DNA of 59,180 bases. It comes from a virus. Each line of letters opens with the position of its first letter. Within the stretch, counting starts at the first letter, position 1. This document shows, piece after piece, positions 1 through 59,180 of the stretch. Position numbers and translations under genes: made by a program. The stretch lies in the IMG/VR virus record IMGVR_UViG_3300042691_016575, positions 1-59,180 of that record; one strand, given 5' to 3'. A model generated the notes under the pieces. The model had not been told where the DNA came from. It saw nothing but the letters and a program-made list of their open reading frames with translations, and did not search any database.

Positions 1-1
1 T

Positions 2-49
2 GAAGATTTGTCAAGAACTGTGTTGATTGAGGAAATCCCACAATTCTAA
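2..49 (+). CDS. C-terminal end of an upstream phage gene (partial)
   Basis: The reading frame starting at base 2 is open to a TAA at 47-49 and encodes the last 15 residues of a protein, ending LIEEIPQF. The start lies outside the window. The piece is too short to assign to a family. Its position directly before virion genes suggests a head protein, which is inference only. A short open frame at a window edge can also arise by chance. Confidence 0.5.
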   Translation, partial: EDLSRTVLIEEIPQF

Positions 50-270
50 TAATAACAGTAGTTACTACGCCAAGAAGAATAATAACTTATATCAAGTTGT
101 AGGCGTACCAGAGTAACTCATTTCTCTGAGAAAGATCCCCTCGTACCCACTCCCTCCTAGAGGGGATTGATCTCAAATAGAGTGTTTGATATGGAGAGTA
201 TCCAGTATCAAGTTCCTTCGATGGGACCACTCTACTAAGTAAACCAAACATTAATTAAATTAACTACATT
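50..270 (+). other. Structured non-coding region, possible RNA element or leader
   Basis: No gene fits these 220 bases. They are visibly richer in G and C than the surrounding genes and contain three consecutive inverted repeats. GTTACT (61-66) and ACGCC (67-71) pair with AGTAAC (112-117) and GGCGT (102-106). ATCCCCTC (135-142) pairs with GAGGGGAT (160-167). TAGAGTG (178-184) pairs with CACTCTA (228-234), enclosing a nested TTGATA/TATCAA pair (186-191 and 206-211). None is followed by a T-run, so these are not ordinary terminators. The block ends about 35 bases before the next start codon. It could be a structured 5' leader, an RNA-processing site or a small RNA; the sequence alone does not decide. 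Confidence 0.5.
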
Positions 271-1239
271 ATGGGCAAAGTTGGAAAAATATCTACTCTT
301 AAGAAAGAGTATACAACTTCACAATTACAGACAATGCAAAGTAATCTTGCAGCAAAAGGTATGACAAGAATTCCTGGAACAGGAGTGTTTAAATACCCTT
401 ACAAAGAATTAGATGGTCAGTATAGAACAGGACTAGATCCAAATGCTTCTTATATTAAAAGAATTTCTGATCCTACAGAAAGAGAACTTGAAGTTGAAAG
501 AGTAACAAAGCTACGTGCTAAACTAGAAGCTGCATTAGGAGATATTGACTTAGGACCAAGATCTAAATTTTGGAACTATGGACTTTCTACTTCTACAGAA
601 GATTATAATCACGTACAAGCTGTAAAACTATTAGATGGTGATAATTTCTTTGATCTTTCTATTCCTTTTCAAGAATTAGCTTTTTCATGGCTAAGAGTAC
701 ATCCAACTATTGCAAGTTCATATCAAGCTTGGGAAAGAGGTGATTTTTCTGCAGAGACACAGTTTTATGTTGTTGATGATGAAATTGAAAGTGGAATCAT
801 CTTTAAGAAAAAACAATTGATTAACAAAGCTATTGTTAAATTTGATAGTATGACTCCTGAGAAAAAACGTAAAGTTGCAAGACTTTTAGGACTTCCAGTT
901 ACAGAGGATACTAAAGAAGAAATTGTTTACAACCAAGTAGATAATATATTAAAACAATCAGAGTTTAAAACTGGTTCATTCCAAGGATTAAATCCTGTAG
1001 AAGTGTTTAATAGATTTGCTGATATGAAAGAAGCATTGCTCCATATTAAAGATTTAGTTAAACAAGCAATTACACATTCTATTTATAGAGTTAAGCCAAG
1101 TGGTAAAGTTTATGAAGGAGAATTTGAAATTGCTAAAGATGAAGAAGATTTAGTAAAATTCTTAATCGACGATGATAATCAAGATGAGTTACTTACTCTT
1201 GAAGGAAAATTAAAAACTAAAAAACTAGCTGCTGTTTAA
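271..1239 (+). CDS. Conserved phage virion (head-region) protein, function unknown
   Basis: 322 residues, soluble, charged, with no signal peptide or membrane segment. The N-terminus is Lys-rich and followed by a segment with an IPGTGV motif. The middle and C-terminal halves are mostly helical in character (for example MTPEKKRKVARLLGLP), and the end is acidic then Lys-rich. I do not recognise a catalytic motif. It resembles the uncharacterised structural proteins encoded near the capsid gene in crAss-like phages, but this is from position and overall character. The start is preceded by an A/T-rich stretch without a Shine-Dalgarno sequence, the rule in this window. A hairpin terminator overlaps its last codons, and it follows the structured region at 50-270. 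Confidence 0.6.
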   Translation: MGKVGKISTLKKEYTTSQLQTMQSNLAAKGMTRIPGTGVFKYPYKELDGQYRTGLDPNASYIKRISDPTERELEVERVTKLRAKLEAALGDIDLGPRSKFWNYGLSTSTEDYNHVQAVKLLDGDNFFDLSIPFQELAFSWLRVHPTIASSYQAWERGDFSAETQFYVVDDEIESGIIFKKKQLINKAIVKFDSMTPEKKRKVARLLGLPVTEDTKEEIVYNQVDNILKQSEFKTGSFQGLNPVEVFNRFADMKEALLHIKDLVKQAITHSIYRVKPSGKVYEGEFEIAKDEEDLVKFLIDDDNQDELLTLEGKLKTKKLAAV

Positions 1240-1252
1240 GTGGCTAGTTTTT
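1220..1252 (+). terminator. Intrinsic terminator overlapping the end of the 322-residue gene
   Basis: AAAAACTAGC (1220-1229) is the exact reverse complement of GCTAGTTTTT (1243-1252), giving a 10-bp stem with a 13-nt loop whose 3' arm ends in a T-run. The 5' arm encodes the last residues of the preceding gene, whose stop codon lies in the loop. The A-tract/T-tract layout means it could work on both strands. Read-through into the gene at 1266 seems likely because no promoter is visible in the short gap. Confidence 0.65.
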
Positions 1253-1265
1253 AAAAATATAAAAA

Positions 1266-1997
1266 ATGATTTCAGTAGATAGTTTATTATACAAAATTGA
1301 TCAAAGATTAAATAAGCTATCAACTAATGAGCATCAACAGATTCAGCTTGAAGATAAAATCTTAGCCCTTAATGAAGCTCAGATTAAGTTGATAAAGCAA
1401 AAGATTGATAACATTAGCACTGTTAGTCAAATGGGACTTGACTCATTTAAGAAACGTTATGAAGACTTACAAAGTCTTATTATAGCGTATAATGATGGAG
1501 AAATACCATTAACAATAAAGAATGAAGAACTAAATCAGTGGAGAGCTAATTTACATACTTTAGAGCCTAAATATATGTTCTATATAGACTCATATGTTTT
1601 AGCTGATAAAGGAATTTGTAAAGACAGAAAGATTTGGATTAATAGAGATTTAGCTAAACATGGTGATCTTCAGTTTATTCTAAATAATACACATTACAAA
1701 CCTTCATTTGAATATCAAGAAACATTTAACTTTCTATCCTCTGATGAGATAAGCATATTTACAGATGGTACATTTACACCAACTAAAATATGTATAAGTT
1801 ATATGAGATATCCAGTTTACATTGATAAAGAAGGATATATTAAATTTGATGGAACACCTTCTACAGATGTAGATTGTGAATTAGAAACATATCTAGAAGA
1901 TGAATTGTTAGACTTAACAGTACAAAACTTAGCTATGTTCACAGAAAATCAAAGTGCAGTACAAAATGCACAATATAGAATACAAACAAACGAATAA
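1266..1997 (+). CDS. Conserved structural protein, ring/head-completion-like (putative)
   Basis: 243 residues. The N-terminal 60 residues are strongly helical and probably a coiled coil (IDQRLNKLS, then EDKILALNEAQIKLIKQK). The middle is rich in beta-type and aromatic residues, and the C-terminal helix contains the segment DLTVQNLAMFTENQ. That layout, a soluble core with a final helix full of Gln and Asn, resembles the ring proteins encoded at 9055 and 10975 and generally the head-to-tail connector proteins of crAss-like phages. The family assignment is inference. The gene lies 26 bases after the previous stop and 23 bases before the next gene, so it is probably part of the same transcript. 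Confidence 0.5.
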   Translation: MISVDSLLYKIDQRLNKLSTNEHQQIQLEDKILALNEAQIKLIKQKIDNISTVSQMGLDSFKKRYEDLQSLIIAYNDGEIPLTIKNEELNQWRANLHTLEPKYMFYIDSYVLADKGICKDRKIWINRDLAKHGDLQFILNNTHYKPSFEYQETFNFLSSDEISIFTDGTFTPTKICISYMRYPVYIDKEGYIKFDGTPSTDVDCELETYLEDELLDLTVQNLAMFTENQSAVQNAQYRIQTNE

Positions 1998-2020
1998 TTT
2001 TAACTTAATAAATAAATAAA

Positions 2021-3190
2021 ATGGCTGATTTTTCATTAAACACGCTTTTTGTAGTTCCTGTTGGCAGTAGTATTGCTAGTACAGGTTCTACACAAAATTT
2101 GTCTGCAGGTGAAGTAGGTTTCTTCAATGCTGACTACACTGTGATTGCTCCAGGTGATCCTGCTACAGGAAACTATTTCTATGTAGCTCAAGGTAGAGTA
2201 AATACTTACTTACAAGGAACTAAACGTTCAGACAAAATTGCTGGATGTCCTACAGGATCTTCTTGCAAATCAAATGTAACTGAATTTTACAAAGTATCTG
2301 GTTGTCCAACTCCTGTAACTCAAGTAACTGATGTTGATGGATGGAATGTACATTGTGGTGATGTTGTAACATTAACACTTCGTGGACACTCTTCTTACTT
2401 AGATACATTGTATTTCAATGGATTTACACGTTCAGTAACTGTACAAGCACCTTGTTGTGATTGTGGTGGTGATCCTTGTGATACAGTAGATGTACCTGGA
2501 TTGATTGATGCTTTCATCTTGAAGCTTACACAACAAGCTCCTGGTATTAACCCAGACAACATTAGTTTAAACAACTTCTATCAATTCCAAAGAATTGGTA
2601 ATGATGCTAATGCTATTCTTCGTATTTCAGGAAAACCATTAACTATCTATGGACAACCATGTGATGTTGCTGCTTTCCCTTACGAATTTGACAGAATGTG
2701 GTTTAGAACTTTTGTATACAGTGGTCCTGCAACTACAGCTGATTTTATTGTTGCTGACAATTGTAACATTGTTGCAAATGCTGTTGTAACACAACGTTCT
2801 AACTACGCAAGAGGTACTTCTGCTGAAATTATTCAACTAGAGAAAAACTTCTATAGCTACCAAGCTGGTTACCTTAAACACTTATACAGAATGGTTGGGT
2901 ACAATGGTAACTTTGAATCTTGGGTGAGTGATGGTACTAACTACACTACTTATTATATTAAATTTAATGAGTATGATAGAGCAGCTTACCAATGGGGTGA
3001 TTACATCGAGCAAAACTCTCAAGTAATTATTGCAGTTCCTTCAAATAGTGCAGCTGAAGGAGATATTGATGAGTTACTTACAGATTTACTAGGAGATTTA
3101 ATAGATGAAGGTACAGGTTGTGTTGTAACAACTTCTACAACTACTACTATCTGGCCAACTACTTCAACAACTAGTACGTTGACTCCTTAA
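2021..3190 (+). CDS. Abundant virion structural protein (capsid, auxiliary capsid or tube candidate)
   Basis: 389 residues, mostly beta-rich, with no signal peptide. An N-terminal segment containing YFYVAQGRVNTYLQGTKRSDKI is typical of major structural proteins of Bacteroidota phages. Several paired Cys residues (CCDCGGDPC near residue 148) suggest disulfides or metal binding. Codon choice differs from its neighbours: AAC, TTC and TAC are frequent where neighbours use AAT, TTT and TAT, as expected for a very highly expressed gene. It ends in a Thr-rich tail (TTSTTTTIWPTTSTTST) with no domain after it, and a strong terminator follows at once. I cannot say whether it is the HK97-fold major capsid protein; its length and sequence do not match my memory of the typical crAss-like capsid protein of about 500 residues. 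Confidence 0.55.
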   Translation: MADFSLNTLFVVPVGSSIASTGSTQNLSAGEVGFFNADYTVIAPGDPATGNYFYVAQGRVNTYLQGTKRSDKIAGCPTGSSCKSNVTEFYKVSGCPTPVTQVTDVDGWNVHCGDVVTLTLRGHSSYLDTLYFNGFTRSVTVQAPCCDCGGDPCDTVDVPGLIDAFILKLTQQAPGINPDNISLNNFYQFQRIGNDANAILRISGKPLTIYGQPCDVAAFPYEFDRMWFRTFVYSGPATTADFIVADNCNIVANAVVTQRSNYARGTSAEIIQLEKNFYSYQAGYLKHLYRMVGYNGNFESWVSDGTNYTTYYIKFNEYDRAAYQWGDYIEQNSQVIIAVPSNSAAEGDIDELLTDLLGDLIDEGTGCVVTTSTTTTIWPTTSTTSTLTP

Positions 3191-3214
3191 GAACTTTTTT
3201 TTAATAAATAATCT

Positions 3215-3259
3215 ATACCAGAGGAGAGGATATTCCACATTCCTCTGGTATTTTTTTTT
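3215..3259 (+). terminator. Strong intrinsic terminator
   Basis: ATACCAGAGGA (3215-3225) is exactly complementary to TCCTCTGGTAT (3241-3251), an 11-bp stem with a 15-nt loop, followed by a T-run to 3259. It closes the transcript carrying the abundant structural gene and separates it from the receptor-binding gene block. Confidence 0.9.
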
Positions 3260-3267
3260 AAATTTAT

Positions 3268-3834
3268 ATGGACGAATTAATATTAAATATAACAATTGTT
3301 CCTACCTTTGATGTACTTAGTCTATCTATATTAGATATATCTGATTATCCCTTACCAGGCCCTGGGCCAAGACCAGTGTATACATTAGAAATAACAATTC
3401 CAGGATTTGGTGTGGTTATTGTTCCTTTTGATAGGTCATCTTTAAATGTATACTTTTCAGATACACTAGAAATAACAGAAACTGGAGTACAACAACCTCT
3501 TCCTGATGGTATATATTATTTTAGATACAGTGTAAATACAGAAGAAGCTCCTCCAGCAGAAAAAACTATAATGCGTGTTGATAGACTTCAAGCAAGATTT
3601 GATGAAGCATTTATGCAACTTGATATGATGGAGTGTGATCAGGCTATTAAAACACAAAGTAAAGTTGATTTATCAACAATATATTTCTTTATTCAAGGAT
3701 CAATAGCAGCAGCTAATAACTGTGATCCAGTTACAGCTAATAAACTATACAACAAAGCTTCCAAAATGCTTGATACTTTTATCAATAATAATTGTGGATG
3801 CTCAGGGAATAATTATTTAATTAACTTTCAATAA
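3268..3834 (+). CDS. Virion protein of unknown function with beta N-terminus and helical C-terminus
   Basis: 188 residues. Residues 1-100 look like an immunoglobulin-like or other beta-sandwich domain (alternating hydrophobic strands, a PLPGPGPRP loop, then DGIYYFRYSV). Residues 110-180 are helical with a Cys-rich end (NNNCGCSGNN). I recognise this as a type of protein common beside tail-fibre genes of Bacteroidota phages but know no function for it. It starts 8 bases after the terminator T-run, so a promoter inside or upstream of the terminator is needed or transcription must read through. The Cys-rich ending continues into the next two genes, which also carry N-terminal Cys motifs. Confidence 0.55.
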   Translation: MDELILNITIVPTFDVLSLSILDISDYPLPGPGPRPVYTLEITIPGFGVVIVPFDRSSLNVYFSDTLEITETGVQQPLPDGIYYFRYSVNTEEAPPAEKTIMRVDRLQARFDEAFMQLDMMECDQAIKTQSKVDLSTIYFFIQGSIAAANNCDPVTANKLYNKASKMLDTFINNNCGCSGNNYLINFQ

Positions 3835-3842
3835 TAAATATT

Positions 3843-3968
3843 ATGGCAGCTTGCAGTAAATGTGGGACACAAGTAGGGTGTGGGTGTCAACTAAGACAAG
3901 GACTTTGTGGTGCTTGTTATTCTTTAGTACATAAAATAAAAACTTTTTGTTTAAATGTTATATCCTAA
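3843..3968 (+). CDS. 41-residue Cys-rich protein, probable zinc-binding
   Basis: A short frame, MAACSKCGTQVGCGCQLRQG followed by LCGACY, contains CxxC, CxC and CxxC motifs in 41 residues, the pattern of a small zinc ribbon or treble-clef fragment. The start context AATATTATG matches that of neighbouring genes, and the frame overlaps the start of the next gene by 14 bases, which suggests coupled translation. I know no function. It lies between two virion genes with Cys-rich ends and may be part of the same assembly. Confidence 0.6.
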   Translation: MAACSKCGTQVGCGCQLRQGLCGACYSLVHKIKTFCLNVIS

Positions 3969-5331
3969 ACAAACCAATTGTTCAGAAAATGGAAATATTA
4001 ATTCATTAATATCTTCTATCGAGTGTAGACTTTCTAAATTAGCAAACAGTATGTATAATAACATAGTGTTTATGCTAAACAAAACTATTTCTAGTACAGC
4101 AATATTTGATTTAATGCAATACAAAAGAATCTTGTATTATAAACAAATTAACCCTGATTATGTAGATTGTTATTCTGTTAACGAAATTGCTTCTCAAGTT
4201 AAAAAACTAACAGCAAATTGCACAGGTAATTGTAATGATAGCAATATTTTTCCAGCTCCCCCAATAAGAACTACAACAACAACTACTTCAACTAGTACTT
4301 CTACAACTACATCTACTAGTACTAGTACTACAACCAGTACTACCACTGTACCACCTACTACCACTACAACCACTACTATAATTAGTTATCTTTATAGAAT
4401 AGAACAGCTTGTTTGTGATACTTGTGAAACTAGTGGATCATATATAAGAGGAAATGTAGGACCTTTAAATGTGGGACAATTTTATTATGATGATTTTTCT
4501 GGATTTGTTTTTCAAATATTAGAATTTATGGGTACATCAAATAGCCCATCTTCTTTTGATATAAATACATCTACAGAACAATCAACTTGTGAGGCAGTAT
4601 TGTGTGTGCCAACCACTACCACAACTACCACTGTTCCTCCAACTACTACAACTACTAGTTCTAGTACAACTACTACTACAACAATAGCCCCTACTACAAC
4701 TACAACTAGTTCTACCTCTACTACAACTTCAAGTACTACTACTACTACTACAACTGCTTGTTGTCAGTTGGCAGATGTTACTATTGATACACAAATACTT
4801 ACAGCTTGTAATCTTAATGTATCTACATATAATAATGGAGACCCTATTCCAGAGGTTACAGATCCTACTGCTTGGGCAACCCTAACCACAGGAGCTTGGT
4901 GTTATTACGAAAACAATACAGCTAATGGTTGTGTATATGGTAAGTTATACAATTGGTATGCATTAAGAGATCCTCGTGGATTAGTACCAGCTGGTTATCA
5001 TATTCCAACACGTCTAGAATATAATACTTTAGTAACTGCTTTAGGAGGTAGTCTTGTTGCTGGAGGACCATTAAAAGAAACAGGATTTGATCATTGGGTG
5101 TCACCAAATACAGGAGCTACAAACTCTACATCATTTACTGGACTTCCAGGGGGAGCACGTTCTGCTTCTGGATCATTTAGTACTGTTGGATTTTATGGGT
5201 ATTTTTGGACAAATACACAATCTAGTAGTACAAATGCATGGTATCGTATATTAAGCTATACCACTGCTGATTTTTCTGAAAGCACTGTAAACAAAAATTC
5301 AGGACTTTCAATAAGAATAATAAAAGATTAA
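3955..5331 (+). CDS. Modular tail/receptor-binding protein: anchor, Thr-linkers, Cys domain, FISUMP domain
   Basis: 458 residues. Residues 1-105 form a helical anchor with a few Cys (CTGNCN). A Thr/Ser-rich linker covers residues 106-141. A domain of about 75 residues with CDTC, EFMG and CEAVLC elements covers 143-217. A second Thr-rich linker covers 220-267. From residue 268 to the end lies a FISUMP (Fibrobacter succinogenes major paralogous) domain, recognised by TQILTACNLNV, WCYYEN, YGKLYNWYA, DPRGLVPAGYHIPT and the final SIRIIKD. FISUMP domains are thought to have a C-type-lectin-like fold and act at the cell surface, so a glycan or receptor-binding role is likely but inferred. Copies of both domains recur in the genes at 6509, 11948 and 51824. 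Confidence 0.8.
   Translation: MLYPKQTNCSENGNINSLISSIECRLSKLANSMYNNIVFMLNKTISSTAIFDLMQYKRILYYKQINPDYVDCYSVNEIASQVKKLTANCTGNCNDSNIFPAPPIRTTTTTTSTSTSTTTSTSTSTTTSTTTVPPTTTTTTTIISYLYRIEQLVCDTCETSGSYIRGNVGPLNVGQFYYDDFSGFVFQILEFMGTSNSPSSFDINTSTEQSTCEAVLCVPTTTTTTTVPPTTTTTSSSTTTTTTIAPTTTTTSSTSTTTSSTTTTTTTACCQLADVTIDTQILTACNLNVSTYNNGDPIPEVTDPTAWATLTTGAWCYYENNTANGCVYGKLYNWYALRDPRGLVPAGYHIPTRLEYNTLVTALGGSLVAGGPLKETGFDHWVSPNTGATNSTSFTGLPGGARSASGSFSTVGFYGYFWTNTQSSSTNAWYRILSYTTADFSESTVNKNSGLSIRIIKD
4270..4755 (+). repeat. Two Thr-rich linker tracts (degenerate ACN repeats) flanking a Cys domain
   Basis: Bases 4270-4377 and 4612-4755 are almost entirely ACA, ACT and ACC codons with some AGT and TCT (Ser) and CCT (Pro). 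ACC is common here although rare in the surrounding AT-rich genes. The mixture of synonymous codons keeps the protein repetitive but avoids long perfect DNA repeats. Similar tracts occur at 6575-6670, 16313-16363, 16604-16624, about 17440-17497, 18664-18732, 51932-51988 and 55216-55299. Confidence 0.9.
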
Positions 5332-5352
5332 TAAAAATAAAATATAAATATT

Positions 5353-6507
5353 ATGTCTTGTTCAAATTGTTTTAATGGATGTACAGAAATTACATCAGAT
5401 AAATGTGTTAAATACACAGGAGCAGATATTCCTGCATTAGGAATTCAAAATGGTGATACGCTACAGTTTGTAGAGCAAGCTTTAGCACAGTTTTTAATAA
5501 GTGCATTAGATGGATCTGGAATTAAACCTATTGTAGATTTACAGGGAGTTTGTTCTATAGTAGCAAATAATATTCCTGTATGCGTAGGATGCTCAGGCCC
5601 AACATTAAATGATTTATTACAGGCTCTTATAGATTCTGCTTGTGATCTCCAAGATTTAATTAATGATGTTTCAGATAGAGTTGATGCTTTAGAACAGTCT
5701 TACGATGAAGGATGTTTAACAGTAGTAAGAACATCTCTTTCTAATACACATAATGTTCTTCAAGCAGTAATAGATCAGCTGTGTGCATTGCAACTAGACT
5801 TTGATGCTTTAGTATTATCATTACCAGACACTTATGTAGCTTTAAATGGTCCTGGGGGTATACAAGATATTATAACTCAAGCTTTAGAAGATGAGGGTCT
5901 TATAGGTGGGACAACAACAAAGCAATACACTAAAATGATTCCCTATGTAGCTTATCCTTGGTTTGCACCATCTTCTTATTTTGCAGGAAAATTTGATATA
6001 AATGGTGCAGGATTAACAGGAGGAGAATTTGAAAATGTTTATTTATGTAATGGGGTTGCCCCAGGAGTTCCTGATTTAAGAGGAAGAGTGTTAGCAGGTG
6101 TTACAACAGGAATGGGGGGAGGAGCTATGGATGTAGCTGTGGATCCAAATACTAATGGTAATCCAAACTATTTTGCAACACCTTCTTTTACCAAGACTGG
6201 AGTAAATTTTGTAACGCTTGGAATAAATGAAATTCCTTCACATAATCATCCTACAAGTAGTATATCTATAACAGATCCTGGACATACACATACAGTTACA
6301 GGATCAAATGATTCAGATGGTGATCCTGGAAGCTTATTTATCACTGCAGCTGTAGAGCCTAATGGTAACAGAACAGTTGGTACTCAAATTCCTAATATTA
6401 CAGGAATTACTGCAACATTAACTATAGCACCAGAAGGACAAAATGGTGCGCATACTAACACACAACCAACAATTGGTTGTTATTACATAATGTATATACC
6501 AGCATAA
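5353..6507 (+). CDS. Tail fibre protein with phage tail-collar C-terminal domain
   Basis: 384 residues. The N-terminus is Cys-rich (MSCSNCFNGC). Residues 30-190 form helical heptad-like segments (DLQDLINDVSDRVDALEQS) that should make a trimeric coiled coil. The C-terminal half is a tail-collar (microcystin-dependent type) domain: DLRGRVLAG from residue 241, HNHP at 297-300, GHTHT, and the ending NTQPTIGCYYIMYIPA, which is the classic NxQPxxxxxYIM signature. Tail-collar domains lie at fibre tips or collars of tailed phages. The gene fits the receptor-binding block around it, with the next gene starting two bases after its stop. Confidence 0.85.
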   Translation: MSCSNCFNGCTEITSDKCVKYTGADIPALGIQNGDTLQFVEQALAQFLISALDGSGIKPIVDLQGVCSIVANNIPVCVGCSGPTLNDLLQALIDSACDLQDLINDVSDRVDALEQSYDEGCLTVVRTSLSNTHNVLQAVIDQLCALQLDFDALVLSLPDTYVALNGPGGIQDIITQALEDEGLIGGTTTKQYTKMIPYVAYPWFAPSSYFAGKFDINGAGLTGGEFENVYLCNGVAPGVPDLRGRVLAGVTTGMGGGAMDVAVDPNTNGNPNYFATPSFTKTGVNFVTLGINEIPSHNHPTSSISITDPGHTHTVTGSNDSDGDPGSLFITAAVEPNGNRTVGTQIPNITGITATLTIAPEGQNGAHTNTQPTIGCYYIMYIPA

Positions 6508-6508
6508 T

Positions 6509-7111
6509 ATGTTTACAGGGTTTATAAAGTGTGATTGTAATGGGGTGTGTATAGAAGTTAATCCTTTTATATGCACAACAACTACATCTACATCTACTAG
6601 TAGCACTACAACTACTAGCACCAGTACATCAACAACATCTACAAGCAGCACTACAACCACTACAACCACTGCAGCTTGTAATAGATGGCAATATTCTTAT
6701 GATGTTTTAACTTGTGAACTTTGTGAATTTGTAGAAAGTAATTCTTTATATAACTCAAACCCTTTAACTTTATTTAATTTTTATCAATATGGAGAATTTG
6801 TAATATCTCCTTATGAATATTTAGGTTGTGATGTAGGAGAAAGTGATACATCTATTCCTGATACAGGATTTACAACTTGTGAAGAAATTATATGCACAAC
6901 TACCACAACTACTACACCAAGACCAGTAATTTGTAAAATATATGGATTACAAGCATTAACAATGGATGGAGGAAGTTGGAGTGCAATAACTTGTTTAGGA
7001 GACCCAGTGGGAGGTTTATTAATACTAGGAGTTACAAATTACACACCTTGTATAGACATTGGTACATTTATAATGGTAAATGGGGAAATAAAAGAAGAAA
7101 TTAATTGCTAA
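6509..7111 (+). CDS. Thr-linker display protein with Cys domain
   Basis: 200 residues. A short head with CDCNGVC and CTT elements is followed by a Thr/Ser linker (residues 23-54). A domain of about 75 residues (about 55-130) has CELCEF, EYLGC and CEEIIC, matching the Cys domains of the proteins at 3955 and 11948. A second short Thr tract follows, then a final domain of about 55 residues ending NGEIKEEINC. The last motif resembles the ends of the domains at 7124 (GGMIISISNC) and 17191 (NGVVTEVTNC). No signal peptide is present, so it is probably incorporated into the virion. A binding role is inferred from the architecture. Confidence 0.65.
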   Translation: MFTGFIKCDCNGVCIEVNPFICTTTTSTSTSSTTTTSTSTSTTSTSSTTTTTTTAACNRWQYSYDVLTCELCEFVESNSLYNSNPLTLFNFYQYGEFVISPYEYLGCDVGESDTSIPDTGFTTCEEIICTTTTTTTPRPVICKIYGLQALTMDGGSWSAITCLGDPVGGLLILGVTNYTPCIDIGTFIMVNGEIKEEINC

Positions 7112-7123
7112 ACCAAAAATAAA

Positions 7124-7699
7124 ATGACAGTATTTATAACATTAACAACAGCAGGAGCAGATAGTGGTCCTTTTAATTTATATTCAGATTTAGATGGGTT
7201 TGTAACTCCATTTGAGGTAGGTGTCTCTAAAATGGATTTAGAGTCTGGGTACTCCTCTATATTAGTTCCAGATTTCACATCAGTGGTTAGAGTAAAATCA
7301 ACAGCACAATATTGCATTAACTATGTTGATATAACACTAACTGAACCACCTTGTGAAAGACCTGGAGGACTAATTAATAAATCTTTTAACTGGAAATATA
7401 CTCCATCAGGGGGTCCTGAGTTTATATTTACAGATTCTTTTGTTAATGCTTGTATAGCTTCTAATGAATTTGATACTAATATTCCATCAGGTACTATGCA
7501 AGGAAAAGCAGGACAAGTAGCTTCATTTACATTAGGAGAAACTGTTTACTTAGGAATATTTACAACAGATTGCACATTATTAGAAGATGGTTTTTATATA
7601 ACAGATTTAGGCACAAATGAAATAACAGAAATTGTTGGAGGAATGATTATAAGTATAAGTAATTGTCCTGCCACAACTACAACTACTACTACAATATAA
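7124..7699 (+). CDS. Two-domain display protein with terminal Thr tract
   Basis: 191 residues. Residues 1-70 (TLTTAGADSGPFNLYSD, then GVSKMDLESGY) are a small beta domain also found at the N-terminus of the protein at 18743 (KLTKAGSTVGPFTLSTE, GVSKKSLIQG). Residues 80-180 form a second domain ending TDCTLLEDGFYITDLGTN and SISNC, related to the last domains of the proteins at 6509 and 17191. The protein stops in a Thr tract (TTTTTTTI) with nothing after it. Tandem hairpins and a terminator follow, so it is the last gene of this block. Confidence 0.65.
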   Translation: MTVFITLTTAGADSGPFNLYSDLDGFVTPFEVGVSKMDLESGYSSILVPDFTSVVRVKSTAQYCINYVDITLTEPPCERPGGLINKSFNWKYTPSGGPEFIFTDSFVNACIASNEFDTNIPSGTMQGKAGQVASFTLGETVYLGIFTTDCTLLEDGFYITDLGTNEITEIVGGMIISISNCPATTTTTTTI

Positions 7700-7764
7700 A
7701 ACTCTAAAGTTTGTTGGTTTTCTTTGAGTTTACTCTCAGGTAATTTATTATCTGAGAGTTTTTT
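7699..7764 (+). terminator. Tandem hairpins ending in an intrinsic terminator
   Basis: A first hairpin pairs AAACTC-T-AAAG (7699-7709, one bulged base) with CTTTGAGTTT (7722-7731). Immediately after it, ACTCTCAG (7732-7739) pairs with CTGAGAGT (7752-7759), followed by a T-run to 7764. The second is a good Rho-independent terminator. The arms are partly interchangeable (AAACTCT at 7699-7705 could pair with AGAGTTT at 7755-7761), so alternative folding is possible. Confidence 0.85.
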
Positions 7765-7778
7765 ATTATTTAGTAATA

Positions 7779-7786
7779 TATATTTG
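7779..7786 (+). promoter_or_regulatory. Candidate Bacteroidota-type -7 element for the metallophosphoesterase gene
   Basis: TATATTTG matches the Bacteroidota -7 consensus TAnnTTTG, 56 bases before the start codon at 7843 and just after a terminator, where a promoter is needed. No TTG is visible at the usual 17-23 base spacing upstream, so support is partial. Confidence 0.45.
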
Positions 7787-7842
7787 CGTATTCAAATTAT
7801 TTTTTTATACCTTTACGTTATTTTAATTAATACAAATTTCTT

Positions 7843-9048
7843 ATGACTGAAAATAATGTATTGTTATATCAATTAGAAAAATTGCTATCTCATAAAAAAA
7901 GTAAAAAGTTTTACGCTGAAAAGTTAGGAATAACTGAATATGAGGTAGATGAGCTTTTGATAGAACTTAAAACAAAGCCAGTAGAAATAGTTAAAAACTT
8001 TGAAGAAGAAAAAAAAGTAAACGTAGAAAAAGGTACAATAGAAAGCACTGTAGTTTCTGATTATAATCCTAAAGATGATATAGAATTAGCCAAACTACAT
8101 AAAATAAACTTAGACAAATATATTATTACAAACTATTGGTCTAAAATGCTTCCTTCAGGAAAATTTACTTCTTCAGTATTTAGCAAATTAAAACAGTCTA
8201 AAGATTATTCTCCAGAAGACTTTGCTAAATTTTTAACAAACTACAGTCCAAAAGAAATTAAATTAAACTTAGTAAAATCAACTATTAATACAGAAACTGT
8301 TGATTTAGAAATATCAATAGCTGATTTTCACTTAGCTAAGAAAACATTAGAAGGAGAAAGTATTAAAACTAAAAAAGAACAATTCTTATATGTATTAACA
8401 GATTTACTTATTAAAACTAAATCTTCTTTTGATATAAGAACTATTGTATTCCCAATTTCTAATGATTTTTTTCACACAGATAATTACCAAAACCAAACTA
8501 CAAATGGTACTCCCCAAGATGTTCTTACAGGATATGATAATGAATATGAAGAAGGATTTGATTTACTAGTTACAGCAATATCAATATTAAAAGCATACTC
8601 AGATAATGTAGAGGTTATTCTTGTACAAGGTAATCATGATAGAACTAAATCATTTTATTTGGCACATGCTTTGGATGTATACTTTGCAAACAACATTAAT
8701 ATTACATTTCAAAGAGAACACTCAACAACAAAAGTTGTACTATTGGGCAACACATTTATTGGTTATCATCATGGTAATTGTAAAATAGAAGACTTGCCTT
8801 TATTATTTGCTACAGGTAAAAACAGTGAAGCATTTGGTTGCTCTGCATACAGAGAAGTACATACAGGAGATAAGCACCATTATATGGCTAAGGAAGTGAA
8901 AGGTGTTAGAATACAACAGATGCCTTCATTATCAGGAACAGACAGATGGCACTTAGATAATAATTATGTTAATAACATTAGAGCTGGAATTGCTACAGTG
9001 TATCATCCTATTAAAGGACGCATTGCAGAATTTGAGAGTAGAATATAA
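7843..9048 (+). CDS. Calcineurin-like metallophosphoesterase with N-terminal helix-turn-helix-like region
   Basis: 401 residues. The N-terminal 50 residues (FYAEKLGITEYEVDELLIEL) look like a helix-turn-helix. A Lys/Glu-rich spacer follows. The phosphoesterase signature is complete: D161-x-H163 (ADFHLA), N207-D208 in the metal-bridging position, N264-H265-D266 (GNHD), histidines 309-310 (GYHHG) and the H340...H345-H346 cluster (HTGDKHH). Such enzymes use two metal ions to cleave phosphodiesters or phosphomonoesters. Homologues sit among ring and tail genes in many Bacteroidota phages, and the substrate is unknown. A DNA-processing role during packaging or ejection is inference. It is the first gene after the terminator at 7764. 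Confidence 0.85.
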   Translation: MTENNVLLYQLEKLLSHKKSKKFYAEKLGITEYEVDELLIELKTKPVEIVKNFEEEKKVNVEKGTIESTVVSDYNPKDDIELAKLHKINLDKYIITNYWSKMLPSGKFTSSVFSKLKQSKDYSPEDFAKFLTNYSPKEIKLNLVKSTINTETVDLEISIADFHLAKKTLEGESIKTKKEQFLYVLTDLLIKTKSSFDIRTIVFPISNDFFHTDNYQNQTTNGTPQDVLTGYDNEYEEGFDLLVTAISILKAYSDNVEVILVQGNHDRTKSFYLAHALDVYFANNINITFQREHSTTKVVLLGNTFIGYHHGNCKIEDLPLLFATGKNSEAFGCSAYREVHTGDKHHYMAKEVKGVRIQQMPSLSGTDRWHLDNNYVNNIRAGIATVYHPIKGRIAEFESRI

Positions 9049-9054
9049 ACAATT

Positions 9055-9783
9055 ATGGCAACAGGAAGAAAATTAGTTTCAGATGTTAGAGCAACCCACA
9101 AGTTACTCTCAACTGATTCTTTAATAACAGATAGAGCAATACTTAGTGAGATAAGAAACAATTCTTTATTATTAATCAAGAGAGAAACAAATCTTAGAAA
9201 GCTTTGGGCTACAGATACATTATTCACAACAATTCCTTGTTTAGAATTATGTGAAGTTCCTTTGTCTGAATGTTGTGATTATGTAGACGAATGTACAGTG
9301 GCTAGGAGCAAAGAAAAGCTACCAAGGATATCAGAAGGTAACTATCAATATGTTATTCAAGGAGTGTACTCTATTAATGCTCTAGGAGGTAAGGCCACAA
9401 AGTTTAAAGAGATATCTGTCAATAGATATACAAATCTTCTAAAACTTCCTATAATTAAAAAAGAAGCTTATTTCTGGATATCAAATGGATATTTATATAT
9501 AAGCAATCCAGATTTACAAGCAGTAAGATTTGTTGCTTTCTTTGAAGAAGATGTTCCTAATAGTATTATGTATTCAGAAGATTGTAATTGTGGAAGAAGC
9601 TATACAGAAGATGATATATGTATTAATCCTTTAGATAAGAAGTTTCCTCTTCCAGGGTATCTAGAACAACAAGTGTTACAACTTACTTCTCAAAAACTCC
9701 TATCTACATATTTCTCAATAAAAACTGATATCTCTGCAGATGGAATAGATGGGCAAGCACCTAACACTAAACCAACTAGTTAG
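9055..9783 (+). CDS. crAss-like ring/head-tail connector protein (putative)
   Basis: 242 residues. N-terminal helical part (residues 1-60), a central mixed region with Cys pairs (PLSECCDYVDEC), an aromatic beta segment (EAYFWISNGYLYIS) and a C-terminal helix (PGYLEQQVLQLTSQKLLS) followed by a disordered tail. This order matches the tail-ring proteins encoded just before the IHF-like and tubular genes in crAss-like phages. They stack between portal and muzzle. The exact ring is not resolvable from sequence reading. It starts 6 bases after the phosphoesterase stop, and the next start lies one base past its own stop, so translation is probably coupled. Confidence 0.65.
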   Translation: MATGRKLVSDVRATHKLLSTDSLITDRAILSEIRNNSLLLIKRETNLRKLWATDTLFTTIPCLELCEVPLSECCDYVDECTVARSKEKLPRISEGNYQYVIQGVYSINALGGKATKFKEISVNRYTNLLKLPIIKKEAYFWISNGYLYISNPDLQAVRFVAFFEEDVPNSIMYSEDCNCGRSYTEDDICINPLDKKFPLPGYLEQQVLQLTSQKLLSTYFSIKTDISADGIDGQAPNTKPTS

Positions 9784-9784
9784 T

Positions 9785-10270
9785 ATGCCAAGAGTAAAGG
9801 TGGAGTTTAGGTCAGCAAGTAAAGATAACTATACAGCATTTTGTAAAGCTTATCCTGAGATAAATCTTTCATATAATGATTGGAGAATAATAGTATATTC
9901 TTTTAATGAAGCATTTAGAGATTATATCCTTGAGACTGGAGAAAAAATAAAACTCCCTTGTGGCTTTGGAGAATTTTCCATCAATAAGAAAAAGAGAAGG
10001 AAGATGAAAAGCAATGGGCAGAAAGAATTTATTAATCTTCCTATTGATTGGCAAAAAACTAAAGAAAAAGGAAAAGTTATATACAACTTTAACTACCATA
10101 CAGAAGGATTCTTTTTTGGTTGGCATTGGTTTAAAGACCCTGCTAGATTTAGATTTTCAAACTTATGGTATTTTAAACCATTAAGAACAACATCAAGATT
10201 ACTTTCACACTATATTAAAACTGATAATAAGTATCAACATATTTATTGTGAGTGGAATATTAAAAAATAA
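9785..10270 (+). CDS. IHF-subunit-like structural protein of crAss-like phages
   Basis: 161 residues from the ATG at 9785. An upstream in-frame ATG at 9749 lies inside the previous gene and is less likely. The core contains WRIIVYSFNEAFRDYILETG, then KIKLPCGFGEFSINKKKRRK and a C-terminal region rich in Trp, Tyr and Phe (TEGFFFGWHWFKDPARFRFS). In crAss-like phages proteins of this kind between ring and tubular genes are annotated as integration-host-factor-related. The FGEFSINKKKRRK stretch resembles the beta-arm of HU/IHF proteins. In this context they are virion components rather than nucleoid proteins. The assignment is from context and residue pattern. Confidence 0.7.
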   Translation: MPRVKVEFRSASKDNYTAFCKAYPEINLSYNDWRIIVYSFNEAFRDYILETGEKIKLPCGFGEFSINKKKRRKMKSNGQKEFINLPIDWQKTKEKGKVIYNFNYHTEGFFFGWHWFKDPARFRFSNLWYFKPLRTTSRLLSHYIKTDNKYQHIYCEWNIKK

Positions 10271-10303
10271 TATGTTATTTTTAATAATGTGTTATAAATG
10301 ATT

Positions 10304-10311
10304 TATATTTG
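10304..10311 (+). promoter_or_regulatory. Candidate -7 element for the homing endonuclease gene
   Basis: TATATTTG (TAnnTTTG) lies 26 bases before the ATG at 10337, inside the 66-base gap after the IHF-like gene. No upstream TTG with normal spacing is seen. Its position argues that the true start is 10337 and not the in-frame ATG at 10298. It would give this mobile gene its own transcript and also feed the tubular gene downstream. Confidence 0.4.
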
Positions 10312-10336
10312 TATTTTAATTTTAAAATATATAAAT

Positions 10337-10978
10337 ATGATACAATACAAAAAAGGGGATAAAATAGGAAAATTAACATTTATTAATGAAGATTTTCATC
10401 AAAAAGAAATTACAGGATTTCAAAGTTATAGAATGGTAGTAATGGAGTGTTTTTGTAAAAGACGATTTATTACTAGATTATCAGCAGTAAGATATGGTAA
10501 AGTAAATTCTTGTGGGTGTACAAGAAAAAATGGGTTACTTAAAAGAATAACTAGACATAATATGAGTAACTCTTCAGAATATAGTTCATGGGAATCTATG
10601 AAATCAAGATGTTTAAACAGTAATAATATGTTTTATTGTAATTATGGTGGTAGAGGTATTAAAGTTTGTGAAAGATGGATGGATTTTAAAAACTTTTATG
10701 AGGATATGAAAAACAAGCCAAATTCTAATTATTCTTTAGATAGAATAAATGTTGATGGAAATTACGAACCAGATAATTGTAGGTGGGTTACTAAAGATAT
10801 ACAAGATAGAAATAAAAGAAATTCTGTATATTTATTTTACAATAATAAAAAATATATATTATCAGATTTAGCAAAAAAGTTTAATTTAAATCAACAAACC
10901 TTAAAATCTAGATTAAATAAAGGAATGTCTTTAGAAAAAGCTTTAACAAAACCTTATAAATACACAAAAAAATTATGA
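10337..10978 (+). CDS. HNH/AP2-type homing endonuclease-like protein
   Basis: 213 residues. After an N-terminal segment GDKIGKLTFINED typical of these proteins come several Cys residues (ECFCKRR, NSCGC). The signature of phage HNH/AP2 endonucleases follows: SSWESMKSRC, NYGGRGIKVCERW, FKNFYEDM and YSLDRINVDGNYEPDNCRW. The C-terminal part (ILSDLAKKFNLNQQTLKSRL) is a DNA-binding helix-turn-helix of the NUMOD type. It sits between two virion genes that are normally close neighbours, and its stop codon overlaps the next gene's ATG (ATGA). This suggests it invaded the operon without breaking the tubular gene. It is more A/T-rich in codon use than its neighbours. Confidence 0.85.
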   Translation: MIQYKKGDKIGKLTFINEDFHQKEITGFQSYRMVVMECFCKRRFITRLSAVRYGKVNSCGCTRKNGLLKRITRHNMSNSSEYSSWESMKSRCLNSNNMFYCNYGGRGIKVCERWMDFKNFYEDMKNKPNSNYSLDRINVDGNYEPDNCRWVTKDIQDRNKRNSVYLFYNNKKYILSDLAKKFNLNQQTLKSRLNKGMSLEKALTKPYKYTKKL

Positions 10979-11940
10979 GTTATTATTATAAATATAATTT
11001 TGTTTCCCCAGAACCTATATATGCAATTGTATTAGAAGAGTTAAAGTCATATATGGACACGGGGGCTGTTGATTCTTTGTTATTTCCTACATACCTAGAC
11101 AAATGTCTTAAGAAACTAGGAAAGTCAAGTTATGTTATAGCTGAAGTGGCTCTTCACATAGAAGATTTTGAAGCACGTCTTCCTGATAACTTTTATGCTG
11201 TAAGAGAGGCTTGGATGTGTACAGAAATTCCTTTACTACCATATCAATCAGCCAATTCTTTTTATTCTCAAACAGGCACTACAACAATACAAATAGCCCC
11301 TATTACATTTAATGGAACTCCTTGTACAAATACAGGTTGTACAACAGGATGTCCAGAATGTATGCCAGATATTGTACAAGCTGTATACAAAACTAATTCA
11401 CAACAAGCAAGATCATACAAACAAGCTTATTTGCTTAAACCTGGTAATATATCTACAAGACACAATTGTGATGTTAATTACAGTAGTAATTTAGATTTAT
11501 ATGGCCAGTATCATAATACTACAGGAAATATTCCTTATGGTTCTGCTTATGATTCTTTTGATGTAAGAGGTAATAAATTTGTTACAAACTTTAGAACAGG
11601 AGTTGTTCATTTAATTATGTATGCTACAGACTACGATGAAATAGGAAATCAATTACTTCCTGACAACTATCGTATTAGAGAGTATGTTGAGCACTTCATT
11701 AAATATAAAGTTTTTGAAATGTTAACTAATCAAACTAATGATGAAACATTTAATCAGCTTCAACAAAAGCTTATGTATTATAAATCTCTAGCTGATGAGG
11801 CTTATATAATGGCTGAAATGGAAATTAAAAAGCAAGATGCTTATACAAAAGTTAATAGAATAAAAAAACAATTGAATAAGTTTAATATGTATGAACTTCC
11901 CAATCGTACAAATAGATATGGTAGAAGACGTAATAATTAA
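10975..11940 (+). CDS. Tail tubular / ring protein (P22 gp4-like, crAss-like stabilisation protein)
   Basis: 321 residues. Helical N-terminus (AIVLEELKSYMDTGAVDSLLFPTYL cut short here as residues 16-40), followed by a mixed region with YVIAEVALHIEDFEARLPDNFYAV. A Cys-rich insertion follows (CTNTGCTTGCPEC), then a second core with VVHLIMYATDYDEIG and DNYRIREYVEHFIKYKVFE. A long helix and a basic tail (NRYGRRRNN) end it. The two-part core with a lengthy insert is characteristic of the tail tubular/head-completion protein upstream of the muzzle gene in crAss-like phages. The ATG at 10975 overlaps the endonuclease stop by 4 bases. The Cys-rich insertion may be a metal or disulfide-stabilised loop. 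Confidence 0.75.
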   Translation: MSYYYKYNFVSPEPIYAIVLEELKSYMDTGAVDSLLFPTYLDKCLKKLGKSSYVIAEVALHIEDFEARLPDNFYAVREAWMCTEIPLLPYQSANSFYSQTGTTTIQIAPITFNGTPCTNTGCTTGCPECMPDIVQAVYKTNSQQARSYKQAYLLKPGNISTRHNCDVNYSSNLDLYGQYHNTTGNIPYGSAYDSFDVRGNKFVTNFRTGVVHLIMYATDYDEIGNQLLPDNYRIREYVEHFIKYKVFEMLTNQTNDETFNQLQQKLMYYKSLADEAYIMAEMEIKKQDAYTKVNRIKKQLNKFNMYELPNRTNRYGRRRNN

Positions 11941-11947
11941 TTAAGCT

Positions 11948-14900
11948 ATGGCAGATAATACACAAGACCAGCCTCAAGGAAATATAAGAAATGAATTTAA
12001 TACAGCTTCTTCAGGGCTGAATATGGACCAATCTGTTAATCAGATTCCTAAAGGTTCACTAACATATGCTCTTAATGCTAATATGGAAAACTTTGATGCT
12101 AACTCAACTAGCTATCAAAATGAACCTGGCAATGAGTTTTGTTTACAGTTTCCTTCAGACTATGTTCTTATAGGAAGTCATTTTATACAGGAAAAAAGTA
12201 AACATGTATTTTTTATTACTAATCCATTAACTAATGACTCACAAATTGGTTATATGGATAACAATGATTGTATTTATCGTACTTTCATATCTGCGCCTTG
12301 TTTAAATTTTAATATTAAATATCCTATTAATAAAATTGTACATAAGATTACAAATTGTACAACAGAAATTTATTGGACAGATGGACTTAATCCTAGAAGA
12401 TATTTAGACTTAAACCCTGATACTATTCCTTATATACTTTCTTCTTTTTCAGATGAGTGTAACCTTATATTTACAGATGAAGTTGATTGTAATCAATTAA
12501 AGTTACAACCAAACTTTAATATACCAAATATTGATGTTGTAGATGTTGTTAGTGGAGGAAATTTAACAGCAGGAACTGTACAGTTTGCTATTCAATATGC
12601 TGACTCAGCTGGTAATCCATATACATCATACTATTCAGTTACTAATCCTTGCCCTATTGCTGATCCACAAATAACTACTCCAAACTTTGATTATAATGTA
12701 GGCAAATCTGTTATTCTAGAAATATCAAATTTAGATTCTACAGGACAGTTCCAATATTACAACATGGCTGTTATTAAAACAGTGAATGCCATATCATCTG
12801 TAGAACTAATAGGAACATACTTTATAAACAACCCTGTAGAAAAACTTACATACACAGGACAAAATGTAACTAATATACGTTTATCTATAGCAGATATATT
12901 TGAAAAACAACCTTACTATGACATTGCTAATGATTTAACTTCTGTACAAGATATATTAGTATGGAGTGATCTTACAACTATAAGTAAAGTGAATTATCAA
13001 GCTATAGCAAATCAAATAAAACTCCAATGGGAAACTTGGAGAATCCCTGCTACAGAAAATTATTCTGATGAGTTAAATGCAACAAACTTTAGAGGATATT
13101 TAAGAGATGAAGTCTATGCCTTTGAAATAGTTTTTTTATTAACAAATGGAAGACAAACAGAAGGATTTCATATTCCAGGTAGAACTAAAAATTCTAGTGA
13201 GTCTTATTTAGATGTGCCAACTACTAATGATGATTTTATTGGTAATCCTGAGTCTTATGATTCTACAGGAGAAATAGGATACAGTCCTTATTGGAAAATA
13301 TACAATACAGGATATGTTGTAGGAACTTCTGGTGGATATAATTCTAAAGAAACATATAAAGGACCATATAAATATGGAGAGTTTGCTTATTGGGAGTCTG
13401 AAGATTTATATCCTTGTGTAGAAGAAATTTGGGGAGATTTAGCAGGAAAACCAATTAGACATCACAAATTTCCAGATGTACTCGTAAGCCCAATATTTGA
13501 GGAAGACCAATTTAATGGACTTAGTAATATGCAAATGGGTCCTAGAGCTATATTCCCTATGGGAGTAAAAATTGATGTAAAAAGTGTTGGAGATATAATA
13601 AACTATTCCTCACTATCTACAGAACAAAAAAATGACATTGTAGGATTTAAAATAGTAAGAGGAGATAGAGGAACAAATAAATCTATTATTGGAAAAGGAA
13701 TTCTTAGAAATGTAGGAGAATACCAAAGAGAAGAACAATCATTCTACTTCCCAAACTACCCTTACAATGATTTAAATGAAGATCCTTTTCTTACAGATAC
13801 AAATAACAAATTTGGAGATGCACCATTAGTATGGCTTATATTATGTTCAATATCAGGATTTTATGAGTTTACAAGCACTGTAACAGGTATTCCTGTTAAA
13901 AAAGAAATGTTTGCTGGACAAAATTATGAAGAGTGTTCTTTAACAAAACCTACAACTTTATCTGGAAAAGCTTGTATTGGTCCAGGAAACTTTGATGCAT
14001 ATTATATTAATAATTGCTCTGGAGAAGAAACTTTTTACGCAGGAAATATTGTAAAGTGGACTTGTAATAATACTGCAGAAAAAGAATTATCTACAATTGT
14101 TTGGCAATATGGCATTGTTACATGTTTTAATACCTATCTCGCAGGATTTAATCCTGGAGATAAAATTATTAATACTGCTACAGGTAGTATTGTTCCAGGA
14201 GCAATCCTCCAAGAATCTGTAGAATGTGATTATGGACAATTACCTAATCCTAGTTTAACGGTGAACTACCAGACAAAAGGTAGGAGATCAAAACTTGTTT
14301 CTTGTAAAAAACCAGAGGCTTTACAAGCCAATGCTAATGAAGAAACAAAATATAGACAAATATTTAATTCTCCAGAAACATCTTTTGGTCAACCATTTCT
14401 TGGAAATGTTTTAAAACTAGAAAATGTTATTTATGGAAAGGGGCAAGATCATTTTATACAAGTTAGAGATAATGCTAAATATAGGCTGCTATCTAAAGAA
14501 GCACAAAAAGATGCTTTAGATGCTAGCTTTGCTTTAGGTGCAGGTCCTGATAAAACTGCTATATTTACAGCATACCAAGCATACTTAACTATTTATATTA
14601 ATGGTATTACAAGAAAGAATTATGCTTATTCATATAACTCAAGAGCTGATTATAATTATAAAGCTGATATTGATAATAACTTAGGAATAAAACAAAGAGA
14701 AATTGATATAGCTACATATTTAATTCCTGGAGTTCAAAGTGTTGGTGATAATTATAATGTTAACAATTTTCAAAGAGAGTCTTCTGTTTTTATTAAAACA
14801 ATAGAAGATAGAGCTGTAAATAATAATCCTGTAACAACAGTTAGTACATTAAAGTTTCCTAGTCAAGTTCCTGATATGATTGATCCTTTTACAGGACAAC

Positions 14901-17188
14901 CTATTGTTGTAGATAAATCAAGAACTACAATTTCTTTAAGTGGTAGATGCGAGACTCCTGCTAAAGAAGATGATATTCAAGTAGTTTCATATTATGCTTC
15001 TTTAAAAAATGTTATACCAAATCAATGGGGACAGATATATACATATAAAACAATTGACACAGGGTTTCAAAGAATTAATTTTAAAAGTGGTACTGAAACT
15101 GCTACAATTTTTGGGGGGGATACATTTATATCAAGGTTTGCTTTTAAAACTAAACTACCTTTTTTTATTGATAATAGAGTTAATGCCCCTGATGATTCAG
15201 ATATATTTTATGATGAAATAGGTAATGTGGCATATCCAAAATACTGGCACTCTGCAAGATCTATTCTTGAATCTTATATTAATATGACCAATATTATATC
15301 ATATAAAGCTCACAACTTTGATTGTCCTAATGTTCCTGGAAATGTAATAGGACAAGTAGGGGTAGCAGGAACATATAGAACATATTATGATGGATATTTT
15401 TATTTATTTGCATATGGCGTTCCTAACTTTTATTGTGAAACATCTTATAATCTGGATTTAAGACAAGCATTTAATAATAAAGAAGGAGATTTTTGGCCAC
15501 ATGTATCCACAGGCATACCTGATGATTGGGTACAAGAAAATTATGTATCTATAGCAAATGATAATACATATACATACAATACAACATTCTCAAAACAAAA
15601 TACAGAAAATGTATTTACACATCTTCCAGATGATTTTAAAGATGAGTTTTGTTTAACAAACTTTCCTTTTAGAGCTATATATTCAGAGTTACAAAACACA
15701 AATGCTGATAGTAGAATTAATAATTGGCTAGTGTACAAACCTTTATCATTCTTTGATTTCCCTCAAAACTATGGAGCACTTACATCATTAGATGGTATTC
15801 AAAACAAAGCTGTATTAGCAAGGTTTGAAAATAAATCATTATTATATAACAATCTATTGACAGTGGATACTAGTAATCCACAAGCAGCTTATTTTGGTAA
15901 TCCTTCATTATTTAAAGGAGCTCCACCAATAGATTTTGCAGAAACAGATCTTGGATATGTAGGAAGTCAGAATAAATTTTTATTGAAGATTCCTCAAGGA
16001 CAAGTAACAGTTGATGCAAAAAGAGGACAAGTGTTTCTTATTGAAGGAACACAAGCAGCAGATCTTTCAGCATTTGGTTCTGGAATGAATAGATTCTTTA
16101 CAGACCATTTAGCATTTGAAATGCTTAGATATTTTCCAGAAGTTCCTACAGATAATCATTTCACAGGAATTGGGTTACATGGAGTATTTGATAGTAAGTT
16201 TGAAAGAGTTATTATCACCAAGCTTGATTATATCCCTATAGATAAAGATGTAAAATATGATGCTGATAAAAATGAGTTTTATATAGAAACAATTACATAT
16301 ATAGATGCTGCTACCACAACTACAACAACAAGTACTTCTTCTACCACTACAACCTCTACTACTGTAGCATGTACATCTTGGACATATTTAGTGGAATTAA
16401 TTTATTGTGATACTTGTTCTTTTAATGAAAACTTTACAATTACTAATTTTGAACCTTTAACTTTAAATAAGTATTATTACTTAAGTAGTCTTGGTTTTAA
16501 AATTTATGTAAAAGAATACTTAGGATGCACAGCAAATGTAGCTAGTAATAGTATATTAAACTCTTCACAGGAAGATCTTTGTATTGATGTAATATGCCCT
16601 CCTACAACTACCACAACTACAACAAACTGTTGTACACTGCCTGATGTAGAAATAGGAACACAAATATGGACAGGTTGTAATTTAGATGTAGATAAATATA
16701 GAGATGGTACACCAATACCACAAGTACAAGATCCAACAGCCTGGGCTAATTTAACTACAGGTGCGTGGTGTTACTATAACAATGCAGATACAAATTGCTA
16801 TGGAAAATTATATAACTGGTTTGCAGTTAATGACCCTCGTGGTTTAGCACCAGCAGGATATCATGTTCCAACTAAAACTGAGTGGGATACATTAGAAGCA
16901 TTTTTACCTGCACCAGAAGGAGGAAGCTTAAAAGAAGTTGGAACTACTAACTGGAACTCCCCTAATGCTTTAGCAACAAATAGTACAGGGTTTACAGCTC
17001 TTCCTAGTGGTACTAGAGATGAAGCAGGTAACTTTGATTGGGAAGGAGATTTTGGCAATTGGTGGACAGCTACAGCATCGTCTAGTACAAATGCATGGAC
17101 TTATTATACATATACATTAGGAGGAGGACTTCCTGCAACAACTACTGGAAAAGTTAGAGGATTTGCAGTTAGACTTATAAAAGATTAA
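11948..17188 (+). CDS. Muzzle-type tail protein, N-terminal part, with Thr-linkers, Cys domain and FISUMP domain
   Basis: 1746 residues. Residues 1-1455 match the crAss-like muzzle, the large protein closing the tail tube: N-terminal SSGLNMDQSVNQIPKGSLTY and NANMENFD, then GSHFIQEKSKHVFFI, TEIYWTDGLNPRRYLDLN, long beta-rich regions and, near residue 1420, GVFDSKFERVIITKLDY and YDADKNEFYI. There the muzzle sequence breaks off. A Thr linker (1456-1472), a Cys domain (about 1473-1551, CDTC, EYLGC, CIDVIC), a second Thr linker, and a FISUMP domain (1560-1746, ending RGFAVRLIKD) follow. The muzzle sequence resumes in the next gene, two bases later in another frame. FISUMP on the outside of the tail probably mediates receptor contact. 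Confidence 0.8.
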   Translation: MADNTQDQPQGNIRNEFNTASSGLNMDQSVNQIPKGSLTYALNANMENFDANSTSYQNEPGNEFCLQFPSDYVLIGSHFIQEKSKHVFFITNPLTNDSQIGYMDNNDCIYRTFISAPCLNFNIKYPINKIVHKITNCTTEIYWTDGLNPRRYLDLNPDTIPYILSSFSDECNLIFTDEVDCNQLKLQPNFNIPNIDVVDVVSGGNLTAGTVQFAIQYADSAGNPYTSYYSVTNPCPIADPQITTPNFDYNVGKSVILEISNLDSTGQFQYYNMAVIKTVNAISSVELIGTYFINNPVEKLTYTGQNVTNIRLSIADIFEKQPYYDIANDLTSVQDILVWSDLTTISKVNYQAIANQIKLQWETWRIPATENYSDELNATNFRGYLRDEVYAFEIVFLLTNGRQTEGFHIPGRTKNSSESYLDVPTTNDDFIGNPESYDSTGEIGYSPYWKIYNTGYVVGTSGGYNSKETYKGPYKYGEFAYWESEDLYPCVEEIWGDLAGKPIRHHKFPDVLVSPIFEEDQFNGLSNMQMGPRAIFPMGVKIDVKSVGDIINYSSLSTEQKNDIVGFKIVRGDRGTNKSIIGKGILRNVGEYQREEQSFYFPNYPYNDLNEDPFLTDTNNKFGDAPLVWLILCSISGFYEFTSTVTGIPVKKEMFAGQNYEECSLTKPTTLSGKACIGPGNFDAYYINNCSGEETFYAGNIVKWTCNNTAEKELSTIVWQYGIVTCFNTYLAGFNPGDKIINTATGSIVPGAILQESVECDYGQLPNPSLTVNYQTKGRRSKLVSCKKPEALQANANEETKYRQIFNSPETSFGQPFLGNVLKLENVIYGKGQDHFIQVRDNAKYRLLSKEAQKDALDASFALGAGPDKTAIFTAYQAYLTIYINGITRKNYAYSYNSRADYNYKADIDNNLGIKQREIDIATYLIPGVQSVGDNYNVNNFQRESSVFIKTIEDRAVNNNPVTTVSTLKFPSQVPDMIDPFTGQPIVVDKSRTTISLSGRCETPAKEDDIQVVSYYASLKNVIPNQWGQIYTYKTIDTGFQRINFKSGTETATIFGGDTFISRFAFKTKLPFFIDNRVNAPDDSDIFYDEIGNVAYPKYWHSARSILESYINMTNIISYKAHNFDCPNVPGNVIGQVGVAGTYRTYYDGYFYLFAYGVPNFYCETSYNLDLRQAFNNKEGDFWPHVSTGIPDDWVQENYVSIANDNTYTYNTTFSKQNTENVFTHLPDDFKDEFCLTNFPFRAIYSELQNTNADSRINNWLVYKPLSFFDFPQNYGALTSLDGIQNKAVLARFENKSLLYNNLLTVDTSNPQAAYFGNPSLFKGAPPIDFAETDLGYVGSQNKFLLKIPQGQVTVDAKRGQVFLIEGTQAADLSAFGSGMNRFFTDHLAFEMLRYFPEVPTDNHFTGIGLHGVFDSKFERVIITKLDYIPIDKDVKYDADKNEFYIETITYIDAATTTTTTSTSSTTTTSTTVACTSWTYLVELIYCDTCSFNENFTITNFEPLTLNKYYYLSSLGFKIYVKEYLGCTANVASNSILNSSQEDLCIDVICPPTTTTTTTNCCTLPDVEIGTQIWTGCNLDVDKYRDGTPIPQVQDPTAWANLTTGAWCYYNNADTNCYGKLYNWFAVNDPRGLAPAGYHVPTKTEWDTLEAFLPAPEGGSLKEVGTTNWNSPNALATNSTGFTALPSGTRDEAGNFDWEGDFGNWWTATASSSTNAWTYYTYTLGGGLPATTTGKVRGFAVRLIKD
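16313..16624 (+). repeat. Thr-rich linkers in the muzzle gene
   Basis: Bases 16313-16363 and 16604-16624 are short degenerate ACN/TCN tracts. They separate the muzzle core from the Cys domain, and the Cys domain from the FISUMP domain. They are the same kind of linker as at 4270-4755. Confidence 0.85.
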
Positions 17189-17190
17189 TC

Positions 17191-18738
17191 ATGGAACAAG
17201 AAGGTAAAATAAAAATTGTAACAAGAACGCCTGTTAGTTTGACAGATCCAGAATTTTTCTGTAATAAATCTTGGACTGTTTCATTTAACATGAATACAAA
17301 AACCTGGACATCATTTCACAGTTATCTACCTAATTGGTATATAGGAGATAATAATTTCTTTTATTCTGGCCTTAATAATTGTTGTAGTGATATAGATGCT
17401 GATTTCTTGGCATTAGTGGGTAGACTGGATAGAACAATTACAACCACCACTACATTACCTCCTATACCTCCTAGTACTACATCAACATCTACTACTATAT
17501 TTACAGTGGATTGTACATTGATTGGAACAGCTTTTGAGGTATCTTGTGATTTAGCTGGTACAGGAATAATAACAGTGCCTCCAACTACAACAACAACTTT
17601 ATGTCAAAGACCTTCTTGGCTAGTGTCTTATACATTATATAAAGGATATGAAATAATAGGAGAAACACCAGTAGTTACTTCTACATCTTTTGAAGCATTA
17701 TGTGAATCATTCCCTATTATATTAGCTCCAACAGAAAAAACATTAACCAGTTTTACTGCTATGTCTACAAACTCAGATAGCTTAGAAGTGGGACAAATAT
17801 TATATGACACTGATTATCTAACAGACTGCTCGTTAGTTGCAGATGGTTGGTATTTTGATTCAAACAGTTTTATTAATAATACTACTTATCATGTAGTAAA
17901 TGGTGTAGTCACTGAAGTTACAAACTGTGATTGTGGTACTACTACTACTACAAGTACTACAATATTTATTCCTGAGTGCTGTGGAGTGGTGATACTATCA
18001 AATGATGGTATGTATTTATTGAATACATTAACAGGATATACAACCTCTATATTAAACACTCCTAACTTTATGGCTGCAAATGGTATAGCAATGACAACTG
18101 AGTTTTTATGGAGTGTAGATAATACTGAGTTTAGACAATGGGATATAACATTAGATCCTTTTACTGCAACATACAATAGAGAAATTGCTTTCCCAATGGG
18201 GTATGTTCCAGGGCCAATAACTGCTTTAAATAATGATGTGCTAATATGTGTAGATAATGCTAGTGCCCCAGTAAGTGTTGATATTGTTGAAATGGATATA
18301 ACAGATGTAATAGGAGTTAGTACGTTAATACTTTCAATACCAGATATAACAATAATCTCAAATTTATTATATACTTTTGAAGGTAAATTAATATTTGCTA
18401 ACCAAGACTTAATTTCTGGAGATACATACATATCACAATATGATTATGCATCTACAACCCTTGAGTTGTATATTAACTTAGGATCAACTATTGTTACTTC
18501 TATGTTTGAATGTGATTGTGCTATATTCTTTATAGATGATAACAATGTAACATATAACATTAGAAGAGAGAGTCCATATGATATTACAGAAGTAGCAACT
18601 ATAGGAATACCAGTTATTGCAGCTACACAACCTAATAGTTGTATTCCTAATAATTTAGAACCTACTACTACGACAACAAGCTCTTCTACTACCACCACAA
18701 GTTCGTCTACAACAACAACCACTACCACAACTCCTTAA
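17191..18738 (+). CDS. Middle part of the split muzzle plus Thr-linked display domains
   Basis: 515 residues. The first 85 residues (VSLTDPEFFCNKSWTVSFNM, then KTWTSFHSYLPNWYIGDNNF) are the segment that normally follows the KLDY...YDxxxxxFYI region in crAss-like muzzle proteins. Thr linkers follow (about 84-103 and 130-136). A domain of about 105 residues begins at CQRPSWLV and ends DGWYFDSNSF...NGVVTEVTNC. Another Thr linker precedes a region of about 230 residues with repeated four-stranded units (VVILSNDGMYLLNT, ALNNDVLICVDNAS, FEGKLIFANQDL), which looks like a beta-propeller. The protein ends in a pure Thr/Ser tail (from base 18664). The propeller call is by pattern only. The muzzle resumes again in the next gene. 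Confidence 0.7.
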   Translation: MEQEGKIKIVTRTPVSLTDPEFFCNKSWTVSFNMNTKTWTSFHSYLPNWYIGDNNFFYSGLNNCCSDIDADFLALVGRLDRTITTTTTLPPIPPSTTSTSTTIFTVDCTLIGTAFEVSCDLAGTGIITVPPTTTTTLCQRPSWLVSYTLYKGYEIIGETPVVTSTSFEALCESFPIILAPTEKTLTSFTAMSTNSDSLEVGQILYDTDYLTDCSLVADGWYFDSNSFINNTTYHVVNGVVTEVTNCDCGTTTTTSTTIFIPECCGVVILSNDGMYLLNTLTGYTTSILNTPNFMAANGIAMTTEFLWSVDNTEFRQWDITLDPFTATYNREIAFPMGYVPGPITALNNDVLICVDNASAPVSVDIVEMDITDVIGVSTLILSIPDITIISNLLYTFEGKLIFANQDLISGDTYISQYDYASTTLELYINLGSTIVTSMFECDCAIFFIDDNNVTYNIRRESPYDITEVATIGIPVIAATQPNSCIPNNLEPTTTTTSSSTTTTSSSTTTTTTTTP

Positions 18739-18742
18739 TACT

Positions 18743-19609
18743 ATGTCAAAAGTTGTAACAATAAAATTAACAAAAGCTGGCTCCACTGTAGGCCCATTTA
18801 CTCTATCTACAGAGTATGGTGATATTATTGCTACAGGTGTATCAAAAAAATCTTTAATACAAGGTATAAGTTATAATGTAGATGATAGAGTTAATTTTCT
18901 AATTATAGAATCTACAGGAAAGTGTAAAATTAAAAAAACATTTCCTCTAGAAGTATTTAGTATTTACCAATACCAAGATGCTACATATACACAATCTTCA
19001 ACAGCTTGTTTATGGAGACATCTTACAAACATTCAATTATACAATACATACTATGGAAACATAGAACCATACATTATTGAATATCCTTTTGCATATCAAT
19101 ACCAAGATGAAATCTTACAGAATGTAAAAGACTATACAAAAGCATTTGAATATCTTCCTATACCAGATGGTGTATTTAATGACAACACAAGAATAGAAGT
19201 TGATAACAAGTGGTTCACACATGCTATTTTATATAATGGTCAACAGAGCTCAGGACTTTTAGAATTAGTTCCTAAACCAAAAAACAATTTACAAGCTTAT
19301 AATAAATATCCTATCTTTAACACAGATAGTAAAACAATAACATATACTAAGAGTGATAACTTCTATCAGTATAATACATTCTGGGCTTTGAACAAAAGTC
19401 CTTACATTCCAATGTTCTTTACAGGATGTGAAAGCTTATCAATAGATAAAGTGATTAACCAAGAGAATATGGACTATTCCTCAAGAAGCTTTAAAAAAGC
19501 TCCATTAAGAGCTAAAGAATTAAAAATAAGACATATATTAAAAGACAATTGTACAACACACTTGGTGAGCCAATTCATTTTTGGCACAGCACAAATCTCT
19601 TACAAATAA
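18743..19609 (+). CDS. C-terminal part of the split muzzle fused behind a small beta domain
   Basis: 288 residues. Residues 1-66 are the same small beta domain as at the start of the protein at 7124 (TKAGSTVGPFTLSTE...GVSKKSLIQG). The rest matches the end of crAss-like muzzle proteins: YQDEILQNVKDYTKAFEYLP, WFTHAILYNGQQSSGLLELV, PKNNLQAYNKYPIFNTDSK, NFYQYNTFWAL, and the basic ending with FKKAPLRAKELKIRH and QFIFGTAQISYK. In other crAss-like phages these lie in one polypeptide with the two preceding segments. The gene begins four bases after the previous stop. It is unknown whether the three chains assemble into one muzzle. Confidence 0.75.
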   Translation: MSKVVTIKLTKAGSTVGPFTLSTEYGDIIATGVSKKSLIQGISYNVDDRVNFLIIESTGKCKIKKTFPLEVFSIYQYQDATYTQSSTACLWRHLTNIQLYNTYYGNIEPYIIEYPFAYQYQDEILQNVKDYTKAFEYLPIPDGVFNDNTRIEVDNKWFTHAILYNGQQSSGLLELVPKPKNNLQAYNKYPIFNTDSKTITYTKSDNFYQYNTFWALNKSPYIPMFFTGCESLSIDKVINQENMDYSSRSFKKAPLRAKELKIRHILKDNCTTHLVSQFIFGTAQISYK

Positions 19610-19610
19610 T

Positions 19611-21209
19611 ATGAAAGGAAAAGTAAATTGCACATGTGGATGGAGTTGGAACAAGTCAGATTCCAGTGCTAAGGATATGTACATATGTCATGAGTGTGGA
19701 AGAGATAATTCTAACAATATGAAGAATGGGGGATGGCTGGATAATTATGGCAAACAAGCTAATTATAATGATTCAAAAGCTACAGCTTCTCCAGATATGG
19801 TGGGAGATGGATTCTCTAATGTAGGAAGAAACTTTAGTCCTGCATGGGGAGGACAGTTTGAAGATGGAGGGGAAATTCCTCAAGCACAAACAGGAGGATC
19901 TATTCCAGGCTCTGTAGGATTTACATACGCACGTACGAAAGGAATACCTTCTAATGGACCATATGCTAAGAAAACTCTTGCTAGTGCACAGAATGGCCAA
20001 GAAATGCAATACTATCAAAATGGATTAGACTTTAAACCAAAAAGTATTAGTAGAGATGGAGCATGGTTAAATAAATATGATGTAGCACAGAATGGTAAAA
20101 AGAAATTTAAATTAAAGGATGAAAGACTACAAGCTATTAGACCATCTGAATCTACTTTTGTTAAAAAACCAAACTTTGAAGCAGAGCAAGCTAAAGTACA
20201 AAGAACATATGTAGACCAAGTTGGTAAACAAATGGCTGAAGAGAAAAGAAGAAAGAAGTTAACAAAAGACCAAAGAGAAAGAGAAGACTATAATGCTCGT
20301 AATGAACAAACAGGAAGTATTCAAACTCCTGTAGAAGAAAGTACTTGGGATAGAACAAAAGCAATTGTTTCTAATCCATTAACTGCATTTGGATATGCTG
20401 CAAGAAATGAAAGTTTGCCTACAAGATTTCAACATGGTGAAAGAAACACATTAGACAATGCTATTGATTGGGTAAATCCTTTACAAGGAGCAGCAGCATT
20501 ATCAGAAATTCCTGGAGAACTAGGAAGAGGAGAATTTTTAAATGCAGGACTTAGTGCATTAGATGCTGCAGATCTTGGTGTATATGCTAGAGGAGCAAAG
20601 CAATTAAAAAATATAAATCCAGAAGGTAAAATATTTAATGGATTAAATAATCAACTAGATGATATTGCTATTAAAAATACTGAAAGATATATGGCAAAGA
20701 GAACTCCTTCTAATACACCATTATCTAAAGAAATGAATCCACAATTATTAGATAATTTTGATCCAGGAGAATATACACCATTTCAAGAAGATGATTATAT
20801 GAAATGGTTTAACGAACAAAAAAGTAAACTAAATCCTCGCCCTGTTAAACAAGATCCTCGTTCTATAGTGAGAAGATCATCTGTTTTAGATATTAATGAT
20901 ATGAAAGAAGGAGGAGTTATTAAAGATGATATGGGTCAATGGAAATATCCTGGCCAAATTACTGAGATAGGCTCTAACCAAATAACAATGCAAGGAGTTC
21001 CTTATGATGTTCTTGGTATATCAGATACAGGAGATACAAAACTAATGAAGCCAGGAAAAGATTATAAGTTTAAAGGAAAGAAAGTTACAGAGTTTCCTAT
21101 GGCTAAAAATGGAAGAAGACAAGAACAAAAAGGTTTGCAAAACTTGGAGGATTTAACTAATTTTACAAATTACAATAAACCATCAAACTGGTTGAATAAA
21201 TATAATTAA
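19611..21209 (+). CDS. Cargo/ejection-type protein with N-terminal zinc ribbon and KAQxG-like motifs
   Basis: 532 residues from the ATG at 19611, one base after the previous stop. An earlier in-frame ATG at 19581 overlaps the muzzle end. Residues 1-30 form a zinc ribbon (CTCGWSW then CHECGRD). MKNGGWLDNYG and GGEIPQAQTGGSIPG follow, with further AQNG elements, KEGGVIKDD and FPMAKNGRR near the end. A mid-protein hydrophobic and Gly/Ala-rich stretch (LQGAAALSEIPGELGRGEFL) may interact with membranes. Such proteins are found between muzzle and polymerase in Bacteroidota phages. I infer they are internal proteins ejected with the DNA. No enzymatic motif is visible. Confidence 0.6.
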   Translation: MKGKVNCTCGWSWNKSDSSAKDMYICHECGRDNSNNMKNGGWLDNYGKQANYNDSKATASPDMVGDGFSNVGRNFSPAWGGQFEDGGEIPQAQTGGSIPGSVGFTYARTKGIPSNGPYAKKTLASAQNGQEMQYYQNGLDFKPKSISRDGAWLNKYDVAQNGKKKFKLKDERLQAIRPSESTFVKKPNFEAEQAKVQRTYVDQVGKQMAEEKRRKKLTKDQREREDYNARNEQTGSIQTPVEESTWDRTKAIVSNPLTAFGYAARNESLPTRFQHGERNTLDNAIDWVNPLQGAAALSEIPGELGRGEFLNAGLSALDAADLGVYARGAKQLKNINPEGKIFNGLNNQLDDIAIKNTERYMAKRTPSNTPLSKEMNPQLLDNFDPGEYTPFQEDDYMKWFNEQKSKLNPRPVKQDPRSIVRRSSVLDINDMKEGGVIKDDMGQWKYPGQITEIGSNQITMQGVPYDVLGISDTGDTKLMKPGKDYKFKGKKVTEFPMAKNGRRQEQKGLQNLEDLTNFTNYNKPSNWLNKYN

Positions 21210-21211
21210 TC

Positions 21212-24200
21212 ATGAAAGATCAAATATTAAAGTTGGCAGGTGTAAAAACTGATAAAGAATTTTACAAATTATTCCCATCAGAGGAAGCATTTATGAAAGT
21301 ACATGGTAAAGCTTTTAAGAAAGCTCAAATGGGGACTGCTATTAGTAAAGCCCAAGGAGGCACAACCCTTGATAATAATAATAATGGTATTCCTGATTAT
21401 TTAGAATCCACACAAGGTGTTCAAGGTGTTTCTAATAATATACCATTACCTAATAGTCAAGGGACTAGTAACATGTTTAATCCTACTGTGTTACAAGGAC
21501 CTTCAAATTTTTCTAGTAATGATTATTACCAAAATAATAATCCATATGGTATTGCCTCAAATCCAGGAGCTACATCTGTAAATAACCCAGCTGTAGGTAC
21601 ACCTCAATCATCATCTTCAGGAGGGGGTATGGATATGATGCAAGGCATTCCTGTTATTGGTGGACTTATGGGAGGATTTAAAGCTTTGGCTGCTCAAAAG
21701 AAAGCTAAGAAAGAAGCTAGAATGTGGAGTAAAGTAACTGGCCTTCAAGCTCGTGCTGCAGAAAGTGTAGATGTAGATGCTAATCGTCCAAAGAATTATG
21801 TACGTCCAGAAGATAATCCAGTACAACCTGGTCAATTATTTCCTTCATATGGTGTAGGTACAAATGTTTTAAAACGTAATGGTGGTCCTATTAGAGCTGC
21901 TTATGGTGCAGAGATTCAAAATACATATGCTCCTAATACATTATATGATGATTTAGGGTATGAGCCATTAAATGATTCAGATAATGTAAAACAATATTAT
22001 AATGGAGGGGGGTTACCAAAGGCTCAAATGGGTATAGCAAGTGCTGGTGGAGAAGGGTTTGGTCAAAATCCTTATGGAAATATGATTGGTGGAATGTTTG
22101 ATAATAATGCAGGCTCGCAAATTGGGGGATCTATAGGAAGTATGTTTGGTCCAGTTGGAGGAGCTGCTGGTAGTATGATAGGAGGAATGCTTGATAAAGA
22201 TGGTGCTGCAATAAAAGCAGCACAAAAAAGAATTCAAAGAAACCAAGATAGAGTTATGGGTGCTCAATTTGCTAAAGGACTTCAAGGGCAATATGGAAGT
22301 AATATGGAAGAGGGTGGTCAATTAACAAACCCCCAACTAATAACAAGATTTGGAGAACTTGATCAACAAGACTTCTATGACTACGCACATGAAGGAATGG
22401 ATTCTTTAAGAGCAGGTGGACATTTGAGAGAATACACTCCAATCTCAGAAAGAGGAATGGAACAATATGCTATGGGTGGAGAAGTTAAAACTACTTGGGG
22501 AGGACATGCTGAAACTATCTCTCGTAATCCATATATGCCAGGTACAGGAGAAACAATTATGTTTAGAGGAAAATCACATGATGAATCTGATGGTAATGGT
22601 AACACAGGTATAGGTGTTAAATATGGTAAGGGTGGACATGATAGCTACACAGACTATGCTGAATATGGAACTCAAGGAGTTGATGCTGATGTAGAAGTAG
22701 AAAGAGGAGAACCAGCTGCAGAATTACAAGATCCTAATGGTGAAAAGAATTTAACAGTGTATGGTAATTTAAAAATTCCAAATCAATATCTTCCATTATT
22801 AAATGACCCTAGAGCTAAAGGAAAGAAATTTAAAAATTACATTAATGAAATTTCTAAAGATGAAGCTAAGCAAACTAAACTTATAGATAAATCAACCACC
22901 CAATTAAACGATCTTGATGTGAGAAGCTCATTTGATAAATTAAAATTTGATGCATTGTCTTCAAGCATTAAAGGAGCTAATATGAAGCTAAAAGATATTG
23001 CTGATAAGAAAAAGAATGCAGCTTATTTACAAAATGCAATTAATGATACAGCAGAGGAGCATGGATTGGTAGCTGATGATTTAGCAAGAGGTAAAGTTAA
23101 GTATGATAAAGAAGCTTTACAAGAATACGCTGAATATGGAACAACAATTCCTAAAGCTAAAGATGGTGATAAAATCACTGTTTCTAAATCAGATATTCCA
23201 AAATATAAAAAACAAGGATATAAACAAGATCCAAAAAATCCTAATAGATATTACAAACCTGGGACATCTAAAGAAGTGATTACTAAAACTCCTGGTAGTG
23301 AGGCTGTAATTAAAAAAGGGACTCCTGGACAAAAATATGTACCTAATGAAAATGCATGGTGGAAAAGTTTAACTCCAGCTCAAAAAGCTGCACATAATGC
23401 TAAAGTACGTAAAATGATAGAAACAGATCCTAAATATAAAGGAACTCCAGATGAAGTCATAAAAGAAGCTGTAGGTCCTTCAGAAAAAAAGGAAGTAATA
23501 ACTACTCCTGGAGCTGAAGTATATACAGAAGATGGGGATAAAACATATAAGACTACTGATTATAAAAGAAGTAAACTTATGGATATAGCTAATATGATTC
23601 TTCCTTTTATTAGACCTACAGATCAAGAACCTCTTGACCCTAGACAACTATCTGGAGAAATGTATGCACTATCTACTAATCAATTAGAACCTGTACAAGC
23701 ACAAGGATATCAACCTGATTTAGCTACTCCTTATGATATTTCATTACAAGATCAAATGAATGAAATAACTGCACAAACAAGAGCAGCTCAAAGAATGGCA
23801 CAAGGTAATCCCGCAGCTCAAGCTGCCATTGCTGCACAAGCTTATGATGCTATTAATAAAGTGAAGGGAGAAGAGTTCAGAGCTAACCAAGCAATGCAAG
23901 CTGGTGTATACAATCAAAACAGAGCTACATTAAATGATGCTAAGCTTAAAAACTTAGATATATATGATAGACAATATGGAAGACAAGAACAAGCTAAGAG
24001 TAATACAAAAGCTATTACACAAGCAGCTCTTAATTCTATTTCTGATAAATATGCTAAAAACAAATTAGAGAATAGAACTCTAGGTGTATATGAGAACATG
24101 TACAACTACAGATATGATCCATCAGGAAGAGCAATAAATATGAATCCTCTTTACCAACCTAATATGCCTACAATGTATCCTAAACAAAATAATCCAAATA

Positions 24201-24454
24201 TGATTCCTGTTAAAGACGCTGATGGTAATATTATAGAATACAGATCAATTACTCCTACAGATACACAAACTACAGAAACTGTAGTAGAAGAAACAACAAC
24301 TCCTGTTGAAACAACAACAGATTACACACCTATACAAACTACAACTACTGAAGAAGAAGATATTTTTGCGCCTCTTCCAATGAAAAATGGTGGTAAAACA
24401 AAGAAAAAAATTGCAATGAATGGGTCAATAGTTAAAATGTATAAAACTATATAA
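21212..24454 (+). CDS. Large cargo/ejection-type protein with Gly-zipper and repeated GG/KAQxG motifs
   Basis: 1080 residues. The N-terminus carries KKAQMGTAISKAQGGTT. Gly/Ala-rich membrane-type segments occur near residues 145-165 (IPVIGGLMGGFKALAA) and 290-330 (NMIGGMFDNNAGSQIGGSIG, FGPVGGAAGSMIGGML), typical of glycine zippers in pore-forming or injection proteins. The motif xxGGxL/IxxAxxG recurs (NGGPIRAAYGAEI, NGGGLPKAQMG, MGGEVKTTWGG, YGTTIPKAKDG, NGGKTKKKIAMNG). Residues 620-780 are Lys/Pro-rich, 850-960 are helical with many Gln and Ala, and the end is Thr/Glu-rich. Proposed role: internal virion protein that helps form the DNA conduit. This is inferred from composition and position. 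Confidence 0.6.
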   Translation: MKDQILKLAGVKTDKEFYKLFPSEEAFMKVHGKAFKKAQMGTAISKAQGGTTLDNNNNGIPDYLESTQGVQGVSNNIPLPNSQGTSNMFNPTVLQGPSNFSSNDYYQNNNPYGIASNPGATSVNNPAVGTPQSSSSGGGMDMMQGIPVIGGLMGGFKALAAQKKAKKEARMWSKVTGLQARAAESVDVDANRPKNYVRPEDNPVQPGQLFPSYGVGTNVLKRNGGPIRAAYGAEIQNTYAPNTLYDDLGYEPLNDSDNVKQYYNGGGLPKAQMGIASAGGEGFGQNPYGNMIGGMFDNNAGSQIGGSIGSMFGPVGGAAGSMIGGMLDKDGAAIKAAQKRIQRNQDRVMGAQFAKGLQGQYGSNMEEGGQLTNPQLITRFGELDQQDFYDYAHEGMDSLRAGGHLREYTPISERGMEQYAMGGEVKTTWGGHAETISRNPYMPGTGETIMFRGKSHDESDGNGNTGIGVKYGKGGHDSYTDYAEYGTQGVDADVEVERGEPAAELQDPNGEKNLTVYGNLKIPNQYLPLLNDPRAKGKKFKNYINEISKDEAKQTKLIDKSTTQLNDLDVRSSFDKLKFDALSSSIKGANMKLKDIADKKKNAAYLQNAINDTAEEHGLVADDLARGKVKYDKEALQEYAEYGTTIPKAKDGDKITVSKSDIPKYKKQGYKQDPKNPNRYYKPGTSKEVITKTPGSEAVIKKGTPGQKYVPNENAWWKSLTPAQKAAHNAKVRKMIETDPKYKGTPDEVIKEAVGPSEKKEVITTPGAEVYTEDGDKTYKTTDYKRSKLMDIANMILPFIRPTDQEPLDPRQLSGEMYALSTNQLEPVQAQGYQPDLATPYDISLQDQMNEITAQTRAAQRMAQGNPAAQAAIAAQAYDAINKVKGEEFRANQAMQAGVYNQNRATLNDAKLKNLDIYDRQYGRQEQAKSNTKAITQAALNSISDKYAKNKLENRTLGVYENMYNYRYDPSGRAINMNPLYQPNMPTMYPKQNNPNMIPVKDADGNIIEYRSITPTDTQTTETVVEETTTPVETTTDYTPIQTTTTEEEDIFAPLPMKNGGKTKKKIAMNGSIVKMYKTI

Positions 24455-24496
24455 CCCACTTCATTATAGCAAATTAATTAATCACATTATGTAATA

Positions 24497-24527
24497 TTGG
24501 AACATATAATATTTTCCATTACATTTG
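24497..24527 (+). promoter_or_regulatory. Candidate promoter for the polymerase/cargo genes, with overlapping inverted repeat
   Basis: TTG (24497-24499), a 20-base spacer and TACATTTG (24520-24527) match the Bacteroidota promoter pattern TTG-N17-23-TAnnTTTG, 18 bases before the ATG at 24545. This is the best promoter match seen in the window. An inverted repeat overlaps it: GTAAT (24491-24495) with ATTAC (24518-24522), and TGGAA (24498-24502) with TTCCA (24514-24518). It could be an operator or a mRNA hairpin. Confidence 0.6.
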
Positions 24528-24544
24528 TTAAATAATATATACTT

Positions 24545-27118
24545 ATGGCATCGTTTACAGACAATCCACAAGCTTTAGGAACCTTTAACCCTTATGTTCA
24601 GCAACTTCCTGTTGAAGCTATGGTTAAAGTTGGTATGCAAAAACAAGAGCAATACAACCAAGGAATACAAAAAATACAAACATCAATAGATAATATTGCT
24701 GGACTTGATATTGCTAAAGATTCAGATAAAGCTTATTTACAATCAAAAGTTAATGAGCTTGGAAACAATCTTAAGTTTGTAGCTGCTGGAGATTTCTCAG
24801 ATTTCCAACTTGTTAATTCTGTAAATGGAATGACAAACCAACTTGTTAAAGATCCTAATGTTCAGAATGCTGTAAGCTCTACAGCTTGGCTTAGAAAGCA
24901 ACAAGCAGAGATGGAGAAAGCTATATCAGAAGGAAAATCATCACAATCTAATATATATGATTTTAATGAAAAAGCAAATACATATTTATCGTCATCAACT
25001 TTAGGAGAAAAGTTTAATGGAAGATACACTCAATATACTGATGTAAAGAAAAAAGCAATGGAAGCTATTAAAGCTTTACATCCAAAAATGCAAGAATATG
25101 ATATTCCTTTTGAAGTAGATGGTAATGGAAATGTTAATACCAAAAAAATAGCTGATGCTATGATTAAATATAAAATTGAAGGTATTGATGAAAAACAAAT
25201 ACAACAAGCTATCTATGCTAGTATGACTCCTGATGATTTAAATCAAATAAGAATTGATTCTAAGTATCAATTTAGAGGAGTTGATTCAACACAATTAGTT
25301 GGAGTTGCTCAAAACAATTATGATACTGGTGTAAAAGAAGCAAATGAAAATTTAGAGATTTTAAAAAACCTTAGAGCCATAACTACAGACCCTGCTAAAA
25401 TTAGTCAAATAGATGATAGAATAAGCGATTATCAAGAACAATTAGGTAAAGATGGTCAACCAGGAAAATTAGCTGAAGAGCTAGCTAAAAACATAGAAGA
25501 AGCTAATAGTAATCCTGAAGAAGTAAAATATTCATTATATAAAAATAGTTTTATTAAAGAATTTGGAAATGCTTTTTCTTGGAAAAATGAAAGTAAAGAG
25601 TATGTAAAAAATCCACTAAAAGAACAAGAAAATTGGAGAGCTGAAATGAAACTTAAACAAGCAGAGTTTCAACAACAGAAATATGAGTTTGGTGTTAATA
25701 TAGGAATGAAACGAGAAGAGTTAGCATTAAAAGCTGAAGAAAATGCTTTAAAGAAAGCAGAGCTTTATGGTATAGATGCTCCTTGGACTCCTTTAGGAAA
25801 TGAGACAGATAATACATTAATGTCAATTCCTCATTTTAATGATCATTTAGATGGTGTAGCATCTACAATTGATAGTGCAAATTCTCAATTAATTAATGCT
25901 GGATATACTCAAAAAGAAGTAGATGCTATGTTAATTGAGTATGAAAAAAATCAAGGTGTTGCTGATGTGCCTGCTAAAGCAATTGGGATGTTACAAACAT
26001 TATCAAAAAACAAAAATTATTTAAAAACATTAGAAACATTTCAAAAAGATTTAAAATCTAATGCAGAGAAAAAAGCTGGTATATCTGAAATTTTAATTAA
26101 AAATATTAAAGGAAGAGGCAACGTAAGTTTTACAACTGATAGAGGTCAAAAAATAACAATTACTCCTAAAGAACTTGTTGAAATTTTAGCATCTGAGAGA
26201 AAACAAACTGTACCATCAGGTGAAGGTACTACTGAACAAACATATATTGAACCAAATAAAAGTTTTAATGCAAATCAAAAAAAATATATTGAAGCTGTTT
26301 ATGGTTTTAAAGGTGATTTAAATAATAATACTCGTTCAGCTTTAAATAATATTGTAAAGACTTTTAGACCTGCAGCAGCCCAAGTTAAAGAAGCTTATGA
26401 AAAAGCAGATGAAATATATCAAACTGAATTAGGCAAGAGATCAAATGCTTTTGTTCCTCAAATAAAAGCAGTTGCTAATCCTAAAGGAGAAGTTCCTCCA
26501 ACTGTATTACCAGGATTAAACCAATTATTAATTGCTGCAAAAGAAAAAAATATAGCAGCTAATAGAGAATTTAATTTTGAAACTTCTTCAGGATATCTTA
26601 CAGACAAACAAGTAAAAGATACAAGAGTTTATGTAAAGCAAAATGGAGAAAATTATGAAATTCAAATTAGAAATTTAAATGATAATGCAACTCCACAAGT
26701 ATTAACAGTTAGTGCTAATGAGGTTAGAGATTATTTAGGAGCTAAATATGTAAATGAAAATACTCAAGCTTCTACAAGAATGGGATTAGGTTTAGGTAAA
26801 TCAGATATACGTAATAAAAACATTGCACAAGAAGCTGAGTTCCAAAAATCATTTGGAAGTTTTCCTAACATAAGAAAATTAAAAATAGCTGCAAATTTAG
26901 AACAAGATATACAAAATCCAAACGCATATATTCCTACTATATACTTACAAAATAAAGATGGTAAATATATTTCTTTTGAATTATCAGGAAGTAATAAATT
27001 AGCAAGAGTTGATTATGCTTCTGCAAAACAAAATTTTGAAAATTTAGATGACAATACAGTACTTAAAGTATTGAAACAATATTATCCAAATTTTGATTTT
27101 TCAACAATACAACAATAA
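24545..27118 (+). CDS. Large helical virion-associated protein, function unknown
   Basis: 857 residues, predominantly helical and rich in Lys, Gln, Asn and Glu, without signal peptide or clear membrane segment. The N-terminal part (FNPYVQQLPVEAMVKVGMQK and KIQTSIDNIAGLDIAK) is typical of proteins encoded directly upstream of the giant polymerase protein in crAss-like phages. A long coiled-coil-like stretch lies around residues 250-420. The C-terminal third has more beta character. No catalytic motif was found. Given the two neighbours, it is probably co-packaged cargo. It is separated from the polymerase gene by 22 bases. Confidence 0.6.
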   Translation: MASFTDNPQALGTFNPYVQQLPVEAMVKVGMQKQEQYNQGIQKIQTSIDNIAGLDIAKDSDKAYLQSKVNELGNNLKFVAAGDFSDFQLVNSVNGMTNQLVKDPNVQNAVSSTAWLRKQQAEMEKAISEGKSSQSNIYDFNEKANTYLSSSTLGEKFNGRYTQYTDVKKKAMEAIKALHPKMQEYDIPFEVDGNGNVNTKKIADAMIKYKIEGIDEKQIQQAIYASMTPDDLNQIRIDSKYQFRGVDSTQLVGVAQNNYDTGVKEANENLEILKNLRAITTDPAKISQIDDRISDYQEQLGKDGQPGKLAEELAKNIEEANSNPEEVKYSLYKNSFIKEFGNAFSWKNESKEYVKNPLKEQENWRAEMKLKQAEFQQQKYEFGVNIGMKREELALKAEENALKKAELYGIDAPWTPLGNETDNTLMSIPHFNDHLDGVASTIDSANSQLINAGYTQKEVDAMLIEYEKNQGVADVPAKAIGMLQTLSKNKNYLKTLETFQKDLKSNAEKKAGISEILIKNIKGRGNVSFTTDRGQKITITPKELVEILASERKQTVPSGEGTTEQTYIEPNKSFNANQKKYIEAVYGFKGDLNNNTRSALNNIVKTFRPAAAQVKEAYEKADEIYQTELGKRSNAFVPQIKAVANPKGEVPPTVLPGLNQLLIAAKEKNIAANREFNFETSSGYLTDKQVKDTRVYVKQNGENYEIQIRNLNDNATPQVLTVSANEVRDYLGAKYVNENTQASTRMGLGLGKSDIRNKNIAQEAEFQKSFGSFPNIRKLKIAANLEQDIQNPNAYIPTIYLQNKDGKYISFELSGSNKLARVDYASAKQNFENLDDNTVLKVLKQYYPNFDFSTIQQ

Positions 27119-27140
27119 ACCTTAATATAATTTTAATATT

Positions 27141-30100
27141 ATGCCAGATTTTGACAAAGATTTAAATCCATTTTTATTAAATACAAATAAAAGTTTACCT
27201 ATTCTTCCTAACCCTTCAAATGCTGCTCCTGATAATTATGAGCCAGTTGGTGGTGGTAGTTATGGAGATTTATCTGGAAAAGGTTTAGATCCTATATTTG
27301 GTAAGAGTGCTAAAGGTCCAGGTTTACTTCCTACAGTTAGTGCAAGTGATTTATATCAAAATAGAAGATATGATATTTATTCAGCAGATATTATTGATAT
27401 AGAAAATCAAAGTGCTAATGCTCAATCACGAGCAACACAAGCTGTTAATGGTACATTAAAAGGTTTAAACTTAGCAGCTACAACAATAGCTGGTGGTTTT
27501 GGTATGTTGTATGGTGCAGTTAAATCTCCTTTTACAGGGAGACTTGCAGACATATGGGATAATGAAGTTATGCAAGGATTGGATAAATGGAATAATGAAG
27601 TAGATCAAAACTATCTTCCTAACTATTATTCAAACCAAGAAAAAAATGCTAAATGGTATTCTACAGATAACTGGTTTACTGCTAACTTTTTATTTGATAA
27701 ACTAATTAAAAATTCTGGATTTGCTGTTGGAGCAATGGTTTCTGGTAATATTGCTAATGGAGTATTAGGAGCACTAGGTGCATCTGCAGGTAGAGGAGCT
27801 TTAGCTTTAGCTGGTGCAAGTGAAGCATCTCAAGCATTTAAAATCTTTACACCATTATTAAGAAATACAGCTAGAGCTTTTTCTCAAGCAAAAAATATTG
27901 AAGTAGCAGGTATTTTAGAAAAAGAATTATCTTCTATAGCAGATGTAACAGCAAGAACATCAAAAATTGCAGATCTTGCTAAAGCAACAAATAAAATTGC
28001 AGGCCTTAGTGATTACAGTAGAAGAACAGCTATTGCAGCATATTCATCTGCAGGAGAAGCTTCGTTTGAAGCTTTACAAACTTCTAATGAATATAGAAGT
28101 AATTTAATTGAAGAATATAAAAAAGCATATGGAGAAGAACCACAAGGTGAAGCATTAAAAAATATTAATGAAGAATCTGATAAAGTTGGTAAAACTTCTT
28201 TCTTAGGAAACATGGCTTTGTTAACTTTAACTGAATTTAAACAACTACCTTATTTAACTGGTTCTAGTTATTCTGCAAGTAAAAGAGCTGCAAATAATTT
28301 AGCAGGTAAAGTTGAAGATGTAGTATTAAAAGATGGTAAATATGTTTCTGCAATATCTGAACCTGTATCTGTATTAGGTAAAACATATAAAACAGCAAAA
28401 AGATATGGAACATATGTATTTGATCCAAAAGAAGCTGGACAAGAAATTGGACAATATGCTTTACAAGTTGGAACAAATAACTATTTTGAAAAATCTAAAC
28501 AAAGTAATGATGCTAGTATATTAACTGATGGGTTTTTATATGGTATGTTTGGTGAAGATGAAAAAGGAAAAGAAGTTGGAGCGTTAGTATCAAAAGAAGG
28601 TATTGAAGGTGGTATACTAGGAGGTATTACTGGTGGTTTAATGCAAGCTAAATCTAACATTCAACAATCAAAACAAATAAAAACTAATACTGAATTATTT
28701 CTTAATAGTATTAATAATGCTCCTACATTTAAACAAGCTTTTCAAGAAAGGCTTGATTCTGCAAATAGAGGAATTGTTTTACAACAAGAACAACAAGATG
28801 CAGTTATTCAAGGGGATAAACTAAATGCAAAAGATTTAGACTTTGACATGCTTCATAACTATCTAGCTCCTCGTATTAAATATGGTAGAATGGATATGGT
28901 TATGGATGATTTTGCAGAACTAAAAACAATGGGATATTCTCCTGAAGGATTAAGTTCATTAGCAGACCAAGGTTTAGCAAACATTAATGACACTGTACAA
29001 TCTTTTCAAAATAGAGTTAATAGGTTAGAATCAACAGCTAAAAATATTGATGAATTATATGCATCAACAAATTTAAGATTTTCAGGAGAAATTTTAAAAG
29101 ATGAAAACGGTAATGAGTTTGTAGATGGAAATGGATTTAAAATTAAAAAGTATTCTCCATTAGTTATTGATAAAATAGTTTATGCTGCTAGTAAAATAAC
29201 TGATTATGATTTACGTATTCCTGAATTATCTGCAAGACTTGTAAGAGCAAATGTTCCTGTTCAAGAAGTAGTTGATGATGAACTATCAAATGATACTTCA
29301 GTAAGCTTGGCTAAAGTTATATATAATATAGATCAACAAAAATCAGAAAGAATAGATACAGAGTTAGCTAAACAAGAACTAAAAGATGTAGTTGGGCTTT
29401 CAAAAAGAAGACAACAATTTATTAATGAGTATAATGATCTTATAGATAATCCTCAAAGTTATACATCTACTGGAGAAAAAGAAGAAGTTACACCTGAAGG
29501 AAAGAAGACAAGAACTACTACTCCAATAAATACTGATTATTTTTCTAAAAGTAGAAATAGATTTAAATCAGATAAAAGAAGTTATTCTGAAATTATAAAT
29601 CAATATGGTGAAGGAGAACAAAGTAAATATGAAGTGCTCCAGAAGATTGTTGAGTCACCATATGCAACTGTTCTTGAAAAACAATTAGCATCATCATTCT
29701 TAAACTTTACAAGTAGAGATAGTAAGATTATATTAGGAGATAGAACACTCTCTACTCCTGGTAGATCTACTAGAGGCAAAGATGCTAACTCAGCATTGAG
29801 TAGAATTAATTATGAAGATTTTGCTTCAGATTATGAGAACACTGAAAACATGGTTTTAGAACATGTATTACTACATGAGATAGGACATGATTTAACTACG
29901 TATGCTTTATCAGATACAAATGGACAATTCTTTAAAGAGCTTGATCCATTATTTAAATTTGTACAAGAAACATTTAAGAATGACCCTGATAAGTATGCTG
30001 AAGCAGGATTGATTAAGAATGGAGAATACTATGCATTTAAAAATATATATGAGTTTGCAACAGAAGCTCTTTCTAATAGAGAGTTCCAAAGATATCTACA

Positions 30101-33100
30101 AACTGTTCCATTTAAAAATACACAAACTTCTACATGGGAAACATTTGTTAACTCATTAAAAACATTCTTTAGAAGATTGTTTGGTACAAATAATGAAAAC
30201 TTATTAAATGAAACTATTGCTGTTATAACAAACAATATAGATGAAACATACAAAGCTGTAAAAGAAAAAAATATTGCTTTACAAAAAGAAGAACAAGCTT
30301 TACTTTCTACTAAAAATGAAGTGGATAGACAACAAGAAAAAGCAGAGCTTAACTCTGGAGAGATTGCTACACCTATACCATCAGAAACTACTACATCAGA
30401 AGCTATTGTAAAAGAAGATGAGAGTTTTTTAAAAACGTGGAAAGACTTTTTTATCTCAGGTACTAGTGAATCTGAGAATGCACAGAATAGAGCAAATGCA
30501 CCACAACATGTTAAAAATTCTAGAGAGTTTCTAAACAACATAAAAAACTTTAAAAACTCAAACAGAATAGGAGCAATATTAGTTACATCAAATAATGAAG
30601 AAGCATTAGGACTTAAAGGTCTTACAGAACTTCAGTTTGGTAGACCAATAACTGCAGAAGATAAAATAAATGATGTTGACTTAGGTTTTGTTGCACAAGT
30701 GTTTGTAGAACATGAAAAAGGTAAAGCATACTTTGTAAATAAAGAAGGAGAACGTTTAGGAGAAGTTGGAAAACAAATTGATGTAAATCAAGCTATCTTT
30801 CAAGCTATGCCTACTACAGAACTATATTATACTTACACAGACCCTAAAACTGGACAAAGAGTTCCTAGATATAGAAAAGGTGAAAAAGACCTTCTTGCAT
30901 CTGCAGCTGCTGGTTGGAGACAAGAAAGAGCTAAACTGTTTGCAAATAATACATCAGCACATAAAGTTTATAATATTGATGTTTCTAGAGGTATAGCTAT
31001 TATTAATAAGATTAATGGTAAGTATGAAAGAAACCAAGTTGGGGGTATACTAATACCAGAATCAAAAATTTCTTCTAAAGCTGGATTATTACAAATAAAC
31101 ACTGCAGGATTTATATCTCATAAAGGAAGAAATGTATCCTTTAAAGAAAAGGGGTTAGTAATTCTTCAATATGAAGATGTATTAGAGATATTAAATAATA
31201 GTATATTAGGTAAAGAGAAAGCTAATACAATGTATCAAGTTATTAAAGCATTAGCTATTGATATACGTGAAAAATCTATATCTGGTAAACCATTAGATAT
31301 AGATGTAAACTATTTAACATATTTACAAAATGTATTGTACTTACGTAAGAGTGGTAATACAACTCCAGGAAGTAACCAATTCTTTATTGATACGAATAAA
31401 AGAACCATCTCTATAGGAGGTGTAAACTATCCTATTATAGATATTGAAAACAAAGAAGCAGAGATAGTAAAGCAACTTACAAATACACATCATAATATTA
31501 ATAGTAAAACTATAAAAGATCTTACTAATAAATTTTATGAATACACAGGAGAGAAAAATGCAGAAGGACAGCTTGTAGCTAGATATTGGAAAAACTACCA
31601 ATCTTATTTATTATCATCTAAACTTCCTGATGGTAAAACATCTCGCTCTAGTGATAATACACCACTTACAACTAAAGTGGCTGCTCCTACACCAAGTGTT
31701 CCTTATTCATTTTCTCAGAAGTATGCTACATTAAATGATTTTGATCTTCCTATTATAAAACCAGCTCCTGTTGTACAGGCTGCTAAAGCTCCTGTTGTTC
31801 CAACAGAACCAGGTAAAATAGGAGAATACACAATGGATGGAACTACTACTAATACATATCAATTTTCAAGTGGCCCAGTTGAGTTTACAGGAACAGTTGA
31901 TGCTGATGGTAACATATCTGTAGACTTAACAGTTAATGATACAATTACTAATGCTGCAACTAGTCCAGATATATTAGCTACAGTGGATGGAGTGTTACAA
32001 GCTATTGATAAATATAATGCTGAGGATAGTGATGAACAACGTGTTGTAACATTTGTTGGTGATAAACTTATTGCTGCATTAAAAGAAATACAAAACACAC
32101 AACAAGTTGAGGAAGCTCCAGCTGTTGAAGTAATTGAAGAAGCTCCTACAGTTGTAGAAGAAATAAAAGAAGATGACTCAAGACCTTATGGATTTAAAAA
32201 AGGAGATAAAGTTCAATATATATTAGAAGTATATAACCAAAGAGAAGAACCTTTTAGAAGTCAAAATATTAAAGAAGGAGAAATAGAAGTTATTTCAGAA
32301 AAAACAAAATCTTATAGATTTAAAGATAACCCAGATTGGTACAAATTAAAAGGTAATATTTTTAAAATATTAAAAAATTATACTAAAGAAGAAGAATTAA
32401 AACAACAAACTCCTACAGCTGTAGAAGAAGCTAAACCTGCTACAGCTCCTGTTTCTGATAATAAAATTAAATTAGATAAGATAAAAAGTCTTGAAGACAA
32501 GCTTTCTACAATGTCAGCACCTGCATCTGGAGAATTTAAAGATTATCCTGCAGACTATTTTCAATATCTTAATTTAATATTTAGACCTGATTTCAAAGGT
32601 AATACATCAGAACAATTTGATTTATATTCTCTTAAAGGTCAAATATATCCAGGAGAATTATTTGATCCAAGCTTTAATAAAGTTATTGATGCTGTAAAAA
32701 ATACAAATCAATATAAAGGAACTATTGATATATTAAATAAACAAACATCTTTAATAGAAAATATTACTCCTGAGACAAAAACAAATGCTATTGATATAAC
32801 AGACACTGATCTACCTGATGATAATTACATGAGAGTAGGGGTTACAGCTCAAGAAGATGTAATGTCTGAGAGTGATATTCAAATATTAAAAGACTTTCAA
32901 GCTGAAAAACTTTCTGGTATACCAGTAGAAGTGTTAGAAGATCTTGTTGATACATTTGATGGTGAGAAAGCTTTTGGTGTATATGTTGAGGGTGTTGCTA
33001 AGTTCTACAAAGCTGGACCAAGAACAGTTGGGTATCATGAATTGTTTCACCCTATATATCAACACTTTTTAACAGTTGATGAAAGAACTGATCTTCAAGA

Positions 33101-36100
33101 AGAGTTTAGAAACAAACCTGGACAGTTTACAGATAGATCTTCTGGTAAAAAAATAGATTACGCTAATGCTACAGACCAACAGATAGAAGAAAGAATAGCT
33201 GATGACTTTGGTGAATTCAAAGTGGGACAACTTCCTGCTAGATCATTAAGTGAATTAGTACGTAACTTCTTTAGAAGAATCATAAACTTTTTTAAATCTA
33301 TTAATTCTAATCCTTCATTGGCTAAAGACTTATTCAAAGCTATTGATGCTGGTAAGTATAAAGCTTTTACTATCTCTGAAGCACAAAAGAAAGGACCGCC
33401 TACATATAGTAGAATTCCTGGTATAACAGAAACGCAAGCTGCTGAATATGCAGAGGATATATTTTCACGTGCTGCTAATTATATATTTGGAAGTAACAAA
33501 GAATACATTTATGACTTACAACAAATTACAGGAGCTGAAATTTATAATTATATTAAACAAGCTTATGTAGCAGGTAATGTATATCAACAATTAGGAGAAG
33601 AACGTTTTAATGCTTTGTTTACACAAGGTAAACAATTGTTACGTACAATAGGTGTTGATTTTAATGAAGAAGATCTTGTAGATATTAATGATGAGAATGT
33701 AACTAGTGTAGGATATTCTCAAGAAGCTTTTACAACTGACTGGAAAAAAACTTCTCCATTTGCTATTAAATTAGTGGCAGCCACTTTACCACAAGTTAAA
33801 CCTACTAATCAACAAAACAATAGTAGTTTAAAATTACCTGAAAGAGAAAAATCTTCTGTTGGTGGATTTAAATTAGTAAACTTCAGTAGAGTTTTTGCTA
33901 CACTATTAGATAAAGTATCTAATACAACAAGAATTGATAAAGTAATTGATAAGTTAGTTGACTTAGCTGGATATGATGCTACATACGTTAGATTTTTTCA
34001 ACGTATTGGAGGTTCTTACTCTGTTGATGAAAATGGAAATTTAGCAAAAGATATAAACTTTAGTAAATTTAAAACTGAAGACTGGAGATTGTTTATTAAC
34101 TTCTATCAAACATTTACTAAACAAAAACCAAATGCTGTTATACAATATGTTGTAGGAAGTGAAGTGTACACTGCTCCTGCTAATCAGTTTACAATAACTA
34201 AACAAGTAGAACAGGATTGGTTTAGCCAAATGAGAGCATTAGCTAAAACTCGTAGTGGGTTTGTTATATTTAACAAAGATAGTAAAACATACCAAGTTAA
34301 CACTGACTCAGAGTTATGGCCTAATAAACTTCCTAAAGGTCCTGAAGAGATGATTGATTTCCTAAAGAACTTAGGAATCACATTTAATATAGATGATTAT
34401 TTAAAATTAAAATCAAACCAAAGAACAGAATTTAATGATTCTGTAGGTGAGATATATAACTATCTTCCACAAGCTAAAGATATTGGTACATTAGATGGTA
34501 AAACATTAAAGGTTAATAAACAAATAGCTAAGCTTGCAGAATTACAAGTTAAAGTGACCAATCCTAATCAGGAGAATACATTAATGGGAGTTGAAGGAAG
34601 TAAGAAACAAGTTTACTCTGATAATAATGCTCCTTCGTTTTTTGAAAACTCATTTAATGAATCAGAAACATTAGAAGAATTAAAAATAGCTAGACCTGAA
34701 CTTAATGATGTATTTTCTAAAAATAGTATTATTCTTAAAGAAGGTGGTTTCTTTTTTAATGATGAAGGAAATAGATTTAAGATGATTAAAGTTTCTTACA
34801 TTGATGGTAAGAAAGTTATTGAGACAAACAAAGGAACCTCTACAAGTAAGCTAACTAAAGGAGAAAGATTTTCACAAGAAATTAATCAAAACATTAATGG
34901 AGATTATTACATTCTTATTCCAGCAGATGGTGCTACAGAATGGATGATGAACCTTGGTAATAGTATATCTTATGAAAATGTAGTGGGGGGTAGAGCTTGG
35001 GATGAAATATTTGATACATTCAAAGGCTATTTGAATGATGATATTGCATTAGCACGTGATTGGAAAAATAGAAGTAGTCTTAAAAATATTGGAACAAAAG
35101 CAAAAGAGTTACGTTTCTTTAAAGAAATATTAGAAGATTATGCTCCAAAACAATTAGAAGAACTTACTATAATGATTGAAGACGAAGCTACAACAGATGC
35201 TGAGTTTGATGATTACATTGCTAAAAATAGCAAAGCTATTGATGATGCTGTTCGTAAGTCTATTGAAGACATTGTAAAAGATACTAAAAATATTCTATTA
35301 AAAACAGGTGAAGTTGTAAGTGGAATTAAAGATAAAAATGATTCTGAAAACATGTTTGTTTATACTAGACTTGATAGCAATTTTGCTATGAAATCAGGTA
35401 TTAATAAATTTAAAATGTCTGAAACACAGTTTGATAATCTATTAACATTTATAAATGCAAATAGTTTTATAAATAATATTGAGTTACATAAAATACTTTT
35501 TGGGGATCCTTATCAGTTTAAAATAAAAGATGGTATACTTGATGAACCAAAAAGAGTAAAATCATTTTTATCTCCAAGAAGAACAACATTTAATAGTTCA
35601 GAGTTTAATGAATTTTTAAATGACACTAACATAGTAAATGGTATTGAATTAACACCAGATGATTATGGGTATCATGAACACAAAGATTATGCTTCTACAG
35701 TTACATTAAAAGATGTTGAACTTGATACAGTTAGATATGAAGGTGTTAATGAAGCAGATGCTTTTTCTTTAATATCAGATGTAGCTTACAGAGAGGTTAA
35801 GAATAAAAATGGACAATGGTCAGAGAATGCTGAAGCATGGCATCAATGGGAAATGGCTTTTACTAGAAGTGAACTATCTAAAAAAGGAGTGTACAATTAT
35901 TCTAGTAAAGCATTAAAACTTGCTGATGAAAAAGCATTATTGGAACCACAACCTGAACATGTAATTGATATTACTAAACCAATTGTATCTGGTAGTCAAT
36001 ATGGTGAGAATGAAATAAAACTTGTACTAGATAAAACTTCTCAAATGCCTCTATACTACAGTGCAGTGGCAGGAACAAATCTTGAGAAATTGTATATCAA

Positions 36101-39100
36101 AATGTTTAAAGAAAGAATTGATTATGCAATATTTGAATCAGGTAGAAAAGTTGGTATTGAAAAAGCACATAGTCTTTACAACCAAGATGGAACGTTTAAT
36201 GATGCTGAGTTTGCTGGAGATACTAAAGTGTTAGTACCATGGAGTATTAATGGTATTCAAGTTGAAACTTCATATGAAGGTGGTGGAGAACAAACAAGAG
36301 GTTCTCAACCTACAAAGATTGTAACATTAGATATGTTTGATAATGGTGAAGAAACAATGGAAGGAGCAAAAGAAGCTTTTGAAGCTTATAACAGAGCTCT
36401 TAAAGATCTTGATGATAACGCATATATAGAACTTCTTTCTAAGTTTGGTGTGGAAGATCTTGGTATGGGTGAATTTGAATTACTAGACCCAGCAATTATT
36501 TCAAAAACTCTTGAGCATGAATTGTTTAGAAGACAACTTTCTAACAATGCTAAAAACACAATTTTATTAGATGAGAATGGAGAGTTTAGAATGCCATTTG
36601 AATCATCTCCTGCGTACAAACAAATTAAAGATGTTGTGTATTCAATGGTTAATAAATCATTAGTTTCTCCTAAAATGAATGGAGGAGGTTATACACAAGC
36701 TGCTGTTACTGGATGGGAGAATGCTGAAAAAGGAAGAGGTATTGCTATCAAAGATAAAAATGGATATAAAGAAATATCTAGAAAAGAATACGAAGCTTTA
36801 CCTGCAGATCAAAAAAAGAAAGTGGTTCTTACAAGTAATAAACTTCATTTCCCTACAAAAGAAGATCCTTATATGGAAGTATTACTTCCTAACTGGATGA
36901 AAAAATCACTTAAAGGTAAATTTTCTAATGATGCAGACCTTATTAAAGAATTAAACAAACCTGAGAATCAAGGAATTTTAAAAGGTATTGCATTTCGTAT
37001 TCCAGCACAAGCTATGTCTTCTATGGCTGCTATTAGAGTGGCAGGATTTTTACCAGACTATATGGGTAAAACTGTTATTGTTCCTTCAGAGATTACATCT
37101 CAAGCAGGATCAGATTTTGATATTGATAAATTAAACATGTATCTTAAGTCTGTATATGTAGATGAGAATGGAAAACTTCATGCAGTTGATTATAAAGGAT
37201 CTGAGAAAGCTACCAAAGACTTCTATGGTAAAGTGTATGACAATACAATTAAAAAGAGTATTGAAAAAATAGCTAATAGTAATGAATTTAGAAAAGAACT
37301 ACTTGATGTATTAAATGCATTTGAACAAACAGATGTAGTAGTGTCTAAAGAACAAAGAATTTTCTATAAGTTAAATGAAGATATTATTAATGAGATAACT
37401 TCTCAAGCTGATGAACTAGAAACATTACCATCAGAATATATAACTAATCAAATTACAGCTCTTTCTCAAAAAACAGAAAAACTTGACTCTAAGTTATTAA
37501 ACGAAGAGATGAAAGATAAGTATGTTAAGACTATGTACAAGAAAGCTCTTGAGAATAGATACTTCGATGCTTTTGAAAAACTTATCACCTTACCTGGAAA
37601 CTATGAAAACTTAATCACTCCTATTGGAGATGCTGGTTTAAAAGATGTATCTAAGGAGTTAGATGTTATGAGAAAGGATGATGAGACATTTATTAAAAAT
37701 AGAATGGTTAATAGAAACTATCTTACAAATCTAAGACATGCATTTCTTACTGGTAAAAGATGGGTTGGTATTGCTGCTGTAAATATTACAGGTCATGCTC
37801 TTGCACAAAGAATGCAATTGGTTATGGATATTGATAGTGTTAAAAATAAACTTTCTGCTAATGATAGAAATATGTTAGGGGATGGTGTAATCAATCTTCC
37901 CCATAATAAAATTAATGGAAAAACATCTCTTTCTGGAACAAAGACAGCTGATGGATTATTTCAATCAATATCTAACAGACTTTCAGGATATGCAACTGCT
38001 GTAGTGGATATATCAAAAGATCCATTTATTATGAAAATTATTAAATCTGATACAGCTATTGGAACATTTATGTTTTTAGAAAGAATTGGTGCAGGACAAA
38101 ATACAATATGGTTTATGAACCAACCAATTATTTCTGAATACTTAGACATGCTTGAAACTAAAGGAAGTACATTTTTATATAATCCAAAAAATATAAATCA
38201 AATACGAGCTAAATTTGGTTTATCTAAAGCAGGAACTAGAGGTACAGAAAAAGAATCATTTGATGTTAATAATTTAAAATCTAATATTGAAAATTATGCT
38301 GACAATAATAATAAAATGTCAACTAAACAACAAAATGAAGAGCAAGGAGCTATACTAAAAGAGTTCTTGAAGTATTCTAAGATGGCTGAATTTAATTTTA
38401 AATTTACACAAGCTACAAACTATGATACTACTAAGTTTAAAAACTCTGATACATTCCATAAGAAAACAACTAAAACAACTCTTGCAAGAGAAACAAATAT
38501 ATTTTCTTCTATAGATAAGCTTTTAGATTCAAGTTCAATTGGTAATCAAAAAAGATTGATAGATTTAGCTATGAAAGCAGTTGGTTCATTTATTAAACTT
38601 GAACAAGAACAATTTATCAATACTACTAACAAAGTGTTGAGATCATTTGAAGAACAAGAATTTATAAAAGATGATGACTTCTCTAAGATTGCTAGTAAAG
38701 CTAAAGCTTCATTCCTTGATTTCATTGTACAAACTAAATCTGGACTTAATACAGAGATACTAGAATTAACAACAGGAGATAATTCCATTACTGAACAATT
38801 AGCAAAAGCTAAATTAAAGTATCCTGGCATGAGATTATTACAAGATCTTGTACCAGAAGAATCTAAAAAAGTTGATGGCGCACAAACTATTAAGCTTAAA
38901 GTGAATGTAAAAGAAGCATATGATGAAAATTTATATGTAGAGATGATGAGAGAACTACGTGAGGTAGAACCTGAGTTATATAATAATATTGTTAAAGTGG
39001 CTATCTTACAAGGAACTTATCAATCTCCTGTATCTATTAATAATATTGTTCCTTTAGAAGACTATTCTAAAAAAATTAAACCTATTATTGATACCCTAGT

Positions 39101-40343
39101 AAGTGATGTTAATATAGAGTACTTTGCTAAAGGTTCTTTCCAAAAGAACAATTGGAAAGATGAATTAATAGTTCCTACAGTTACACCTAGATTTTATTTT
39201 GAAAGAGATGAAAACTTTGAAGAGGTAGAAGAATATGTTGGAGAAGACCCTTATGGAAATGATGTTTATTTATATAAAGTATCTCCATTTTTAGATATGT
39301 TTGATGGAGAAGATCTTGAACAAAAAAGAATGATATTAACTTTAAGCCCAATCTATGATGCTCGTAATGGTGCTAATAATGATTTTGTAAAAGTACCTAG
39401 AGTTATAGTAAACAAAAGAGGACAAAATGTAAATATTGTTACTGGTAAAACTATAAGCTCACAAGCAATGAGAGCTGTAAGAATGCGTGGGGATACATCT
39501 TTAACTGATGTATTTGGTTATCAAAAAGTGAGATACTCAAATGGTGTTCCTGTAACAACTTCTAAAGGTGATTTTGTATACAAGTTAGTTAACTTACTTG
39601 GAGATGGTAACTTAGTTTCTGAATATTATTTAGATGGAAGAAAATCAGTTCTTAATAATGGTACAGTGAAGGTTGAAAATGAAATTCCTGATTCAGACAT
39701 TATTGCTTTTTATGGTGGAGAAATTTCAGAGGAAGTTGTATCTTTACCATCAGAAGAAATTGTTGATGAAGAAATAGAAGTAGAAGTAGAAGTAGAAATA
39801 GAATACACTCCAGAAGAACAATTACAATTTAAGATAGATGATGTTACTAGAAGAATAGCTGAGTTAGAACAATTACAAGAAGGTCTTGCTGAGAGTAACT
39901 TAGAAACAATTATATTAAATAATCTACCTAAGATAACTCCTGTGTCTGCTAAAAAAGAAACTGGTGCTAAAGTAGGAACTAAATCAGACATCAGTCCTTC
40001 TTTATTAAGTGGTAATGGTGTGACTGTAGATCAAGCTGCTCATAATATTTGGGAAGATTATTTTACAGATACAGGAATTGATAGTCAAGACGTAAGAAAC
40101 ATTATTATTGATATATTATCTTCAGGAAGTAAAGCAAATTACCAATCTCAACTTGCTACATCTGGTGAAATGGCTAAATTAAAAGAAGAGTTGAGAGATT
40201 TGAAAACAGATCTTTCTGAATTACAAAAAGGTAAACCTAAAGTAAAAACACTTAAACCTATACCAGGACAACTAGATCTATTTGCAGAAGAGGACAACTC
40301 TTGGAAAGACGAAGATAATAATGATTCTTGTGTACCATTTTAA
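27141..40343 (+). CDS. Giant virion protein with RNA polymerase (DFDID) module and two zincin motifs
   Basis: 4400 residues. Hydrophobic/Gly-rich segments near residues 105-125 and 195-225 could contact membranes. A zincin motif H912-E-I-G-H916 sits in a helix, and a second, GYH1966-E-L-F-H1970, lies about 1050 residues further. Between them is a Glu/Pro-rich spacer region. The segment FLPDYMGKTVIVPSEITSQA followed by GSD3325-F-D3327-I-D3329-KLN is the double-psi beta-barrel catalytic motif of crAss-like virion RNA polymerases (phi14:2 gp66 type), where the aspartates bind Mg2+. GKRWVGIAAVNITGHALAQR downstream also fits. This enzyme is ejected with the DNA and transcribes early genes. The protein is about twice the 2180 residues known for phi14:2, consistent with a fusion of protease-like and polymerase modules. 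Maturation by cleavage is possible. Confidence 0.85.
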   Translation: MPDFDKDLNPFLLNTNKSLPILPNPSNAAPDNYEPVGGGSYGDLSGKGLDPIFGKSAKGPGLLPTVSASDLYQNRRYDIYSADIIDIENQSANAQSRATQAVNGTLKGLNLAATTIAGGFGMLYGAVKSPFTGRLADIWDNEVMQGLDKWNNEVDQNYLPNYYSNQEKNAKWYSTDNWFTANFLFDKLIKNSGFAVGAMVSGNIANGVLGALGASAGRGALALAGASEASQAFKIFTPLLRNTARAFSQAKNIEVAGILEKELSSIADVTARTSKIADLAKATNKIAGLSDYSRRTAIAAYSSAGEASFEALQTSNEYRSNLIEEYKKAYGEEPQGEALKNINEESDKVGKTSFLGNMALLTLTEFKQLPYLTGSSYSASKRAANNLAGKVEDVVLKDGKYVSAISEPVSVLGKTYKTAKRYGTYVFDPKEAGQEIGQYALQVGTNNYFEKSKQSNDASILTDGFLYGMFGEDEKGKEVGALVSKEGIEGGILGGITGGLMQAKSNIQQSKQIKTNTELFLNSINNAPTFKQAFQERLDSANRGIVLQQEQQDAVIQGDKLNAKDLDFDMLHNYLAPRIKYGRMDMVMDDFAELKTMGYSPEGLSSLADQGLANINDTVQSFQNRVNRLESTAKNIDELYASTNLRFSGEILKDENGNEFVDGNGFKIKKYSPLVIDKIVYAASKITDYDLRIPELSARLVRANVPVQEVVDDELSNDTSVSLAKVIYNIDQQKSERIDTELAKQELKDVVGLSKRRQQFINEYNDLIDNPQSYTSTGEKEEVTPEGKKTRTTTPINTDYFSKSRNRFKSDKRSYSEIINQYGEGEQSKYEVLQKIVESPYATVLEKQLASSFLNFTSRDSKIILGDRTLSTPGRSTRGKDANSALSRINYEDFASDYENTENMVLEHVLLHEIGHDLTTYALSDTNGQFFKELDPLFKFVQETFKNDPDKYAEAGLIKNGEYYAFKNIYEFATEALSNREFQRYLQTVPFKNTQTSTWETFVNSLKTFFRRLFGTNNENLLNETIAVITNNIDETYKAVKEKNIALQKEEQALLSTKNEVDRQQEKAELNSGEIATPIPSETTTSEAIVKEDESFLKTWKDFFISGTSESENAQNRANAPQHVKNSREFLNNIKNFKNSNRIGAILVTSNNEEALGLKGLTELQFGRPITAEDKINDVDLGFVAQVFVEHEKGKAYFVNKEGERLGEVGKQIDVNQAIFQAMPTTELYYTYTDPKTGQRVPRYRKGEKDLLASAAAGWRQERAKLFANNTSAHKVYNIDVSRGIAIINKINGKYERNQVGGILIPESKISSKAGLLQINTAGFISHKGRNVSFKEKGLVILQYEDVLEILNNSILGKEKANTMYQVIKALAIDIREKSISGKPLDIDVNYLTYLQNVLYLRKSGNTTPGSNQFFIDTNKRTISIGGVNYPIIDIENKEAEIVKQLTNTHHNINSKTIKDLTNKFYEYTGEKNAEGQLVARYWKNYQSYLLSSKLPDGKTSRSSDNTPLTTKVAAPTPSVPYSFSQKYATLNDFDLPIIKPAPVVQAAKAPVVPTEPGKIGEYTMDGTTTNTYQFSSGPVEFTGTVDADGNISVDLTVNDTITNAATSPDILATVDGVLQAIDKYNAEDSDEQRVVTFVGDKLIAALKEIQNTQQVEEAPAVEVIEEAPTVVEEIKEDDSRPYGFKKGDKVQYILEVYNQREEPFRSQNIKEGEIEVISEKTKSYRFKDNPDWYKLKGNIFKILKNYTKEEELKQQTPTAVEEAKPATAPVSDNKIKLDKIKSLEDKLSTMSAPASGEFKDYPADYFQYLNLIFRPDFKGNTSEQFDLYSLKGQIYPGELFDPSFNKVIDAVKNTNQYKGTIDILNKQTSLIENITPETKTNAIDITDTDLPDDNYMRVGVTAQEDVMSESDIQILKDFQAEKLSGIPVEVLEDLVDTFDGEKAFGVYVEGVAKFYKAGPRTVGYHELFHPIYQHFLTVDERTDLQEEFRNKPGQFTDRSSGKKIDYANATDQQIEERIADDFGEFKVGQLPARSLSELVRNFFRRIINFFKSINSNPSLAKDLFKAIDAGKYKAFTISEAQKKGPPTYSRIPGITETQAAEYAEDIFSRAANYIFGSNKEYIYDLQQITGAEIYNYIKQAYVAGNVYQQLGEERFNALFTQGKQLLRTIGVDFNEEDLVDINDENVTSVGYSQEAFTTDWKKTSPFAIKLVAATLPQVKPTNQQNNSSLKLPEREKSSVGGFKLVNFSRVFATLLDKVSNTTRIDKVIDKLVDLAGYDATYVRFFQRIGGSYSVDENGNLAKDINFSKFKTEDWRLFINFYQTFTKQKPNAVIQYVVGSEVYTAPANQFTITKQVEQDWFSQMRALAKTRSGFVIFNKDSKTYQVNTDSELWPNKLPKGPEEMIDFLKNLGITFNIDDYLKLKSNQRTEFNDSVGEIYNYLPQAKDIGTLDGKTLKVNKQIAKLAELQVKVTNPNQENTLMGVEGSKKQVYSDNNAPSFFENSFNESETLEELKIARPELNDVFSKNSIILKEGGFFFNDEGNRFKMIKVSYIDGKKVIETNKGTSTSKLTKGERFSQEINQNINGDYYILIPADGATEWMMNLGNSISYENVVGGRAWDEIFDTFKGYLNDDIALARDWKNRSSLKNIGTKAKELRFFKEILEDYAPKQLEELTIMIEDEATTDAEFDDYIAKNSKAIDDAVRKSIEDIVKDTKNILLKTGEVVSGIKDKNDSENMFVYTRLDSNFAMKSGINKFKMSETQFDNLLTFINANSFINNIELHKILFGDPYQFKIKDGILDEPKRVKSFLSPRRTTFNSSEFNEFLNDTNIVNGIELTPDDYGYHEHKDYASTVTLKDVELDTVRYEGVNEADAFSLISDVAYREVKNKNGQWSENAEAWHQWEMAFTRSELSKKGVYNYSSKALKLADEKALLEPQPEHVIDITKPIVSGSQYGENEIKLVLDKTSQMPLYYSAVAGTNLEKLYIKMFKERIDYAIFESGRKVGIEKAHSLYNQDGTFNDAEFAGDTKVLVPWSINGIQVETSYEGGGEQTRGSQPTKIVTLDMFDNGEETMEGAKEAFEAYNRALKDLDDNAYIELLSKFGVEDLGMGEFELLDPAIISKTLEHELFRRQLSNNAKNTILLDENGEFRMPFESSPAYKQIKDVVYSMVNKSLVSPKMNGGGYTQAAVTGWENAEKGRGIAIKDKNGYKEISRKEYEALPADQKKKVVLTSNKLHFPTKEDPYMEVLLPNWMKKSLKGKFSNDADLIKELNKPENQGILKGIAFRIPAQAMSSMAAIRVAGFLPDYMGKTVIVPSEITSQAGSDFDIDKLNMYLKSVYVDENGKLHAVDYKGSEKATKDFYGKVYDNTIKKSIEKIANSNEFRKELLDVLNAFEQTDVVVSKEQRIFYKLNEDIINEITSQADELETLPSEYITNQITALSQKTEKLDSKLLNEEMKDKYVKTMYKKALENRYFDAFEKLITLPGNYENLITPIGDAGLKDVSKELDVMRKDDETFIKNRMVNRNYLTNLRHAFLTGKRWVGIAAVNITGHALAQRMQLVMDIDSVKNKLSANDRNMLGDGVINLPHNKINGKTSLSGTKTADGLFQSISNRLSGYATAVVDISKDPFIMKIIKSDTAIGTFMFLERIGAGQNTIWFMNQPIISEYLDMLETKGSTFLYNPKNINQIRAKFGLSKAGTRGTEKESFDVNNLKSNIENYADNNNKMSTKQQNEEQGAILKEFLKYSKMAEFNFKFTQATNYDTTKFKNSDTFHKKTTKTTLARETNIFSSIDKLLDSSSIGNQKRLIDLAMKAVGSFIKLEQEQFINTTNKVLRSFEEQEFIKDDDFSKIASKAKASFLDFIVQTKSGLNTEILELTTGDNSITEQLAKAKLKYPGMRLLQDLVPEESKKVDGAQTIKLKVNVKEAYDENLYVEMMRELREVEPELYNNIVKVAILQGTYQSPVSINNIVPLEDYSKKIKPIIDTLVSDVNIEYFAKGSFQKNNWKDELIVPTVTPRFYFERDENFEEVEEYVGEDPYGNDVYLYKVSPFLDMFDGEDLEQKRMILTLSPIYDARNGANNDFVKVPRVIVNKRGQNVNIVTGKTISSQAMRAVRMRGDTSLTDVFGYQKVRYSNGVPVTTSKGDFVYKLVNLLGDGNLVSEYYLDGRKSVLNNGTVKVENEIPDSDIIAFYGGEISEEVVSLPSEEIVDEEIEVEVEVEIEYTPEEQLQFKIDDVTRRIAELEQLQEGLAESNLETIILNNLPKITPVSAKKETGAKVGTKSDISPSLLSGNGVTVDQAAHNIWEDYFTDTGIDSQDVRNIIIDILSSGSKANYQSQLATSGEMAKLKEELRDLKTDLSELQKGKPKVKTLKPIPGQLDLFAEEDNSWKDEDNNDSCVPF

Positions 40344-40353
40344 TAAATAAACT

Positions 40354-43300
40354 ATGGCAAATTGCAACGATAAGAAAAAGTTTAAAACATCAGAGGCCTC
40401 AACTAAATCTTGGTTGAGGACCAATGGTATTATTGATGAATTTCTTAAAATACTTGATTACAATAAATTTGTAAAAAGCAATAAAGAACTATCTGATGTT
40501 GCTACAGAGAAGTATGGAACTAAAGGTAAGTTGTTTTATGAAGAAGATGGTAAAGCTATCCCTAATAAGACAGCATTCAAACAGATAGATAATGCCAAAG
40601 GAATCTTTTATCAATTGAATGAAGGTCCTATACCATCTACTGCTTCTCCTAAAACAATAGCAATGGTTAATGATTTTCTTACACGTATTGGTGTAGATAC
40701 AGAGACCATAAAAAATGTTATTGTTGATGGTGTTAAACAAACTGCTGCTGGAGCTGCATTAGTTACACAAAAACTTATTCAAGTAGTAGAAGGTAAAGAA
40801 GCACAATCTCTTCCTGAAGAAGCTATGCACTTTGCTGTAGCTATTATTAAACAAACTAATCCAGCTCTATACAAAAAGTTAATGAGTGAGATTAATAATT
40901 ATGCCATTCTTAATGAGGTGTTTGCTACATATGGTCAGAACCCTATTTATCAAACTAAAGATGGAAAACCTGATGTAATAATGCTTAAAGAAGAAGCTAT
41001 TGCAAAAGTGTTAGCAGAAACAATTATTAAGAACAATGAAGGGTCATTAGAGAAACCAGAGAACATTGCTAAGATACAAGACTTATGGGATAAGATTGTT
41101 AACTTTCTAAAAAACATATTTACTAAATCAGGTTTTGACCAGTTGTCTATGGATATTATGACTGGTAAAATAATTGGTACAGCAGAAGATATTAGAGAAG
41201 AAGAAGGTAAAACTTTTCTTCAACTAGATCCTCAAGAAGCAATTATTAATAGAATTAGTGAAGTATCAAAAAGTATAGAAAAACCTACTGAAGGTGGGTA
41301 TAAAATTAATGGTAAAGTAATTCCTAGAGTTTCTGATTTAATTTCAGATTGGTATGAAAGAACATTTAAAAATGGTGATATAAATAAAACAGAATATCAA
41401 CAATCAGTTTTTGATTTAAAAGCTGAAAAAGGAACAGCAGGACATGCTGATCTTGAATATGCATTTTCTTTATTTGTAGATGAGGATGGATTATTAAGAG
41501 ATACTCCATTAGATGATGTTGGATATGTATCTAGAATCAATCCTAACAACAGAGATATGTATGAAAAGCTTAGAGACAATTTGAAAGATCGTCTTAAGTC
41601 TTTTCCAACAAATACAAAATTTATGTCTGAGGTTACAATTTATAATCCTAAAGCAAATCGTGCTGGTACTGTAGATTTTTTAGCTATTACAAAAACAGGA
41701 GATGTAAATATTCTTGACTGGAAATTTATGGATCTTGATGTTGATAAATATACTGATATTCCTTGGTATAAAAATACTGCTTGGAATATGCAAATGGATC
41801 AATATAGAGCCATTTTACAGAATGCTTATGGTGTAAAAGGAGAGAAGTTCAAACAAACTAGAATGATTCCTATAAAAGCTTTATATTCAAAAGGTAATGC
41901 AAAAGAAAATATTCTTCCAGAACTTCTTAATATAAAAATTGGAGATGTTAATGTTAAAAACATTAAAGAAGATTACTTACTTCCTGTTCCAATTAAAAAT
42001 GAGAAAACTGGCAAAAGAAAAATAGATGAGTTATTAAAAGACCTTAATAAACTATATACCAAACTTTCTGATAAAAAAGTTCCTGAGTCTGAAAAACTAA
42101 ACAAAGATGAATTACTAAATTCATTATTCTATTCTATAAGACAATTACAGGTTAAAGAAAATATTCAACCTTTAGTTAGACAAGCTCAATTGTTAAACAA
42201 AAGTATTGATAAACTTATAGAAAGATACAACGAAAAGTTTTTTGAGCAAGATGCTAAATCATTTAGTGATAAAGAAGTTAATGACTTTGCTAAAGAAATT
42301 ACAGATGCACAATATGCAATTGGAATTTATACAGATTTATATTCTGAACTAAAAGGACTTTTAGGAGATAGTAAAGAAGATGAAGAACTTAAAAAAGAAT
42401 TAAGTAGTACATCTGAAAATGCAAAAAACTTAGAAGATGATCTAGAAGCAATACTAGAAGAATATACAGAAAAGATAATTGCTAAAAGAGAAGATATAGA
42501 TAATTTTCTTGCTCCAGAAAAAATAATTAAAGGAGTAACTAAATTATTTGCTTCTACAGCTACTCTACAAAGTAAAGCTATTCAATTTTTATATAAAAAA
42601 GCTAACAGAGCATTTGCATATTCTTCAATGGATACTTTAAACGAGAGTAAAAAACTTGAAGAATTAAAAAATAAATTTGAAAACTGGGCTAAAGGAAAGG
42701 GATTATCATATAATAACTATTTTAATATTCTTAAGAAAAAAGATTCAAATGAACTTATAGATGAATATAATCCTGATTTCTATAGTGACTTAAAAACTAA
42801 AACTAAAAAAGAGTTAGAAAGTTTTCCAGATGATAGAGATAGTTCTTGGATAAGAGATAATATTGACGTAGCTGCTTATAATGAACACTTAAAAGAAAAG
42901 CTTCAAGAAGAAATAGAAAGAATTAAAAATAAACCAAGACTTTTAACATCTCAAGAAGCTGAAGACTTAGCAAATGGTAAACTTCCTAATGAAGTAATGA
43001 TAGAGATATATAAAGCTAAGAATTTATATAACACTTCAACTGCTACTTCATCTGGATGGTTTATATATAATGAAACTAAAAAGTTTCCTAATAAAGATAA
43101 GTGGACATCTAAAGAATGGATAGAGCTAAATAAACCAGAAAATGCTCCTGCTAAAGATTTCTATAATTATATTATAGAAAAGAATAATGAGTATGCAGAT
43201 CTTGGATACATTAATAAAAGATTTGCTAGAACTTTTCTACCTTTTATTAGAAAGAACTTAGTAGAAAAGCTAATCACTGGAGGACAAGTTAAACTTGGGC

Positions 43301-45243
43301 AACAATTCTTTACAGATATATCTGTAGATGAAGGTGATATAGGATATGGACAGATAGATCCTGATACAGGAAAGGTTGTAAATAAAATACCTAAGTATTT
43401 TACTAGAGAGCTAGACCAAGAAGTGTCTACAGATTTATTTAGAACCATGGCTTTTTATAATGAAGCTGCACTTAGATATAAATATTTAAGTGAGATAGAA
43501 GATCAAGTAATAGCTATTGTTAATGTTGAAAAGAACAAGACATCTATTTCTACATCTTTGTTTGGAAGAACAGAATATATTGATGGTGTGTTACAGTACA
43601 CTGAAACTAAAGGAGACAACGCTAAGCTTGTAGAAGATATGATGAAAGCAATTATCTATGGACAAAAGTTTGTAGATAATCAAGCATTTGATCAACTCTT
43701 ATTCAAAATGGGAACTTGGGGTGAAACATTAAATAAAAAACTTGGTGTAGATATATTTCCTAAAGATATATCTGAAAGACAATTAAGTGTTAATAAATTC
43801 ATTAACCAAATGAATAACACTTTTCAAATTACAACATTAGGATTAAATGTTCTTTCTGCTACTTCCAACTTCTTTGGAGGTAATGCACAGTCATTAATTA
43901 ACTCTGGTAAGTATTTTACTAAGAAAGATTATCTAGCTGCTGAGTTACTAACATTTACAAAAAAACTTGGTGGAACAGATCAAAAAAAACTTATTGGTGC
44001 ATTAGAATATTTTCTTCCTTTAACAGATAACTACAATAGAGAGATAGCTAAAAAGCTTTCTTTGAATACAATGACACAAGAAAGTCTTCAAGACTTTTTA
44101 ATGATATTAATGAGGGAAACTGATTTAAATGTACAAACAACAAACTTCTTTGCTTTTCTTAAAAATTCAATTGTACAAGATGGTGAAGTAATTAATGCTA
44201 GAGAATATCTCAGAACTCTTCCTGAGTATCAAGAAAAATATAAAGGATCTGTAGCAGATAGAAAGGCTTATGAAGAAAGATTTGATGAAGAAGTTAAAAG
44301 ACTTATTGAAGAAAAAGGAGTGTTAAAACTTGGAGAGGTTATTGATAATAAGTTTGTAATACCTGGTGTAGATCAAAAGTCTAATTCTGTTGTAGAACTT
44401 AGAAGAAAAGTACAACAAGTATCTAAAGATGCACTAGGTAATCTATCTGAAGATGATGTTAGAATGATTAACATGAGTGTATATGGAAAATCATTCATGG
44501 TATTTAAAAACTGGATACCTAGACTTGTAGATGTACGTATGGGTGGTTTGAAATTTAATTCTGCTTCTGATGCATATGAATGGGGAAGAACTAGAATGGT
44601 GATGAAAGTTCTAACAGATGAATTTAGTCTTACTAATCCTGTTTCAGGATTAGGTAAATTATATAACTCACTAACTGGTAATGAAAAAGGAGTAGAGTAT
44701 ATGATAAAAATGTTTGAAAAGAAAAAAAATGAGTATGAGTCTGAAACAGGTAAAACACTTGAAATGACTGAAGCTGAATTTATAGATCTTGCAAGACAAA
44801 ATATTAAATCTCAAATGGTTGATGCTATATTCTTAGCATCAGTATTTATGTTAATAGCTTTACTTAAAGCTAATGAACCAGATGATGATGAAGATCCCCT
44901 TGTTAAAAATAGATATAAATTTTACATGAAAGCTACTGATAAGTTTAAAGGAGAGCTTATGTACTTTTATGATCCTACAAGTGGAATAGATCTTATATCA
45001 CAAGGAGTGTTTCCATCTGCTGCATTAATAACTAACTTTGGTAAACTAATAAGCAATTTTAGAAAAGAAATGTGGGCATTAGGTACAGGAGATGAAGAAC
45101 TTGCTGATAAAACATATGTGATTAAATACCTTATGAAATCTTTTCCTTTCTCTAATCAAATGACAGGGCTTCTTCCAATGTTTTATCCAGCACTTGCAAA
45201 AGATTTAGGCATTAAAGTTCAATCAAATTATGGTATTAGATAG
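40354..45243 (+). CDS. Virion cargo protein with PD-(D/E)XK nuclease domain
   Basis: 1629 residues. A Cas4/RecB-like PD-(D/E)XK nuclease core is visible: H364 (GTAGHADLEY), E426 (KFMSEVTIYN), D441 (AGTVDFLAI), D455-x-K457 (NILDWKFMD) and Q480-M-D-Q-Y484 (the QxxxY motif). The N-terminal 300 residues are helical. Residues about 600-900 are acidic/basic coiled-coil-like. The C-terminal part has one hydrophobic segment (DAIFLASVFMLIALLKA) and an acidic loop. The gene follows the polymerase gene by 10 bases and is probably co-packaged. Possible roles are host DNA degradation or processing of the incoming genome. The nuclease domain call is confident; the role is inference. Confidence 0.8.
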   Translation: MANCNDKKKFKTSEASTKSWLRTNGIIDEFLKILDYNKFVKSNKELSDVATEKYGTKGKLFYEEDGKAIPNKTAFKQIDNAKGIFYQLNEGPIPSTASPKTIAMVNDFLTRIGVDTETIKNVIVDGVKQTAAGAALVTQKLIQVVEGKEAQSLPEEAMHFAVAIIKQTNPALYKKLMSEINNYAILNEVFATYGQNPIYQTKDGKPDVIMLKEEAIAKVLAETIIKNNEGSLEKPENIAKIQDLWDKIVNFLKNIFTKSGFDQLSMDIMTGKIIGTAEDIREEEGKTFLQLDPQEAIINRISEVSKSIEKPTEGGYKINGKVIPRVSDLISDWYERTFKNGDINKTEYQQSVFDLKAEKGTAGHADLEYAFSLFVDEDGLLRDTPLDDVGYVSRINPNNRDMYEKLRDNLKDRLKSFPTNTKFMSEVTIYNPKANRAGTVDFLAITKTGDVNILDWKFMDLDVDKYTDIPWYKNTAWNMQMDQYRAILQNAYGVKGEKFKQTRMIPIKALYSKGNAKENILPELLNIKIGDVNVKNIKEDYLLPVPIKNEKTGKRKIDELLKDLNKLYTKLSDKKVPESEKLNKDELLNSLFYSIRQLQVKENIQPLVRQAQLLNKSIDKLIERYNEKFFEQDAKSFSDKEVNDFAKEITDAQYAIGIYTDLYSELKGLLGDSKEDEELKKELSSTSENAKNLEDDLEAILEEYTEKIIAKREDIDNFLAPEKIIKGVTKLFASTATLQSKAIQFLYKKANRAFAYSSMDTLNESKKLEELKNKFENWAKGKGLSYNNYFNILKKKDSNELIDEYNPDFYSDLKTKTKKELESFPDDRDSSWIRDNIDVAAYNEHLKEKLQEEIERIKNKPRLLTSQEAEDLANGKLPNEVMIEIYKAKNLYNTSTATSSGWFIYNETKKFPNKDKWTSKEWIELNKPENAPAKDFYNYIIEKNNEYADLGYINKRFARTFLPFIRKNLVEKLITGGQVKLGQQFFTDISVDEGDIGYGQIDPDTGKVVNKIPKYFTRELDQEVSTDLFRTMAFYNEAALRYKYLSEIEDQVIAIVNVEKNKTSISTSLFGRTEYIDGVLQYTETKGDNAKLVEDMMKAIIYGQKFVDNQAFDQLLFKMGTWGETLNKKLGVDIFPKDISERQLSVNKFINQMNNTFQITTLGLNVLSATSNFFGGNAQSLINSGKYFTKKDYLAAELLTFTKKLGGTDQKKLIGALEYFLPLTDNYNREIAKKLSLNTMTQESLQDFLMILMRETDLNVQTTNFFAFLKNSIVQDGEVINAREYLRTLPEYQEKYKGSVADRKAYEERFDEEVKRLIEEKGVLKLGEVIDNKFVIPGVDQKSNSVVELRRKVQQVSKDALGNLSEDDVRMINMSVYGKSFMVFKNWIPRLVDVRMGGLKFNSASDAYEWGRTRMVMKVLTDEFSLTNPVSGLGKLYNSLTGNEKGVEYMIKMFEKKKNEYESETGKTLEMTEAEFIDLARQNIKSQMVDAIFLASVFMLIALLKANEPDDDEDPLVKNRYKFYMKATDKFKGELMYFYDPTSGIDLISQGVFPSAALITNFGKLISNFRKEMWALGTGDEELADKTYVIKYLMKSFPFSNQMTGLLPMFYPALAKDLGIKVQSNYGIR

Positions 45244-45367
45244 TACACAAAGATAAAATAATCTTATGCTATATTATCCCTTTCATCTTTTATTATTACT
45301 ATGTAATTCTTAATTATATTGTATATTTTTGTGTAAAACAAATTTTAATTAAAAACTTTAATACAAA
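45244..45367 (+). promoter_or_regulatory. 124-base gap with weak promoter element before the lysis genes
   Basis: No gene or strong terminator is visible. A short AAGAT/ATCTT hairpin lies just after the nuclease stop. TATTTTTG at 45324-45331 matches TAnnTTTG, 37 bases before the ATG at 45368, without a well-spaced TTG. This is the natural place for separate transcription of the lysis and tail-fibre genes. Confidence 0.35.
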
Positions 45368-45877
45368 ATGTCTATAACAGGTCAATGGCTAGCAGAAAAT
45401 TTTATGATTCTATCTACAATAGGATCAATTTTAACAGGAATTGTAGGATGGATTTTAGGGGGTAAACAAGCAAAAGCACAAGAATTAAAAAAAGGAGACG
45501 TAGAAATTGAATCAGCAGAAGTTGATTACGCAGCTAAAGTTAGAGAGTTGTATGACAATCTAAATGCTAAATTAGTTCAGGAAAATGAAAATCTAAAATC
45601 TGATAAAGATGCTATTGTAGCAGAGTTCAAATCTGAAAAGGAATACTTTAGAGCACAAGTAGATGCTTTGCGTATACAATTATCTGAAATGCAAGGACAA
45701 TTTAATATAATTCAACTCGCGTATGCAAAGGAGGTAGAACAGTCGCAAAACTGGGAAAAGCTACATAGAGAACTTACAGACAAATATAATATGTTGGCTA
45801 AAGACCACGAAGACTTAAAAAGTTTATATAGTAAATTAAAAGATGATTTTGATAAACATAAAAAATCAGCAAAATAA
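45368..45877 (+). CDS. Small membrane protein with coiled coil, holin or tail-associated candidate
   Basis: 169 residues. One hydrophobic segment near residues 10-32 (FMILSTIGSILTGIVGWILG) is followed by a Lys/Glu-rich coiled coil to the C-terminus (for example ELYDNLNAKLVQENENLKS). The arrangement, a short N-terminus, one membrane span and a long soluble helix, is that of many phage membrane proteins encoded just before endolysins. A class III-type holin or membrane anchor is possible, but no holin family signature is recognised. Its stop immediately precedes the endolysin ATG with no gap, indicating coupled translation. Confidence 0.55.
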   Translation: MSITGQWLAENFMILSTIGSILTGIVGWILGGKQAKAQELKKGDVEIESAEVDYAAKVRELYDNLNAKLVQENENLKSDKDAIVAEFKSEKEYFRAQVDALRIQLSEMQGQFNIIQLAYAKEVEQSQNWEKLHRELTDKYNMLAKDHEDLKSLYSKLKDDFDKHKKSAK

Positions 45878-46306
45878 ATGGTAACAAGTAAGCAATGTTT
45901 TGATAAATGGGGAGACCCATTAACTACTCACGATGAGGGAACCTATATGGTTATGTGGGATGTTCCAAGTAATTTGGAGATTGGTGTAATACCTAAAAAA
46001 CTTTATTGTAATAAAGCAATGGTGGGTCCATTAACTAAAGCATTTACAAGTCTTATTAAAACTGGGTTTGTTAGAGAATTAAAAACTTGGGATGGTTGTT
46101 TTAATATAAGAAAGAAAAGAGGTCTTACAAGTCATTCATTACATTCTTGGGGAATAGCTATTGATGTAAATGCATTTGAGAATGGATTAAATCAAACTCC
46201 TAAATTATCAGCAGGATTTGTTAAATGTTTTACTGATGCTGGTTTTGACTGGGGTGGAACTTGGGCTCGAAAAGATGGTATGCATTTTCAATTAAGCAAA
46301 ATATGA
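45878..46306 (+). CDS. Peptidase M15 (VanY/D-Ala-D-Ala carboxypeptidase-like) endolysin
   Basis: 142 residues. The zinc-site pattern of M15_4 peptidases is present: SLH89SWGIAID96 (SxHxxGxAxD), with DGMH136F near the C-terminus providing the third ligand. WDGCFNIR is also typical. Proteins of this size and type cut peptide cross-links in peptidoglycan and serve as endolysins in many phages. There is no signal peptide, so export needs a holin. The gene is joined to the spanin-like gene by an ATGA overlap, completing a lysis cassette. Confidence 0.88.
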   Translation: MVTSKQCFDKWGDPLTTHDEGTYMVMWDVPSNLEIGVIPKKLYCNKAMVGPLTKAFTSLIKTGFVRELKTWDGCFNIRKKRGLTSHSLHSWGIAIDVNAFENGLNQTPKLSAGFVKCFTDAGFDWGGTWARKDGMHFQLSKI

Positions 46307-46671
46307 AAATATTAGAAAAATTTAGTTTAATTCCTTCTAAAGTAAAAGACTATATATTAATAGGACTAATTGTTTCTATTGTTATAATTGTTATTGTTAT
46401 GTCTATTAATAACTTTAATGATGTAAGAAGACAAATAAAAATAGAAAAAACAAAGAATGAATTGGTAGATACAAAAATACAAGTGGAGCAAGACAAAAAA
46501 GCATTAGAAGATAATGTTAAGGCTCATGATAGTTTTATTCAAACCACTGTTAAAGAGATTAAAAACATTACAAAAATAAAACCTAAAAGAATTAAATATG
46601 AAAAAATTAAAGTTAGGGATACTAGTTATGATGCTATGCGTAGGGTGCTTGACACTGCACAGCCAAACTAA
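46303..46671 (+). CDS. Inner-membrane spanin-like protein
   Basis: 122 residues from the ATG at 46303, which overlaps the endolysin stop (ATGA). A membrane segment at about residues 17-39 (YILIGLIVSIVIIVIVMSIN) is followed by a periplasmic coiled coil (KIEKTKNELVDTKIQVEQDK) and a Lys/Arg-rich end. The topology, position after the endolysin and overlap with a second lipoprotein-like gene fit an Rz-type i-spanin, which connects inner and outer membranes in the last step of lysis. Sequence identity to known spanins cannot be judged here. Confidence 0.65.
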   Translation: MKILEKFSLIPSKVKDYILIGLIVSIVIIVIVMSINNFNDVRRQIKIEKTKNELVDTKIQVEQDKKALEDNVKAHDSFIQTTVKEIKNITKIKPKRIKYEKIKVRDTSYDAMRRVLDTAQPN

Positions 46672-47050
46672 AGATTTAAATTCTCCAGAAAGAGTTGAGG
46701 CTTTATATAAAATAACTATTCAACATAAAGAACTTACAAAACAAGTTCAAGATTGTCAGAATAGATATAATGCAGAAATGCAAGAATTCGAAAACAAATA
46801 TAAACAAATACATAGCTTAGCAGTAGCTTTAGGCGAAGAATCTAGTGCTTTTGTTGATCATAATTTAGACTTGCAAGCTGGTTTATTAGGCTCTTTAAAA
46901 AAACAAGAAGAGCAAGAAGTTAAACTAGCTAAACTAGAAGCTAAGAATAAGAAAAGATTTGGAATAGGAATATATGGGGGGTATGATGTAATAAACACTC
47001 AACCTTCTGCAGGGATTAGTTTTCATTATACATTAATACGTTTATTTTAA
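46598..47050 (+). CDS. Outer-membrane spanin candidate with signal sequence and C-terminal beta strands
   Basis: 150 residues starting inside the i-spanin-like gene, 74 bases in a different frame. The N-terminus is a signal sequence, MKKLKLGILVMMLCVGCLTL, with a Cys at residue 17 in an imperfect lipobox (CVGC; position -3 is not Leu). A coiled coil covers residues 30-110. The last 30 residues (FGIGIYGGYDV ... ISFHYTLIRLF) alternate like outer-membrane beta strands and end in Phe, as outer-membrane proteins do. Nested overlap with the previous gene is the classic Rz/Rz1 arrangement, though Rz1 proteins are usually much shorter. Confidence 0.6.
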   Translation: MKKLKLGILVMMLCVGCLTLHSQTKDLNSPERVEALYKITIQHKELTKQVQDCQNRYNAEMQEFENKYKQIHSLAVALGEESSAFVDHNLDLQAGLLGSLKKQEEQEVKLAKLEAKNKKRFGIGIYGGYDVINTQPSAGISFHYTLIRLF

Positions 47051-47054
47051 TACA

Positions 47055-47195
47055 ATGGCAAAATTAACCAACACAGTAGAGAAAAAAGTAACACCAAACG
47101 TTAGTCGTCCAGGTATACACTCTAAAGCAAAAACATCTAGTTTAAAAACTAGTAAAAATTATAAGAAAGCGTATAGATCACAAGGCAGAGTATAA
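47055..47195 (+). CDS. 46-residue basic protein, unknown
   Basis: The frame from 47055 encodes 46 residues rich in Lys, Ser and Thr (NVSRPGIHSKAKTSSLKTS, then KNYKKAYRSQGRV). The stop TAA shares its final A with the ATG of the next gene (TAATG), a typical coupled arrangement. I recall similar short RPGIHSK proteins in Bacteroidota phages. The function is unknown. The basic composition suggests nucleic-acid or capsid interior contact. Confidence 0.6.
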   Translation: MAKLTNTVEKKVTPNVSRPGIHSKAKTSSLKTSKNYKKAYRSQGRV

Positions 47196-47494
47196 TGAAT
47201 ATAGTATATCAAGGAAAGATTGCTTTAGATGGTAGTACAAGAATTAATTGTACAACTACATCTATGGTCGTTTCTTTAATTATATTAAATAATATAGATA
47301 ATAATTACACTGTAACAGTTAATAGATTTGAAACTGGACCTGGTATACATGAGGTTCCTATATATAAATTTGATTTAGATGCTGGAGATTCTGTAAGAGA
47401 TACAACTATTTATACATTATCTCAAGGTGATTATATTCGCTTAGAGTCTACACAGCTTGATACAACATATTATATTTCAGCAGAAACAACATGA
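47195..47494 (+). CDS. Small beta-rich protein, unknown, upstream of the tail fibre gene
   Basis: 99 residues of beta-sandwich character: alternating hydrophobic strands (SMVVSLIILNNIDNNYTVTV), then IYKFDLDAGDSVRD and GDYIRLEST. No signal peptide or Cys. Its start and stop overlap both neighbours by 1 and 4 bases. This tight packing with the tail fibre gene suggests a fibre-associated or adaptor protein. No family is recognised. Confidence 0.55.
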   Translation: MNIVYQGKIALDGSTRINCTTTSMVVSLIILNNIDNNYTVTVNRFETGPGIHEVPIYKFDLDAGDSVRDTTIYTLSQGDYIRLESTQLDTTYYISAETT

Positions 47495-49122
47495 TACAAG
47501 TTTATGATAAGTATGGAAAGATAAAATCTTCAGGACTTCCTGGGTCAGGTACTGTTACAAGTTTTTCAGCAGGTGATTTATCTCCAATATTCACTTCTAC
47601 AGTAACTTCTCCTACAAGCACTCCTAATATTTCCTTCTCTAAGATATCACAAGCACAAAATTTATTTTATGCTAGTCCTAATGGTTCTTCAGGGCTTCCA
47701 ACATTTAGAGCTTTAGTAGCAGCAGATATTCCTACATTAACAAATTATGTACCTACTAGTAGAACATTAACTATTAATGGTGTTACATATGACCTTTCTT
47801 CAGATAGAAGCTGGACAGTAACAGCTTCTGGAGCTACATGGGGAAGTATTACAGGAACAATAACATCCCAAACAGATTTAATTACATACCTATCTACTAA
47901 TTATTTTCCTATTCCTACAGGAACTGTTTCTCAATATATTAGGGGGGATGGTAGTTTAGCCACATTTCCTGCAACAAGTGGGGGAGGAGGAGCTTCTATA
48001 TCTTTTTATCTTAATGGTTCAGTTTCACAAGGTACATTTGGAGGAGTTGCATTTAAAGAAATGGATAGAACGCCAATTTTAGGTGCGGGTACTAATTTTA
48101 CAATAAATACAAATGGATATATTGAGTCTTTTATAACTGATGCAGGAGTACCTAATTTATTAGAGATACCTGGAGGTAATTGGAATTTTGAAACTTATTT
48201 TAGTGCTTCAAGTGGTGGAGGTTCACCATCATTTTACGTTGAGTTATACAAATGGGATGGTGCAACTTTATCTTTAATAGCAAGTAGTTCTACAACTCCA
48301 GAGAATATAACAGGAGGCACAAGTATAGATTTATATGTTAGTGCTTTAGCAGTCCCACAAACTACTTTATTAGCAACTGATAGATTAGCAGTAAGAATAT
48401 GGGTTAATAATAGTGGAAGAACTATTACACTTCATACAGAGGACAATAATCTTTGTCAAGTAATAACAACATTTTCAACTGGTTTAACTGCATTAAATGG
48501 ACTTACAGCACAAGTACAAAATTTAGCAGTAGGTACAACAGGAACTGATTTTGCTATTAACTCTACTACATCAACACATACATTTAATTTACCAACAGCT
48601 TCTGCAACTAATAGAGGAGCTTTAAGTTCAGCAGATTGGATTGCTTTTAGTAATAGGAAAAGACAAATTGTAAATGATACTACTTCAGTAACCACAACTG
48701 GAGTTGCTGTAGCTACTCTAGTAAAAACTTATGAAATAACAACAGGCACTTTACCTATAAGTGGTTTTTTAGATATTTTTATGTATTTAACAAGGTCTGG
48801 GGCAACATCAGGTGCGTATACATTATCAATAAGTGTAAATAGTGTAAATAATTTTGCAACATCTACATTTATTGCTGGATTATCAACACCAGGGAACTTT
48901 GTACAAACACTACCACTAAAAGCAAAACTTGTATTAAAGAGTGGCACAATAACAGGAGCAAATATAGCACAATCAACAGGTGATAATTATCTTAACATGA
49001 CAAGCGTACCTACACCAGTGACTTGTAATAACACAGCAGGGTCAGTTTGGTTTTTTGTATATGTAACACCATCAAGTTCAGGACAATCTTGGACATTACA
49101 AGGAGTAGAAATAACTATATAA
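47491..49122 (+). CDS. Tail fibre / receptor-binding protein
   Basis: 543 residues, rich in Ser, Thr, Gly and Ala. The N-terminal half has segments frequent in phage fibres (VTSFSAGDLSPIFTSTVTSP, GLPTFRALVAADIPTL, TISQYIRGDGSLATFP-like repeats), suggesting repeated shaft units. A Gly-rich hinge near residue 165 precedes beta-rich globular regions. The last 135 residues (ISGFLDIFMYLTRSG ... WTLQGVEITI) look like a receptor-binding head. No enzyme motif is visible. The gene is closely followed by a 131-residue protein that may be a partner or chaperone. Confidence 0.75.
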   Translation: MIQVYDKYGKIKSSGLPGSGTVTSFSAGDLSPIFTSTVTSPTSTPNISFSKISQAQNLFYASPNGSSGLPTFRALVAADIPTLTNYVPTSRTLTINGVTYDLSSDRSWTVTASGATWGSITGTITSQTDLITYLSTNYFPIPTGTVSQYIRGDGSLATFPATSGGGGASISFYLNGSVSQGTFGGVAFKEMDRTPILGAGTNFTINTNGYIESFITDAGVPNLLEIPGGNWNFETYFSASSGGGSPSFYVELYKWDGATLSLIASSSTTPENITGGTSIDLYVSALAVPQTTLLATDRLAVRIWVNNSGRTITLHTEDNNLCQVITTFSTGLTALNGLTAQVQNLAVGTTGTDFAINSTTSTHTFNLPTASATNRGALSSADWIAFSNRKRQIVNDTTSVTTTGVAVATLVKTYEITTGTLPISGFLDIFMYLTRSGATSGAYTLSISVNSVNNFATSTFIAGLSTPGNFVQTLPLKAKLVLKSGTITGANIAQSTGDNYLNMTSVPTPVTCNNTAGSVWFFVYVTPSSSGQSWTLQGVEITI

Positions 49123-49518
49123 ATGAAAACAATATTAGAAACAAACACAGGGAAGGTTCTTTTTGCTGTAGTAGATGATTATGAATTACAAGATAATCAG
49201 ATATCGATAGAGTCTTTATTAACTGAAAGCTTTGTTAATCCCTTTTGGAATTTTGAGACTCAGGTATTTTATGAAGGTGCAACAACTCAAGAAATAAATG
49301 ATATCAGAATACCACAAGCTCTTGAGATAGATTTATATTATACAGGTCTTATCTCAGACCTTTTAAGAAAACATGTTGAAAAGAAAATACTCAGAGGCAT
49401 TGATATACCACAAGCAGTAGAGGAAGAAGTAAATAGACTTAGAGCAGAGTGTAATCAGAAGATTATGGATTTAGGAATAACAAACTTTGCATACAGACAA
49501 TCAAATTTAAGATTATGA
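49123..49518 (+). CDS. Unknown protein next to the fibre gene, possible fibre partner
   Basis: 131 residues starting at the base after the fibre stop. Beta-type N-terminus (TNTGKVLFAVVDDYELQ) and helical, charged C-terminal half (RKHVEKKILRGIDIPQAVEE). Its size and position are those of tail-fibre assembly chaperones, but no signature supports that. Its stop overlaps the next start (ATGA). Confidence 0.55.
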   Translation: MKTILETNTGKVLFAVVDDYELQDNQISIESLLTESFVNPFWNFETQVFYEGATTQEINDIRIPQALEIDLYYTGLISDLLRKHVEKKILRGIDIPQAVEEEVNRLRAECNQKIMDLGITNFAYRQSNLRL

Positions 49519-51014
49519 AAAAACTTTTATCAATTTTGTTTCTATTAAATGCGTTAATATTAACATCTCAAACTGTAACTTATCAACCAAGTAATACAGT
49601 TATTTCAAATCCTGAAAAAGGATTTTATCATTATACATCAACTGGCTCTTCTGGAGGATATAATCTAGTAAACCAATCTACAATAGCTGGTTATAGAACA
49701 AATGAAAATATCACAGTAATACAAAGACAATTCTTTCTACGAGACTTTATTACTGGTATTCCAATCACTTCTACATATCTAACTAATATGCAAACTGATT
49801 TTAACAGAATCAGAAATGCAGGAACTAAAGTGATAGTTAGATTTACATATACATCGTCAAGTTCTTATACAGTATTTCAGCCTACAAAAGCGCAAATACT
49901 TGCACACATTGCACAACTTGCACCTGTAGTGAACGCTAACAAAGATGTTATTGTAGCTATTCAAGCAGGGTTTATTGGCAAGTATGGGGAGTGGTACTAC
50001 ACAGGAAGTAATGAGTTTGGTAATGGAAATTACACTATATTAACTACAACTCAATGGAATAATAGAAAAGAAGTAATGGATAGAATGGTTAGTTCATTTG
50101 ATGCTACTATTCCATTACAATTAAGATATGTTTTTGCAAAACAAAAAATGTATGGAAATACTTTTGTAGGTAGAATAGGATTTTACAATGATAGTTTCTT
50201 AGGAACTTATGGTGATTCAGGAACATTTAATGTTAGTTCAAAATATGGTACACCAACTGCTGCAGACCTAACCTACTGGCAAAATGCTACAATAAATAAT
50301 CCTGTTACTGGAGAAACTAATATGGTTAATTCTCCAAGAACAGATTGTTCTAATACTCTACTAGAGATGGATAGATACAATTGGAGTTTAATTAACAAAG
50401 ATTATTTTCCAACTGTAATTACAGCATGGCAAACTAATGGATGCTTTACAACAATACAAAAAAGTATTGGATATGATTTTAGACTTAATAGTTCAAATAT
50501 AACTAATGGGGTTCTAACTATTAATATTGGAAATTATGGGTATGCCAATGTGTTTAAAGATAGAAAAGCATTTTTAATATGTAAAAATACAACCACCAAT
50601 GTTAATTATTCTTTTGTGATTGATAATAACATTAAGAATATAAGAACTACAAATTATACAATCACTACTAACCTAGCATCCCTAGGATTACCAGTAGGAA
50701 CTTATAAATTATTTCTAAATCTTCCAGATCCATTCATTAGTAACAAACTTTATTCAATTCAAACTTCTAATCTAAACACATGGACAACAGAAGGGTTTAA
50801 CGATTTACAACAAACCTTTACAGTTAACAGTTTAAATATAATTGGTAAAAGGATTGTAATACAAGATGAAGAAATTACAGAAGTTAAAATATACAATTTT
50901 ACTGGATCATTAATTTCAACAAATTTGGATTTATCAGATCTACCCGAAGGAATGTATATTGTAGTTGCTAAAACAAGAACAAATAAAATTATAACTAAAA
51001 AAATACACTTATGA
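49515..51014 (+). CDS. Secreted DUF4874/DUF4832-type protein with T9SS C-terminal sorting domain
   Basis: 499 residues. Residues 1-19 are a signal peptide (MKKLLSILFLLNALILTSQT). The body matches the DUF4874 + DUF4832 pair found in secreted bacterial glycoside-hydrolase-like proteins: ISNPEKGFYHYTST, QTDFNRIRNAGTKVIVRFTY, IQAGFIGKYGEWYYTG and GRIGFYNDSFLGTYGD. The last 60 residues have a type IX secretion sorting-domain pattern: KIYNFTGSLIST, LDLSDLPEGMYIVVAKTRTN and the ending KIITKKIHL. This would let infected cells export it through the host T9SS. A paralogue without signal or sorting domain is at 52590. Substrate and purpose are unknown. Confidence 0.8.
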   Translation: MKKLLSILFLLNALILTSQTVTYQPSNTVISNPEKGFYHYTSTGSSGGYNLVNQSTIAGYRTNENITVIQRQFFLRDFITGIPITSTYLTNMQTDFNRIRNAGTKVIVRFTYTSSSSYTVFQPTKAQILAHIAQLAPVVNANKDVIVAIQAGFIGKYGEWYYTGSNEFGNGNYTILTTTQWNNRKEVMDRMVSSFDATIPLQLRYVFAKQKMYGNTFVGRIGFYNDSFLGTYGDSGTFNVSSKYGTPTAADLTYWQNATINNPVTGETNMVNSPRTDCSNTLLEMDRYNWSLINKDYFPTVITAWQTNGCFTTIQKSIGYDFRLNSSNITNGVLTINIGNYGYANVFKDRKAFLICKNTTTNVNYSFVIDNNIKNIRTTNYTITTNLASLGLPVGTYKLFLNLPDPFISNKLYSIQTSNLNTWTTEGFNDLQQTFTVNSLNIIGKRIVIQDEEITEVKIYNFTGSLISTNLDLSDLPEGMYIVVAKTRTNKIITKKIHL

Positions 51015-51373
51015 AATTTCAATTTCCAGATTTAGATATAATGGGTCATTTTAAATCAATATCAATTGATTTAGATAACTTAGAAGTAATAAAACAAAGA
51101 GGGTGGCACAAACATATTCCTTTAGGAATATTAGCTTATATAGCCACTTATATTGTAGTATCATTAATACCAGGAAGTATTTCATTTTTTCCTAAACATG
51201 TTATTACCACTTTCTTAGTATTTGTAGGGTGTATGACATTTGAGTGGGCCCAAAAAGGTAAAAGATTTATTGATGAATCTGAAAGATTTGAAAGTAATAA
51301 GGATGCTATTGTAAGTACTCCAACATTATTGCTAATAATTTTAGTTTTAAAACTAATAAAAGTAATTAAATAA
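51011..51373 (+). CDS. Small membrane protein, holin candidate
   Basis: 120 residues. Two hydrophobic segments (about residues 37-55, PLGILAYIATYIVVSLIPG, and 63-78, VITTFLVFVGCMTFEW) and a third, shorter one near the C-terminus (TLLLIILVLKLIKVI). Charged residues lie between them, and the C-terminus is Lys-rich. The small size and two to three spans fit a holin, although the lysis cassette is 5 kb upstream. No family is recognised. It overlaps the previous gene by 4 bases. Confidence 0.5.
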   Translation: MKFQFPDLDIMGHFKSISIDLDNLEVIKQRGWHKHIPLGILAYIATYIVVSLIPGSISFFPKHVITTFLVFVGCMTFEWAQKGKRFIDESERFESNKDAIVSTPTLLLIILVLKLIKVIK

Positions 51374-51378
51374 TTTTA

Positions 51379-51386
51379 TATATTTG
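51379..51386 (+). promoter_or_regulatory. Candidate -7 element before the anchor-module genes
   Basis: TATATTTG (TAnnTTTG) lies 22 bases before the ATG at 51408 in a 34-base gap. No correctly spaced TTG is seen. It may start a transcript for the accessory tail genes that share an N-terminal module. Confidence 0.4.
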
Positions 51387-51407
51387 TATAATTAAAATAA
51401 ATTCACT

Positions 51408-51827
51408 ATGGCATCAGTATCAAGATTTATAGGTTGGTCACAAGAAGCAAACTTATTATATCAAATATTAAAACAAGTTACACGACTAACAGCTGTTATA
51501 TTTAGTCTTAAACCTAAATATAAAGTTTATTCAGCTTTATTAGAACAACAAATAGATGGTACAGTTAGTGTTATTGCTGAGTTTGATAATACAGTGGGAG
51601 TTGCAGATTTTACAGGCAGTACTTTAGGAGATATTTCTATTGGGTTTTCTGGTCTACCCTCTTATACTAATGCTTTAGGGTATTGCTATTCTGGAGGAGA
51701 TGGAGAAGATTCATTTAACCCTTGGTTAGTTAGAGATAATAATTTACCATTCTTACAATTACTTAGCACTACTAGTTTAAGCCAGACTCAAAGTAAAATA
51801 AGAGTAGATATTAAAATCTTAATATGA
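51408..51827 (+). CDS. Accessory tail protein: shared N-terminal anchor module plus small beta domain
   Basis: 139 residues. Residues 1-33 (SRFIGWSQEANLLYQILKQV) are the anchor module also seen at 51824 and 52590. The rest is a beta domain (KYKVYSALLEQ, VIAEFDNTVG, IRVDIKILI) that pairs with the C-terminal domain of the protein at 56010 (PYKTYTAILTQ, VFENTLG, IYIEIRVYS). It is probably a virion accessory protein. Function is unknown. The stop overlaps the next ATG by 4 bases. Confidence 0.6.
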   Translation: MASVSRFIGWSQEANLLYQILKQVTRLTAVIFSLKPKYKVYSALLEQQIDGTVSVIAEFDNTVGVADFTGSTLGDISIGFSGLPSYTNALGYCYSGGDGEDSFNPWLVRDNNLPFLQLLSTTSLSQTQSKIRVDIKILI

Positions 51828-52579
51828 TACCAAGAAAACAAATAGGATTTAGTAATGAAGAAAATCTTCTTTGGGAAATATCAAGGCAACTTGATAGAGC
51901 TTTTGTTGTAATGCGTACAAGTGGAACAATTACCACTACCACTAGTACCTCCTCTACTACATCATCAACCACTACAACTACTACAACATTGTTTTGTGAA
52001 AATTGTGTAGAGGCTCCTGTAGTAATAGGAACACAAACTTGGCAAAAATGTAACTTAAATGTTACTACATATAGAAATGGAGATGTTATTCCTTTTGCTT
52101 CTAACGAGACTGAGTGGATTAACTATGCAATCGCAGGGACAGGGGCTTGGTGTTATTATGATTATAACCCTGCTAATGGGCCTATTTATGGAAAACTCTA
52201 TAACAGAGCTGCAGTTAATGATGTTAGGGGATTAGCTCCTCTTGGACAACATATTCCAACTATATCAGAGTTTAATACATTAATTACTTTCTTAGGAGGA
52301 ATAGGGATTGCAGGTGGTAAAATGAAGCAAGAAGGACTTTGTAGATGGCTTTCTCCTAACACAGGAGCCACTAATGAAAGTGGCTTTGCTGGATTACCTG
52401 GTGGAGCTAACTTTTATGGAACTTTTGCAGAGTTACAAACATCTGGGTTTTGGTGGAGCTCGACTATTTTAATTACAAATGTTAATGAAGTTATTTATAT
52501 AACATATAATGATAGTAATGTAACGATTGCTGCCTCTTTTGACTCTGAGGGGCATTCTGTAAGATGTTTAATAGACTAA
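51824..52579 (+). CDS. Accessory tail protein: anchor module, Thr linker and FISUMP domain
   Basis: 251 residues. Residues 1-30 carry the shared anchor module (KQIGFSNEENLLWEISRQLD), a Thr/Ser linker follows (about 37-55) and a FISUMP domain runs from about residue 56 to the end (VVIGTQTWQKCNLNV, WCYYDYN, YGKLYNRAAV, DVRGLAPLGQHIPT, HSVRCLID). This is the third FISUMP copy in the window. It shows that the display domain can ride on a different scaffold from those at 3955 and 11948. A cell-surface binding role is likely but inferred. Confidence 0.8.
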   Translation: MIPRKQIGFSNEENLLWEISRQLDRAFVVMRTSGTITTTTSTSSTTSSTTTTTTTLFCENCVEAPVVIGTQTWQKCNLNVTTYRNGDVIPFASNETEWINYAIAGTGAWCYYDYNPANGPIYGKLYNRAAVNDVRGLAPLGQHIPTISEFNTLITFLGGIGIAGGKMKQEGLCRWLSPNTGATNESGFAGLPGGANFYGTFAELQTSGFWWSSTILITNVNEVIYITYNDSNVTIAASFDSEGHSVRCLID

Positions 52580-52589
52580 ATATAATATA

Positions 52590-54026
52590 ATGGCTATATC
52601 AAAACAAATAGGTGGGGGCGAGAAGGCTAATCTCTTAAGGGAAATATCAAAACAGTTTGATAGATTGCTTAATGTAATTGGTGGGCAAGGAATAACTACA
52701 ATTATACCTGCATCCAACTTTTTCACTTACACTCCAGATACTACAACTATATTTGCAAATCCAGAAAGAGGATTACAAAAATATTCAAAAAATACTAGTG
52801 GTGGTTCATATTCTCTTATTAATCAAACAACATTAATTAATAATAGACTAGGAGTAGATAAAATAACTGTTTTGTATCGTTATGTAATGCTAGAAGCTTA
52901 TTTAAATACAGATGTTATCGATAATACATATTTAAATAATTTACAAACAGATTTTAATAGAATAAGAAACGCTGGAGTAAAAGTTATATTAAGAATATCA
53001 TATAATAATGATACAATAACTGACACACAACCTGTATTATCTAGAGTACTTAAACACATTAAAGCTTTATCTATAACATTTAATAATAATAAAGATGTAA
53101 TACTATCTATTCATGCTGGATCTATAGGTAAATATGGTGAGTGGTATTACACAGGAGGTAGTACAGAGTTTGGAGATACATCATCTATATCTCCTGCACA
53201 ATGGTTAAATAGAAAGGAAGTTGTAGATACTATGTTGAATGATTTTAGTAGTGATATTCCTATACAAGTTAGATATGCTGATGCCAAGCGTCAAATGTAT
53301 GGAAATACATTATTAACAGATTTAACTGCATTTCAAAATACACCAATTGCTAGAGTTGGGTTTTATAATGATGCATTTTTAAATGAGGATGGAGATATGG
53401 GAACATACAGTATTAGTGGCTGTACTGACCCTGTAGGTACTACAGATTATAATTTCATTGCTAATGCCTCTCAATATCTTCCAATGAATGGGGAGTCAAA
53501 TGGATTAAATCCATGTGATAGTGGTTTTAGAACATCAGGAGCTAATGCTCTTGTGGAATTATATAAATTAAAATTCTCATCATTAAATAGAGATTATTAT
53601 CTTCCAGTATGGAATAACTGGATAGCAGAAGGTGTATATGACACAGTTGTTAGAAATTTAGGATATAGAATACAATTAAACACACTACAGATAGAGGTTA
53701 CTAGTACAATTGATGTAACATTAACACTAGAAAATGTTGGGTATGCAACTATATTAAAACCAAAAACTGTATATTTAGTATTTGTAAGTGGTGCAACTGA
53801 ATATAAAAAAGAGTTAAACACTGATGCTAGATTTTGGACAGGATCTAGCACAATAACAAATTCTTTAGTTAATGATATTCCTAGTGGGCCATATGATTTA
53901 TATTTGCATATTGCAGATATTAATTTAGAATCTAGACCAGAATACAGTGTTAGATTAGCAAACTCTGATATAACTTTTAATAATTTAACAGGGTATAATA
54001 ATTTAAATTCTCAAGTTACCATATAA
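52590..54026 (+). CDS. Virion-anchored DUF4874/DUF4832-type protein
   Basis: 478 residues. Residues 1-32 are the shared anchor module (KQIGGGEKANLLREISKQFD). The body is the same DUF4874/DUF4832 pair as in the secreted protein at 49515: FANPERGLQKYSKNTS, QTDFNRIRNAGVKVILRISY, IHAGSIGKYGEWYYTG, ARVGFYNDAFLNEDGD. It has no signal peptide and no T9SS domain. The last 130 residues form beta domains. The parallel architecture suggests it is carried on the virion while its paralogue is secreted. A carbohydrate-degrading or binding activity is possible; catalytic residues cannot be assigned. Confidence 0.75.
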   Translation: MAISKQIGGGEKANLLREISKQFDRLLNVIGGQGITTIIPASNFFTYTPDTTTIFANPERGLQKYSKNTSGGSYSLINQTTLINNRLGVDKITVLYRYVMLEAYLNTDVIDNTYLNNLQTDFNRIRNAGVKVILRISYNNDTITDTQPVLSRVLKHIKALSITFNNNKDVILSIHAGSIGKYGEWYYTGGSTEFGDTSSISPAQWLNRKEVVDTMLNDFSSDIPIQVRYADAKRQMYGNTLLTDLTAFQNTPIARVGFYNDAFLNEDGDMGTYSISGCTDPVGTTDYNFIANASQYLPMNGESNGLNPCDSGFRTSGANALVELYKLKFSSLNRDYYLPVWNNWIAEGVYDTVVRNLGYRIQLNTLQIEVTSTIDVTLTLENVGYATILKPKTVYLVFVSGATEYKKELNTDARFWTGSSTITNSLVNDIPSGPYDLYLHIADINLESRPEYSVRLANSDITFNNLTGYNNLNSQVTI

Positions 54027-54051
54027 TAAACACAATAAACCAAACTACATA

Positions 54052-55062
54052 ATGAAACCAATTTTTATTACATGTCAGCCAGATGATCAATATTTTATTT
54101 GGCAAAACCATTTATATGTTGAATCTTGCTTACAACAAGGAATAGAAGAAGAACAGATACATATTCTTTTATACAAACCTACATATAGACAATATAATAC
54201 CAACTGGGAAAAACTTAAAGAATTCTATCCAAAACTAAACATTTTTGTTTATGAGGATAAAGGAGTACAACAACACTTAGGAATATACATTCCTATATTA
54301 CGCCCTCACATTCTTTGGCAACATTTTGAGGCTTTCCCTGAATTAAAAGATAAAACAATTGTATATACAGATTGTGATATTCTTTGGACAGATAGAATGA
54401 ATATATCTCATTTATTAGAAGATGACATAAATTATGTCAGTGATGCAAGTTCTTACTTAAATCATACATATTTTGAAAGTAAAAGAAAAGATGTTCTCCC
54501 TGAAAGATTATCAGATTATGAAGAAAGAGATTTTCTTGCAGAAATATGTAATATAGTTGGAATAAATAAAAACATAGCTGTAGAGAACAATTCTAACACA
54601 GGTGGTGTTCAATATATTTTAAAGAATGTTGATACAGAGTTCTGGAAAAAAGTAGAGGCAGATGTTCTTAAAATAAGAAAACATTTATTACAAGCTAATA
54701 AAGATTTCTATAAAGATGAAAATGCAGGAATACAATCATGGTGTGCAGATTTATGGGCAGTACAATTTAATCTTTGGTTTCATAATAGAGAAACAAAAGT
54801 GACACCAGAATTAAACTTTGCTTGGGCCCCTGATCCAATTGTAAAATTAGACTCACACCCAATATTACATAATGCAGGAATAACAGGAACAGAAACAGCA
54901 CATCCTTGTTTTTATAAAGGAAAATATCATCAAGGAGTAAGTCCTTTTACAGACCCATACTTAGATGAAGTTCTTAACCATGATGTTTCTAAGAATTATT
55001 GTACATGGTATTATGCAAACAAGCTTGACGAATTAAGAAAAAAATATAAAATTAATTATTAA
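54052..55062 (+). CDS. Glycosyltransferase-like protein (GT-A fold, DxD motif)
   Basis: 336 residues. The N-terminal half looks like a Rossmann-type nucleotide-sugar domain (FITCQPDDQYFIWQNHLYVE), with D107-C-D109 in KTIVYTDCDILW as the metal-binding DxD motif of GT-A glycosyltransferases. The acceptor side includes NTGGVQYILKNVD and HPILHNAGITGTE, typical of phage and capsule glycosyltransferases. No membrane segment. It lies among the tail-fibre genes and next to a Thr-rich protein, so it may glycosylate Thr-rich virion linkers or modify host surface sugars; both are inference. Confidence 0.75.
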   Translation: MKPIFITCQPDDQYFIWQNHLYVESCLQQGIEEEQIHILLYKPTYRQYNTNWEKLKEFYPKLNIFVYEDKGVQQHLGIYIPILRPHILWQHFEAFPELKDKTIVYTDCDILWTDRMNISHLLEDDINYVSDASSYLNHTYFESKRKDVLPERLSDYEERDFLAEICNIVGINKNIAVENNSNTGGVQYILKNVDTEFWKKVEADVLKIRKHLLQANKDFYKDENAGIQSWCADLWAVQFNLWFHNRETKVTPELNFAWAPDPIVKLDSHPILHNAGITGTETAHPCFYKGKYHQGVSPFTDPYLDEVLNHDVSKNYCTWYYANKLDELRKKYKINY

Positions 55063-55074
55063 ATAACAATTATC

Positions 55075-55308
55075 ATGAGTAACAAGAGAGACCTTAAGGC
55101 CTATGTAAGATTCGATGGATCTGGCAGAATTGTAGCAGGAAGTTTAATCCTAAGAAGAAACAAACCAAAAGTTGGTAAATGGCAAGAGATAACAGCATAT
55201 GAGTGTTGTAATCCTACCACCACTACCACTACAACAGCAGTACCTACTACTACGACTACTACTACTGTAGCACCTACAACAACTACCACAACAACCCCAG
55301 CTCCATAA
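55075..55308 (+). CDS. Small protein with long Thr/Pro-rich tail
   Basis: 77 residues. Residues 1-46 are a small basic beta domain (YVRFDGSGRIVAGSLILRRN) ending in CCNP. From residue 48 to the end the protein is a Thr tract with a repeated VPTTTTTTTVAPTTT pattern and ends PAP. No domain follows the tail. It resembles the proteins at 2021 and 17191, which also stop in a bare Thr tail. It directly follows the glycosyltransferase gene, so its tail is a possible substrate. Confidence 0.6.
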   Translation: MSNKRDLKAYVRFDGSGRIVAGSLILRRNKPKVGKWQEITAYECCNPTTTTTTTAVPTTTTTTTVAPTTTTTTTPAP

Positions 55309-55310
55309 TT

Positions 55311-55715
55311 ATGGCTTTAGAATTATTTCCAGAAGGAATGAGTAATAAAGGAGAACTTTCCTTAGAGAGTATAGCTGCTAAGCTTACACACACACATGAA
55401 CAGCTCCACCTTATTCATTGGCAAACAACTTCATATGCAGAGCACCAGGCAACTGGTGCTTTATATGATTATGTACATGATTTTAAAGATGGACTAATTG
55501 AAAAGATTATGGGATATACAGGTAAAAGACCTACCCCATATAAGATAGAAGCTCTTACAAACTGTACTGCTAATCAGTGTGTAGCAGATTTGTTAGCTTT
55601 TGCTTCTCAATTAAAAGCTTATGGAGAAAGAAATAGTTTTCATGATGTTTGCAACCTTGCAGATTCTCTATCTGGGGAAGCTGCAAAAACAAAGTATTTG
55701 CTAACTCTTTCATAG
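55311..55715 (+). CDS. Ferritin-like / Dps-like helical protein (DUF5856-type)
   Basis: 134 residues, all helical. The segment HTHEQLHLIHWQTTSYAEHQ and ALYDYVHDFKDGLIEKIMGY carries the spaced His, Glu and Trp residues of Dps/ferritin-like four-helix bundles, and I recall the DUF5856 family with this pattern in Bacteroidota phages. Dps proteins bind iron and protect DNA from oxidative damage. Here the protein may be a virion or early host-takeover factor. The metal-site residues are compatible, but function is unproven. It follows the Thr-tail protein by two bases and abuts the next gene. Confidence 0.65.
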   Translation: MALELFPEGMSNKGELSLESIAAKLTHTHEQLHLIHWQTTSYAEHQATGALYDYVHDFKDGLIEKIMGYTGKRPTPYKIEALTNCTANQCVADLLAFASQLKAYGERNSFHDVCNLADSLSGEAAKTKYLLTLS

Positions 55716-56003
55716 ATGCAAGTTAATAGAAGATTTTTTCCTCAAAAGATGCAAGACAATGATGAAACATTCATTGCTTCTCTTTTAGGGGTAATTGAAT
55801 CTGTTGATGAATTATGCTCTGTAGAGATAACAAAAAAACCTAGTTCTTTTCATTTTAGAATAGCAGCTAGTGTACCTAAATATAACAATATGCTTATAGA
55901 AGAAATATTAAAATTCTGTAACATGTTTCAAATAAGAATTGATATGAGTAAAAGTATAAAAACTTCCTCAATAATAACATTTGAAATAAACTTAATTAAT
56001 TAA
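55716..56003 (+). CDS. Unknown small protein
   Basis: 95 residues of alternating beta and helix character (VNRRFFPQKMQ, ASLLGVIESVDELCSVEITK, IEEILKFCNMFQIRIDMSKS). No signal peptide or membrane segment. The start is one base after the ferritin-like stop. It has no recognised family. Confidence 0.5.
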   Translation: MQVNRRFFPQKMQDNDETFIASLLGVIESVDELCSVEITKKPSSFHFRIAASVPKYNNMLIEEILKFCNMFQIRIDMSKSIKTSSIITFEINLIN

Positions 56004-56009
56004 AATATT

Positions 56010-56426
56010 ATGCCTACGTTTATAAAGCCAGGATTCTGGAATAAAAAAAGAAAACAATTAGCTGGAGAACTTGATTTGGATTATTTAATTCAATCTTTAG
56101 CTACTACACGTCCATATAAAACTTATACAGCTATATTAACACAAACTGGTGAAAACCCTCCTGTGGAAGAAACAGTTTTTGAAAATACACTAGGAGACCC
56201 TTCTATAGTGTTTGCAAGAACAAGTCCTGGTAGTTTTCAGATTCAACACCCTTCTTTTTTAGTTTCTAAAACTTATATTATTGGTAGTTTTAGAAGTGTT
56301 GCTATGACTGGTCCTGTAGAAAATCTTTTTAGTTGTGTTACAGATGGTACTGTTGGTTGGGTTGGTGTAGATTCAACATTTGCACAACCAAATAGAATAT
56401 ATATAGAAATTAGAGTATACAGTTAA
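56010..56426 (+). CDS. Accessory tail protein related to the protein at 51408
   Basis: 138 residues. The N-terminal segment (FIKPGFWNKKRKQLAGELDL) is a more distant version of the anchor module. The rest shares the beta domain of the protein at 51408 (KTYTAILTQTGENPP, VFENTLGDPSIVFAR, RIYIEIRVYS). Probably a small virion accessory or fibre-tip protein. Function is unknown. The start has the AATATTATG context common in this window. Confidence 0.55.
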   Translation: MPTFIKPGFWNKKRKQLAGELDLDYLIQSLATTRPYKTYTAILTQTGENPPVEETVFENTLGDPSIVFARTSPGSFQIQHPSFLVSKTYIIGSFRSVAMTGPVENLFSCVTDGTVGWVGVDSTFAQPNRIYIEIRVYS

Positions 56427-56473
56427 AATATAATTTATTACATTTACAATTAATTTTAAAACCAATTTACATT

Positions 56474-56713
56474 ATGGCACAGTATGATCCAAACAAGAGA
56501 TACTCTTGGGGACCTGAAGACAAGTTTGAACTCTCTGGTAGAGAATTTGGCTTAATTCTAAACACATTAAGAGCTATTCTTAATACAGAAGAAGCTGCAA
56601 AAATTATTTTAGCACAACAAGCTATTGCTGCTATTGAAGCAGTGATGGCTAAAGGAGTTGAAATGGACATTGTTAAAGAAGCTGTAGAAGAACACAATTC
56701 TAAAGATTTGTAA
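56474..56713 (+). CDS. Small conserved phage protein, unknown
   Basis: 79 residues. After an N-terminal YDPNKRYSWGPEDKFELSGR comes a helical body (EFGLILNTLRAILNTEEAAK, AQQAIAAIEAVMAKGVEM). I recall proteins of this type in Bacteroidota phages, without known function. It precedes the hairpin-rich gap at 56721-56773. Confidence 0.55.
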   Translation: MAQYDPNKRYSWGPEDKFELSGREFGLILNTLRAILNTEEAAKIILAQQAIAAIEAVMAKGVEMDIVKEAVEEHNSKDL

Positions 56714-56720
56714 AAAGAAG

Positions 56721-56773
56721 TCTGGTTGGGTGATGCATAACCAGATGTAAAAATAAGCACTTCTCTATGAGAA
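56721..56773 (+). other. Two hairpins in the gap before the GIY-YIG gene
   Basis: TCTGGTT (56721-56727) pairs with AACCAGA (56739-56745), and TTCTC (56761-56765) pairs with GAGAA (56769-56773) over a 3-base loop. No T-run follows either hairpin, so they are not clear terminators. They lie at the 5' edge of a mobile gene and may limit its translation or mark the insertion site. Confidence 0.55.
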
Positions 56774-56797
56774 TATATGAACCAAAGAATAGAATAG

Positions 56798-57469
56798 ATG
56801 GCATATGTATACAGACATATTAGACTTGATACTAACCAACCTTTTTACATTGGTATAGCTAAAAATGATGATGCTTCTTATAGTAGAGCTCATTATAAAT
56901 ATAAAAGTAAAAGAAATAAAATTTGGTTAGATATAATAAACAAAACTTCTTATGAAGTAGAAATTTTATTTGAAGGTTTAACTTGGGAAGAAGCTTGTCA
57001 GAAAGAAATAGAATTTATTACTTTATATGGAAGAATAGATTTAAAGAATGGAACTCTTGCAAACATGACAAAAGGTGGTGATGGAATGGTAGGTGTAGTT
57101 AGATCTGAAGAATATAGATTACAACTTTCTGAAAGACAAAAAGATGGAAAAGCTTATTGGTTTGGTAAAAAATTATCAAAAGAACATAAAGAAAAAATAG
57201 CTGCTCATCTTTGGGGTAGAAAAGTTTCTGAAGAAACTAGAAAAAAACTTAGTGATTCTATAAAAGGTGAAAAACATCCTTATTATGGAAAAACTAGTCC
57301 AAAAGGAATAAAAGTTATTGATACAGAAACCAATATTATATATGATTCTGTATTAATGTGTCAAAAGCTTACAAATTACAAAAAACTTCAAGAAAAACTT
57401 TCTGGAAAAAGAAAAAATTTTACTCCAATAGTATATCTTAAAGACTATAATAACTCTAATGATATATGA
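56798..57469 (+). CDS. GIY-YIG homing endonuclease with NUMOD3 repeats
   Basis: 223 residues. The N-terminal domain has the GIY-YIG elements YVYRHIRLDTNQPFYIGIAK, the Arg of SRAHYKYKSK and the Glu of ACQKEIEFI. The middle carries NUMOD3-type DNA-binding repeats (GKKLSKEHKEKI, GRKVSEETRKKLSDS, HPYYGK). A final segment KVIDTETNIIYDSVLMC is the NUMOD1-like helix-turn-helix. This is the standard layout of phage free-standing homing endonucleases. Codon use is more A/T-rich than in nearby virion genes. It overlaps the next gene by 11 bases. Confidence 0.88.
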   Translation: MAYVYRHIRLDTNQPFYIGIAKNDDASYSRAHYKYKSKRNKIWLDIINKTSYEVEILFEGLTWEEACQKEIEFITLYGRIDLKNGTLANMTKGGDGMVGVVRSEEYRLQLSERQKDGKAYWFGKKLSKEHKEKIAAHLWGRKVSEETRKKLSDSIKGEKHPYYGKTSPKGIKVIDTETNIIYDSVLMCQKLTNYKKLQEKLSGKRKNFTPIVYLKDYNNSNDI

Positions 57470-57659
57470 ATTTAGAAATAGAATTGAAGTAACAACTCCA
57501 AAAGGAGATGGTATAATACTATACATGATAGATTATGGTCATGAAACTGATACCATCTATACAATTATAATAGACAATACAGGTGAGATGTGGCAATACA
57601 CTCACAAAGATATAATCGTTAAACCCAATATAACATTTAAACGCTATGGCAACAATTAA
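57459..57659 (+). CDS. Unknown small beta-rich protein
   Basis: 66 residues (EFRNRIEVTTPKGDGIILYM, DTIYTIIIDNTGEMWQYTH), of small-barrel character like SH3 or KOW domains. The start overlaps the endonuclease end by 11 bases and its stop overlaps the next ATG by 14 bases. This crowding suggests the endonuclease landed directly upstream of this gene. Function is unknown. Confidence 0.5.
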   Translation: MIYEFRNRIEVTTPKGDGIILYMIDYGHETDTIYTIIIDNTGEMWQYTHKDIIVKPNITFKRYGNN

Positions 57660-58320
57660 AAAAGCACAAGGTGGTGGCTTAATCAAAAAAGTAATAAAGG
57701 AGGCAACTAAGAATGCACCTAAAGTATCAAAATGGGATTATCCTACTAAAAAAAGTAGAGATTTTCAACGTGATTTTCTAGAAGCTTATCCTGAAAAAAT
57801 TAAAAAAATGCCTACTGGTACTAATAAAATAGATAAAGTAAAAGAAGTTAAACCAAAGTATGACAAAAATGGTTTAGAGATTTTAAAAGACAAAAATGGT
57901 GGAGCTGTTAAAAAGAAAATGAAAATGGGGGGAATGGTAAAAAAAGCACAAAAAGGAGTTAATCTTCCACCAGCATTACAACAAACAGGTAAACCTAGTA
58001 TAAAAAATTCTGGATATATTGCTAATACTTCAGAAGAAATGTCAAAGGTTAAAAAATATTCTCCTTCTAAAGAAGGTTTTAAATCTGTAAATGATACAAC
58101 TTATAAACGTTCAACAAGAAAATATAAGAATGGTGGAAGTCTATCTGGACTTAAAGCCTCCAACAAAAGAATTGGTCCTGTAGATCCTAAAGGAGCATTT
58201 ACAAAAGTTCAAAAGAAAACATTAGCAGGAGCTAAAGGAAAAGCTTCTTTAACAAAAGACAAACAACTTGGTGCTACAAAAATGGCTAAAAGAGGAATGT
58301 CTGTTTCTAAAAAGAAATAG
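57646..58320 (+). CDS. Lys-rich KAQxG-family virion protein
   Basis: 224 residues, strongly basic, low-complexity and probably disordered. It begins MATIKKAQGGGLIKKV and repeats MGGMVKKAQKGV and KNGGSLSGLKA. The end is Lys/Ala/Gly-rich (KTLAGAKGKASLTKDKQLGA). It shares the KAQxG motif with the cargo proteins at 19611 and 21212 and with the next two genes. The basic composition fits DNA contact inside the capsid, which is inference. Confidence 0.6.
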   Translation: MATIKKAQGGGLIKKVIKEATKNAPKVSKWDYPTKKSRDFQRDFLEAYPEKIKKMPTGTNKIDKVKEVKPKYDKNGLEILKDKNGGAVKKKMKMGGMVKKAQKGVNLPPALQQTGKPSIKNSGYIANTSEEMSKVKKYSPSKEGFKSVNDTTYKRSTRKYKNGGSLSGLKASNKRIGPVDPKGAFTKVQKKTLAGAKGKASLTKDKQLGATKMAKRGMSVSKKK

Positions 58321-58322
58321 TT

Positions 58323-58796
58323 ATGAAAGCTATTAAGAAAGCTCAAGCTGGTACTACAGTAAAAGATAAAACAGCTGTAGTAAAACCCAAAAGAAAACCA
58401 ACTTTTGCTAGAAATGAACCTAAATATATTGACCCTATTACTAAAGAAAAAGTTAAATTAAAAACAGCAAAAGATAGTAGTGAATATAAAAAAGGATATA
58501 ATTCTGGAGTTGAACAAAAAGGTAACAGTGAGTTATATAGAGCTCTATCTACTAATAAACCTTGGAATGCTGGCAATGAAGAAGGTTATTATGATAAAAG
58601 ACCCAGAAAAAAATTAAAATCTGGTGGTATTGTAAAAGCTAAAGATGGTAAATGGATGCAAAAAGCCTCAGCTTCTATTAAAAAACGTGGTACTGCTGGT
58701 AAATGTACACCCATCACAAAGAAGGAATGTTCTGGAAAAGCTAAAACTTTAGCTCTTACATTTAAGAAAATTGCTAAATCTAATAAAAAGAAATAA
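58323..58796 (+). CDS. Lys-rich KAQxG-family virion protein
   Basis: 157 residues. Begins MKAIKKAQAGTTV, with a second motif SGGIVKAKDGKW. The C-terminal part, TAGKCTPITKKECSGKAKTL, has two Cys and a helical Lys-rich end (FKKIAKSNKKK). Similar endings occur in other Bacteroidota phages. It is basic and probably disordered. The TAA shares its last A with the next ATG (TAATG). Confidence 0.6.
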   Translation: MKAIKKAQAGTTVKDKTAVVKPKRKPTFARNEPKYIDPITKEKVKLKTAKDSSEYKKGYNSGVEQKGNSELYRALSTNKPWNAGNEEGYYDKRPRKKLKSGGIVKAKDGKWMQKASASIKKRGTAGKCTPITKKECSGKAKTLALTFKKIAKSNKKK

Positions 58797-59180
58797 TGGC
58801 AGCTATAACAAAAGTTCCTAATGGTCCTCTAATTAAAAAGAAAGGCCCTTTTAAAGGAAGTACATTAAAATCTGGTGGTATAGTCAAGAAAGCACAAGAT
58901 GGAACTACAATGTCTCCATATATGCAGAAGAGAGCTGCTCAACAATTAGTTAAAGAAAAAAACATTAGAGCTAGAGATTCTATATTAAATAGAAATGCTT
59001 CTGCTAAAGGAATGACTAGAGAGCAAGTACAAGCACAACAAGTGGCTGATAAAAAGAAACCTGATGCTCCTACATGTGATACAAATGATCCAAACTTTAA
59101 ATCTACAAAGTGTGGAATAAGTAAAGCTGCTGCTAAAGAATCTAAATCTGATTTTAAGAAGAAAAAGAATGGTGGATTGA
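58796..59180 (+). CDS. Lys-rich KAQxG-family virion protein (runs off the window)
   Basis: The frame from 58796 is open to the window edge (128 residues, partial). It contains KSGGIVKKAQDGTTMSPYMQ and, near the end, a Cys pair (PTCDTNDPNFKSTKCG) and KSDFKKKKNGG. It is the third basic KAQxG protein in a row. The TAATG overlap with the previous gene suggests coupled translation. The real end lies outside the window. Confidence 0.6.
   Translation, partial: MAAITKVPNGPLIKKKGPFKGSTLKSGGIVKKAQDGTTMSPYMQKRAAQQLVKEKNIRARDSILNRNASAKGMTREQVQAQQVADKKKPDAPTCDTNDPNFKSTKCGISKAAAKESKSDFKKKKNGGL

Follow-up and report, generated by a model that had tools for sequence, protein, structure and literature searches.

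A T9SS-tagged and a module-fused copy of a predicted DUF4874/DUF4832 glycoside hydrolase in the genome of a putative Bacteroidota phage

Gene content of the locus

The DNA analysed, referred to here as the window, is the whole of virus record IMGVR_UViG_3300042691_016575 from position 1 to position 59,180, and all coordinates refer to it. Bacteroidota are the predicted host group of this virus, and its kinship to phages of Cellulophaga and Flavobacterium suggests a host equipped with a type IX secretion system (T9SS). Two of its genes, the products of which are termed P0001 and P0002, encode proteins with a DUF4874/DUF4832 body and are found in the following neighbourhood.

45878-46306, + strand: M15-type peptidase, probable endolysin (PF13539, E 1.1e-14)
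47491-49122, + strand: putative tail-fibre-like protein encoded 5' of P0001 (suggested by a weak match to PHROG 28908 and by position)
49123-49518, + strand: gene for 131 aa that runs into the start of P0001, its conserved 3' end marking a cassette junction exactly at the next start codon
49515-51014, + strand: P0001, secreted-format DUF4874/DUF4832 glycoside hydrolase with a T9SS tag, 499 aa
51011-51373, + strand: small membrane protein, putatively holin-like, overlapping the end of P0001
51408-51827, + strand: ORF sharing the N-terminal module of P0002 (module comparison)
51824-52579, + strand: FISUMP-domain (Fib_succ_major) protein, likewise sharing the N-terminal module of P0002 (PF09603, E 8.1e-27)
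52590-54026, + strand: P0002, module-fused DUF4874/DUF4832 copy, 478 aa, without signal peptide or sorting domain

Identical upstream sequence precedes the ATG of the DUF4874/DUF4832 gene in the window and in loci L002, L005, L007, L091 and L010. A homologue of the small membrane protein at 51011 also lies 3' of the DUF4874/DUF4832 gene in L002.

Architecture of the two copies

An earlier note on this DNA had read the protein at 49515 as one furnished with a signal peptide and a C-terminal T9SS sorting domain, and the protein at 52590 as the same two-domain body with a phage module at its N-terminus and neither of those signals. Both readings are borne out by the features of P0001 and P0002, those of P0001 being as follows.

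49515-49571, + strand: predicted signal peptide MKKLLSILFLLNALILTSQ, residues 1-19 (hydrophobic run, maximum KD 2.58)
49608-50129, + strand: DUF4874, N-terminal part of the TIM barrel, residues 32-205 (Pfam, E 3.3e-38)
50172-50771, + strand: DUF4832, end of the barrel and beta-sandwich, residues 220-419 (Pfam, E 1.3e-36)
50850-51005, + strand: T9SS type A C-terminal sorting domain (TIGR04183)

The signal peptide was called from hydrophobicity and from homology to secreted bacterial relatives, and the N-terminal layout of P0001 matches that of both its phage and its bacterial relatives. When the C-terminus was searched for a T9SS domain, as the earlier note had proposed, P0001 matched TIGR04183 with 23.3 bits, the cut-off being 23, and a genome-level search gave 28.5 bits (E 8e-8). 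Its match to Por_Secre_tail PF18962 reached 23.6 bits, under the Pfam cut-off of 27; the sorting domain is therefore judged from its sequence to be real but near threshold. The call is supported by the orthologues, since TIGR04183 scores above its cut-off in 10 of the 17 viral records that carry the gene, with one match in each, at the C-terminus of the DUF4832 gene. Used alone as a query, the phage sorting domain recovered only these same genes. Among orthologues dN/dS is 0.07-0.18 for the enzymatic body, indicating purifying selection, and 0.2-0.54 for the sorting domain.

P0002 possesses both domains in the same order as P0001 (DUF4874, E 1.2e-29; DUF4832, E 4.8e-44, Pfam) and is 37% identical to it over 450 residues, but it has no NCBIfam T9SS match and no hydrophobic N-terminus. 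Instead it begins with a short module.

52590-52685, + strand: N-terminal module of P0002, a single helix at residues 9-32 (AlphaFold2 model, module distribution)

The first 30 or so residues of P0002 match the N-termini of the two preceding ORFs, at 51408 and 51824. In a wider set of 105 ORFs from 75 loci the module was N-terminal in 100, preceding many different bodies and occurring in runs of consecutive genes, which by analogy resembles the way phage attachment modules are usually arranged; this distribution suggests that the module may anchor P0002 to the virion. No copy of it was detected in the cultured phages of INPHARED. The signal-less copies of other phages are without this module, and those of L010 and L096 begin directly at the body.

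AlphaFold2 models of P0001 (pLDDT 91.6, pTM 0.85) and P0002 (pLDDT 91.8, pTM 0.87) both consist of a TIM barrel followed by a beta-sandwich, and so the common body recognised in the earlier note is seen in structure as well as in alignment. The barrel aligns to GH5 endoglucanases and GH14 beta-amylases over approximately 250 residues (Z about 14, rmsd about 4 A). A pair of glutamates is conserved.

49989-49991, + strand: P0001 E159, after barrel strand 4, invariant in 43 homologues
50313-50315, + strand: P0001 E267, after barrel strand 7, invariant in 43 homologues
53139-53141, + strand: P0002 E184, equivalent of E159, invariant
53493-53495, + strand: P0002 E302, equivalent of E267, invariant

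According to the models, the DUF4874/DUF4832 body is a TIM-barrel glycoside hydrolase with a catalytic-type glutamate pair, its activity being predicted. The suggestion in the earlier note that the two proteins serve surface polysaccharide processing gains from the fold and the glutamates. Its further suggestion that the infected cell might be marked was dropped, nothing having been found in its favour, and the clearing of a Pel-like matrix is the better-supported specific version.

Distribution among phages

The DUF4874/DUF4832 gene is present in 17 viral loci, in many of them next to genes for a terminase, portal, sheath, tail fibre or lysozyme. Only the two largest records yielded a PF03237 terminase, and the phage status of the others was judged from their PHROG and Pfam neighbours. 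The phage copies form clades of their own apart from the bacterial homologues, the best of which found are no more than 44% identical to phage copies, but P0002 is 50% identical to the bacterial homologue in L020. Within the phages the format of the protein has changed repeatedly, three changes being required on the tree to account for loss of the signal peptide. A giant phage of 430 kb, unrelated to this one, independently possesses one secreted and one signal-less copy. Among complete phage genes a sorting domain is present in 11 of the 12 with a signal peptide as against none of the three without one (p 0.009, uncorrected for kinship). Signal-less copies sit in tail-fibre or structural blocks, and several secreted copies adjoin lysis genes. 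Existing collections contain little that resembles these proteins: INPHARED yielded no relative of P0001 and, when searched with a generic T9SS tail, only two weak matches in huge uncultured phages; neither P0001 nor P0002 was recognised by PHROGs; and a sequence search of the PDB gave chance matches only.

A lead to the substrate

It has been reported that SIR_1591, a protein with a TIM barrel and DUF4832, is an active hydrolase and that the recombinant protein disperses Pel aggregates (PMC12345266). Among 121 Flavobacterium genomes, DUF4832 scored over its cut-off in 13 and PelF in 10, with both in nine (Fisher p 6e-10), and in six genomes a distance of about 10 kb separates the PelF and DUF4832 genes on a single contig. 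The pel-like locus of Flavobacterium comprises PelF, a PelG-like protein (below cut-off), GH114, DUF2194 and the DUF4874/DUF4832 gene, and a homologue in Actinoplanes adjoins a DUF3492 (PelF-type) gene. No description of pel-like loci in Flavobacterium was found in the literature searched. Pel-like polymers offer a substrate lead for the DUF4874/DUF4832 enzymes of Bacteroidota, and one that points to these loci. Kinship to pel-linked relatives was considered as proof of the substrate and rejected, since the nearer relatives of clade B are homologues lacking a pel locus: among the bacterial homologues near it that were checked, those in L015 and L020 are not flanked by pel genes, and genome G017, the source of L012, has no PelF. 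P0001 is 41% identical to the pel-linked homologue in L032 and 40% to the non-linked one in L012, and P0002, 50% identical to the homologue in L020, is 37% identical to pel-linked homologues.

Possible roles in infection

The interpretation favoured here, to which we assign a probability of roughly 0.6, is that P0001 and P0002 are hydrolases of a Pel-type or related exopolysaccharide, one exported by the T9SS of the host and the other borne on the virion. The substrate of both would be an exopolysaccharide belonging to the Bacteroidota host, with a galactosamine-rich, Pel-like polymer of the matrix, or something related to such a polymer, as the likeliest candidate. P0001 would be produced late in infection and pass through Sec to the periplasm, where the host T9SS would recognise its C-terminal domain and transport it over the outer membrane; once exported, it would strip the matrix around the infected cell, such that progeny were not trapped upon lysis. 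P0002 would remain in the cytoplasm, become part of the particle by way of its N-terminal module and strip the matrix of the next host during adsorption.

Other explanations need to be considered. It is conceivable, if doubtful, that signal-less copies are cytoplasmic enzymes freed by lysis, both formats being soluble and the module serving, for example, oligomerisation; the copies of L010 and L096 that lack any module would fit this, but P0002 carries one that stands at the N-terminus of diverse bodies in runs of genes. An unlikely alternative is superinfection exclusion, in which exported P0001 would destroy the receptor polysaccharide of related phages and so block a second infection. Export to the cell surface fits such a role, which has been proposed for other phage T9SS cargo (PMC7468147), and the body held in common with the tail-block copy means that both could target one receptor polymer. 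However, in several phages the genes are sited among late tail or lysis genes, which is late for exclusion, and the substrate evidence favours a matrix polymer over a proven receptor.

It is quite improbable that P0001 is a metabolic gene through which the infected host digests environmental polysaccharide to feed a slow infection: some bacterial relatives do adjoin GH5 and GH44 T9SS cargo (L031), but the same phage has a copy in its tail block and the genes are linked to those for lysis. Finally, the earlier note had allowed for the 49515 region being host contamination. This was rejected, since the gene recurs in 17 viral loci, many beside phage structural or lysis genes, and its bacterial homologues are distant. 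Unless every viral record is chimeric, contamination is refuted by these data, as is a host gene of recent capture that has no phage function; either is extremely improbable. Bacterial relatives are mostly secreted and have the same layout, but the separate phage clades, the recurrence in phage context and the purifying selection on the body all speak against both.

If matrix removal by an exported and a particle-borne copy is the correct reading, the phage borrows the outer-membrane secretion machine of its host for exit and uses a second copy of the enzyme for entry. It is possible, though we suggest it tentatively, that this represents a general attack on two fronts by Bacteroidota phages using one enzyme family, in which a T9SS-exported form would work from the inside out ahead of lysis and a form present in particles or lysate from the outside in, with the formats interconverting repeatedly by exchange at the conserved start-codon junction. 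Phage depolymerases are usually treated as tail-spike enzymes of entry. A dedicated exported counterpart would turn escape from the matrix at lysis into a selectable and testable step.

Relationship to known systems

Phage-encoded T9SS cargo has already been reported (PMC7468147, PMC6949934), but its deployment in two formats appears to be new. The closest parallel is Cryophage, a Bacteroidota phage with an endoglucanase, a GH39 and PA14 proteins as T9SS cargo in variable islands (PMC7468147); there too the enzymes, glycoside hydrolases among them, have a type A sorting domain and use of the host T9SS is presumed. The present case differs in its DUF4874/DUF4832 enzyme, the tail-block paralogue in the same genome, the recurrence across phages and the substrate lead. 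Sorting domains are likewise encoded by crAss-like contigs, in one instance fused to a BACON domain, but the part of that account available describes carbohydrate-binding repeats rather than a hydrolase and reports no paired format (PMC6949934). SIR_1591 of Streptococcus intermedius shares the TIM barrel and DUF4832, but it is a bacterial, membrane-tethered protein of a Gram-positive pel operon with no T9SS tag and no phage connection (PMC12345266). The DUF4832 protein A0A8S5R645 of Ackermannviridae sp. ctaCq7 is phage-encoded and of similar fold (TM 0.60, E 5.7e-17), but it differs in its low identity (14%), its length (731 aa) and its phage group. P0002, a putative particle protein, resembles virion-borne depolymerases of the tail-spike kind in that a putative attachment module precedes a body predicted to cut polysaccharide and the gene lies within a tail block; unlike that of tail spikes, its body is a TIM barrel and not the usual trimeric beta-helix.

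Two copies of the enzyme in one phage

49515-51014 (+), P0001, 499 residues: signal-peptide-like start, DUF4874, DUF4832 and a T9SS type A sorting domain
52590-54026 (+), P0002, 478 residues: DUF4874 and DUF4832 as in P0001, with neither signal peptide nor sorting domain

The window, an IMG/VR virus record of 59,180 bases with a GC content of 31% in which no tRNA genes were found, encodes two enzymes whose bodies share 37% identity across 450 residues. An earlier note had credited P0001 with a signal peptide and a C-terminal T9SS sorting domain. The description is accurate; the sorting domain is borne out by TIGR04183, which scored 23.3 bits (cut-off 23) and reached 28.5 bits when the whole genome was searched, though taken by itself the domain is near threshold and the Pfam sorting-domain model fell under its own cut-off. 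The description of P0002 as the same two-domain body without either signal also held, both domains being matched. The structure model of P0001 (pLDDT 91.6, pTM 0.85) has a TIM barrel and a beta-sandwich, and residues 32-349 align with GH5 endoglucanases and GH14 beta-amylases (Z ~14, rmsd ~4 Å, 10% identity). Hydrolases of clan GH-A carry their catalytic pair after strands 4 and 7; E159 and E267 of P0001, invariant in 43 homologues, lie after strands 4 and 7 respectively.

Host contamination was ruled out by the phage genes around the relatives and by the low identity (<=44%) of P0001 to the nearest bacterial relatives found. Neighbours of the enzyme gene include a terminase and portal (locus L008), a terminase (L091), a tail sheath (L009), a phage lysozyme, tail fibre and chaperonin (L002) and a Mtd-type collagen-like tail fibre (L092), and terminases are present in the 430-kb and 294-kb records. 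The large structural protein of the window matches counterparts in Cellulophaga phi17:2/phi4:1 and Flavobacterium phage at 23-28%. The window also holds a 4400-residue ORF without a PHROG match (27141-40343) and, adjoining P0002, a 336-residue protein (54052-55062) that matches PHROG 4417 (unknown; E 7.1e-50) and looks glycosyltransferase-like by eye, without Pfam support.

Recurrence of the export signals

IMG/VR was scanned three times with the enzyme, and in the widest scan relatives turned up at 17 viral loci. Of 17 records searched with TIGR04183, the window among them, 12 had a match at E<=1, in 10 of them over the cut-off; each matching record had a single match, which always fell where the DUF4832 gene ends. 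The sorting domain was recognisable in all complete signal-peptide phage genes but L097 (in L005 under the cut-off) and in none of three distinct complete signal-less ones, an association with a Fisher p of 0.009, uncorrected for relatedness. Locus L093 fits the signal-peptide set only weakly, its signal-like stretch being internal to the ORF (7857-11015); the residues ahead of that stretch are similar to those that open the following ORF, at 11224, which suggests a recombination fusion. Among P0001 orthologues dN/dS was 0.07-0.18 for the body and 0.21-0.54 for the sorting domain, which is thus kept by purifying selection weaker than that on the body.

The N-terminal module and the switching of formats

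The first 30 residues of P0002 match the starts of the window ORFs at 51408 and 51824. This module of ~30 residues (KQIGxSxExNLLxEIxKQ), a single helix in the P0002 model, occurs in the ORFs at 51408, 51824 and 52590 and in loci L100-L176; a scan found it in 144 viral contig stretches, 77 loci being kept. It lies within the first five residues in 100 of the 105 module-bearing ORFs fetched and precedes many different bodies, often two to three genes in a row, a spread that resembles the pattern of phage attachment modules. PHROG gave no match for the module-bearing ORFs of the window. Because the module was not found in the cultured phages of the collection searched, it is by analogy that we infer P0002 to be located on the virion through it.

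Two DUF4832 genes occur in two records, the window and a 430-kb phage, in which L006 has the secreted format and a copy 45 kb away (L011/L092), without signal or sorting tail, follows a tail-fibre gene. On the maximum-likelihood tree the signal-less format (L092; L098; the clade of P0002, L010 and L096) requires three changes, each forced by well-supported branches and stable across bootstraps. The bacterial relatives are secreted, so export signals were likely lost on the move into tail blocks. L010 is a signal-less copy in the slot that holds signal-bearing copies in the window, L002, L005, L007 and L091, with the same short upstream gene and near-identical DNA up to the start codon, which suggests that formats are exchanged at this junction. 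The L098/L099 protein (7962-11114), 1051 residues, signal-less and in a structural block, has a long C-terminal extension with a weak Cleaved_Adhesin match.

Phage-encoded T9SS cargo has been reported earlier (PMC7468147, PMC6949934) and DUF4832 hydrolase activity is already known. No description was found in the literature of one enzyme family in exported and tail-block formats within one phage, of such a pair recurring in an unrelated giant phage, or of repeated switching between these formats.

A possible substrate

Streptococcus intermedius has a TIM-barrel protein with DUF4832, SIR_1591, which is active as a hydrolase and disperses aggregates of GalNAc-rich Pel (PMC12345266), and streptococcal and clostridial pel operons contain DUF4832 genes (PMC7112168). 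Among 121 Flavobacterium genomes DUF4832 was over the cut-off in 13, PelF-type DUF3492 in 10 and both in nine (p 6e-10), and in six the two genes lie ~10 kb apart on one contig. ORF order and sequence show these six loci (L183-L188) to be laid out alike: in L183, PelF, a PelG-like protein (25.8 bits, below the cut-off of 29), GH114, a membrane protein, DUF2194 and then the DUF4874/4832 gene; in L184 GH114 was confirmed and the DUF4832 protein has a T9SS tail. GH114 is the endo-alpha-1,4-polygalactosaminidase family. No paper was found describing a conserved pel-like locus of this type in Bacteroidota. An Actinoplanes relative also adjoins a PelF-type gene. Two findings count against such a link: the bacterial relatives near clade B that were checked are not in pel loci, and the closeness of P0001 to pel-linked and to non-pel-linked relatives is about the same. 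We put the chance of a Pel-like substrate at about even.

Proposed role

Most likely, the exported copy would strip the infected cell of its surrounding matrix at about the time of lysis, and the copy that bears the module would remove matrix at adsorption. Several secreted copies adjoin lysis genes. Downstream of the enzyme gene, both L002 and L091 encode a holin-like protein, then a lysozyme (confirmed by Pfam for L002) and spanin-like proteins from overlapping genes; the window has an M15 peptidase 3.2 kb upstream of its secreted copy. For the exported copy the leading alternative is superinfection exclusion, which has been raised for the T9SS cargo of Cryophage. For the other copy it is simple release by lysis; the signal-less copies of other phages, which are without the module, could be set free in this way.

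Two overlapping genes of the window, 46261-46671 and 46598-47050, encode a membrane segment and a signal-like start and have an Rz/Rz1 spanin-like arrangement. Just downstream of the lysis genes, L002 (11578-13122, Pfam-confirmed) and L091 (11408-12955) each encode a Cpn60-family chaperonin.
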